From Verrucomicrobiota bacterium (GTDB lineage: Bacteria > Verrucomicrobiota > Verrucomicrobiia > Palsa-1439): a stretch of DNA of 40,037 nucleotides. Below are positions 1 through 40,037 of the stretch, piece by piece (position 1 is the stretch's first letter; each line of letters opens with the position of its first letter). A model generated the notes under the pieces. The model had not been told where the DNA came from and made no database searches. It saw only the letters and a list, made by a program, of their open reading frames with translations. Where the stretch lies: positions 1 to 40,037 of the forward strand of contig VHCW01000038.1 of assembly GCA_016871575.1 (NCBI GenBank), given 5' to 3'. The translations under genes and the position numbers were made by a program.

Positions 1-19
1 GGTGGAGTGGGTGGTTTTC

Positions 20-42
20 ATAGGTGATTGATCATCACCTAT
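20..42. terminator. Short hairpin, possible terminator or operator
   Basis: A perfect 9-bp inverted repeat (ATAGGTGAT at 20-28, ATCACCTAT at 34-42) encloses a 5-nt loop and is followed by a short T stretch. It could end transcription of a gene left of the window, or act as an operator for the gene at 98. The sequence does not decide between these. Confidence 0.35.
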
Positions 43-71
43 TTGACCGGCCTCCCCGGCCTTCGTTCAAT
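43..71 (+). promoter_or_regulatory. Candidate sigma70-type promoter for the gene at 98
   Basis: TTGACC (43-48) lies 17 nt before TTCAAT (66-71), matching the -35 and -10 consensus at 5/6 and 4/6. The predicted start site near 78 leaves about 20 nt of leader. The match is by eye only, and no strong Shine-Dalgarno precedes the ATG at 98. Confidence 0.3.
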
Positions 72-97
72 CAATCAGTGAATTATTCAGGCTAGGC

Positions 98-529
98 ATG
101 GCTCTCGGTATCTGGCTCGTCTTCATGGGTGTGCAGATGTCACGCGCCACATATGTCACGAAAGAAGACCGCCCGATTGCTGGCACGAAAGGACGAAATG
201 CCGCACTTGGTGCGGCGGGCGGAGCAGTCCTTGGAGGCGGTACTGCTGCCACTGTGGGTGGAGGTATCGGGGTCGCTCTCATGGGCACCGGTGTTGGTAT
301 CCCCTTTGGCGCGTTGATTCTCCTTGGTGTCGGTCTTGGTGCGGGTGCCGGAGGTCTTGCCGGAGCCGCATCGGGGAAGTCTGCGACGACCGTGGTTATC
401 GTGTCGAATCCGCTCCCATTATATTCTCCATGGTATTGGGGAGCGATAATCATCGCTGGGATTTTGCTGATGATGTTTTCCGTCTCCTATATGCGGAAGC
501 TCCACGATCAGTTCGTGACACCGCAATAA
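98..529 (+). CDS. Small glycine-zipper membrane protein, function unknown
   Basis: A 143-residue protein I do not recognise by name. The N-terminal stretch (about residues 1-15) is hydrophobic. Residues 35-92 are extremely rich in Gly and Ala with GxxxG spacing (for example AALGAAGGAVLGGG), as in glycine-zipper helices that pack in membranes. A clear hydrophobic segment follows at about 113-130, and the tail is charged. It is probably an integral membrane protein with two to four helices. The reading frame is open from position 47, just after a TGA, and ATG at 98 is the first good start; ATG at 125 is an alternative. It stands alone with no partner gene in the window, so no function is inferred. 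Confidence 0.7.
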   Translation: MALGIWLVFMGVQMSRATYVTKEDRPIAGTKGRNAALGAAGGAVLGGGTAATVGGGIGVALMGTGVGIPFGALILLGVGLGAGAGGLAGAASGKSATTVVIVSNPLPLYSPWYWGAIIIAGILLMMFSVSYMRKLHDQFVTPQ

Positions 530-605
530 CGGCCAACAATTCGTGGGAGTGAAAGGACGCATGCGCCCGTCGCTCCACTCTGATCCCCATACCGCCGAAA
601 ACCAA

Positions 606-646
606 ACGGGAGGCGGTGTCTGTCGAGACTCAGTCCTGCCTCCCGT
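606..646. repeat. Imperfect hairpin, 9-bp stem
   Basis: ACGGGAGGC (606-614) pairs with GCCTCCCGT (638-646) across a 23-nt loop. It lies 77 bp after the stop of the glycine-zipper gene. No T-tract follows on either strand, so a classical intrinsic terminator is not supported. Confidence 0.4.
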
Positions 647-652
647 GCGTAC

Positions 653-672
653 CGGGCGTGATGGAACGCCCG
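653..672. terminator. Tight hairpin, possible terminator
   Basis: CGGGCGT (653-659) and ACGCCCG (666-672) form a perfect 7-bp stem with a 6-nt loop. It sits 10 bp beyond the stop codon of the minus-strand fragment ending at 683. The plus-strand side is followed by a moderately T-rich run, so it could work for the plus-strand gene ending at 529. Confidence 0.35.
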
Positions 673-682
673 AATTGTTGGT

Positions 683-808
683 TTAGGGTTTCTCGATGGG
701 CGTGACCGCATCACAGGTCACGTTCAGCACGCCTTGCCGCCACTGCATCTTCGTGATGCCCGTCAGCACGACGTACTCCGGTTGGGCGGCTTGCAAGTCG
801 CGCGCCAT
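683..808 (-). pseudogene. Possible C-terminal remnant of a lost gene
   Basis: On the minus strand a 41-codon frame starts with ATG at 808 and ends with TAA at 683-685. Its translation has a balanced composition unlike the neighbouring random frames (for example EYVVLTGITKMQWRQGVL and a CDAVTPIEKP end), so it reads like the tail of a real protein. Upstream the frame runs into the low-complexity GTGCTGAG array and then a stop near 892, so no N-terminal part survives. I cannot assign a family. It may instead be a genuine very short gene. Confidence 0.3.
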
Positions 809-812
809 GTGA

Positions 813-853
813 GTGCTGAGTGAGTGCTGAGGGCTTGTGCTGAGGGTGCTGAG
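813..853. repeat. Four-copy GTGCTGAG short repeat array
   Basis: The octamer GTGCTGAG occurs four times, at 813-820, 824-831, 837-844 and 846-853, with irregular spacing (11, 13 and 9 bp between starts). It abuts the 5' end of the minus-strand fragment at 683-808. It could be slippage-derived low-complexity DNA or a cluster of protein binding sites. Confidence 0.6.
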
Positions 854-938
854 GGTCAGCTCTTGAAACTTGAAAATGACGCTGTTTGTTGCTCATCGGA
901 ATTGAGAGAAAAGGGGCAATCCCAAGTATCTTTGAAAG

Positions 939-966
939 CCGCGAAAAGGCACAAAAGACGCAAAGA
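939..966. repeat. A/G-rich intergenic repeat-like stretch
   Basis: A stretch alternating GCGAAAAGG, CACAAAAGA and CGCAAAG units resembles intergenic repeats that I recall from verrucomicrobial and other genomes. There is only one copy in this window, so its repeat nature rests on memory rather than on the sequence shown. Confidence 0.25.
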
Positions 967-1042
967 GTTTCTGTGTGCTCGCACGCTCGATTTTACGATG
1001 TGAATAGGCAATCGCCACCCCCTCATACCCCGTGCGCGGTCA

Positions 1043-1084
1043 GGAGACCCGCGCACAACGTGCGGAGACCTGCGCAAACGCGTT
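1043..1084. repeat. Two-copy 21-bp tandem direct repeat
   Basis: Two adjacent 21-bp units begin with GGAGACC at 1043 and 1064 and share a following GCGCA block. They then diverge at the 3' part. This is a short degenerate tandem duplication in non-coding DNA with no assigned role. Confidence 0.45.
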
Positions 1085-1106
1085 TGCTCTCCATTTCCAC
1101 GCAACT

Positions 1107-1154
1107 CAATTCCCGTTTATCATGAAACAATTGTTTCAGTCAAAACGGGAATTG
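1107..1154. repeat. 48-bp nested palindrome, operator- or cruciform-like
   Basis: A perfect 16-bp palindrome TGAAACAATTGTTTCA (1123-1138) sits exactly at the centre of a second inverted repeat, CAATTCCCGTTT (1107-1118) and AAACGGGAATTG (1143-1154). The two layers are separated by 4 unpaired bases on each side. Both share the axis at 1130.5. The inner palindrome is the size of a dimeric repressor operator (TetR- or LacI-like). The whole could also fold as a hairpin. It lies about 220 bp before the tetrapyrrole operon. Confidence 0.7.
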
Positions 1155-1295
1155 CTCGGACCGCGCCGTGGCCGCGCCCGCCGGGACGGCGGCGTTCCGT
1201 CGCTTCCCGCTCTCCGCTCCCCGTGTTTCCGCCGCCACGGCAAACCCGCGGACGCAGCAGAACAAACTCGCATTCGACACGGTATTCGCTGTATC

Positions 1296-1325
1296 TTGAC
1301 GCGACAGGACCAATTAACCTAGAAA
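1296..1325 (+). promoter_or_regulatory. Candidate promoter of the tetrapyrrole operon
   Basis: TTGACG (1296-1301) is followed after 18 nt by TAGAAA (1320-1325), matching the consensus at 5/6 and 4/6. The predicted start near 1332 gives about 39 nt of leader to the ATG at 1371. It is the best candidate in the upstream stretch but is judged by eye only. Confidence 0.3.
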
Positions 1326-1370
1326 TGAGCAAAACAGAATAGCAACGAGTCCGCCCCAGCGCCAATTTTT

Positions 1371-1805
1371 ATGCGTTATCCACTTTTCCTCGATCTCACC
1401 GGTCAACCCGTCACCATCATCGGTGCCGGCAAGGTGGCCACCCGCAAAATCCGTTCTCTGCTCAAAGCGGGCGCGCTCGTCACGGTCATCAGCCCGACGA
1501 TCACCGTTGCCATTCGCCGCATGAAAAATGTCCGTTGGATTCGACGATCCTATCGGCCCGGCGACCTGCGGGGCGCTCGCTTGGTCGTGGCCGCAACGAA
1601 TGACCTCGACGTTAACCGCCGCGTCTGCGCCGAGGCGAAACGACGGCGCCTTCTCGTCAACTGCGCCGCCCCGCCGGAAGCCGGCAACTTCATCGTGCCG
1701 TCCGTTGTCCGTCGCGCCGGTGTCACCATTGCCATCTCCACGGGCGGAGCGGCGCCGTCGCGCGCGAAAGCGTTGCGCAAGCAATTGGAGAAGGCGCTTC
1801 GATGA
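1371..1805 (+). CDS. Precorrin-2 dehydrogenase / siroheme synthase N-terminal domain protein
   Basis: This 144-residue protein matches the NAD-binding dehydrogenase part of CysG/Met8p/SirC, which oxidises precorrin-2 to sirohydrochlorin on the way to siroheme. The Rossmann loop GAGKVATRK lies at residues 18-26. The family pattern continues with VVAATNDLDVNRRV and the NFIVPSVVRR and STGGAAPSRAKALR blocks. It is shorter than stand-alone SirC proteins (about 200 residues), lacking most of the C-terminal helical part, so a separate ferrochelatase is probably needed. It is first in a five-gene operon, and its TGA overlaps the next ATG as ATGA (1802-1805). No clear Shine-Dalgarno precedes the ATG at 1371. 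The assignment is secure at family level. Confidence 0.88.
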   Translation: MRYPLFLDLTGQPVTIIGAGKVATRKIRSLLKAGALVTVISPTITVAIRRMKNVRWIRRSYRPGDLRGARLVVAATNDLDVNRRVCAEAKRRRLLVNCAAPPEAGNFIVPSVVRRAGVTIAISTGGAAPSRAKALRKQLEKALR

Positions 1806-2599
1806 ATGAGAGGCTTCTCTTTTGGTTCGCGTTGGCGTGTTACGCCGGTGCCAGCGCCCTGACCGCGCGACGGCTCCAACGCGGAAGCCCGGAAGGCACA
1901 CTGCATCATGCCAGTCTCGGCTTGATGGTGGCGGCGTTTGCATTGCAGACGCTGGCCATGCTGTGGCGCGGCCAGCATCTGGGCCGGTGTCCGTTGACGA
2001 ACCTTTTCGAGGTGCAGGTGTTCATTGCGTGGTCGGCGGTGTTGTTTTACCTGTTGATCGGGTCGTCCTACCGGGTGTCGTTCCTCGGCGCGTTTTCGGC
2101 GCCGTTGGTCGCCGTGGTGCTGGCGATGGCGTTGCTGGCGCCGATTGATGTTCCGGCGAGGACGCCGGATAAACACAGCGCGTGGGTCGAATTTCACGCT
2201 GCCATTGGCATCCTCGCTTGTGGCGCGCTCGCGCTGGCGTCCGTCGTCGGCGCGATGTACCTGGTTCAGGAACGCCAGTTGAAATCGCGACGCCCGGGCC
2301 GCCTGTTGTTTTTGTTGCCGGCGGTGGACCAATTGGATGTCATCGGCTTTCGCCTGTTGCTTGTGGGTTTTGTGTTGTTGACGGTTGGAATGGCCGGCGG
2401 CGTGGTGTCGCAACGGATCGTCGAGCCGTGGCCGTGGCCGAAGACGGTGTGGGCCGTGGTGGTTTGGTGCTGGTACGCGTTGTTATTGGGCGGACGCGCG
2501 ATGAATTGGTGGCGCGGGCGCAAGGCGGCTTGCGGCGCCGTGGCCGGGTTTGTGTTCACGTTGGCGTCGTACTGGGGAGCGACGTGGCTGGCACAATGA
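1802..2599 (+). CDS. CcsA/HemX-family membrane protein
   Basis: A 265-residue polytopic membrane protein with about eight hydrophobic segments. It contains the HemX/CcsA-type block CPLTNLFEVQVFIAW (about residues 62-76) and a HAAIGILACGALAL helix. The family splits into CcsA/CcmC-like heme-handling proteins of cytochrome c assembly and HemX, which in Bacillus lowers the cellular amount of glutamyl-tRNA reductase. Direct placement before hemA favours the HemX-type label, but the sequence does not separate the two. ATG at 1802 overlaps the previous stop, and its own TGA overlaps the hemA ATG, giving translational coupling on both sides. Confidence 0.85.
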   Translation: MNERLLFWFALACYAGASALTARRLQRGSPEGTLHHASLGLMVAAFALQTLAMLWRGQHLGRCPLTNLFEVQVFIAWSAVLFYLLIGSSYRVSFLGAFSAPLVAVVLAMALLAPIDVPARTPDKHSAWVEFHAAIGILACGALALASVVGAMYLVQERQLKSRRPGRLLFLLPAVDQLDVIGFRLLLVGFVLLTVGMAGGVVSQRIVEPWPWPKTVWAVVVWCWYALLLGGRAMNWWRGRKAACGAVAGFVFTLASYWGATWLAQ

Positions 2600-3618
2600 A
2601 ACTGATCGTCGCCGGCCTGAATCACCGGACCGCGCCCGTCGAAGTGCGCGAGCGGATCGCGTTTCCGAGCGCGGCGCTCGGCGAAGCGACGTGCGCGTTG
2701 CTCGGCGCCGCGCCGTTGAAGGAAGCCGCCATCATTTCCACCTGCAACCGCGTGGAGTTGTACGGTCTCGCGGCTGACGCCGAAACGGCAATCGCCGGGA
2801 TGCGCCGCTATCTGCACGAGCATCACAAACTGGCGGATTCCATTGATCCGTACCTGTACGAGTTTCACGGCCGCGATTGCATCACGCACCTCTTCGAGGT
2901 GGTGGCCGGACTCGACTCGATGGTGCTCGGTGAAACTGAAATCCTCGGCCAGGTCAAGGCCGCCTACGCCGCCGCCCAACATGCCGGCGCGACCGGCCCG
3001 GCGTTGAACCGGTTGTTCCAGAAATCGTTTGCCGCCGCCAAACACGTCCGCTCCAGCACCGGCATCACGCAAGGCTCGACCTCGGTTGCCAACGTCGCCG
3101 TGGATCTTGCCGAGCATATTTTCCGCGACCTGCGCGCCAGCACCGTCCTGGTCATCGGCACCGGCGCGATGAGCGAGGCGACCGCCAAGGCGCTGCGCAG
3201 CCGCGGCGCTGGGACGCTGTTGGTGTGCGGACGCGACCGTGAACGGGCCGACGGACTGGCCGGACAACTCGGCGGGCAGGCCATCCACTACGACGATTGG
3301 CTGGCGGAGTTCCCCCGCGTGGACGTTGTCATCAGCGCCACGGCTGCGCCGCACCCGATCATCACGCCCGTGAAACTGGAGCCATTGATGAAGGCGCGCC
3401 AACAACGGCCGCTGTTCCTGATTGACATCGGCGTGCCGCGCGATATTGACGGCGCGTGCGGCGGCATGGAGAATGTGTTTCTCTACAACATGGACGACCT
3501 GCAACAGATTGCACAGGAAAACCTCGCGGCGCGCGAACGCGAAATCGCCGTCTGCCGGGCGATGATCGCTGAACGCGTCGCTTCCGTGGCCGCGTGGCTC
3601 GAACAACATTTCCCATGA
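2596..3618 (+). CDS. hemA: Glutamyl-tRNA reductase, short form
   Basis: Catalyses NADPH-dependent reduction of glutamyl-tRNA(Glu) to glutamate-1-semialdehyde, the first step of C5-pathway tetrapyrrole synthesis. The N-terminal signature NHRTAPVEVRE starts at residue 9. The catalytic cysteine is C50 in STCNRVELYG, GLDSMVLGETEILGQVK follows, and the NADPH fold has VLVIGTGAMSEATAKAL. The protein is 340 residues, against about 420 in typical bacteria. It ends right after the linker helix (AAWLEQHFP), so the C-terminal dimerisation domain is absent. Chlamydial HemA proteins are, as I recall, similarly short. The start at 2596 was chosen because it gives the family N-terminus and an ATGA overlap with the preceding gene; the frame is open further upstream but inside that gene. 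The stop overlaps the hemC start. Confidence 0.95.
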   Translation: MKLIVAGLNHRTAPVEVRERIAFPSAALGEATCALLGAAPLKEAAIISTCNRVELYGLAADAETAIAGMRRYLHEHHKLADSIDPYLYEFHGRDCITHLFEVVAGLDSMVLGETEILGQVKAAYAAAQHAGATGPALNRLFQKSFAAAKHVRSSTGITQGSTSVANVAVDLAEHIFRDLRASTVLVIGTGAMSEATAKALRSRGAGTLLVCGRDRERADGLAGQLGGQAIHYDDWLAEFPRVDVVISATAAPHPIITPVKLEPLMKARQQRPLFLIDIGVPRDIDGACGGMENVFLYNMDDLQQIAQENLAAREREIAVCRAMIAERVASVAAWLEQHFP

Positions 3619-4502
3619 ACGCGCTCCTCATCGGCACCCGCGGCAGTCCGCTCGCCCTCGCGCAGACGGAACTGGTCCGCACCCTTCTGCAACAGGCGCA
3701 TCCGGGCCTGGCCATCGAGATTCGCATCATCAAAACGAGCGGCGACATGTTCGGCGATGTTTCCCTCAGCAACGCCGGCGGCAAGGGGCTTTTCACAAAG
3801 GAAATCGAAGACCAACTTCTCGACGGCGCCATTCACCTTGCCGTCCACAGCCTCAAGGATTTGCCGACCACCTTGCCGGAGGGGCTGTGTATCGGGGCCA
3901 CGCCGTCGCGCGAAGATGCGCGCGACGTGTTCATTGCCAAGACCGCGCGGCGCGTGGCCGACCTGCCGATTGGCGCGCGCGTGGCCACCGGCAGCATTCG
4001 CCGGCGCGCCCAACTGATGGCGCGCCGCCCGGATTTGCAGGTCGAGGAAATGCGCGGCAACATCGGCACCCGGCTCCGCAAGTTTGCCGAGCGCGACGAA
4101 CTCGACGCGATGGTCCTGGCTGCCGCCGGTCTCAAACGCCTCGGCCTCCTCGACGCGCGCTGGCCGTTGCTCGACATCGCCGAGATGGTTCCCGCCGTGG
4201 GGCAGGGGATCATTGCCGTCGAAGCCCGCGCCGGCGACGAGACGGCGCTCAGCCTCCTCAACGCCATCAACGACGCCGACACGTTTGCCTGCGGCGAAGC
4301 CGAGCGCGCCTTCCTCCACGCGGCCGGCGGCGGTTGCCAGTTGCCCTACGCCGCGCACGCGACCGCGACCGGCGACCAACTCGATCTCATCGCCGCCAAG
4401 TTCACACACGACGGTTCCCGCGTCCGCCGCGCCAACGTCACCGGCCCAAAGACCGAAGCCCTTAAACTCGGCGAAGAAGCCGCCCGAAAGATCTCAGAAT
4501 GA
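3615..4502 (+). CDS. hemC: Porphobilinogen deaminase (hydroxymethylbilane synthase)
   Basis: Condenses four porphobilinogen molecules into hydroxymethylbilane. The 295-residue length is typical. Conserved features are IGTRGSPLALAQ at 6-17, KDLPT at 81-85 with the catalytic Asp82, the RRRAQL arginine cluster near 129-134, and GGGCQLP with C241, which carries the dipyrromethane cofactor. All key residues are present. ATG at 3615 overlaps the hemA stop as ATGA; an upstream in-frame ATG at 3594 would extend into hemA and is not needed. The stop overlaps the cobA-hemD start. Confidence 0.96.
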   Translation: MNALLIGTRGSPLALAQTELVRTLLQQAHPGLAIEIRIIKTSGDMFGDVSLSNAGGKGLFTKEIEDQLLDGAIHLAVHSLKDLPTTLPEGLCIGATPSREDARDVFIAKTARRVADLPIGARVATGSIRRRAQLMARRPDLQVEEMRGNIGTRLRKFAERDELDAMVLAAAGLKRLGLLDARWPLLDIAEMVPAVGQGIIAVEARAGDETALSLLNAINDADTFACGEAERAFLHAAGGGCQLPYAAHATATGDQLDLIAAKFTHDGSRVRRANVTGPKTEALKLGEEAARKISE

Positions 4503-6025
4503 AAATCACCGGCAAAGTCTATCTTGTTGGCGCTGGCCCCGGCGATCCGGGGTTGCTCACGTTACGCGGGCTCGAATGCATCCAGCGGGCCGACGTCCTC
4601 GTCTATGACAACCTCGTCAACCCACTATTGCTCCGCTATGCACGGCCTGACGCCGAGTTGATCTTCGCGGGCAAGTCCGCCAAGAAACACACGCTCAAGC
4701 AGGACGAGACCAACGCCCTCCTCATTGCCAAGGCTCGTGAAGGCAAGATCGTCACGCGCCTCAAAGGCGGCGACCCATTCGTCTTCGGACGCGGTGGCGA
4801 GGAAGCGCAGGAACTTGGCGAAGCCGGCATCCACTTCGAGATTGTGCCCGGCATCAGTTCCGCCATCGCCGCGCCGGCCTACGCCGGAATCCCGGTCACG
4901 CACCGCGCGGTCGCTACCGCGTTCATGGTCGTCACCGGGCACGAGGATCCGACGAAGGGCGAGTCGCAAGTTGACTGGAAAAGTGTTGCGCAGTTTTCCG
5001 GCACGCGCGTCATCCTGATGGGCGTCGAACGGATCGGCGAGATCATTTCGCAGTTGATCAACTACGGAATGACTCCTGATACGCCGGTGGCGATGGTGCA
5101 CCGCGGCACAACGCCGCAACAGAAAACCATCACGGGCACGCTCGCCACGATGATCGAGGTCGCGCGCGCCGCGGAGTTCAAGCCGCCCGCCATCACGATC
5201 ATCGGCGAGGTGGTGCGGCTGCGCGAGAGTTTGCAGTGGTTCGAGCAGCGGCCGCTGTTCGGCAAACGCATCGTCGTGACCCGCAGCCGTGAACAAGCGA
5301 GCGAACTCACCCGCCGCCTGCTGGAACTTGGCGCGGACGTTTTGGAAATCCCGACCATTGCCATCAAGCCGCCGAAAGATTCCGCGCCACTGCGCGAAGC
5401 CGTCCAGAGCATCGGCACCTACGACTGGCTCGTGTTCACCAGTCCCAACGGCGTGGACGCTTTCTTTTGTGAATTCTTTGCGCACCACGACGACATCCGC
5501 GACCTTGGCGGCCTCAAGATCGCCGTCATCGGCGCCGCCACGGCCCAGAAACTCGCCGCGCTTCACCTCCAAGTGGACCTCCAACCGACCGAGTTCACCG
5601 GCGAAGCGTTGTTGGAGACGTTCCGCAAGGAAGTCAGTTGCGAGAACCTCAAGTTCCTGCTGCCGCGCGCTGATCTCGCCGACGAAAAACTCGCGCGCTG
5701 CCTCGAAGAACTCGGCGGCATCGTGGACGACCTCGACGCGTACCGGACCGTTCCCGACCCCGATGATCGCACCGGTCATCGCGCGAGGTTGCTGGTGGAG
5801 GGCGCGGACATCATCACGTTCACCAGTTCCTCGACCGTGAAGAACTTCTGTGAGTTGCTCGACGTGCCGGAGTTGCTGAAGAAGTGTCCGGGTTTGCGCA
5901 TTGTCAGCATCGGCCCGCAAACGACAGCCGCCGCGAAAGCGGGCGGTCTGTCAGTTGCCGCCGAAGCAAAAGAGCACACGATTCCCGGTCTGGTGGAGAC
6001 GCTCCTCAGGCTCGGCGCAGGCTAG
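4499..6025 (+). CDS. Fused uroporphyrinogen-III C-methyltransferase / uroporphyrinogen-III synthase
   Basis: A 508-residue two-domain enzyme. Residues 1 to about 245 are a SAM-dependent uroporphyrinogen-III methyltransferase (CobA/SUMT): VYLVGAGPGDPGLLTLRG at 7-24, then RLKGGDPFVFGRGGEE and VPGISSA. Residues about 255-508 are a HemD-type synthase with the fold landmarks KRIVVTRSREQASEL and VFTSPNGVDAFF. The fusion makes uroporphyrinogen III from hydroxymethylbilane and then methylates it twice to precorrin-2, the substrate of the dehydrogenase at 1371. Such cobA-hemD fusions are known in several phyla. ATG at 4499 overlaps the hemC stop. The TAG at 6023-6025 is 6 bp from the convergent sppA stop, leaving no room for a terminator. 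Confidence 0.94.
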   Translation: MKITGKVYLVGAGPGDPGLLTLRGLECIQRADVLVYDNLVNPLLLRYARPDAELIFAGKSAKKHTLKQDETNALLIAKAREGKIVTRLKGGDPFVFGRGGEEAQELGEAGIHFEIVPGISSAIAAPAYAGIPVTHRAVATAFMVVTGHEDPTKGESQVDWKSVAQFSGTRVILMGVERIGEIISQLINYGMTPDTPVAMVHRGTTPQQKTITGTLATMIEVARAAEFKPPAITIIGEVVRLRESLQWFEQRPLFGKRIVVTRSREQASELTRRLLELGADVLEIPTIAIKPPKDSAPLREAVQSIGTYDWLVFTSPNGVDAFFCEFFAHHDDIRDLGGLKIAVIGAATAQKLAALHLQVDLQPTEFTGEALLETFRKEVSCENLKFLLPRADLADEKLARCLEELGGIVDDLDAYRTVPDPDDRTGHRARLLVEGADIITFTSSSTVKNFCELLDVPELLKKCPGLRIVSIGPQTTAAAKAGGLSVAAEAKEHTIPGLVETLLRLGAG

Positions 6026-6031
6026 CGAGGC

Positions 6032-7078
6032 TTACTGGAACATATACGCCGGCAGGAAGTAGAGTTTGCCGGTTTCGAGCTTTGGCAATGTCGGGCCGAC
6101 TTGGATTTGAATCTTGCCGGATTTGCTCTCGCCGAAGAAACGAAATAGCCGGCTCAAGGAAAATGGGGCTTGGTAGGTGATGACTTTGGCTTTTTTGAGA
6201 TTGGCGAGTTCCATCGCCTTGTCCACGGCGTCATCAAAGTAACCGATCCCGTCAATCAGCTTGCCCCGGAGGGCTTGGTGGCCGGAGAGGATGCGCCCGT
6301 CGGCGAGGGTGGACTTCAGTTCGTTCACGTCGAGTTTGCGTTCGTTGGCGACGATGCCGACAAACTTGTCATAGACCTCCATGATGAGTGTGTTGACCAT
6401 CGCCTTCTCGTCCTCGGTCGGTGCGCGGGTGGGATTGAGGAGGTCTTTGTATTTGCCGGATTTGAAGGTGTGGGACTTGACGCCGACCTTGTCCATCAGG
6501 CCGCCGAAGCCGAAGCTTTGCATGATGACGCCGATGCTGCCGGTGATGGTGAGGTCGGTGGCCATGAGATGGCTGCAACCCATCGCGGCGTAGTACGCGC
6601 CGCTGGCGCCGACCGATTCGATGCTGGCGACAATCGGTTTCCTGTGGTCATCGCGGACTTTGACGAGCGCCTGGTAAATGGCATCGGAGGCGACCACTTC
6701 GCCGCCGGGGGAATTGATGCGGAGAATGATGGCTTTGACGCGGGTGTCTTCCACGGCTTGGGCAAGCTGCGCCTTGATGTCGCCAACCATGCCTTCCTGG
6801 CTGATGTCGCCATCGTAGCCGCCGGAGATGATGCCGGTGAGATAGACGACAGCGATCTTGTTGCGCGTGTCGGTGTCGCCTTGCAGGTAGCACTCGTAGT
6901 AATGCCGGTGACGTTTCCCTTCAAAGAGGGTGGGGCCGTCGTCGGCCAGCAGGCCGAGCAGGACGAACCCGGCCAGCAAGCTCAGGAAAAGAAAGAAAGT
7001 GGCGATCACGGAATACACAATCCAGCCGGTGCGTTTTGGCGCGGACGGCTGGATGAGAGGGGGGATGGGTTGTTCCAT
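6032..7078 (-). CDS. sppA: Signal peptide peptidase SppA (peptidase S49)
   Basis: A membrane-anchored serine protease that degrades cleaved signal peptides. The 348-residue protein has one N-terminal transmembrane segment (about 20-44) and a single S49 domain, the short Bacillus-type SppA rather than the double-domain E. coli form. The core contains ILRINSPGGEV. The serine nucleophile is S159 in VGASGAYYAA, and the general base lysine is K211 in SGKYKDLLNP, 52 residues apart as in the Bacillus enzyme. ATG at 7078 is the natural start before the membrane anchor. It converges on the tetrapyrrole operon and diverges from glgC. Confidence 0.93.
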   Translation of the reverse strand: MEQPIPPLIQPSAPKRTGWIVYSVIATFFLFLSLLAGFVLLGLLADDGPTLFEGKRHRHYYECYLQGDTDTRNKIAVVYLTGIISGGYDGDISQEGMVGDIKAQLAQAVEDTRVKAIILRINSPGGEVVASDAIYQALVKVRDDHRKPIVASIESVGASGAYYAAMGCSHLMATDLTITGSIGVIMQSFGFGGLMDKVGVKSHTFKSGKYKDLLNPTRAPTEDEKAMVNTLIMEVYDKFVGIVANERKLDVNELKSTLADGRILSGHQALRGKLIDGIGYFDDAVDKAMELANLKKAKVITYQAPFSLSRLFRFFGESKSGKIQIQVGPTLPKLETGKLYFLPAYMFQ

Positions 7079-7139
7079 GGCGGGAAAGATGCAGCACGTT
7101 GCGAATCACGGCAAGCGAATTGTGGAGGCGGATTTGGCT

Positions 7140-7169
7140 TTGACGAAAGGCGTTGCTTCCTCGTACAAT
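7140..7169 (+). promoter_or_regulatory. Promoter of glgC
   Basis: TTGACG (7140-7145) and TACAAT (7164-7169) are separated by 18 nt and each match the sigma70 consensus at 5 of 6 positions. This is one of the clearest promoters in the window. The start site near 7176 would leave about 17 nt of leader, almost all of it the Shine-Dalgarno AAAGAGGTGA (7177-7186) ahead of the ATG at 7193. Confidence 0.55.
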
Positions 7170-7192
7170 GCGCACGAAAGAGGTGAAACTTT

Positions 7193-8494
7193 ATGGCAGC
7201 GGAGTTTTTGACAAAGAATGTTCTGGGCGTGATCATGGGCGGCGGCGCGGGAACGAGGTTGTTTCCGCTGACCAAGGAACGGTCAAAACCGGCAGTGCCC
7301 ATCGGCGGCAAATACCGTTTGGTGGACATTCCAATCAGCAATTGCCTGAACTCCAACATCCGCCAGATCTATATCCTGACCCAGTACAATTCCGCCTCCC
7401 TGCACCGTCACATCCACTCGACGTACAGTTTCGACCGGTTTACACGCGGGTTCATCGAGGTGCTCGCCGCGCAACAGACCAACGCCGGCGGCAGTTGGTA
7501 TCAAGGCACGGCCGACGCCGTGCGCCAGAACCTCCGGTACTTCACCCAGAACGACCCGGACTGCGTGCTCGTTCTTTCGGGCGACCAACTCTACCACATG
7601 GATTTCCGCCTGATTCTGGAACAACACATCGCCACAAAGGCGGCGTTGACGGTGGCCACGATTCCCGTGTCGCGCAAAGACGCCGTCGGGTTGGGAATCA
7701 TGGAACTCGATGCTGACAAGCGGATTATCCGCTTCGCTGAGAAACCCAAGGACCACGCGTTGCTCGACCAACTGAAGATTGCGCCCGACATGGTTACGTC
7801 GCTTGGTTTGCCGGAAGGCAGCGACTGGTTCATGGCCTCGATGGGCATCTACCTGTTCAACACGGACGTATTGTTGCGCGCGCTCGACAACGACAAGGCC
7901 GATTTCGGCAAGCACATCATTCCCGACTCGATCTACAAGGAGCGCGTGTACGGCCATGTGTTCCAAGGCTACTGGGAGGACGTCGGCACCATCAAGTCGT
8001 TCTTCGACGCCAACCTCGCCATGTGCCGGCTCCAGTCGCCGTTCAACTTTTTCGAGCGCAACCGTCCCGTCTATACGCACGCCCGTTTTCTGCCGCCCTC
8101 GAAGATTCTCGATTGCCAGATTGACCAATCGCTGATCGCCGACGGCTGCGTGATCTTGAAATCGCACATCGAGAACTCCATCGTCGGCCTTCGCTCCTTC
8201 ATTGGCAGCGGTTGCAAAATCAAGGAAACCATCATCATGGGCTGCGACTTCTTCGGCACGCGCCTCGAAACGCACGACCGCGACGAACGCTCCTTCGGCA
8301 TTCCGCACGCCAGCATCGGACGCGACTGCCACATCGAGCGCGCCATCATTGACAAGAACGCCCACCTTGGCGACGGCGTAATCATCACTGACAAGACCGG
8401 TCATCCCGACGAGGACGGCTCCAACTACTACGTTCGCGACGGCATCGTCGTCATCCCCAAGAACGGCGCCGTGCCCGCCGGCACGCGGATTTAG
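7193..8494 (+). CDS. glgC: Glucose-1-phosphate adenylyltransferase
   Basis: Makes ADP-glucose from glucose-1-phosphate and ATP, the committed step of bacterial glycogen synthesis. The 433-residue protein has the nucleotide-binding block GGGAGTRLFPLTKERSKPA (17-35), then IGGKYRLVDIPISNCLNS, WYQGTADAVRQN and the ADP-glucose binding region ending in FAEKPK. The C-terminal half has hexapeptide-like left-handed helix repeats (NSIVGLRSFIGSGC and following). A strong promoter and Shine-Dalgarno precede it. The TAG at 8492-8494 overlaps the antisense stop of glgA, the next enzyme in the pathway, encoded convergently. Confidence 0.96.
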   Translation: MAAEFLTKNVLGVIMGGGAGTRLFPLTKERSKPAVPIGGKYRLVDIPISNCLNSNIRQIYILTQYNSASLHRHIHSTYSFDRFTRGFIEVLAAQQTNAGGSWYQGTADAVRQNLRYFTQNDPDCVLVLSGDQLYHMDFRLILEQHIATKAALTVATIPVSRKDAVGLGIMELDADKRIIRFAEKPKDHALLDQLKIAPDMVTSLGLPEGSDWFMASMGIYLFNTDVLLRALDNDKADFGKHIIPDSIYKERVYGHVFQGYWEDVGTIKSFFDANLAMCRLQSPFNFFERNRPVYTHARFLPPSKILDCQIDQSLIADGCVILKSHIENSIVGLRSFIGSGCKIKETIIMGCDFFGTRLETHDRDERSFGIPHASIGRDCHIERAIIDKNAHLGDGVIITDKTGHPDEDGSNYYVRDGIVVIPKNGAVPAGTRI

Positions 8495-10014
8495 TTGCGA
8501 TGCTTGCCGATAGCCCGTTGATAGACTTCCACGTAACGCGCGGCTGACTTTTTCCACGAGAAATCCTGCGCCATCGCTTGCTGGCGGAGCTTGGCAATGT
8601 GGCGCGGCCGGTCGTGCCACGTGGCGTTGGCCCAGCCAACGGTGTTGTACAACGCCGCCGAGGTGTCCGCCCAGAACTTGAAGCCGGTACCCGAGCCGGT
8701 GGTCTCGTCGTAGTTTTGCACCGTGTCGTCGAGGCCGCCGGTGGCGCGGACGATGGGCAGCGTGCCGTATTTCAGCGAATACATCTGGTTCAAGCCGCAC
8801 GGCTCGTACCGCGAGGGCATCAGGAAAAAATCGCTGCCCGCCTCGATGAGGTGGCTCAGTTCGACGTTGAAACCGATGTGCACGCCAACCCGTCCGGGAT
8901 AGTTCCGGCTAAGCCAGTTGAAAAACTCTTCCGTCTGATGGTTCCCATTGCCGAGGACGGCCACTTGGACAATCATCGTGTTCAAGACGCGCGGCAGCGC
9001 GTCCATCAACAGGCTGAATCCCTTCTGCGGCGCAAACCGGCTGACGATTCCAAAGACCGGCGGTCGCGCGTCCACTTCCAGCCCCAATCGCCCCTGCAAT
9101 GCCGTTTTGCAGATCGTTTTGCCGGTGAGATCGCGGGCCGTGTAGCGATGTGGAATCAACGGGTCGGTGGCCGGGTTCCAGTGTTCGTAGTCGCACCCGT
9201 TGAGGATGCCGCAAAAATCGGCTCCCCGATTGTTCAGGTACGGCGCCAGTCCCTTTCCCCCGGCGGGCGTGAGAACTTCCTTGGCGTGCGTGGGCGAAAC
9301 GGTGGTGATGGCATCGGCAAAATGAATCCCTCCCTTCAGGAGATTGATCCGTCCGTGGTCCTCGAACTTGTCAGTGGTAAAATGTTCCCAGCCGATGCCG
9401 AGATAGTTCATCACGCCGGCGTGATAAACGCCCTGGTAGCCGATGTTGTGAATCGTCAACACACTGGCCGTGTGCGACAGGGGCGAAAGGATCCGGTCCC
9501 ACGTCTTCAACAACGCCGCCGTGACCGCCGACGGCCAGTCGTGGACGTGAATCACGTCGGGAATCCAGCCGTTGTCCTTGCAAATCTGCATCGCCGCCTT
9601 CGAGAGCAACCCGAAACGAAACGCGTTGTCGTCGTACTCGCGGTTGTCCTCATCGTAAATCCCGCGCCGCCCGAAAAAACGCTGGTACTCGACGAACCAG
9701 ACTTTCACGCCGCCATCAAGCGCGCCGGCATGGACGCCGACCCAATGCTCCTCGCCGCCTCCCATGTGGACGCAGGCGTTCTTCTCGAACTTCAGATTCC
9801 ACCGTGCGCGATCCACCGACGCGTACAGCGGGATGCAAATCCGCACGTCGTGTCCCGCGTTCTCCAGCGCCTTCGACAATCCGGCGACCATGTCGCCGAG
9901 GCCGCCTGTTTTTGCAAACGGCGTGCACTCCGACGCGATCATCAACACTTTCAGTCCAGGTTGTTTCTTTTGTGATTTGCGCGGCGCGCGTTTGGTTGTT
10001 GTCTTTCGTGGCAT
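8491..10014 (-). CDS. glgA: Glycogen synthase (GT5)
   Basis: Transfers glucose from ADP-glucose to growing alpha-1,4-glucan. The 507-residue protein has a short basic N-terminal extension (about 1-20, rich in Lys/Arg), then VLMIASECTPFAKTGGLGD with the ADP-glucose-binding KTGGLGD motif. The GT-B C-terminal half carries GIVSRFAPQKG and the retaining-GT EPCGLNQMYSLKYGT motif. ATG at 10014 was chosen over an in-frame TTG at 10053 because the extra 13 residues resemble nothing in the family. Its TAA and the glgC TAG share bases 8492-8493, so the two glycogen genes overlap tail to tail. A mutarotase gene diverges from it. Confidence 0.95.
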   Translation of the reverse strand: MPRKTTTKRAPRKSQKKQPGLKVLMIASECTPFAKTGGLGDMVAGLSKALENAGHDVRICIPLYASVDRARWNLKFEKNACVHMGGGEEHWVGVHAGALDGGVKVWFVEYQRFFGRRGIYDEDNREYDDNAFRFGLLSKAAMQICKDNGWIPDVIHVHDWPSAVTAALLKTWDRILSPLSHTASVLTIHNIGYQGVYHAGVMNYLGIGWEHFTTDKFEDHGRINLLKGGIHFADAITTVSPTHAKEVLTPAGGKGLAPYLNNRGADFCGILNGCDYEHWNPATDPLIPHRYTARDLTGKTICKTALQGRLGLEVDARPPVFGIVSRFAPQKGFSLLMDALPRVLNTMIVQVAVLGNGNHQTEEFFNWLSRNYPGRVGVHIGFNVELSHLIEAGSDFFLMPSRYEPCGLNQMYSLKYGTLPIVRATGGLDDTVQNYDETTGSGTGFKFWADTSAALYNTVGWANATWHDRPRHIAKLRQQAMAQDFSWKKSAARYVEVYQRAIGKHRN

Positions 10015-10024
10015 ATCGGCGCCG

Positions 10025-10053
10025 AAAATAGCAGGTGACGGGAACGCTTGCAA
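10025..10053 (-). promoter_or_regulatory. Candidate glgA promoter sharing its -35 with the divergent promoter
   Basis: On the minus strand TTGCAA (10053-10048) is followed after 17 nt by TATTTT (10030-10025). Both are 4/6 matches. The predicted start near 10018 would leave only a few leader bases before the glgA ATG at 10014. TTGCAA is its own reverse complement, so the same six bases can serve as -35 for the plus-strand gene. Confidence 0.3.
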
Positions 10054-10075
10054 GTGCCCGCCGTTTCGCTACGAT
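10048..10075 (+). promoter_or_regulatory. Candidate promoter of the mutarotase operon
   Basis: TTGCAA (10048-10053) and TACGAT (10070-10075) are separated by 16 nt, each a 4/6 match. The start codon at 10082 lies only 6 nt after the -10 box, so the transcript would begin at or very near the ATG, giving a leaderless mRNA. Confidence 0.35.
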
Positions 10076-10081
10076 GAATCC

Positions 10082-10873
10082 ATGACACCGATCATCATCC
10101 AGACATCCGAAGCTGAAGCCAACATCTACCAGCACGGCGCGCACATCGCCCATTTCCAGCCGAGCGGACACAAACCCGTCCTCTTCATGAGCGCCAAGAG
10201 CTGGTTTGAACCTGACAAACCGATTCGTGGCGGCGTCCCAATTTGCTTCCCGTGGTTCGGTCCCGGTCGCGATCCCGCCGCGCCAAAGACTCCCATGCAC
10301 GGCCTTGCCCGTCTCCGCAAATGGGTCATCGAACGCACGACCGCCAACTCGATGCTGTTCAGCCTCGCGCTTCCCCCGTTTGAAGCGAAGTTCAACGTCG
10401 AAATCGGTCCTGCGCTGAAAATGGCGTTTGAAGTGCGGAACACCGGCGCGCAACCCGAACAATTCGAGGCAGCCCTGCACACCTACCTGGCCGTCGGCGA
10501 CATCCGCGAGGTCACCGTCACCGGCTTGGAGAACACCGAGTACCTCGACAACCTCGCCGGCCTCGCCCGCAAACGGGAGGGCAGCGAGCCGATCCGTTTC
10601 ACCGGTGAGACCGACCGTGTCTATCTCGACACCCGCGCCACTTGCGTCGTGCATGACCCCGTGCTGAAACGCAAATTGATCGTCGAGAAGAAAGGCTCCG
10701 ACGCCACCGTGGTCTGGAACCCGTGGATCGCGAAGGCGAAAGCGATGCCCGATTTCGGCGACGACGAATGGCCGTACATGCTCTGCATCGAGACCGCCAA
10801 CTGCAAACAACACGCCGTCACCCTCGCCCCCGGCACCACGCACAAAATGGCGGCTGTGGTTACAATACAATGA
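10082..10873 (+). CDS. D-hexose-6-phosphate mutarotase (YeaD-like aldose 1-epimerase)
   Basis: A 263-residue galactose-mutarotase-fold enzyme that interconverts the alpha and beta anomers of glucose-6-phosphate and similar sugars. The signature [13 protein letters not shown] (about 44-56) and MHGLAR with a catalytic-type His are present. [16 protein letters not shown] and the late WNPWI motif also fit the family. The frame is open upstream to 9764, but that part runs antisense through glgA; ATG at 10082 gives the family length. It faces glgA and is the first gene of a three-gene ATGA-coupled operon, so a link to sugar phosphate supply for glycogen is plausible but inferred. Confidence 0.9.
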
Positions 10874-12102
10874 TTACTCGACGACATTTCATTCAAGGAA
10901 CGGCTGCGGCAGCGCTCGGCGGTTGGATGACGGCTTGGGGCGCGGGGAAACGTCCGCGGCGGATGGTGTTGCGGTCGTCGTGGCAGACGGTCAACATCGG
11001 CGATATCGGCCACACGCCGGGGGTGTTGACGTTGCTGGAACGGTATTTGCCGGATGTCGAGGTGCGGTTATGGCCGAGCAATGTGGATAACGGCGTGGCG
11101 GAGATGTTGGCGAAGCGGTTCCCGAAGGTGGCGTTGGTGCAGGGTGCGGCAGCGGTCAAGGCCGCTTTCGATGAGTGCGATTTCCTGCTGCACGGGTCGG
11201 GACCGTCACTGGTCGCGGCGAAGGACGTGGCCCGATGGCGCAAGGAAACGGGGAAACCCTACGGCATCTACGGTATCACCGTCACCAACTTCACGCCCGA
11301 CAGCATCGAGCTGATGAGCGGGGCGAAGTTCGTTTTCTTCCGTGACTCGGTCTCCATGAAGCTGGCGAAAGACAATGGCGTCCGCAGTCCGGTGATGGAG
11401 TTCGGCCCCGATGGGGCGTTTGCGGTGGACCTGCGGAACGAAGCGCCGGCGAAGGCGTTCCTCAAGGCGAACGGCTTGGAGGAAGGCAAGTTCCTTTGTT
11501 GTCTTTCCCGGTTGCGGTTCACGCCTTACTGGAAAGTGAAGAAGAACGTGGCGTTCGACGAGAAGAAGCACGCGCACAACGAGGCGATGAAGGAACACGA
11601 CCACGCGCCCTTGCGCGCGGCGATCATTGCCGTGGTGCGCGAGACGCCGTTGAAGGTGTTGCTCTGTCCCGAAGACGCCACGCAAATGGCGGTCGGCAAG
11701 GAAATGTTCTACGACAAGTTGCCGGCCGACGTGAAAAAGAAAGTGGTCTGGCGCGAGAAATATTGGCTGACCGACGAGGCGCTCAGCACGTATGTCCGGT
11801 CCGCCGGGATCTTCGGGTCGGAGATGCATTCGCCGATCATGTGCATCGGCAACGGCATTCCGGCGATTGTGTGCCGGTTTGCGGAACAGACCAGCAAAGG
11901 CATCATGTGGCGCGACATCGGTCTCGGCGACTGGTTGTTCGATCTCGATGTCGAGGAGGAAATCCCGCGCATTGTGCCGACGGTGCTGGCGATGGCGAAG
12001 GATCCGGTTGCCGCAAAACAAAAAACAGCGAAGGCGCGCGCGTTCGTCGAGCAGCGGCAGCGCGAAACCATGGCTATTCTTGGGAGCGTTCTGAAATCAT
12101 GA
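10870..12102 (+). CDS. Tat-exported polysaccharide pyruvyl transferase-family protein
   Basis: A 410-residue protein with a twin-arginine signal at its N-terminus ([16 protein letters not shown], residues 3-18). The body resembles the polysaccharide pyruvyl transferase family (PF04230), with [13 protein letters not shown] near the start, a Rossmann-like [14 protein letters not shown], and [18 protein letters not shown] followed by FGPDGAF. Family members normally transfer pyruvate from phosphoenolpyruvate to sugars in the cytoplasm. Export would separate this one from PEP, so its activity may differ. ATG at 10870 overlaps the mutarotase stop and gives the Tat signal directly. Its stop overlaps the BNR gene start. 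Confidence 0.8.
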
Positions 12103-13949
12103 GATTTTCAATCCTGATATTCTTGTCGTTCTGTTGCTGCGTTGGCGCGGTGGAAGCGAATCAAGGGCTGCTCTTGTTGCGGCCCTGCGTGTCAGAGTCA
12201 GGCAAACAACCGGAAACGTGGGAATTGGACCTGACATCGTTGGATGCGAAAGCGGCGATTATCGCAGCGAGGGGACTGAGCACACGTCTCTACGGCCCGT
12301 CATCGCAATTGCACGCGCCGTTGGTGATCAAGACGCGCTTTGACAAGGAAAAAATCTTCGGCTTCAAGGTCAGGTACGTTTCCTCAATAGGCGGAACGTT
12401 GACGGTGACGTGCAACGGCAAGGTGGTGTTCCGGAAGACATGGCCGCCGGTGAAAGCGGAACACGAAGTTGATACGCTGTGGTATTTCCCGTTACCTGCC
12501 GGCCCGTCGAAGGTCGCGCTTGAAACTTCGCGCGGCACAGTCCGGATCGAGGCGTATTACCTTGCCGATTCGATTGAAGAGTTGCCGTCGGGTTCCCCAA
12601 AGGCTGATGTGGATGTCCCTCCCAAAGCAGTGATACGGCCCATACTTTCAGGCACGATTGGCGGTTATCGCGGAATCTGGTTCACGCTCGGCCAGTTCAC
12701 CCAGCACGGCGACAAGTATTCCGGCGGTCTCGGCACCTACACCGCCAATCATAATCCGCTCGCCGTCTATGCGCCGAAGGTGAACAAGACATTCTTCACC
12801 TACGGAGGCACAACGGCGAAGGCGGATCGTCGTCTGTTGATCATGGCTTCCTACTACGATCACAAAACCGGGACTGTGCCGCGTCCCGTGATCGTCCACG
12901 ACAAACAAGGCGTGGACGACCCGCACGACAACGGCAGCATCAGCATTGGCCCGGATGGTCACGTCTGGATTTTCGTCAGCGGCCGCGGCCGGCACCGTCC
13001 CGGCTTCAAATATCGCAGCAAAGAACCGTACAGCATCGCGGCGTTCGACCGCATCACCGAGGAGGAGATGACCTATCCGCAGCCGTGGCCGTTGTCGGGG
13101 CTTGGCTGGTTGCACCTGTTCACCAAGTACACCAAGGGCCGCGAACTCTATTGGGAGACCAGCGCCGACGGCCGGACGTGGAGTGACGACCAGAAACTCG
13201 CCGGGTTTGGCGGGCATTATCAGGTCAGCGGCGCGCACGGCAAAAAGGTCGGCACCTTCTTCAACTACCATCCCGGCGGCAGCGTGGACAAACGCACCAA
13301 CCTCTACTACGTCCAGACCGAGGACGGCGGCAAGACGTGGACAACCGTCGAAGGCAAACCGCTCGCCCTTCCGTTGAATGAGATCAAGAATCCCGCGCTG
13401 ATCATTGACTACGAAGGGCGAGGCACATTGATGTACACGTGCGACCTCAACTTCGACCGGGCCGGCAATCCGTTGTTGTTGTATGTGACCAGTCGCGGCT
13501 ACGCGCCGGGGCCGGAGAACGACCCCCGCGACTTTCGCCTCACGCGCTGGACGGGCCGCCGCTGGGAAACCAGCGCCATCACCAAGACCGACCACAACTA
13601 TGACTTGGGGAGCATCTGGGTTCGCGGCAACAACTGGAGCGTCATCGTCCCGCACTTGCCGGGTCCGCAGCCATACGGCAGCGGCGGCGAGGTTTGTCTC
13701 TGGACCAGCGCCAATCAAGGCGTGAAATGGACGCTTACGAAGCAGGTCACGCGCAACAGCCCGCGCAATCACAACTACGTTCGGCGCCCGGTGAACGCAC
13801 GCGACCCGTTCTTCGCGTTCTGGGCCGACGGCAACCCGGACAACTTCAGCGAATCGCATCTGTACTTCTGCGACTCCACCGGTGAGCGCGTCTGGCAATT
13901 GCCGTACGACATGGAAGGGGAGACGGCGAAGCCGGAGCGCGTTCGCTAA
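12099..13949 (+). CDS. Exported BNR-repeat (BNR-4 type) protein
   Basis: A 616-residue protein with a signal peptide (about 1-20, ending near VEA). An N-terminal beta-rich domain (about 25-170) looks like an accessory or carbohydrate-binding module. A large beta-propeller-like domain follows, beginning at [12 protein letters not shown] (about 188) with [20 protein letters not shown] and several S-x-D-x-G-x-x-W-type Asp-box units such as TSADGRTWS and TEDGGKTW. This fits the BNR-repeat family found in exported polysaccharide-active proteins of Bacteroidota and PVC bacteria. The substrate is unknown. ATG at 12099 overlaps the previous stop. The TAA at 13947-13949 overlaps the convergent esterase stop. 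Confidence 0.8.
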
Positions 13950-14833
13950 CGGCTCAGCCATCCGAGGCTGCGCATCCAGTCTTCGGCGCGTTTCGGCCAC
14001 GTCGTGACAACGCTGTCCGTCGGGCGCAATCCGTAGCCGTGCCCGCCGGTTGGGTAAATGTGCATCTCGGCGGGGACTTTCGCCTGCTTCAAGGCGAGAT
14101 AGTACAAGATCGCATTCTCGACTCGGATGTTGTCGTCCTGCGTCTGCACCAAAAACGTTGGCGGCGTCTGGCTCGTGACCGTCACATCAGGCGCGAGTTT
14201 GTCCGGTTGCTTCTTTTCCACGAGGTACGCCGGGTAGATCGGCAACGCAAAATCGGGACGGGCACTGAGTTTGTCGGCGTCGTCAACCGGTTCGTACACT
14301 TTCTCGTTATGGTTGTTGCTGAGGTTGACCGTGAGATGCCCGCCGGCGGAGAAGCCGAGGACGCCGATGCGCTGCGGGTTGATCTTCCATTCCGTCGCGC
14401 GGGACCGGATCAGGCGCATTGCGCGCTGGGCATCGGCCAGCGGCAACAAATGTTTGTCGTCGCCGGGACGTCTGGGGACGCGATACTTGAGCAGCACGCC
14501 GGTGACTCCGATGGAGTTGAGCCACTCACAGACTTCCGTGCCTTCGAGGTCATAAGCGAGGATGTTGTAACCACCGCCAGGACAGACGAGAACGGCTGTG
14601 CCGGTGTTTTTGTCGGCGGGCGGCGCATAAACGGTGATGGTCGGTTGGCTGACGTTGCCGATGCGGGTGACCCGTTTGCCGGCGACCGTGCGGCCATCGG
14701 GTTTTGTGGTGTCGCCCTCGGCGCTGATTTCGCCGGTTTCGCCGGGCGCGCCTTTCGGCCAGAGCAGCATCGGGTCGGCTGCGTGCGCGACCGCCGCCAG
14801 CAGCAGTGCTGCGAGAAAAAGATGCGGCTTCAC
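13946..14833 (-). CDS. Exported alpha/beta hydrolase (acetylxylan-esterase-like)
   Basis: A 295-residue secreted serine esterase. The signal peptide spans about 1-19 (MKPHLFLAALLLAAVAHA). The oxyanion motif is CPGGGYNILAYDLEG (84-98), the nucleophile is S162 in GFSAGGHL, and the acid is probably D233 or D234 in QTQDDNIRVENA. The base is H265 in TGGHGYGLR. The family includes acetyl xylan and feruloyl-type esterases removing acyl groups from plant or algal glycans. The start is a GTG at 14833 forming GTGA with the SOD stop; the frame stays open upstream but only in SOD antisense-like sequence. It is last in an MFS, SOD, esterase operon. Confidence 0.87.
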   Translation of the reverse strand: MKPHLFLAALLLAAVAHAADPMLLWPKGAPGETGEISAEGDTTKPDGRTVAGKRVTRIGNVSQPTITVYAPPADKNTGTAVLVCPGGGYNILAYDLEGTEVCEWLNSIGVTGVLLKYRVPRRPGDDKHLLPLADAQRAMRLIRSRATEWKINPQRIGVLGFSAGGHLTVNLSNNHNEKVYEPVDDADKLSARPDFALPIYPAYLVEKKQPDKLAPDVTVTSQTPPTFLVQTQDDNIRVENAILYYLALKQAKVPAEMHIYPTGGHGYGLRPTDSVVTTWPKRAEDWMRSLGWLSR

Positions 14834-15576
14834 TGTCTGCCAAACTCGGCGGCCACGGCGTCCCAATTGACCACGTTCCACCACGCGGCCACGAAATCGC
14901 TGCGCCGGTTCTGGTAGTGGAGATAGTAGGCGTGTTCCCAGACATCCACGGTCAGCAACGGAATCTGTCCGTGGCTGAGCGGGCAGTCCTGGTTCGGCGT
15001 GCTGACGACAGCCAGGTCGCCTTTGCGGTTTTTCACCAGCCAGCCCCAGCCGCTGCCAAAGTGACGGGTGGCGGTGGCGCTGAACAGTTGCTTGAACGCA
15101 ATGACGCTGCCGAACTTTTTCTTGATGGCCTTGGCGAGGTCGCCGGCCGGTTCGCCGCCGCCGTTGGCTTTCATGCAATTCCAGTAGAACACGTGGTTGT
15201 AGTGGCCGCCCCCGAAATTGCGGACGGGAGTGCGAAGTTTTTCCGGCACGTCGTTGAGATTCTTCAGGAGTTGCTCGATGGGTTTGCTGAGCAGATTGGC
15301 ATGGCCTTTCAAGGCGGCATTGAGGCTGTTGACGTAGGCTTGGTGATGTTTGCCGTAATGGATTTCCATCGTGCGGGCGTCGAGGTGCGGCTCCAGCGCG
15401 TTGTCCGCGTACGGCAGCGGCGGCAAGGTGAATTCGGTGGGCGGCTGGTGGAGCGGTTCGCCGGCGGCTGCCATGACGCGGTTGAGCGGACGCGCCGTGA
15501 AAGCGGCGACGCCCAAGCCCAGATTGCGAAGCAAATTGCGTCGGGTCACTCGTTCATTCATGTCGGGTGTGTTCAT
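14830..15576 (-). CDS. Tat-exported Fe/Mn superoxide dismutase
   Basis: A 248-residue iron/manganese superoxide dismutase carrying a twin-arginine signal (VTRRNLLRNLGLGVAAF, 10-26), so it is exported folded with metal. The metal ligands are H73 (EIHYGKHH), H128 (GGHYNHVFYWN), D211 and H215 (DVWEHAYY). The active-site Tyr (HYGKHH) and the FGSGWGWLV block are intact. I cannot settle Fe versus Mn by eye. ATG at 15576 overlaps the MFS stop as ATGA; a second in-frame ATG at 15561 would also keep the Tat signal. It would protect the periplasm or cell surface from superoxide. Confidence 0.93.
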   Translation of the reverse strand: MNTPDMNERVTRRNLLRNLGLGVAAFTARPLNRVMAAAGEPLHQPPTEFTLPPLPYADNALEPHLDARTMEIHYGKHHQAYVNSLNAALKGHANLLSKPIEQLLKNLNDVPEKLRTPVRNFGGGHYNHVFYWNCMKANGGGEPAGDLAKAIKKKFGSVIAFKQLFSATATRHFGSGWGWLVKNRKGDLAVVSTPNQDCPLSHGQIPLLTVDVWEHAYYLHYQNRRSDFVAAWWNVVNWDAVAAEFGRQ

Positions 15577-16736
15577 GGTGTCGTTTCCTGTCGGGGCGAA
15601 AGATACTCTCGTCGCCGCCAAATCACAACTGCAACCTGCGCGGCCACGACGACGAACAACGCCGCCGCGCTGACGAAGTACGGCGCGCGCACCCCGAAGG
15701 CGTTGCCGGCCCAGCCGGCCAGCAGCGGCCCGGTCAGGAGACCGCCGGCGAGGAACGCCTCGTGCAAGCCGCTGCCTTTGCCTTTCTCCGTCATTTCCTG
15801 CAACGTGAAAAAGATGCTGGCTTGGTACGAGTATCCTGCCACCACGCCGATCACGGCGAACGCCGCCAGGAAAAGCCCCATATTGCTGCTCAGGCCGATG
15901 ACGACCGCGGCGAGCGCGCAAAGCGCTTGCGCCACCCAGAGCGGCCAAAGGCGCGTATGCCAGAACGTCAACACCTGCATCGCCGCGATCATCAACATCG
16001 CGGTGAAATTGATGAGGGCCAGCAGTCCGCCGTGCGCGTCGGCGCCGATTCCGAGACGCCAAGCCAGTTGCGGAAACAACGCGGCCACCCCGGCGTTGGC
16101 GAGGCGGACGCCGAAGTTGGCCAGCCACGCTGTCTTCCGAAAACCGCGCCCCGCCGGCACGGACGGCAAATCAAATGTGTTTTCCTCCCTGGTGTGATGC
16201 GGCCGGGCCGGCAACAAGAGCAGGACGATGATCACCACCAAACTAAGCGCGGGAATGTCGAACGCCAGTTGCGGCCAGTGACGGAACACCCAGCCGGTGA
16301 GCGCGAAGCCCAAGAGCAACCCCATGTTCCACGCCACGCCAAACTGCGTCAATCGCTTGTGCAGCGCCGCCCCGCGCGGCCCGTCGCTGATCCACGCGAT
16401 GACCGGCGGCCAGAAAAATCCAATGCCGAGTCCGAACACCGCAGTCAGGCCGATCAGCAACGGAATGCTCGTGGTGCGCGCGCACGCAAACGTGATGATG
16501 CAGGCCACCACAGACCCGATGACGGCAATGTTGCGGCGCCCCATTGTGTCCGAAAGCCGCCCCGATGTCAGCGAGGCGATGATGTACGGCAGCGGCCACG
16601 TGGCGCCGAGCAGGCCGAGCGCCCCCGCGCTCGCGCCGAGTTCGGCCGCGCGACGGCTGATGGCAAACATCAGCCCCGCAACGCTCATGTCCATGAGCAG
16701 GGAAACCGCGTAGAGAATGTGCAATTGGTTGGGCAA
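15573..16736 (-). CDS. Major facilitator superfamily transporter
   Basis: A 387-residue integral membrane protein with about 11-12 hydrophobic segments. It has the MFS loop 2-3 signature GRLSDTMGRRN (about 59-69) and a central hydrophilic loop (LPARPHHTREEN, about 178-190). The substrate is not evident. The first residue is encoded by TTG at 16736, the only near start that keeps the first membrane helix whole, since the frame closes upstream at a TGA. A TATAGT box on the minus strand (16751-16746) ends 9 nt before this TTG. It is first in an operon with the exported SOD and esterase. Confidence 0.83.
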   Translation of the reverse strand: MPNQLHILYAVSLLMDMSVAGLMFAISRRAAELGASAGALGLLGATWPLPYIIASLTSGRLSDTMGRRNIAVIGSVVACIITFACARTTSIPLLIGLTAVFGLGIGFFWPPVIAWISDGPRGAALHKRLTQFGVAWNMGLLLGFALTGWVFRHWPQLAFDIPALSLVVIIVLLLLPARPHHTREENTFDLPSVPAGRGFRKTAWLANFGVRLANAGVAALFPQLAWRLGIGADAHGGLLALINFTAMLMIAAMQVLTFWHTRLWPLWVAQALCALAAVVIGLSSNMGLFLAAFAVIGVVAGYSYQASIFFTLQEMTEKGKGSGLHEAFLAGGLLTGPLLAGWAGNAFGVRAPYFVSAAALFVVVAAQVAVVIWRRREYLSPRQETTP

Positions 16737-16754
16737 AGCGGGGACACTATAGGC

Positions 16755-16782
16755 TTTTCATTTCGGCGGCGGCAAATATAAT
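16755..16782 (+). promoter_or_regulatory. rdgB promoter with a perfect TATAAT inside a hairpin loop
   Basis: TTTTCA (16755-16760, 4/6) lies 16 nt before a perfect TATAAT (16777-16782). The -10 box sits in the 10-nt loop between GGCGGCGG (16765-16772) and CCGCCGCC (16783-16790), a perfect 8-bp GC-only stem abutting the ATG at 16791. The -10 box ends 8 nt before that ATG, so the mRNA is predicted to be leaderless. Confidence 0.5.
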
Positions 16783-16790
16783 CCGCCGCC

Positions 16791-17396
16791 ATGCAATTAC
16801 TGATCGCCACCCGCAACCGTGACAAGCTCAAGGAGATCGCCGCCATCCTCGCCGATCTCGATCTCGAAGTCGTTTCCCTTGCCGACCGCAAAGGGCTGAA
16901 GGAGGTCGTCGAGGACGCGCCCACGGTGCGCGACAACGCCATCAAGAAAGCCGTCGAAACCGCGAAGGCGGCGAAGATGTTGACGCTGGCCGACGACACC
17001 GGCCTTGAAGTGGACGCGCTCAACGGCGAACCCGGCGTCCGCAGCGCCCGCTACGCCAGCGAGAAGGCCAGCTACCACGAGAACAACAAGAAACTCCTGG
17101 CTGCCTTGCGCGGGGTGCAACTGGAAAAGCGGACAGCCGCTTTTCGTTGTGTCGTGGCGATTGCCGATGAGAACGGCCTGGTGGACGCCGTTGAGGGAAT
17201 TTGCAACGGCCTCATCATCGAGGACGAACGCGGCGGCGGCGGGTTCGGCTACGATCCGCTCTTCATTCCCGACGGGCAAGTGAAGACCTTCGGCGAATTG
17301 TCGCCCGATGTGAAAAACCGCATCAGCCACCGCGCCAAGGCGCTCCAGAAAGCCTGGGCCGTCCTCTCCCGCCACGTCCGCGAACACGGCGGATGA
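16791..17396 (+). CDS. rdgB: Inosine/xanthosine triphosphate pyrophosphatase (RdgB/HAM1)
   Basis: Hydrolyses non-canonical purine triphosphates (dITP, XTP) so they are not built into DNA or RNA. The 201-residue length is typical. The N-terminal nucleotide-binding motif is TRNRDKLKEI (7-16), the metal-binding block is LADDTGLEVDAL (65-76), and GEPGVRSARYA, FGYDPLFIPDG and SHRAKAL complete the family pattern. No Shine-Dalgarno can exist because a hairpin and TATAAT run right up to the ATG; see the promoter entry. It diverges from the MFS transporter gene with 54 bp between the starts. Confidence 0.95.
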   Translation: MQLLIATRNRDKLKEIAAILADLDLEVVSLADRKGLKEVVEDAPTVRDNAIKKAVETAKAAKMLTLADDTGLEVDALNGEPGVRSARYASEKASYHENNKKLLAALRGVQLEKRTAAFRCVVAIADENGLVDAVEGICNGLIIEDERGGGGFGYDPLFIPDGQVKTFGELSPDVKNRISHRAKALQKAWAVLSRHVREHGG

Positions 17397-17458
17397 GCGG
17401 CCATCGGCTAATCGTCGTAAAGATTCTGGCGCTGCGGTCAAAGCATATTCAAAGGATA

Positions 17459-17568
17459 GTTCGTAGTGAGCCACGCAGCGAAGCGGAGTGGCGTTGTAGA
17501 GATCGGCCCGTCCAAACGGTCCGCACTCCGCCCCGAAACGACACGGGGCTGCGTGCGTTACTACAAAC
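17459..17568. repeat. About 110-bp hairpin repeat with 21-bp imperfect terminal inverted repeats
   Basis: Left end 17459-17479 and right end 17548-17568 are inverted repeats matching at 17 of 21 positions, including a perfect CACGCAGC/GCTGCGTG core. Inside, GCGGAGTG (17483-17490) pairs with CACTCCGC (17524-17531), and CCGT/ACGG closes an apical loop. The element fills most of the 207-bp gap between rdgB and the convergent serine hydrolase. It looks like a REP- or MITE-type element. No second copy was found in this window. Confidence 0.6.
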
Positions 17569-17603
17569 ACACCCTTCCCTTCAAGTTTGACGGAGCACTC
17601 GAT

Positions 17604-19259
17604 CTACGGTTTTGTCGCGGCGGCGATGGTTTGGAGGAAACGCGCTGACCACTCGCCGCTGCGCAAGGCGCTTTGCTTGCGAACCTGCGTGATGACGAGT
17701 TGCTGGTCGAGATCCACCACGAACATGCAACCGGAAAAGGAACCGTGCCCGAGTGTGCGCGGACTGAACAACAGATCTTCGGGTCGCTTGGCGCCTCGTT
17801 TCGCGCCCGGCTTGAGGTGATGGACCCAATGGATGCCGATTCCTTCGTCCTCGGTGTACCCGCGGTCCGCGACGCGCACTGGTTCCGGCATCAGTTTCTC
17901 GAACGTCTCCGGCGCAATGAACTCCCACTCAGCATAACTGCCTCGATTGGCGACCCATTGCGCCAGGACGCCGAGTTCCATCGCGGTAAACTCGCCGTCG
18001 GAGCTGGCGTTGCCAATCGGCACGTCGCCGAAACCGAGCGGTTGAAAGAGATATTCATCGTAAAGCCGGACGGCGCTCTTGCCCGCAAGAATTTCCATGG
18101 CCTTGATGGCGAGTTCGAATCCCGCGCCGCTGTAGGCGTACTTGGCGCCCGGCTCGTTCACGTCAATCGCGTTGAGGATGACGTTCTCGAAGTGCGGATT
18201 GCGCATCCCGCCGAAATCGCCGTGACCGCCCAGGCCGCTGGTGTGGTTGAAACACTGGCGGAACGTGGGCACGCGCGGATTGTTCTTCGGATAATCGGGG
18301 AACACGACTGACAACGAATCGTCCAAGCCAACCAATCCTTGATCCAGAAACCGGCTGAACAGGATGCCGGTGATCGTCTTCGTAATGGAGGCGACCCAGC
18401 AACGATAATCGCGCGTGACGGGCTTGCCAGCCGCGTCCTCGCCGAACGCTTCGTGGGAAACGATGACGCCGTTCCGCGCAACCAATATCACGAACGGTTC
18501 ACCGGTGTCTTTCGCCCACTCACGGCAGACGCCGTCAATCTTCGCCTTGGCATCGTCGCTCATGCCCGCCTCGCGCAGCGAGCCGCTGCGGAGAGCCGCG
18601 GCCGGCGGATCGCGGCGGCGCGGCGGTTGCAGCGGACGAATCTGTTTCTCCAATCCCTGCATTTTGAGTTTCAACGCCAAGTGATAATCGTCGTTCATCA
18701 CCGCGCACGACTCGATAAACCGCGCTGGGCGTCCCAGCGGTTTGGCCTCCGTCAGCCCGGCGATCAGGATGGCGCCCTTCTCACTCTCCAAAACCGCGCG
18801 CTGCATGACATCTGTTGCCATTCGTATGAGTTCGGCTTGATGCTCTCGCACGACCGGTGGTGCGTTCGTGCCGGGAAAATGCGGCAAGGACGCCGTGAGG
18901 TCCGGAACATAGCCGCCCATGAAATTGTTCGGCAGTCCGTAGAAGGTCAACGCCCGGCGAAACGGCGTCCCGTTGGGCGCAGCCCCTTCGATCCACGCCA
19001 GCCAACGTCCGGGTTGATTGGGCGCAGCGTTTTCCTTCAAGTTGGCGTCAAACCAGCGGACACGGAGTTCGCCATTGAAGCCAAGCCTTCGGACTTCATC
19101 GGCGTCGCGCCAAATGATTCGCGGCGTCTCCCCCGGCTTGAAGATCCAACCACCCGGCTTGGCGGCGATCAATTCTTGCGCCTGGAATTGCTGCCGTTCG
19201 GACGCTTGCGCGACGAAGGAACAGACTGCCAAAAACACGATTGCGTATTGACGGAACAT
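17604..19259 (-). CDS. Exported beta-lactamase-family serine hydrolase with an extra N-terminal domain
   Basis: A 551-residue secreted protein. The signal peptide is about 1-19. Residues 20-230 form a beta-rich domain I do not recognise. Residues about 235-551 are a class C beta-lactamase/esterase fold: S291-I-T-K294 as nucleophile and base, YAYSGAG with Tyr376 where AmpC enzymes have YxN, and a late GHGSFSG (HxG) motif. Such proteins include esterases, D-amino-acid peptidases and transesterases, so the substrate is open. ATG at 19259 was chosen because GAGGTGA sits just before it; a GTG at 19268 overlaps that Shine-Dalgarno and is less likely. It is the last gene of operon A. Confidence 0.85.
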   Translation of the reverse strand: MFRQYAIVFLAVCSFVAQASERQQFQAQELIAAKPGGWIFKPGETPRIIWRDADEVRRLGFNGELRVRWFDANLKENAAPNQPGRWLAWIEGAAPNGTPFRRALTFYGLPNNFMGGYVPDLTASLPHFPGTNAPPVVREHQAELIRMATDVMQRAVLESEKGAILIAGLTEAKPLGRPARFIESCAVMNDDYHLALKLKMQGLEKQIRPLQPPRRRDPPAAALRSGSLREAGMSDDAKAKIDGVCREWAKDTGEPFVILVARNGVIVSHEAFGEDAAGKPVTRDYRCWVASITKTITGILFSRFLDQGLVGLDDSLSVVFPDYPKNNPRVPTFRQCFNHTSGLGGHGDFGGMRNPHFENVILNAIDVNEPGAKYAYSGAGFELAIKAMEILAGKSAVRLYDEYLFQPLGFGDVPIGNASSDGEFTAMELGVLAQWVANRGSYAEWEFIAPETFEKLMPEPVRVADRGYTEDEGIGIHWVHHLKPGAKRGAKRPEDLLFSPRTLGHGSFSGCMFVVDLDQQLVITQVRKQSALRSGEWSARFLQTIAAATKP

Positions 19260-19277
19260 TGAAATCACCTCGTTGTG

Positions 19278-21047
19278 TTAGAAACTGAATTCCACCGATT
19301 CGCCTTGCGGCAGGTCGCGCGTCACCCGCCGAATGGTGCCGTCCGGTTCGCGCACGATCAATGTGGCGTCCTTGACCGGTTGTCCGACCGACAGTTTCAG
19401 GCGAAGTCTGGCGCCGTCGGGCGTCGCGCCCGCAAGACGCACGTCACGACGTGCCATTTCCCAACGCCACACCTCGGCGTGTGTCCACCATTCCATGCCA
19501 CGGTTGCGGCCTTCCTTGATCAACGTCTGGAAAGCGTCGGCCATGCCGGGTTTTCCAATGTGCGCCGGGTGAAAGAGGAAATGCGCCACGCCGCCGTACG
19601 CAACGGCCTGATCCAGCAACGTGGGAGCGTGTTTCGCCGGCAAATGGATGTTGAGGTCTTGCGTGATCAGTGGGATTTCGTAAACGTCCAGAAAGCGCGG
19701 CGGCGTCACTTCATCGTCCAGCGGACGCCACGGCTGGCAGGTGCCACGCGGGAATCCGCAACCGCCGCGCTTGCTCGGCCCCATCGTGCCGTCGGCCTTC
19801 AACCCGGCCTTTTCGCACCAGCGGAAGAAATCCAGACGCCCTTCCCAACGCGTGTAATGGTTCTTGTTCGAGATAAGATCCTTGACTCCGCTATTTTCGG
19901 ATAAGCCGCGAAGTTGTTTAATGAATTGCTCGAATCCCCACTGATGATCCGCGCTGCTCTTCATCGCGTCGTAATGCAATGCGACCTCGCAGTCCGCAGC
20001 GCGCACCGCATCGTAGAGCGAACGCGGGTACGCGCACGGGAACATGATGCACCACGTTGTCCGGACACGGGCCTTTTTCACTTGTTCCAACAACGCCAAG
20101 CCTTGCTCCGGTTTGTTGCCGTCGCTGTCGTGACTGATGCATCCCACGGCGGGCAACGCGCGCGGCCACGGCGCAATCTGCGCGAGCGGTTGGTCCACGG
20201 CCTGTGCGGCGTGTTGGATCGCGCGCACGATGATCAACCGCAACTCATCCGCCACGGGGTACAGAAAGATCGGCGCCTCGCCCTTGCCCGGCGTTACGCG
20301 ATCAAAATCGCAGTCGAGCACCTGACCGTCATCGGTCTTCAACGCGCCGTCATTGATCGGCATCGTTCCGTCGAACGCCGGCGTGCCATCGCGCAGCACG
20401 GCGATCCCCTGCTGGATATGAACGATGCTGTTGAGCAGGTCGGGCGCAATCAACAGCGCCATCCCGCGGCCAACGCGTCGTTCCACCAACACCGGCAGTT
20501 TCCTGGATCGTTTGTGACGGTCTTGGACATTTCCGAAGGCCTGGCCATCTGTTGCGCGCACGGCAAGGCCGCCGAAGAAATGCAACGAGCTTTTCAGCCC
20601 GGCGAACACCGGGTGCCGCGCCTGCCGCACATCGAGATAACCTTCGCCGAGTTGCTGCACGCCGCTGGAACCGAATCCCCGTTCGATGCCGGTTGGCACT
20701 GATTCCACGCCGAACAACTCCGGCATTCCGTGCAACCCGCCCAGCGAAACCAGCGCGCCGCCGTTTTCCACGAAGGCAGCCAGTTTCTTGCGCTGGCCGC
20801 TGTTGAGTTTATGTTCGCCGGCGAGCACCAACACCCGCGAGCGGCCTGTTTCACCAGTCGGTTGTTGTTCGTAGAAGAAACCGGCGCGTTGGAGCACCTC
20901 GACCAAGTAGCCGTTGGATGGTGGCGACGGTGGAACTGAAATCTTCACCGCAGGAAAAAGCGACGAATCATGAAGATTGCCCGGTTCCGTCTGTGCAGCC
21001 GCAACGCAGATCCAGCACAACGTCAGGATGAGGGCACATCGTTTCAT
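19278..21047 (-). CDS. Exported polysaccharide-deacetylase-like protein with N-terminal GATase-like domain
   Basis: A protein of about 589 residues with a signal peptide. The N-terminal part (about 45-230) has VLVLAGEHKLNSGQRKKL and FVENGGALVSLGG, like the DUF4350/ThuA-type class I amidotransferase-like fold. The central part (about 290-510) has deacetylase-like motifs: SHDSDGN in place of TxDDG and ALHYDAM in place of HSxxH, then PHFLFHPAHIG-like sequence (AHFLFHPAHIG). A short beta domain ends it. It may act on an amidated or acetylated sugar, but this is inferred from fold only. ATG at 21047 is taken as start. A GTG at 21056 would form a GTGA overlap with the sulfatase stop and add three residues. 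It lies 18 bp before the serine hydrolase gene. Confidence 0.7.
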   Translation of the reverse strand: MKRCALILTLCWICVAAAQTEPGNLHDSSLFPAVKISVPPSPPSNGYLVEVLQRAGFFYEQQPTGETGRSRVLVLAGEHKLNSGQRKKLAAFVENGGALVSLGGLHGMPELFGVESVPTGIERGFGSSGVQQLGEGYLDVRQARHPVFAGLKSSLHFFGGLAVRATDGQAFGNVQDRHKRSRKLPVLVERRVGRGMALLIAPDLLNSIVHIQQGIAVLRDGTPAFDGTMPINDGALKTDDGQVLDCDFDRVTPGKGEAPIFLYPVADELRLIIVRAIQHAAQAVDQPLAQIAPWPRALPAVGCISHDSDGNKPEQGLALLEQVKKARVRTTWCIMFPCAYPRSLYDAVRAADCEVALHYDAMKSSADHQWGFEQFIKQLRGLSENSGVKDLISNKNHYTRWEGRLDFFRWCEKAGLKADGTMGPSKRGGCGFPRGTCQPWRPLDDEVTPPRFLDVYEIPLITQDLNIHLPAKHAPTLLDQAVAYGGVAHFLFHPAHIGKPGMADAFQTLIKEGRNRGMEWWTHAEVWRWEMARRDVRLAGATPDGARLRLKLSVGQPVKDATLIVREPDGTIRRVTRDLPQGESVEFSF

Positions 21048-21052
21048 GGCAA

Positions 21053-22813
21053 TCACCGTCTTTTCTTTTTCCCGGTCGGCTCAGGAGATGTCGCGGAAGG
21101 GCCGAGATACCGCACGTCCAGATCGCCTTCGAGATTCTTGTTGGCGGGCGTTGGCGGAAGATGTTCATCCGGGGCGAAGACAACATCGAGTGTGCCCTGC
21201 GCAGCGGCCAGCGTGAATACCGCCCGATTTTCCCCAGCGGCCACCGGCTGGCTGAGGGCGCGACCTTGCCAACTGACCACGATCCGGCCGGGGCCGGTCG
21301 CCTCCTTGCGCCGGAGCGCGATTTCATAGCGCCCGGAACGTTCGATGTTGACCACCCAACCATGCGGCTGGCTGAACTTCCACGTGGCATCCTGATAGCG
21401 GCACAACCGGACCGGATTTTCCGCGTCGTTGCCGGCGTGGATGATTCCCGGCGTGAACCGTCGCGAACGCCACACATCAGCAAACCACGCTTCGTATTCG
21501 CCGCGCAATTTCCTGACAATGTTCGGATGCTGCCCGGCCAGATCGCGTTGTTCGCCGGAATCGGTCTCCATATCGTACAGTTCCACCACGGGTTGCGACG
21601 GCGACGGCTCGAAATCCTCCCGGTTGAACGTGCCGGGAGACATGACCAGTTTGTATCGTTGCTGAATGGCGGCAGCATTTTGGAACAGCTTGGGAGTCAG
21701 TCCCCGGTGACATTGGATGAACAATGTCCGCTCAGGCCAAGCCGCAGGTTCAACATCCCCGCGCAGCAACGGCAGCAGACTCGTGCCGTCAATCGTGATG
21801 CCCGCCGGCAACCGCACGCCGGTGGCGTCGAGCAGCGTCGGCAACACGTCAATGTGCGCCGCGATCCGGTCAATCGAGCGGCCGCCCCGGAGTTGCGACG
21901 GCCATTGCGCGAAACACGGCACGCGGACGCCCCCTTCATAGACTGCCGCTTTGCGGTCGCGCAGACCGGCGTTGAACCGGTTCTGTTGCGCGCCGTTGTC
22001 GGTCAAAAACATAAACAGTGTGTTGTCGCGCAGTTTCAGTTCATCGAGGCGCTTCAACAACCGGGCGATGTTGTCGTCGAGATTTTTCAACATCGCGTAA
22101 ATCCGCGCCGTCGTGTCGTCGAGACCCAGCCGGCGGAAAGGCTCCACCCACGCATCGGGCACTTCCAACGGCGTATGCGGAACGTTGGTCGGCAGATAAA
22201 TGAAGAACGGGCGTTTGCGGTCAGCACCGGCAAACTCCAGCGCGGCATCGAAGAAAACGTCGGTGCAATAGCCGCGTGTCTGGACGTGCTTGCCGTTCTT
22301 CCACAGGCGCGGGTCGGAATAACTGTTGTCCTCATCGGGCGGCTGACCGATTCCGCCGGAGGTGTGAATGAGCGTTTCGTCGAACCCTTGGTCCTGTGGG
22401 CGCATGGGATAGTTTTCGCCCAGATGCCATTTGCCGAAGATGCCGGTGCGATACCCGCCCCCGCGAAGCAACTCGGCAACGGTTACTTCGTCACCGTGCA
22501 TTTTCGCGCCGCCGCGCGAGGTGTGGATGATGCCAGTGCGATACGGATAACGACCGGTCAACAACGCCGCGCGGGTGGGCGCGCAGACCGGGCTGACGTA
22601 GAACCGCGTCAGTTGAATGCCTTCGCGCGCGAACCGGTCGAGGACCGGCGTCTGGATTTTGTCATTCCCGTGAATCCCAACATCGCCGATCCCTTGGTCA
22701 TCAGTGAGAATCAGGACAATGTTCGGCTTGGATGATTTCGATGCCCCCATGAGACGCGGTGCGACGGCAAAGACCGTCAGTAGGCCGATGAAGATTGCGA
22801 TGATGCGATTCAT
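21053..22813 (-). CDS. Exported sulfatase (S1, formylglycine type) with C-terminal beta domain
   Basis: A 586-residue secreted arylsulfatase-family enzyme. The signal peptide is about 1-24. Metal-binding Asp residues are in ILTDDQG (35-41). The formylglycine site is C77 in CAPTRAALLTGR, with the CxPxR pattern that needs a maturing enzyme not seen in this window. GKWHLG and a later TDNGAQ are also typical. After about residue 440 a separate region (IHAGNDAENPVRLCR and beyond) looks like a beta-sandwich or carbohydrate-binding module. ATG at 22813 overlaps the PhoD stop as ATGA, so sulfatase translation is coupled to PhoD. The substrate is presumably a sulfated glycan. Confidence 0.92.
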   Translation of the reverse strand: MNRIIAIFIGLLTVFAVAPRLMGASKSSKPNIVLILTDDQGIGDVGIHGNDKIQTPVLDRFAREGIQLTRFYVSPVCAPTRAALLTGRYPYRTGIIHTSRGGAKMHGDEVTVAELLRGGGYRTGIFGKWHLGENYPMRPQDQGFDETLIHTSGGIGQPPDEDNSYSDPRLWKNGKHVQTRGYCTDVFFDAALEFAGADRKRPFFIYLPTNVPHTPLEVPDAWVEPFRRLGLDDTTARIYAMLKNLDDNIARLLKRLDELKLRDNTLFMFLTDNGAQQNRFNAGLRDRKAAVYEGGVRVPCFAQWPSQLRGGRSIDRIAAHIDVLPTLLDATGVRLPAGITIDGTSLLPLLRGDVEPAAWPERTLFIQCHRGLTPKLFQNAAAIQQRYKLVMSPGTFNREDFEPSPSQPVVELYDMETDSGEQRDLAGQHPNIVRKLRGEYEAWFADVWRSRRFTPGIIHAGNDAENPVRLCRYQDATWKFSQPHGWVVNIERSGRYEIALRRKEATGPGRIVVSWQGRALSQPVAAGENRAVFTLAAAQGTLDVVFAPDEHLPPTPANKNLEGDLDVRYLGPSATSPEPTGKKKRR

Positions 22814-24297
22814 TTTGCGGGGAAAACCTCATCATGCATCACGGTGCCGAAGACATCGTGATGACGAAAGCGAATGGACGGAGCACCGGCGCGACGACTC
22901 ACTTCGACGCTGAGAAATCCGCCTTTGACACGGAGAAACCGGTGTTCGGGGCGCTTGTCGTCCGGCGGCCAGCCGCCGGCGTGAACATCGGAACCGGGAC
23001 CGCACCCAAATTCCCAGAGATCAGTGCCCGGCCGGTGCGTCACGTATTGCCAGTGGCGGTCGCCATTGGTGATAAACATCTTGTGCCGATTGATGAACGC
23101 GCGCAGTTCATCACCCTCGAACCGGAAGTTGTCGTTGGCGTGGTTGTCGCGTTTATTCTTGCGGTCGGGACCCAGAAGCGGATTGGGGCTGATGAGCACC
23201 TTGAACGTCGCATCGGACCGAGCGACCGAGTCAAAGAACCACTGTTTTTGTTCCTTGCCCCAAATCGTTTTCTCCGGGCCATCGGGCATCGTGTTGGGGC
23301 TGCGATAGTTTCGCGTTTCGACGATCCAGATTTGCAGGTCTTTGCCCCAGCGGATGGTCTTGTACGGCTTGTCGTTGCTGGGGAATTGTTCCTTGTCGAA
23401 AATCTCCGCGCCACGCTCGAACGTCACGGCGCCGTAGGTCTGGCCCGGCCAACAGTCGTCCTTGAGCGTGTCGTGGTCGTCCTTCATGAAATAGGTCGTG
23501 ACGTTGGCGAGGAAACTGCGCTGGTACGGCAGCGCGAACAGCCGGTTCCACTTGAAACGCATCAGCTCTTCGGTCCAGGCGTACGGATGCGGTTTGTCGT
23601 AGTACTCCACGTCGCCGGTGTGAACGAAGAAATCCGGCTTCATCTTCAGCATGGTGTCGTAGATTTCGTGTCCGTTGGCCCCGGCATCGCGCAACGGATA
23701 CTCGTGGCAGGTGACAACCACGAATCGGATGTCACGCACGGCATCTGCGGCCGGCGCGGTATTGAAGCGCCCTTTGACACAGTCGCTGGGTTGCGCACCG
23801 GCGTTCGGGCGCGCTTCCACCACAGCCTCGTAGTCCGTGCCGGCGCGCAGGTTTTTCAGCTTCCATTGTGCGGTGAAGTCTTTCGACGCGCTGACTGGTG
23901 TCCAGCCGGTCTGGATTTTCTTTTTCTCCTCTCCCTTGGGGTAATATGTCAGGCGCGCTTCGCCCTCCATGCCCGGACAAGCGCCTTCCATGTCTTCCAG
24001 CCTGAACCCCGCGGGAATCTGGTCAGGGATCAGTTGCGTTGTTGTTTTTCCCTGCATGAACTGTTTGTTCACTTTTTCGCCGGGATCAACGAACTGTTTC
24101 CCGTTCCGGTTCATCTCCATCGTCTTCGTCAACCGTGTCCAGAGCACGACGCTGTGTTGGTCAACCCATCCGTTGTGAAAACCGTTTCCCAAAAACGGTC
24201 CGCGCCGGGCATCACCGGCGTCGGCGGCAGTTAAACAGAAAACTGCTGACAGGACAAACCACGCAAGCGCTGATTTCAAGGTGATCATGCTTTTCAT
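22810..24297 (-). CDS. Exported PhoD-like phosphatase/phosphodiesterase
   Basis: A 495-residue secreted metallophosphoesterase. The signal peptide spans about 1-26. An Fn3-like N-terminal domain (WVDQHSVVLWTRLT, with the LKNLRAGTDYEAVVEA strand region) precedes the PhoD catalytic domain. Metal-site motifs are VVTCHEYP, HTGDVEYYD with the D-x-x-Tyr pair of iron-binding PhoD enzymes, MKDDHDTLKDD, and NGDRHWQYV. Known PhoD enzymes cleave phosphomono- and diesters, including teichoic acids. The start was set at ATG 24297; ATG at 24288 and a longer frame to 24339 are alternatives, but 24297 best precedes the signal peptide. It is the first gene of operon A, and its stop overlaps the sulfatase start. 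Confidence 0.9.
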   Translation of the reverse strand: MKSMITLKSALAWFVLSAVFCLTAADAGDARRGPFLGNGFHNGWVDQHSVVLWTRLTKTMEMNRNGKQFVDPGEKVNKQFMQGKTTTQLIPDQIPAGFRLEDMEGACPGMEGEARLTYYPKGEEKKKIQTGWTPVSASKDFTAQWKLKNLRAGTDYEAVVEARPNAGAQPSDCVKGRFNTAPAADAVRDIRFVVVTCHEYPLRDAGANGHEIYDTMLKMKPDFFVHTGDVEYYDKPHPYAWTEELMRFKWNRLFALPYQRSFLANVTTYFMKDDHDTLKDDCWPGQTYGAVTFERGAEIFDKEQFPSNDKPYKTIRWGKDLQIWIVETRNYRSPNTMPDGPEKTIWGKEQKQWFFDSVARSDATFKVLISPNPLLGPDRKNKRDNHANDNFRFEGDELRAFINRHKMFITNGDRHWQYVTHRPGTDLWEFGCGPGSDVHAGGWPPDDKRPEHRFLRVKGGFLSVEVSRRAGAPSIRFRHHDVFGTVMHDEVFPAK

Positions 24298-24388
24298 TGT
24301 AAACTGACACAGCCGGCGAACAAGGGCGAAGTTACTCATGCTTGCTTTTCGCGGCGCGCAGCGTACAAAGCCTCAAGGAACCCTTATC

Positions 24389-26563
24389 GTGAAGTTGCAT
24401 CCGCTTATCATTCTCGCCGTGGCGACGTTTTCCACGGTCGTCGTTTCCGTCGAGCAGCGCACACCTGCAGAACCGCGCCGCATCCAGTCCATCGGTCCCA
24501 GCGTGACGGCGTTATCGTGGCAGGGAACAGGCGAACGGATGCGGGCAATGGGATTCGATGCCTCCGCCTATCAGGATGGCAACGAAGCGGAGCGCGATGC
24601 CCTCGACGCCATTGCGCGCGCGTCGCCGGCTTCCTCGTTGGGAAAACGTTTTCCCGAAATGAACCGCGACGGCACGCCGCGACGGGGAAAGGGCAAGTCA
24701 CGCTTCGTGGCTCTTGCCCCGGAAGCGCAGGAGAGTTTTGCGGCACGGGTGGCCGAAACGGTCGGGCGATTGGCTCCGTTCCGTGTCTGGAAATATCTGA
24801 ATATCGCTCCGGAAAAACGCCCGCATGGCGAAGTCAGTTTCGATCCAGTGACCCGTCAGGCGTGGCGCAAGGCGTCCGGCCTGGACATCCCGGAAGCGAT
24901 TCTGCAAAAAACCGGCGTTGATTATCGCGCGCTGGCCGGTTTTCCAGAAACTCGCATCGTCGTCGACCAACATCCGATTCTCGCTTTCTATCGCTGGCTC
25001 TGGCGTGAAGGCGACGGTTGGCCGTGCATTTACAATGCGGCGCATCGCGCGGTCAGAACTTCGGGCCGGGAGGACGTGACCAGCTACGTCGCGCCGGCGC
25101 TGCGCGTGCCGTCGCTGCCCGGAGCCAACGGCGACGTGGATGCGCTCTTTCACTGGGGTTACATCCATCCTGACCCGACACGCATCGGGAAATGCGCCGA
25201 TGAATTGCTGGCCATGGCTCACGATGGCAACCGGAAACAGCGGACCATCATGATGACGCAGCTTTTCACCAAACGATCCTACGTCACGCCAAAGGGGATG
25301 GCCGCCGAAGCAGCCGACGCATCCCTCGACTTGTCGGACAGTTATTTTACGATCACGCCAGAGCAATTGGAGATCGCATTCTGGAGCAAGGTGAGCCGCC
25401 CTCTCGATCACATCGCCTACAACGGCCTGCGCAACATCATGCCGGAGGACTGTACAGTTCCCGCTGCCGGAGACAAATCCACACCGGGACGGCTTCGTGA
25501 TTTGTTGACCACAATTCTGAAACCGCTCGGCTCAACCTTCGCCGTTCTTGAAGACCCGCCGCCTCGCGTCGGTTTCCTGCAAAGTTTTACCGCCGAGATG
25601 TTTGCCGGTCGCGGCTCGTATGGCTGGCCGTTCCGAAACTGGCAGGACGACGCTTACATGGCGCTTCTGTACAATAGCATCCAGCCGCGCATCCTCTACG
25701 ACGACATCGTGCTCGCCGGCGGCTTGGTGGAACTCGATGCCATTGTGCTCGTTCATTGCGATGTCCTTTCAGCGGGCGTGGCGGAAAAGATTCTCGCCTT
25801 CCAGAAACGCGGAGGCATCGTTGTCGCGGACGAACATCTCGCACCCGGCATCCAGCCCAACATCCTCTGGAAGACCGAGCCAATCAGCGAAAAAGCCGCA
25901 AAGCGGAAAGAGACCGTGATTCGCAAGGGAAAAGAACTCCGGGAGCAACTCGAACCGCGCGTCCGTTTTCCGATTGCCGTTTCCAATCCCGACTTGGTCG
26001 CTCGGCTGCGCCTCTCCGGCGCAGGTCGTTACCTGTTTCTCGTCAACGACGCCCGGCGCAGCGGCAACACACAAGGACGATACGGTCTGGTCCTGGAAGA
26101 CGGCCTTCCCCTGCAAGCTACCGTTCACATTCAAGGAAACACCGGCGCGGTTTACGACTTGCGCAGGGGCAAAGCAATCCCGTTCCGCAACGAACAGAAC
26201 TGCGCCGTAATTGATCTCGACTTTGCTCCCGGCGAAGGCACTGTCCTGCTCTTGCTGGATCAGCCGGTCGGACCTCTGAAGCTCCACGCCGAACCGACAA
26301 CGACGTCAGGCTCTTTGCCGATTCGGGTCAGTGTGCATGATGAACAAGGGAACATTCTGCCCGCTGCGTTCCCCGTGTTTGTGGAAGTCAGTACTCCATC
26401 CGGGCACGTTGGCGAGTTCACCGGCTGGCATACGACGCGTGATGGCACCCTCACTTTGCCCATCGCACCGGTTCATGGAGGACAGCGCGTCAAGGTTCGT
26501 GAAGGAGTTTCAGGGAAGAGTGTGTCGTTGTCGGTCAATTCCCGAACGAAGACGAAACGCTGA
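24389..26563 (+). CDS. Large exported protein, glycoside-hydrolase-like, function unknown
   Basis: A 724-residue protein with a signal peptide (about 1-22). I do not recognise a named family with certainty. The central part has barrel-like blocks, for example FRVWKYLNIAPEKRP, VSFDPVTRQAWRK, FYRWLWREGDGWP and FHWGYIHPDPTRIG. A following region (about 430-490, LELDAIVLVHCDVLSAG-like with GGIVVADEHLAP) resembles the beta-galactosidase trimerisation fold found in GH42-like enzymes. The C-terminal 150 residues are beta-rich. GTG at 24389 is taken as start because AAGGA lies about 10 nt upstream and the signal peptide begins there; ATG at 24338 would add 17 residues. It diverges from the PhoD gene of operon A. 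Confidence 0.72.
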   Translation: MKLHPLIILAVATFSTVVVSVEQRTPAEPRRIQSIGPSVTALSWQGTGERMRAMGFDASAYQDGNEAERDALDAIARASPASSLGKRFPEMNRDGTPRRGKGKSRFVALAPEAQESFAARVAETVGRLAPFRVWKYLNIAPEKRPHGEVSFDPVTRQAWRKASGLDIPEAILQKTGVDYRALAGFPETRIVVDQHPILAFYRWLWREGDGWPCIYNAAHRAVRTSGREDVTSYVAPALRVPSLPGANGDVDALFHWGYIHPDPTRIGKCADELLAMAHDGNRKQRTIMMTQLFTKRSYVTPKGMAAEAADASLDLSDSYFTITPEQLEIAFWSKVSRPLDHIAYNGLRNIMPEDCTVPAAGDKSTPGRLRDLLTTILKPLGSTFAVLEDPPPRVGFLQSFTAEMFAGRGSYGWPFRNWQDDAYMALLYNSIQPRILYDDIVLAGGLVELDAIVLVHCDVLSAGVAEKILAFQKRGGIVVADEHLAPGIQPNILWKTEPISEKAAKRKETVIRKGKELREQLEPRVRFPIAVSNPDLVARLRLSGAGRYLFLVNDARRSGNTQGRYGLVLEDGLPLQATVHIQGNTGAVYDLRRGKAIPFRNEQNCAVIDLDFAPGEGTVLLLLDQPVGPLKLHAEPTTTSGSLPIRVSVHDEQGNILPAAFPVFVEVSTPSGHVGEFTGWHTTRDGTLTLPIAPVHGGQRVKVREGVSGKSVSLSVNSRTKTKR

Positions 26564-26592
26564 GATCACCTGATACGCGCGGTCAAACAGCA

Positions 26593-27678
26593 TCAAGGTT
26601 TTCCCCGTAGATGTTTTGCCAGAAATTCCGCAAGATCGTCGGGCAACGGGCGCGCGCCTTCGTGATGGAACCGGCTCTCGACGCGGACGGCATCCAGCTT
26701 GTCCTTCAGCACCTTGCCAAAGTGCGGATGATGAATGAGAAGCCCTTGCGAGGCATCGCGCGGCAACGGCAGGTTGTCCAGTGTCCCCGAATAGATCAGC
26801 AACGTCGGCGGATCATCAGCGGTGACATGGTTAATGACCGAGGACTCCGCAATCAGTTTCTTCACTTCCGGCTTGTTATAGTCGCCATCATGGACGCCGT
26901 AGAACAAGCTCAAGCTGGAATGGATCTCCGGCGGCCCGCCGAGGTTTTTCCGGATCCAGTCCGGATCCAGGTTCGTGGGGCCGGCTGTCGGGACGATGCA
27001 CGTGACGCGCGTTGATTGTCGGCGCACCGGGTCATCGCTCCGGGGATCCGCCATGTCGTCCTTGTACGCAATCCACATCGTAATGACCGCCCCCGCCGAG
27101 CCGCCCCCAACCGCGATCTTGTTGGGATTGATTCCAAACTCTCTCGCGCGGTAACGAAGGAACTGAATCGCACGCGCGCAGTCCTGCATCGGCACCGGCG
27201 TCAGCACATCCTTGCCATTCACGAAACGGTAATTCGCGGCGACAACGGCGTACCCTAATTTCAAGTAGCCCGTCGGATCAAAAAGGTTCTTGTCGCCCCC
27301 GACAAATCCTCCTCCGTGAAAGTAAACGAAGACGGGAAGCGGCGTTTTCGAGGAGGCCCCGTCAGGCAACCAGAGATCCAACAAATTCCGCTCGTGCAGC
27401 CCGTACTTGACATCGGCGCGCGTGGGTTTAGGACGGTTCTGTTCAGCGCGCCGCTGCTGTTGCTGCTTCTGTCTTCGTGATTCCTCGAACTTGGAACGAA
27501 ATGCCTGCTCCTCTTCCGTCGTGAGGACGCCGTCCTTGTTCGTGTCAGCCTGCGGAAACCTCTGAAGAAACATCTTCATACGGTCGTCCTTCACAGATGA
27601 CCGAGGCGGCTCAGCCGCTGTTCCGATTGCGATGGCGGCCAGGCACCCTGCGATCAAGATGATGCGATGTTGTTTCAT
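26593..27678 (-). CDS. Exported EF-hand-containing alpha/beta hydrolase (HSL/BD-FAE-like esterase)
   Basis: A 361-residue secreted esterase. The signal peptide is about 1-21. An EF-hand calcium loop is visible at D45-E56 (DTNKDGVLTTEE), followed by a Gln/Arg-rich coiled linker (about 64-86). The hydrolase domain has the oxyanion HGGG at 121-124, the nucleophile S194 in GGGSAGA, and a C-terminal acid/base region near LIYSGTLDN and FHHEGARP. The family removes acyl groups from carbohydrates or small esters. ATG at 27678 has the strong Shine-Dalgarno GAAGGAGA upstream, deciding against the longer frame to 27735. It is the last gene of run B, 35 bp after the sulfatase. Confidence 0.88.
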   Translation of the reverse strand: MKQHRIILIAGCLAAIAIGTAAEPPRSSVKDDRMKMFLQRFPQADTNKDGVLTTEEEQAFRSKFEESRRQKQQQQRRAEQNRPKPTRADVKYGLHERNLLDLWLPDGASSKTPLPVFVYFHGGGFVGGDKNLFDPTGYLKLGYAVVAANYRFVNGKDVLTPVPMQDCARAIQFLRYRAREFGINPNKIAVGGGSAGAVITMWIAYKDDMADPRSDDPVRRQSTRVTCIVPTAGPTNLDPDWIRKNLGGPPEIHSSLSLFYGVHDGDYNKPEVKKLIAESSVINHVTADDPPTLLIYSGTLDNLPLPRDASQGLLIHHPHFGKVLKDKLDAVRVESRFHHEGARPLPDDLAEFLAKHLRGKP

Positions 27679-27713
27679 GTTGCAGGTCTCCTTCTCTATT
27701 GCGATGCGTGTTG

Positions 27714-29171
27714 CTACTTGCCTTCCTTCGCCCATTGTTTCATCTGGCGGATGTTTTCCTCGATGATTCGGTGGCGTTCAGGACGCTTCCGCATGGCCTG
27801 CAAATAAACGGCCATGTCGCTGTCGTACATCCGTTCCGATTCGGGACCGTGGTCGCCGGTCTCGCGCATCCAGCGATCCATCCGCGCGCGGAGCATTTCG
27901 AGGGTGCGCCGGTGTTTCGAGTCGGCGGCGAGGTTCTTTGTTTCAAACGGGTCGGCCTGCAAATCGTAAAGCTCCTCAACAGGACGAGTCGGGGAAAATA
28001 AAACCTGTTCCTGCATCGGGCTGAGCTTGCCTTGCGCGTGCAGTTCGCGAAGGCGTTGGATGATCGGCTTGCCGTCCTTGTAGGCGTTGGGCTGGAGCAG
28101 GGGACGTTGCGGATGGAAGTTGCGGATGTACTTGAACCGGTCGGTGCGGACGCAACGGATACGTTCCACCGTTTCATCACAACGGTCGCGCGCCGCGAAC
28201 GCCGCATCGCGTTTCCGGTAATTCTTCCCAAAGATGTCGCGCGCCTGCATCCGGTCAGGTATCGCAATGCCGGCCCATGCGAGCGAGGTGGCGGCCATGT
28301 CAATGTGCTCGATCAAATCGTTCCGCACCGCGCCGCGCGCGATGCCGGGACCGCGCACGATGAACGGGATGCGGATGCCGCCATCGTACAGAAATTGTTT
28401 TTCGCGGGCATGACTGATGCCGTGGTCGCCCATGAAGATGATGAGCGTCTGTTCCAAAACGCCTTCGTCCTCCAGCCGCTTGAGAATGTCTCCCACTTGC
28501 AGGTCGCAATACCGGAGGCAGTCGAGATAGTGCGCCCAATCCTCCAGTAACACCGGGTCGCGCGGATAATACGGCGGCAGCGTGACCCGCTCCGGCGGCG
28601 TCAGCGCGCCGAGCGCCTTCGGCGCGATGTCCGTCAGCCAGTTGCTCTCACGCAGTTTGCCGCCGAGCAGTTGTATCTGCGCGAAAAACGGCTGACCGGG
28701 CTTGCGTCCCGCCCAATCGTTGCCGTCGTAGATGTTTTCGTCCCACTCGAAGTTGTAGTCCGTCTTGCCGATGCCTTTGCCTTTCCTGTCGTAGGGCACA
28801 TTACAAGTGTAATACCCGGCCCGTTGAAACAGCGCCGGCGCCGGCTCGATGCCGGGCGGCAGATGAATCTTCTCCGTGCCGCGCCCGCTGCGATGCTGGT
28901 GGGCGCCGATGCTTGTCTGGTACATGCCGGTGATCATGGCCGACCGGGACGGCGAACAGACCGGCGCGGTGATGATGGCGCGCGTGAACAGCGTTCCTTC
29001 CCGCGCCAGCCGGTCCACGTTCGGCGTCTGGATCGCCTTTTCGCCGTAACAAGGGAACTCGACACCCACATCGTCCATGATGATCCAGAGGATGTTTGGC
29101 TTGGGCGATGCGGCCCATGCGAGATTGGCCAGTGCAACGGCAACGAATAGGATGATGATTTTGTTTTTCAT
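27714..29171 (-). CDS. Exported sulfatase (S1, formylglycine type)
   Basis: A 485-residue secreted sulfatase. The signal peptide is about 1-21. ILWIIMDDVG carries the metal-binding Asp pair, and C72 in CSPSRSAMITG is the CxPxR site converted to formylglycine. IIFMGDHGISHAREKQ (about 280-295) gives the second metal and sulfate-contact region. It is shorter than the sulfatase at 21053 and lacks its C-terminal beta domain. The two are clearly different branches of the family. ATG at 29171 forms ATGA with the PhoD stop, and the preceding open frame is not used. No Shine-Dalgarno is seen, which fits coupled translation. Confidence 0.92.
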   Translation of the reverse strand: MKNKIIILFVAVALANLAWAASPKPNILWIIMDDVGVEFPCYGEKAIQTPNVDRLAREGTLFTRAIITAPVCSPSRSAMITGMYQTSIGAHQHRSGRGTEKIHLPPGIEPAPALFQRAGYYTCNVPYDRKGKGIGKTDYNFEWDENIYDGNDWAGRKPGQPFFAQIQLLGGKLRESNWLTDIAPKALGALTPPERVTLPPYYPRDPVLLEDWAHYLDCLRYCDLQVGDILKRLEDEGVLEQTLIIFMGDHGISHAREKQFLYDGGIRIPFIVRGPGIARGAVRNDLIEHIDMAATSLAWAGIAIPDRMQARDIFGKNYRKRDAAFAARDRCDETVERIRCVRTDRFKYIRNFHPQRPLLQPNAYKDGKPIIQRLRELHAQGKLSPMQEQVLFSPTRPVEELYDLQADPFETKNLAADSKHRRTLEMLRARMDRWMRETGDHGPESERMYDSDMAVYLQAMRKRPERHRIIEENIRQMKQWAKEGK

Positions 29172-30625
29172 TGGGGTGTCAATTGACTGCGGGTCAGCGT
29201 TTTCTCGTGGATGATTGTGCCAGTTTCGCTGATGAGGCGGAACGTCACGGTCGGGTCGGCGACGGCGGCGTTGATGGTGAACTCGCCGAAGGCGTAGCCG
29301 AGATGGCCGAACAGTTGGTGTTCGCTGTTTGGCGCCATCGCCGGCGGACCCCACGTGATGCCGCCGAGACTGGCCGGCTCGAACTCGTAGAAGTTGAATC
29401 CCGACGGCCGCGGTATCCGGAACCCGCGTGCGCCGTGCCGGTCGCCGGAGATCAGCAGGACGCCGCCGATGCGGTTCTTCTCGATCAGATTGAAGATGCG
29501 CTCGCGTCCCTCCCGGTCATACACTCCCCACGAGTCTTTGCCGTTGGACACATAATCGCTCCACATCGTGCTGGACGCGAGAATGATGAACGGCCCCTGG
29601 CAGTCGAGCAGTTGGGTTTCGAGCCATTTCATCTGCTCGGTGCCGAGGAAGTTGCCTTTCTCCCGGAAATACCGGCCATCGGTCATGATGACATCGCACG
29701 GCCCGATCCGCGTCCGAAAGAAGACGCCTCCTCCTTTCTCGCCGAAACCGTACGAAGGATTGCACCAAGCGCTGCGGAAAACGCTCCACACACCAGCGCG
29801 ATCTTCCGCCGTGTAGCCCGGAGGAATCCCCCATTTGTCGTTGTCGAAGTAATCGTGGTCATCCCAGATCGCATAGACGGGAACCGCCGCCACCAGCCCC
29901 TGCCACGCCGGATAAAAATCGCGCAACACAAAGTCCGCGCGGTGCATTCCCAGGTGATTGTTCCGGTCTTGCACGGCGGCGTCGCCGCCCAGGAGCAACG
30001 CCGCCGGGTTCCGGCGGCGAATCGTCTCGGCCTGTTTCTTGTTGCCCAGCCCGAACCGATGCGAACACGTTCCGAACGCGATGCGAACCGTGTCCGCCGC
30101 CGGTGTCGTCATCGCCGCATGAGCGGGAATCGGAATTTCCGCGCCGTCAACGAGCACGCGGTACGGATGGCGCGTGGCCGGTTTCAGGCCGGTGACGGGC
30201 ACGATGGCGCTGAGGTCGGTTCCCGTGGCGCTTTTCACCGGGCCGAACTTCTTTTCGCGCCCGTCCACCGTGACGCGCACCTCGACGCTCGACGGACGGC
30301 ACGTGCGCAGCCAGACTTTGGCGCTCGTGGCAGTGATGTCGCCGAGCATCGGGCCGCCGAGATGTTTGATCTGTTTCTCGGCGCAGAGACGCTGGACGGC
30401 AGCATCGCCAGCCACATCGGCGAACGTGGCCGTGCGATTGGCCTTCAACGCATTCTGGCAGGCCTCGAACAACTGCATCACGTCATCCGGTTGTTTGTCC
30501 CAGAGGTTGAACAACTGCAAGTTATCCAGGCGCGGAAGCTTTTGTTCCGCCGGTCGTTTCGCCGCCGCAACGGCGACGGTGGCAGTCGCCAGCAAGATGA
30601 ACGCGGTTTTACGGAAGAGATTCAT
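29168..30625 (-). CDS. Exported PhoD-like phosphatase, divergent metal site
   Basis: A 485-residue secreted metallophosphoesterase. The signal peptide is about 1-20. A helical N-terminal region (about 25-85, LQLFNLWDKQPDDVMQLFEA) precedes the Fn3-like strand block (GDITATSAKVWLRT). The catalytic domain has FGTCSHRF, LGGDAAVQD, IWDDHDYFDNDKWG, DGRYF and ISGDRHGARGF. At the D-x-x-Tyr position of iron-binding PhoD enzymes it reads Asp-Ala-Ala-Val, unlike the first PhoD here, so the metal site may differ. ATG at 30625 has AAAGGAT upstream. Its stop overlaps the sulfatase start. It lies 59 bp after the carboxypeptidase gene. Confidence 0.87.
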   Translation of the reverse strand: MNLFRKTAFILLATATVAVAAAKRPAEQKLPRLDNLQLFNLWDKQPDDVMQLFEACQNALKANRTATFADVAGDAAVQRLCAEKQIKHLGGPMLGDITATSAKVWLRTCRPSSVEVRVTVDGREKKFGPVKSATGTDLSAIVPVTGLKPATRHPYRVLVDGAEIPIPAHAAMTTPAADTVRIAFGTCSHRFGLGNKKQAETIRRRNPAALLLGGDAAVQDRNNHLGMHRADFVLRDFYPAWQGLVAAVPVYAIWDDHDYFDNDKWGIPPGYTAEDRAGVWSVFRSAWCNPSYGFGEKGGGVFFRTRIGPCDVIMTDGRYFREKGNFLGTEQMKWLETQLLDCQGPFIILASSTMWSDYVSNGKDSWGVYDREGRERIFNLIEKNRIGGVLLISGDRHGARGFRIPRPSGFNFYEFEPASLGGITWGPPAMAPNSEHQLFGHLGYAFGEFTINAAVADPTVTFRLISETGTIIHEKTLTRSQLTPQ

Positions 30626-30684
30626 CGTAACTATCCTTTGTTGGATGCACCTTACGCAATTCCTTCCGCGATTTCCATTCTTTG

Positions 30685-31602
30685 CTACGGACGGGGAATC
30701 ATTTGCGGCCACGCCCACTCGAACAACGCCCGCGTATCCGCATCGCGGTCGTCCTTGGTTTTGCATCCGAGCACCACGGAAATCAGGTGGCTTTTTTCGC
30801 GACGCTTGCTTGCGACAAGACAACAACCGGCGGAAGGAGTGAACCCGGTTTTGATGCCGTCGCAGCCGTCCACGCCGAGCAGACGGCAGGTGTTGTCCCA
30901 CGTTACTGTGCGGAATGTTCCCTCCGTCTGACGGACACGGCACTCGTGTTGTTTCGTGCTGACATACGAGCGGAAAGACGGCAACCGCATCGCATGCCAT
31001 GCCAGCCGCGCGAGGTCGTGCGCTGTCGTTGTGCGGTCGGCGCTGGTGCCGCCGTCGCCGTAGGGCGATCGGTACACGGTCCGCGTGAGACCGAACCGGC
31101 GCGCGGTGCGATTCATCTCCGCAACGAAGTTGGCCCGTGTGGCCAGGTTCTTCGTGGCCAGGCCGGCGGCACGCATGGCGTTGTCGGGCGGCGCACAACG
31201 AGAGTTGAAATGCTCCGCCAACGCCGTGCCGGCGTCGTTGCCCGACGGCAGCAGCAACCCATAGAGGCAATCACGCACGGACACGCTTTCGCCCGCCGTG
31301 ATGCCGGTGGTCGAACCGGGCGCCGAATCAGCCAGCTTGGAAAACGTCACGGTTTCATCCAGCACGGTCGGATTCTTTTCGGCAAGCTGCAAGACAACGT
31401 AGGCGCACATCATTTTCGTCGTGCTGGCCGACTTGCGCGGCTCGTCAGCATTGAACCCGCCGAGCAAGCGCCCTGTTCGTCCGTCAGCAACTGCCCATGC
31501 CTTCGCGGTGACGGTGGGCGGCGGAGAACTCACGCGCACGCCGGCGCAACCAGTGGCTACAAAGGTCGCGGCCAACAGAACATGGAACCGGTTGGGTTTC
31601 AT
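30685..31602 (-). CDS. D-alanyl-D-alanine carboxypeptidase (peptidase S11), probable lipoprotein
   Basis: Trims the terminal D-Ala from peptidoglycan stem peptides. The 305-residue protein has the three penicillin-binding motifs: S60-T-T-K63, S120-G-N122 and KTG in GIKTGFT (about 251). A hydrophobic N-terminus ends in FVATGC with C19 as a likely lipidated cysteine. The C-terminal domain and amphipathic anchor of E. coli PBP5 are absent, so lipid anchoring would replace it. ATG at 31602 overlaps the transporter stop as ATGA. Its presence in run B is the main argument that the run touches cell-wall metabolism. Confidence 0.92.
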   Translation of the reverse strand: MKPNRFHVLLAATFVATGCAGVRVSSPPPTVTAKAWAVADGRTGRLLGGFNADEPRKSASTTKMMCAYVVLQLAEKNPTVLDETVTFSKLADSAPGSTTGITAGESVSVRDCLYGLLLPSGNDAGTALAEHFNSRCAPPDNAMRAAGLATKNLATRANFVAEMNRTARRFGLTRTVYRSPYGDGGTSADRTTTAHDLARLAWHAMRLPSFRSYVSTKQHECRVRQTEGTFRTVTWDNTCRLLGVDGCDGIKTGFTPSAGCCLVASKRREKSHLISVVLGCKTKDDRDADTRALFEWAWPQMIPRP

Positions 31603-32834
31603 TTGGAGAATATGTTGACGAGTTCCGTGATGGCGATCCAGCCGAACAGCGCCAGCGCGACCACGAGCGCGAGGTTGCGGATGATATTGTTGCGCAACGA
31701 ACCGATCCAGTCCCGGCGATTGTTCAGGTACAACAGCACCGCCGCCAGGAACGGCATGAAGAACGCGCCGATGACCGTAAAGAGCACCACCATCGCCACC
31801 GGCCTGCCCGTAAACAACAACACCAGCGGCGGCCCGGCGAGAAACAACAGGTAGCCGCGATAGGCGCGGGTGGTTTTCAGGTCCGCTTTGACGGCATCCG
31901 CAAGACGGGCGCGTTGCGCCACGAAGTCGGCGAACAGATACGGCACGCCCTGCCAGATCGCGAGCATCGCGCTGAACACCGCGCACCAAAAGCCAATGAG
32001 AAACGCCCATCGTCCGACCGGCCCCAAGAGCGCGTTCAACCGCGCCGCCACCTCCAGCGCCATGCCGGTGCCTTGTATGATTTGGGCGTTGCACCCTGAC
32101 GCAACCACGGTGAGCGCCAGCCCGAACAAGAGCGTCACCGCATAGGCCAGCAACAAGTCTGCACGCACCGCGCGCTGAAATCCCGCGCCACTCCACGAAT
32201 TCTCGCGGATCCAGTACCCATAACAGAGCATCGTCATGCTGCCGCCAATCCCGCCGAGGATGCCGAGCACCGATTTGCCGGAACCCGGCGGCAATTCGGG
32301 CCAGACGAAATGACGCAGTATCTCCGTGACGTGAGGCTTTACCAGCACTGCGCAAATCACAACCGCCAGCACCATCACGCCCACGAGCATTTTCATCAAC
32401 CGCTCAAAGAATGTGAATCGCCCCACGAGCACCAGCGCCGCCGCCGCCACGGAATGCACAATGCCCCACGCCCAGACCGGCCACTGTGGAAACAGGCTGT
32501 GCCCCGCCAAGCCGCAGGCATTCGACAGCGAGCCGCCGACGAAGAACGTCCAGAGCAACAGATAGAGGAAAAAGTAAACGGTCACCCATTTGGGGAGCCG
32601 TTGCGCGCACGCTTCGATGATCGTGCTGCCGGTGGCGAGTTGCCACCGGGCCAATCCTTCGTTGAGCGCAAACTTCAGCGCCACGCACGCCAACAACGCC
32701 CATGCCAATTGCGTGCCGAATTGCGCGCCCGTGACCGTCGCGGTGATCACATCGCCGGCGCCGATGCCCGCCGCCGCGACGATCAAGCCCGGCCCCAAGA
32801 CCTTGAGCGGCGCGAGAATGGATGGGCGTGACAT
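31599..32834 (-). CDS. Nramp-related membrane transporter lacking the canonical DPGN motif
   Basis: A 411-residue protein with about 11 transmembrane segments in the Nramp pattern. It begins with GPGLIVAAAGIGAGDVITAT in TM1, where metal-transporting Nramps have DPGN; here the four positions read GAGD. In TM6 the canonical MPH region reads MLC (GGSMTMLCYGYW). The usual metal ligands are therefore missing. Related proteins without these ligands are annotated as Nramp-family transporters in PVC bacteria, but their substrate is not established to my knowledge. ATG at 32834 is the start, 8 bp after the amidotransferase stop. Its stop overlaps the carboxypeptidase start. Confidence 0.82.
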   Translation of the reverse strand: MSRPSILAPLKVLGPGLIVAAAGIGAGDVITATVTGAQFGTQLAWALLACVALKFALNEGLARWQLATGSTIIEACAQRLPKWVTVYFFLYLLLWTFFVGGSLSNACGLAGHSLFPQWPVWAWGIVHSVAAAALVLVGRFTFFERLMKMLVGVMVLAVVICAVLVKPHVTEILRHFVWPELPPGSGKSVLGILGGIGGSMTMLCYGYWIRENSWSGAGFQRAVRADLLLAYAVTLLFGLALTVVASGCNAQIIQGTGMALEVAARLNALLGPVGRWAFLIGFWCAVFSAMLAIWQGVPYLFADFVAQRARLADAVKADLKTTRAYRGYLLFLAGPPLVLLFTGRPVAMVVLFTVIGAFFMPFLAAVLLYLNNRRDWIGSLRNNIIRNLALVVALALFGWIAITELVNIFSK

Positions 32835-32842
32835 GGGAGTTG

Positions 32843-33670
32843 TTACTCTTTCAATGCAAGACGGAAAAAGTTTTCCAGCACCTTTCGCCCGTCGGTGTGG
32901 GTCTCGTCGTATTGTTCGGGATGGAACTGGACGCCATAGACCAGGCGTTTCCGGTCTTTCATCGCCTGGACGCGGCACTCGGCAGTCGAGGCGAGCAGGT
33001 CGTATCCCCCCGGCACATCGGGCAACTGGAATGCATGGGATTGTTTCACCGCAATCTCCTGTCCCAACCCGGCGAATAACGGATCCGGTTTGACGATTTG
33101 CACCTTCAGGAATCCGCGCTCCTTGAAAAATCCCGGATGATATGTCGGCATCAGGTCTTTTTCGCCTTCCTTGAGCTTTCGCATCCGGACAATGTCCAAT
33201 CCGTACGCTTTCCCAATCAACTGGCCGCCACCGCAGAAACCGATCATCGGGATTGTCGTGTTGCGAATCAGATCGAAGAACGGACGGTCGTCGGGCGGCA
33301 CATCGGTCGTGTTGCGTCCGCTGATCAGAATGGCCTTGACGTTGGGCCGATCCAAATCGGCACCGGTGACCTCGCTGCGATGGAACACCAGGCAATCGAG
33401 TCCGGACAGTTCCTTGAATCGCTCCCGCATCCGGCTCGGAGTGGCCTGTTTCAGCGGATCGGTGAGTTTCTTCAATCCTCCGCGCACGATATCCTCAAGC
33501 TGGATGTCGAGATACACGATGACCGGATGCTCCCGCGCGGCCAAACGCTCCGGCCGGTCGTAGATTTGTTTCCAGAGTTGGTCTTGCGAAAGGGTTGCCT
33601 GGTTGAATCCCACCATCAACGCCAGAATTGCAAGGCCACTGCGAATGAAAGATCGGCGCGTTGTATTCAT
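32843..33670 (-). CDS. Tat-exported class I glutamine amidotransferase-like protein
   Basis: A 275-residue protein with a twin-arginine signal (TTRRSFIRSGLAILALMVG, 3-21). The class I amidotransferase fold has the nucleophile elbow IGFCGGGQLIG with C146 and the H250-P-E252 pair in GVQFHPEQYDE, a complete Cys-His-Glu triad. Cytoplasmic relatives release ammonia from glutamine or cleave gamma-glutamyl bonds. An exported member is more likely a hydrolase of gamma-glutamyl compounds or of peptide amides, which is inference. ATG at 33670 is 3 bp beyond the upstream stop. It sits second in run B. Confidence 0.83.
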   Translation of the reverse strand: MNTTRRSFIRSGLAILALMVGFNQATLSQDQLWKQIYDRPERLAAREHPVIVYLDIQLEDIVRGGLKKLTDPLKQATPSRMRERFKELSGLDCLVFHRSEVTGADLDRPNVKAILISGRNTTDVPPDDRPFFDLIRNTTIPMIGFCGGGQLIGKAYGLDIVRMRKLKEGEKDLMPTYHPGFFKERGFLKVQIVKPDPLFAGLGQEIAVKQSHAFQLPDVPGGYDLLASTAECRVQAMKDRKRLVYGVQFHPEQYDETHTDGRKVLENFFRLALKE

Positions 33671-33673
33671 AAT

Positions 33674-35731
33674 TCAGGGAGTTGCGATGAAACTCAGAAG
33701 CTCTTTCCAAAACCGGTCGCCACGGGTGCTGTTGGCCATGATGATGAGGCCGTGGCCTTTCGCCGGGTCAAACTCAACGTAGCTGCGAAAGCCGGTGCCG
33801 TTGGAGCCGCTGTGGCAGATGCGATTGCCGGAGGCAGTTGGCTCGATGGACCAGCCAAGGCCAAAACGCACATCCCCGGTTCCCACGCGGCCGCGCCGCG
33901 TCAGCAATTCCCGACCTGACGGCGGACTGGAGGGCGTCAGCATGGCTTGAATGGATTTCGCGCTGATCGAGTGGGCTGCGTTGCGATTGGGATTCATCAT
34001 CTCCAGCACGAACGCCGCGTAGTCCCGCGGCGTGCAGTAAAGCGAGTAGGCCGCATTCGGCTTCGTGTAGAGCCGTCGGTTATCGTTGAGCTTGCCTTCG
34101 GAATCGTGCCCGCCGGCGGCGCAATCCTCAAATGCTTTCTGCCACACATGACGGCTGTTGTTCATGCCGAGCGGTTGGAGCAGCATCTGCTGGATCATCT
34201 GTTCGTAGTCCTCGCCGGTGATTTGTTCCATGACGCGCTGAAGAAACTGGAATCCTTCGCCGGAATAGCGGTAGGCCGTGCCGGGTTCGTGAAGCACTTT
34301 GAGCGGCTTGCCTTTGGGGCGCCAGTTGGGGAAACCGCTCGTGTGGGTGAGCGCCATCCGGGCGGTGATTTTTCGATGCAGCGGTTCGTCCTTCAAATAC
34401 GGCTCCGGCAGATAGGAAACGAGCGGACGATCCAAATCGAGCCGCCCTTGTTCCACCAGCTTGAGCGCCGCATACGCGGCCAGCGGCTTGGTCATCGAAG
34501 CCGCCTCGAACAACGTGTTCCCATCCACCAATGCGCTCTGGCCGTTTTGTCGAATGCCCAGATATTTCTCGTAGGCGATGCGGCGGTTCTCAATGCCCAC
34601 CACCGCCGCGCCGGGCACGCGATGTTTCGACATCAGCAGCGGCAGCAACACGTCGAGCGACGGCGGAACGGCCCCCTTCACCGGCGACGGTTGATACGCG
34701 AGCAAAATGCGCCGCGCCAGTTGCCCAAACTCCGACGACTCGACCCGTCGGTCTTTGATGTCGGTGTTGACGCGATGCACGATCACCAAGTCGAGCGGTG
34801 GAACCACCAGAATGTAATGACCACCGGCGCCGCGCGCCGAGTAGCTTCCTTCCGGCAACGTCGCATTCGGGAAATGCAGGCCGCTCTTGGAAATCCACCA
34901 GAGATAACCGTAGCCGCCGCTGGTCCCGGCATCGGAATGGAATGTCACGCTGTCTTTCACCCAAGCCGCCGGCACCACCTGTTTTCCCTCCCACTGGCCG
35001 CCGCGCAGAAACAACAGACCGAACCGCGCCATGTCACGCGCCGTCATCCGAAACGGATACGCACGGTGAATCGAGTCGTCGCCGGTGACATACTTGCCGT
35101 CGGCCACCTTGTAATCTTCCATCCCGATCGGCTCTGCGATGAGTCGCTTGAAATCTTCATAGATACCGGCGTTCGCCTTCTGCTCGTAAATGGTCCCGAG
35201 CGCATTGAAGTCCCAGTTGTTGTAGTACCAAAACATGCCCGGCGCGTGGCTGTGACGTTGTGGCCGGCGCGCCTTCATCCCGGCTGTCTCATACAACGCG
35301 GGATGATAGACACCGGAACGCGCTTGGAGCAGTTGACGCACTGTGGCGCGTTTCTCCACTTCGGTGAGCGACGGCTCGTTGTCGTCAATCCCCAGTTCCG
35401 CCATCGTGGCGTCCAGCTTCAGCCGCCCGGCTTGGACTTGAATCCCGCACAGCGCGCTGAGGAAACTTTTCCGGATCGAATGAACATTGAACTTGCGGTC
35501 CACCGGTCCCCACGACTCCAGAATCTTGCCGCGTGTCACGATCATCACCGCTTCCGTGTTCAGCGTGCCGGCATACTCGCGCGCCTCCGCCAGTTTTTCC
35601 CGCGACCAACCGAGTCTCGCCACCTCGGCATCGCTCCACCGCTCCCACGAAGTTCCGGGAAATTGCGCGTGCAGCGCGGGGCAAATCAGCAGAAGGCACA
35701 CAACAGCGCGAAGCAACACAATGGCGTTCAT
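33674..35731 (-). CDS. Exported protein with two tandem beta-lactamase-type serine hydrolase domains
   Basis: A 685-residue secreted protein. The signal peptide is about 1-22. Domain 1 (about 35-345) has S85-I-R-K88 as the SxxK motif, Y170-N-N as YxN, and a GAGGHY region in the place of K/HxG. Domain 2 (about 355-685) has S412-M-T-K415, YRYSGEGF, and HSGSNGTG as HxG. The two halves have different motif details, so this looks like a fusion of two subfamilies rather than a recent duplication. Each alone would be a typical penicillin-recognising hydrolase. ATG at 35731 is the only good start. It is the first gene of run B and diverges from the isoaspartyl peptidase. Confidence 0.88.
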   Translation of the reverse strand: MNAIVLLRAVVCLLLICPALHAQFPGTSWERWSDAEVARLGWSREKLAEAREYAGTLNTEAVMIVTRGKILESWGPVDRKFNVHSIRKSFLSALCGIQVQAGRLKLDATMAELGIDDNEPSLTEVEKRATVRQLLQARSGVYHPALYETAGMKARRPQRHSHAPGMFWYYNNWDFNALGTIYEQKANAGIYEDFKRLIAEPIGMEDYKVADGKYVTGDDSIHRAYPFRMTARDMARFGLLFLRGGQWEGKQVVPAAWVKDSVTFHSDAGTSGGYGYLWWISKSGLHFPNATLPEGSYSARGAGGHYILVVPPLDLVIVHRVNTDIKDRRVESSEFGQLARRILLAYQPSPVKGAVPPSLDVLLPLLMSKHRVPGAAVVGIENRRIAYEKYLGIRQNGQSALVDGNTLFEAASMTKPLAAYAALKLVEQGRLDLDRPLVSYLPEPYLKDEPLHRKITARMALTHTSGFPNWRPKGKPLKVLHEPGTAYRYSGEGFQFLQRVMEQITGEDYEQMIQQMLLQPLGMNNSRHVWQKAFEDCAAGGHDSEGKLNDNRRLYTKPNAAYSLYCTPRDYAAFVLEMMNPNRNAAHSISAKSIQAMLTPSSPPSGRELLTRRGRVGTGDVRFGLGWSIEPTASGNRICHSGSNGTGFRSYVEFDPAKGHGLIIMANSTRGDRFWKELLSFIATP

Positions 35732-35790
35732 ATGGTGTCGTTCTTTGTTTCACACAGGACCCGCGGGTGTCAAGCGGTGCGTATCGCCAT

Positions 35791-35819
35791 TTGACTTGTC
35801 GTTCAAAGCCCGTTACAAC
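35791..35819 (+). promoter_or_regulatory. Promoter of the isoaspartyl peptidase gene
   Basis: TTGACT (35791-35796, 5/6) and TACAAC (35814-35819, 4/6) are separated by 17 nt. The start codon at 35830 is 10 nt past the -10 box, leaving a leader of a few bases at most. On the other strand a perfect TTGACA (35773-35768) faces the double serine hydrolase gene but has only a poor -10. Confidence 0.5.
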
Positions 35820-35829
35820 TCCGCCTGTC

Positions 35830-36783
35830 ATGCGCGCCTGTGTCCATCGGATCGTTCTTTTGCTCTTGCTGCTGACATCCTTGTCTGCCGCTGCCGAAGC
35901 GCCGATTGCGCTCGTTCTTCACGGGGGCACCGGGGGAAAACGCGCGGAGCTGACTGCCGAGCGGGAAAAGGACGCCCGCGCAACGCTGGAGCGGGCGTTG
36001 AAAACCGGCTACGCATTGCTCCGCAAAGGCCGAAGCAGTCTGGACGCTGTCGAGGCAGCCATCATGGTCTTGGAAGATGCGCGAGTGTTCAACGCCGGTC
36101 GCGGCTCCGTCTTGAACGCGGATGGCGCGGTGGAGATGGACGCCTCGATCATGGACGGCGCGACACGTCAAGCGGGCGCGGTCGGCAGCGTGAAAACCGT
36201 TCGCAATCCCATCCGCCTCGCTCGATTGGTGATGACCAAGACGCCGCATGTTTTCCTGATTAGCGACGGCGCTGAGGCGCTCGCCCGGCAACATGGTTTG
36301 CGATTTGAGTCCCCCGAATGGTTCATTACGCCGGCGCAACAAATGCGACTCCAACAAGCGAAAGAAAAACACGGCACGGTCGGCGCCGTGGCACTCGACA
36401 AGAACGGCCACCTGGCCGCCGGCACTTCCACGGGCGGACTTGTCAACAAACTGCACGGCCGCATCGGCGATTCGCCCATCATCGGCGCGGGTACCTACGC
36501 CGAAGACGGCGTGTGCGCGGTGTCGTGCACCGGGCAAGGCGAGTTTTTCATCCGCAACGTCGTGGCCTACGATGTGGCGGCCCGGATGAAGCACGGCAAC
36601 TCTGATCTCGTGACGGCGACGTGCGCACTGATTCACAACCAACTCCCGGCGCAGGGCGGTCGCGGCGGCCTGATTGCGCTCGATGCGCAAGGCAACATCA
36701 GCGCGCCTTTCAATACCGAGAGCATGTTCCGCGCGTGGATCACCGCAGATGGCAAAGCTCACGTGGCCATCTTCGAGCCGTGA
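35830..36783 (+). CDS. Exported isoaspartyl peptidase / L-asparaginase (Ntn-hydrolase, type 2)
   Basis: A 317-residue Ntn-hydrolase that hydrolyses isoaspartyl dipeptides and asparagine after self-cleavage. The signal peptide is about 1-22. The N-terminal block is IALVLHGGTGG (26-36), then DAVEAAIMVLED, FNAGRGSVLNADG and MDASIMDG. Autocleavage is expected between G182 and T183 (EKHGTVGAVALD), with T183 the new N-terminal nucleophile. GTSTGG and the GAGTYAEDG substrate loop follow. The first 99 codons of the longer open frame lie antisense to the serine hydrolase gene and were discarded. The promoter sits almost on the ATG. Confidence 0.93.
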   Translation: MRACVHRIVLLLLLLTSLSAAAEAPIALVLHGGTGGKRAELTAEREKDARATLERALKTGYALLRKGRSSLDAVEAAIMVLEDARVFNAGRGSVLNADGAVEMDASIMDGATRQAGAVGSVKTVRNPIRLARLVMTKTPHVFLISDGAEALARQHGLRFESPEWFITPAQQMRLQQAKEKHGTVGAVALDKNGHLAAGTSTGGLVNKLHGRIGDSPIIGAGTYAEDGVCAVSCTGQGEFFIRNVVAYDVAARMKHGNSDLVTATCALIHNQLPAQGGRGGLIALDAQGNISAPFNTESMFRAWITADGKAHVAIFEP

Positions 36784-36802
36784 ACCGCAACCGGTGTTCC
36801 GC

Positions 36803-36834
36803 GCTGCGGGTACGGTTCTCCGACACCCCGCAGC
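36803..36834 (+). terminator. Hairpin after the isoaspartyl peptidase gene
   Basis: GCTGCGGG (36803-36810) pairs perfectly with CCCGCAGC (36827-36834) over a 16-nt loop, 19 bp beyond the stop codon. No T-tract follows, so it is at best a weak or Rho-assisted terminator or an mRNA 3' end stabiliser. Confidence 0.4.
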
Positions 36835-36911
36835 CTGTATGGTTGCAGGGAAGGAGGAAACCAAATTCCAGCTTGAACTTTGCGGGTGTTTTGTCGTCGA
36901 ATGATGCAACC

Positions 36912-37657
36912 ATGAAAATGCTCCCTGCCATCTTTCTTGCTTTTCTCGGCGCTTCGTTGACGGCTTGTTGTTTCGCCGCTGACACGGTCGCCCCTCGGCG
37001 CGCGTTTCCCGGCGCGCATGGGTTTGCGGCGTTCACGCCGGGCGGACGTGGCGGGAGAATTGTTCGCGTCACCACGCTCGATGCCACCGGCGCCGGTTCG
37101 TTGCGCGAGGCGCTGCAGGCGAAAGGTCCGCGCATCGTCGTGTTCGAGGTTGGCGGTGTCATTGACCTTGACGGCAAAACGCTCACCATCGCCGAGCCGT
37201 TCCTGACCATCGCCGGCCAGACTGCGCCATCGTCATCATTGGTAATCTGCTGGAACATGGCCGCGACACCGCGCCGCAAGTTGCGCTTTTCATGAACGCA
37301 GACAACAGCCCGCTGGAATTGTTCATGGAAGACAACCTCGCCTTCGATCGGGATGGCAAGTCCGCGCCGGTGGTGGGAGGCGCTTCCATCCAATCGCTGC
37401 AAGAGAAACCGCTCTGGCCCGATGGCTTGAATCCGTTGCCCGCGACGCAGGTCAGGGAACACGTCGCAGAAAACGCCGGTGCGCGACCGTGGGACCGCGA
37501 CGAAATTGACCGTCGGATTGTTCGAGCGGCACGGGAGGGCAACGGCAAGATCATCCACAGCGAACAGGAGGTAGGCGGCTACCCAAACCTGCCGGCGACA
37601 CGAGCGCCCTTCAAATCCAACGAGTGGAACCTCGAAACGATGGAGCCGCTGCATTGA
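36912..37657 (+). pseudogene. Decayed PL1-type pectate lyase with an internal deletion and frameshift
   Basis: The 5' part (36912-37295) has a signal peptide and the pectate lyase N-terminus: RAFPGAHGFAAFTPGGRGG, GAGSLREAL, VFEVGGVIDL and EPFLTIAGQTAPS. It then reads into a foreign frame and stops. The 3' part in another frame (from about 37229, with IVIIGNLLEHGRDTAPQV to a TAA-type end at 37657) is a normal PL1 C-terminus with IIHSEQEVGG. The junction lies at about 37222-37232. Roughly 150 residues of the catalytic beta-helix, expected from the family, are missing between the halves. Both ends remain well conserved, so the loss appears recent. The product cannot be an active lyase. Confidence 0.8.
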
Positions 37658-37700
37658 TACGGAACAGTACGGGTTGGCGTGGCTGCGTTCCTTCCTGTAG

Positions 37701-37721
37701 CCGCAGGCTTTATGCCTGCGG
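37701..37721. repeat. Perfect short hairpin, REP-like
   Basis: CCGCAGGC (37701-37708), a TTTAT loop and GCCTGCGG (37714-37721) form a perfect 8-bp stem. It lies between the pectate lyase remnant and the convergent beta-helix gene and could terminate transcription from either side. The same motif is, as I recall, common between genes in verrucomicrobial genomes. Confidence 0.55.
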
Positions 37722-37738
37722 GGAAAACTCAATTCCCG

Positions 37739-39589
37739 TCAGTGTTGCAAGCGGCGACGTGAACCGGCCGGGCCACCATCGGCGGCAATGTTGCGGGCGG
37801 GACTGTCGGGCGCAAGACGGAAGTCGAGACGTTCAGCATTCACGAACTTCGGATCGGCATGAATCGAGTGCGCATCCATCCCGGTTTGTTTTTGGTATTC
37901 AGCGAACTGGGCTGGCGTGAATGTGAGGGCGCGGAACAACATCAGTATCCCGCCCGGTTGAAACCAACAGTTGTGGTCCATCGTCAGCGTCTCGGTCTTC
38001 CAATCTTTCCAGAGGCGCACCGCGCTGTCGGTGGCGTTGCAGAAGATGTTGTTGCGGACGAAGAAGTCCGTTGTCGTGGCCGGGTTGGAGTAGAACATCA
38101 GGTGACGACCGTTGCGGTCGGGACGCTGGTTGTGTCCCCAGCCGAAGCCGGCGTTGACGCAGGTGTTGTGCTCGAAGCGGATGTTGCGCGTGATCGAACC
38201 TTGAGGGCCGTTCCAGTACTCGAAGGAATACTCGGAGTTCCAGATGACGTTGTCGCGGTACGTGATGTTGGCTTCGGTGTTGGTGCCTTTCCCCTGATTG
38301 GTGAGCGCGGCGTCGTAGATTTCCCAGAGGCGACAGCCTTCGACGAGGTTGTCGTGCGCGTTGGCCCAGAACTCGATGCCGTTGCCGAAACGCACCGGCT
38401 TGCCATCGGGTCGGGTGAGTTGGTGGCCGCCGCCGATCCACGCGATGTCACAGTCGCGAATGACGATGTGATGGGTGCTGCCACCGCCGAAACCGTGGGC
38501 TGCTCCGTAGTAGAGCGCAAGGTTTTCATAGACGACGTGGCCGCACCCGCCTTGGCTAACGATGTGCCGGCGCAATGCCAGTTCGATGCTCTTGTGAAGT
38601 TCAGCGGGGTTCTTGTCGGAATAAAGTTTCACCTGCCACGTATCGGCGCAATACCAGTAATCGCCGGGTTGTTTGAGGTCAGCCAGTTTCCATTTCTTGA
38701 CGCCGGCGGATTTGCCGTGGTCGAAGATGATGTTGCCGACATCCACGCTCAACTCCTCGGTTTCGTTGCACTCGACGCGTTTCCAAGAGACGGGCTGGAA
38801 GGTGAGCGTCGAACCGGCGGGCAACGTTCCGCCGAGGAACAAAGTGAGCCGTCCGTCTGAGGCGGTCTTGGTGGCTTTGAACCGGACAGTGTGCTCCCGC
38901 CATTCATCGGTCACAGCGCACTTGGTGGTGGCAGCGTTGCCGTAGCTTCCCCACGGCGCCGTTGCCCTCATCAAGCGAACGTTACCGAGCGAGAACGGCT
39001 TGGTACAACGGACGCGGAGTGTCACCGCGTAGGTTTCACCGGTGTGAACGGTCAGCCCCGTGCAACTGAATTGGATATGGTTGGCAGCGGTGCCGCTGTT
39101 CGTGCAGTTGATGGCCCAAGAGTTATCGGTGAGCTTGGAGAGCCGCGCACGGGCGCCACCCTCGGTGTGAAGCGACCACGGAGCCGACCCGAAGTTACGC
39201 AGTGAATCGAGTTCTGTGAGAGTCGGTTTGGCAGTTATCCAGATGTTGCCGCCTTCATGTTGCCAGTCTTGCAGGTTATTGCGGCTGACGGAACCGAGCA
39301 GACGCGGCTTGGCGCCCTCGCCATACGCGCCGTACGAGATCGGCGCGCCGTCGTGGCCGCTTTGCGGGCGGAGTTGTCCGCGCCAAACGTCGCCGCGCTT
39401 GAACAATACCTTGTCGCCGGGGTGGAGTGGGGCGGTGTTGACCTTGTCGAGACTGCGCCATGCCGATTGTGGTGAGCGGCCATCGTGGGTGTCGTTGCCG
39501 GTGGTGGCCACATAGAAAGTTTCGCCGAACGCACTTGCCGCGCAAAATACGCCGACAAGCAACGCAACGAAAGCGAATGGCTGTTTCAT
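37739..39589 (-). CDS. Exported right-handed beta-helix protein with an inserted carbohydrate-binding-like domain
   Basis: A 616-residue secreted protein. The signal peptide is about 1-21. The N-terminal cap FYVATTGNDTHDG and WRSLDKVN with FKRGDVWRG is the usual entry to pectate-lyase-like parallel beta-helices. Residues about 105-265 are a beta-sandwich-like insert (SWAINCTNSGTAANHIQF, YAVTLRVRC). The helix resumes with YENLALYYGAAHGF and has many short rungs ending in N or D, such as HHIVIRDCDIAWIGGG and NLVEGCRLWEI. The substrate is unknown; a lyase or glycosidase acting on acidic polysaccharide is plausible. ATG at 39589 was chosen for the signal peptide; the frame stays open to the window edge but through repeat DNA. 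A TATGAT box on the minus strand (39614-39609) could drive it. Confidence 0.83.
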   Translation of the reverse strand: MKQPFAFVALLVGVFCAASAFGETFYVATTGNDTHDGRSPQSAWRSLDKVNTAPLHPGDKVLFKRGDVWRGQLRPQSGHDGAPISYGAYGEGAKPRLLGSVSRNNLQDWQHEGGNIWITAKPTLTELDSLRNFGSAPWSLHTEGGARARLSKLTDNSWAINCTNSGTAANHIQFSCTGLTVHTGETYAVTLRVRCTKPFSLGNVRLMRATAPWGSYGNAATTKCAVTDEWREHTVRFKATKTASDGRLTLFLGGTLPAGSTLTFQPVSWKRVECNETEELSVDVGNIIFDHGKSAGVKKWKLADLKQPGDYWYCADTWQVKLYSDKNPAELHKSIELALRRHIVSQGGCGHVVYENLALYYGAAHGFGGGSTHHIVIRDCDIAWIGGGHQLTRPDGKPVRFGNGIEFWANAHDNLVEGCRLWEIYDAALTNQGKGTNTEANITYRDNVIWNSEYSFEYWNGPQGSITRNIRFEHNTCVNAGFGWGHNQRPDRNGRHLMFYSNPATTTDFFVRNNIFCNATDSAVRLWKDWKTETLTMDHNCWFQPGGILMLFRALTFTPAQFAEYQKQTGMDAHSIHADPKFVNAERLDFRLAPDSPARNIAADGGPAGSRRRLQH

Positions 39590-39642
39590 CGTGCCCACTT
39601 CAACACAAATCATAACGGACTGCAAGCGGCACACTGTGATTG

Positions 39643-39764
39643 GGTGCAGTTCAAACCTTTGGGCAGGAATGTGGGGCAGGTTTGTAACCTGCCTGGTTGT
39701 AATTGAAGAGCAGGTTGCAAACCTGCTCCACATTGAGCGGTTGCCCAAAACTTCAAACTGCACC
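39643..39764. repeat. About 120-bp nested inverted-repeat element with two REP-like hairpins
   Basis: The outer arms start with GGTGCAGTT (39643-39651) and end with AACTGCACC (39756-39764), and TTTGGGCA and TGCCCAAA lie inside them. The core (39668-39734) is a head-to-head pair of units, each itself a hairpin: GGCAGGTT-TGT-AACCTGCC (39675-39693) and GAGCAGGTT-GCA-AACCTGCTC (39708-39728), flanked by AATGTGG and CCACATT. It is organised like a REP doublet inside larger terminal inverted repeats. No coding capacity is evident. Confidence 0.75.
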
Positions 39765-39972
39765 TTTTCCGGCAGGCCGGTTTGACAATGAATAGGACTT
39801 CCGTCAAGATGTGCCCCGAAAGGAAAGGAAATGCGACCAAAGGAAGATTTCGCAAGCGTCAGGACCACTTCGGGCCGTCCGCCGAGGTTTTCGGATTCCC
39901 CCCTTAACCCCAATGCCTTGAAGGAAGTAAATCTGTGATAAGTCCCTTTGTTGCAATGACTAGAAAAAGCTT

Positions 39973-39986
39973 CCGGAAACTTCCGG
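39973..39986. promoter_or_regulatory. Operator-like palindrome before the edge gene
   Basis: CCGGAA, two bases, then TTCCGG form a perfect 14-bp palindrome (39973-39986). An overlapping GAAAC (39976-39980) and GTTTC (39986-39990) give a second inverted pair. It sits about 20 bp before the ATG at 40006, where a repressor would block transcription, so autoregulation of the edge gene is possible. Confidence 0.4.
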
Positions 39987-40005
39987 TTTCTGTCATACAC
40001 TGGGG

Positions 40006-40037
40006 ATGCAATCAAAATCAAAACGCAGCGCGCCCGA
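40006..40037 (+). CDS. 5' end of a gene running off the window
   Basis: ATG at 40006 opens a frame with ten complete codons and reads MQSKSKRSAP before the window ends. The Lys/Arg/Ser-rich start resembles leaders of DNA-binding regulators, but ten residues cannot support a family. A weak -10 (TACACT, 39996-40001) ends 4 nt before the ATG. The operator-like palindrome just upstream is the other argument that a gene starts here. Confidence 0.35.
   Translation, partial: MQSKSKRSAP

Follow-up and report, generated by a model that had tools for sequence, protein, structure and literature searches.

The window, a 40,037-nucleotide stretch of Verrucomicrobiota DNA, carries two operons on the minus strand. 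They are separated by a divergent gene (P0005; 24,338 to 26,563, plus strand) called as an ORF, with no Pfam or PDB match and no recognized domain. The first gene of operon 1 encodes PhoD1 (P0004; 22,810 to 24,339, minus strand), a secreted PhoD-family metallophosphoesterase identified by PF09423, Foldseek, and motifs. Its PhoD domain matched PF09423 at E = 3.8e-20 (72.7 bits against a curated cut-off of 27), and its N-terminus gave only weak PhoD_N/fn3 signals in Pfam. An ATG at 24,297 may be the true start. The PhoD1 stop codon shares an ATGA at 22,810 to 22,813 with the start of sulfatase 1 (P0003; 21,053 to 22,813, minus strand), an S1-type enzyme (PF00884, E = 2.1e-57) with the motif CAPTR and a C-terminal extension at residues ∼450–586. 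The nearest solved structures to sulfatase 1 are S1_16, S1_19, and kappa-carrageenan S1 sulfatases (PDB 9fo1, E = 8.5e-59). A GTGA overlap joins sulfatase 1 to P0002 (19,278 to 21,056, minus strand), a secreted protein that by eye looks ThuA-like and polysaccharide-deacetylase-like and that had no Pfam, NCBIfam, or meaningful PDB match. The operon ends with P0001 (17,604 to 19,268, minus strand), a secreted serine hydrolase of the beta-lactamase fold (PF00144, E = 3.8e-26).

Operon 2 contains PhoD2 (P0008; 29,168 to 30,631, minus strand), in which an N-terminal DUF7800 domain (PF25077, E = 1.4e-13) precedes a PhoD-fold domain (PF09423, E = 1.2e-12; 48.1 bits against the cut-off of 27) with GDAAV replacing GDxxY. 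Its stop codon again shares an ATGA, at 29,168 to 29,171, with the start of a sulfatase gene, sulfatase 2 (P0007; 27,714 to 29,171, minus strand; PF00884, E = 2.5e-39), which carries CSPSR and has no C-terminal extension. Sulfatase 2 is S1_8-like by its best PDB match (9bbd, "S1_8B sulfatase"; E = 1.3e-95), and the subfamily names given here for both sulfatases (S1_8, S1_16, S1_19) are those of the matched PDB entries, not SulfAtlas assignments. Its ORF extends further upstream, and the gene start is at 29,171. Both sulfatases have the fold and the C/S-x-P/A-S/T-R signature of the S1 family. P0006 (26,593 to 27,735, minus strand) overlaps sulfatase 2 by 22 bases and combines an EF-hand loop, recognized by eye, with an esterase-like alpha/beta-hydrolase domain of the BD-FAE type (PF20434, E = 3.9e-28). 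Upstream of operon 2 lie genes for a D-Ala-D-Ala carboxypeptidase of family S11 (PF00768, E = 2.5e-43; 30,685 to 31,605, minus strand, start approximate), 53 bases from PhoD2, an Nramp-type transporter, and a glutamine-amidotransferase-like protein. Pfam recognized no glycoside hydrolase in either operon of the window, and both thus fall outside a definition of polysaccharide utilization loci (PULs) that asks for a glycoside hydrolase or lyase in the operon.

An earlier sequence-only reading had described this architecture accurately: the ORFs, strands, and both four-base overlaps lie exactly where it placed them, the PhoD and sulfatase identities agree with the domain matches, and the differences in sulfatase motif, sulfatase C-terminus, and PhoD N-terminus that it listed are all present. 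Serine hydrolases, which it had placed in both operons, are found in or beside both as beta-lactamase-fold proteins (P0001, and P0012 by eye). It had also assigned each pair an acyl-removing enzyme; the esterase label of P0006 gained a domain match, and the deacetylase-like label of P0002 still rests on inspection by eye.

The source genome (5.19 Mb in 257 contigs) gave 148 sulfatase hits, corresponding to about 140 sulfatase genes or about 3% of its genes, together with 14 GH29 hits and 30 hits to PF03781, the FGE family, which also contains non-FGE proteins. Only three PhoD hits were found. Two of them overlap a sulfatase; between the third (L001:4909-6750) and a sulfatase lies just one gene, on the same strand. 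The chance that at least two of three PhoDs adjoin a sulfatase is at most ∼0.012. This upper bound comes from hit counts and an assumed total of ∼4,300 non-sulfatase genes, of which no more than ∼280 would have a sulfatase next to them. PhoD2 had no match in ten other genomes of the same order, and the matches of a phylum search included no PhoD1 relative from that order, so both PhoDs of the window are accessory genes.

We then compared PhoD–sulfatase adjacency with expectation in the loci of 80 PhoD1 relatives found by sequence search, 25 further PhoD1 genes from Verrucomicrobiota, and 43 relatives of PhoD2, of which 23 were close (at least 39% identical) and 20 distant. Genes were called by homology, sulfatases were labeled by phmmer with about 20 seeds, and a PhoD was scored as adjacent when a direct neighbor within 600 bases was a same-strand sulfatase; expectations were obtained by permutation among the remaining genes of each locus. 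A sulfatase adjoined 23 of the 80 PhoD1 relatives (9.9 expected, P < 5e-5), 8 of the 25 Verrucomicrobiota PhoD1 genes (3.6 expected, P = 0.006), and 10 of the 23 close PhoD2 relatives (4.0 expected, P = 0.0009). This is an enrichment of 2.2–2.5 times over the within-locus expectation, to be read with the provisos that loci centered on PhoD slightly favor PhoD and that loci, where related, are not independent samples (L152 duplicates L080). Among the distant PhoD2 relatives, 2 of 20 had a sulfatase neighbor (0.95 expected, P = 0.23). The association is therefore real for PhoD1 and for close PhoD2 relatives, not for distant PhoD2 members, and the above-chance adjacency on which the sequence-only reading had staked its proposal was observed in both PhoD families. 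PhoD1 and close PhoD2 occur together in 2 of 388 phylum genomes, about 0.7 being expected from 13 and 21 carriers, numbers too few to judge.

The arrangement of the pair proved far less regular. A maintained order of PhoD then sulfatase had been claimed; outside the window, we counted 28 sulfatase-first and 18 PhoD-first pairs (P = 0.18 versus equal use), which rules out a conserved order. Four-base overlaps occur in only three PhoD-first pairs outside the window (L029, L115, and L190) and in three sulfatase-first pairs (L010, L032, and L121). The sulfatases that partner a PhoD belong to about 20 clusters (21 at a loose similarity cut), four of which (0, 1, 5, and 6) pair with either PhoD1 or PhoD2, depending on the genome. 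Two Bacteroidota loci (L018 and L020) have a sulfatase of the sulfatase 1 type close to PhoD1, with the order reversed. PhoD2 and sulfatase 2 do not form a conserved pair, since none of 20 sulfatase 2 relatives had a PhoD next door; the nearest PhoD2 relative (L112, 70% identity) has no sulfatase neighbor. A single dedicated sulfatase partner was likewise rejected: the commonest partner, an S1 cluster resembling the Pseudomonas arylsulfatase (4CXK), is suggestive only (15/25 members versus 35/110 others; Fisher P = 0.012, uncorrected), being the largest cluster too.

On the PhoD trees, adjacency changed at least 9 times among 43 PhoD2-type proteins and at least 24 times among 106 PhoD1-type proteins. 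The distance between partner sulfatases correlated weakly to moderately with that between the PhoD1 proteins (Mantel r = 0.41, P = 0.0004, for sulfatase-first pairs, and 0.26), which is partly a species effect. In Maribellus maritimus (L010), PhoD2, a sulfatase, and PhoD1 stand in series, with an ATGA between the sulfatase and PhoD1; here both types of PhoD came to lie beside a sulfatase independently. An acyl-removing third partner was not a regular feature, as none of the displayed loci had a labeled relative of P0002 and only a few had one of the EF-hand esterase. Across genomes, the two families were not found together in a fixed order. The PhoD–sulfatase pair is thus no fixed module; the association is labile, its members being swapped and reordered. 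The sequence-only reading had recognized a real and non-random association and over-read its regularity.

The neighborhoods offer clues to the substrate. Among the same-strand neighbors of PhoD1 (83 scanned) were six GH88, five GH29, three GH95, and two SusD proteins and three phosphatases of the Exo_endo_phos family; among those of PhoD2 (57 scanned) were four GH29 and two GH95 proteins and several carbohydrate-esterase families. The esterase families among the neighbors were GDSL, AXE1, SASA, and BD-FAE. Many loci of relatives have the glycoside hydrolase expected of a PUL. Fucosidases of GH29 and GH95, GH88 enzymes, and esterases are the expected repertoire for sulfated, fucose- or uronate-containing polysaccharides. 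To judge from gene content, these loci probably serve to degrade sulfated glycans rich in fucose or uronate. The substrate of operon 2 is less certain because of the S11 carboxypeptidase and Nramp genes beside it.

We favor, with a probability of roughly 60%, the view that the window holds two separately assembled, PUL-like catabolic operons for stripping substituents, set in a sulfatase-rich Verrucomicrobiota genome and including PhoD, a member that recurs but is interchangeable. In each operon, two secreted enzymes, a metallophosphoesterase of the PhoD fold and an S1 sulfatase of the formylglycine type, would be co-translated and accompanied by esterase-like hydrolases. Such a set would strip sulfate, phosphodiester or phosphomonoester, and probably acyl groups from a glycan or glycan conjugate, and the removal of charged substituents would let glycosidases act. 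We infer that the paired PhoD and sulfatase act on one polymer, PhoD on its phosphate esters; a single glycan that is both sulfated and phosphorylated would be a plausible substrate for the two enzymes. As members are swapped and reordered, this is not a dedicated two-gene system, and the association would be functional but labile. The adjacency enrichment, the glycosidase, SusD, and esterase neighbors, and the sulfatase, GH29, and FGE-family hits of the genome agree with this view, as do the four sulfatase clusters that serve both PhoDs, the Maribellus maritimus row, and the Mantel correlation. The lack of a recognized glycoside hydrolase in the operons of the window sits less well with it. 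The setting of operon 2 fits cell-wall or metal functions equally, and most sulfatase-rich loci have no PhoD.

A possible but rather unlikely alternative is that there is no functional pairing at all: phosphate-scavenging PhoDs would simply land beside abundant, clustered sulfatases, and the ATGA overlaps would be ordinary spacing in dense operons. The genome has 148 sulfatase hits in 5.2 Mb, four-base overlaps also join other neighbors (25/445 other neighboring pairs versus 7/55 PhoD–sulfatase pairs), and pair, order, and partner are all unconserved. However, the enrichment holds against genes of the very same loci, and the distant PhoD2 relatives do not show it. A search of the window for Pho-box-like sites found no excess (6 matches versus 11.4 expected), a weak point against phosphate scavenging since the motif may not be the site of this phylum's regulator.

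The metal sites of the two PhoDs differ. A tyrosine and a cysteine hold the Fe(III) of Bacillus subtilis PhoD, a family described as having tyrosinate-ligated iron in common with purple acid phosphatases (PMC4223295). The equivalent positions in PhoD1 are Cys211 and Tyr246; among 81 PhoD1-type sequences, the tyrosine is present in all and the cysteine in 71, with glycine in the other 10, and the DDHD and GDRH motifs are kept in relatives. PhoD1 thus keeps the predicted ligands of a canonical PhoD metal site. Its AlphaFold model (pLDDT 83.5) had B. subtilis PhoD (2YEQ) as its best Foldseek match (E = 2e-23, TM 0.63), and the same structure was the best match (E = 5e-17) of a low-confidence PhoD2 model (pLDDT 64, built from 3 sequences).

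PhoD2 belongs to a clade of 26 sequences from Verrucomicrobiota and Bacteroidota that form one branch with an SH-aLRT of 100. The position of the iron tyrosine, three residues after the GD aspartate, is valine, leucine, or alanine in all 26, whereas the tyrosine is kept in 17 of 20 distant relatives, the other three of which look degenerate. DDHD is retained in the clade apart from a single H to W change, as are GDRH and Asp430. Fourteen positions are invariant and specific to the clade, among them His404, two residues past the Cys/Asp ligand, Arg436, and Tyr474, immediately past DDHD. With the window excluded, a sulfatase adjoined 11 of 25 clade members versus 2 of 17 tyrosine-bearing relatives (Fisher P = 0.04). 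We infer from this pattern that the metal site has been rebuilt, and Tyr474 or His404 could replace the missing tyrosine. This PhoD clade without the iron tyrosine is new here and had no place in the sequence-only reading. We suggest, tentatively, that it may be a type of PhoD-fold enzyme with a rebuilt metal site (Tyr lost; His404, Arg436, and Tyr474 gained), specialized for sulfated fucose-rich glycans beside sulfatases, with a chemistry or substrate so far undescribed for PhoD. The clade makes a role of PhoD in glycan breakdown directly testable, because an enzyme of the PhoD fold lacking the tyrosinate charge-transfer band is to be expected from it.

One could go further and suppose that the proteins of the PhoD fold, and PhoD2 in particular, have given up phosphate esters and instead cleave another ester of sulfated glycans, for instance sulfate (without formylglycine) or acyl. 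The absence of the tyrosine throughout the clade, its invariant positions, and its fucosidase-, esterase-, and sulfatase-containing loci would suit this idea, and sulfatase activity of PhoD is unreported and deserves testing (PMC8528806). Nevertheless, all the remaining metal-site motifs are kept and the nearest fold is still that of PhoD, and we regard such a change as improbable.

PhoD1 and PhoD2 are 23% identical across 333 aligned columns (E = 4e-5) and the two sulfatases share 27% identity, so a recent duplication of one pair is rejected, as the sequence-only reading had expected. Closer relatives exist elsewhere for PhoD1 (61%, in Bacteroidota), PhoD2 (70%), and sulfatase 2 (66%). That a single ancestral PhoD–sulfatase pair duplicated and then diverged would explain why gene order and overlap are alike in both operons, but it is very improbable given these low identities and the much closer relatives of each member, which mostly lack the other partner type next door, the nearest being unpaired or reversed in order.

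Accounts of how sulfated glycans are broken down feature sulfatases, glycosidases, and esterases. If two separately assembled, substituent-stripping operons are indeed what the window holds, a recurrent PhoD partner drawn from two unrelated subfamilies would bring in a new step, one that releases phosphorus or does something else. The many PhoD genes counted in ecology as markers of phosphate scavenging would then include members active in glycan catabolism. In keeping with the earlier claim that no system built on this pair has been described, we found no PhoD–sulfatase module in the literature searched, which covered few subscription journals.

The nearest known systems include PULs and the sulfatase clusters of the PVC group, described for Kiritimatiellales (PMC6388578) and for Verrucomicrobiota growing on sulfated methyl pentoses (PMC8857213). 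The likeness lies in the many S1 sulfatases, GH29/GH95 fucosidases, and esterases, present in this genome or in the loci of relatives; as far as the literature search covered these two papers, it gave no mention of PhoD in them. Unlike PULs, the operons of the window are without a recognized glycoside hydrolase. With B. subtilis PhoD (2YEQ, PMC4223295), the fold is common, and PhoD1 has the cysteine and tyrosine of the Fe(III) site together with the Asp/His motifs. However, identity is 17% in the Foldseek alignment, PhoD2 has lost the iron tyrosine, and the genes stand in sulfatase and fucosidase loci.

The 741-residue protein P0005 is encoded on the plus strand between the two operons (24338-26563) and had no matches in Pfam, NCBIfam or the PDB. 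Directly upstream of PhoD2 and on its strand (minus), positions 30685-35731 carry genes for an S11 carboxypeptidase, an Nramp transporter, a class-I amidotransferase-like protein and a double beta-lactamase-fold protein. At the locus holding the third PhoD of this genome (L001:4909-6750), two genes that by eye resemble uroporphyrinogen decarboxylase lie one on each side of it (L001:6747-8453 and 3777-5114), with a sulfatase gene beside this group.

Among relatives, we observed other arrangements. Gene calls from marine Flavobacteriaceae place PhoD1 convergent with an adjoining gene, their ends overlapping by 4 bases, and the order is conserved (L026, L027, L028, L035, L036, L039, L042, L044 and L045). 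PhoD2-type genes occur as tandem pairs or triplets at L124 (G170:C118) and L125 (G258:C233).

Metal ligands also vary. In a subgroup of PhoD1 relatives (L057, L066, L067, L069, L071, L072, L075, L076, L078 and L081), most of them from Verrucomicrobiota and Planctomycetota, residue 211 is glycine rather than the iron-binding cysteine; the tyrosine is still present. Three distant PhoD2 relatives (L141, L143 and L144) have broken metal motifs (GD and DDHD absent, GDRH lost) despite open reading frames and look like inactive PhoD-fold proteins.

In PhoD2 itself (29168-30631) and its relatives L010, L038 and L112-L131, the tyrosine that binds Fe(III) in B. subtilis PhoD is absent; in its stead, His404, Arg436 and Tyr474 (P0008 ORF numbering) are invariant across the PhoD2 clade.
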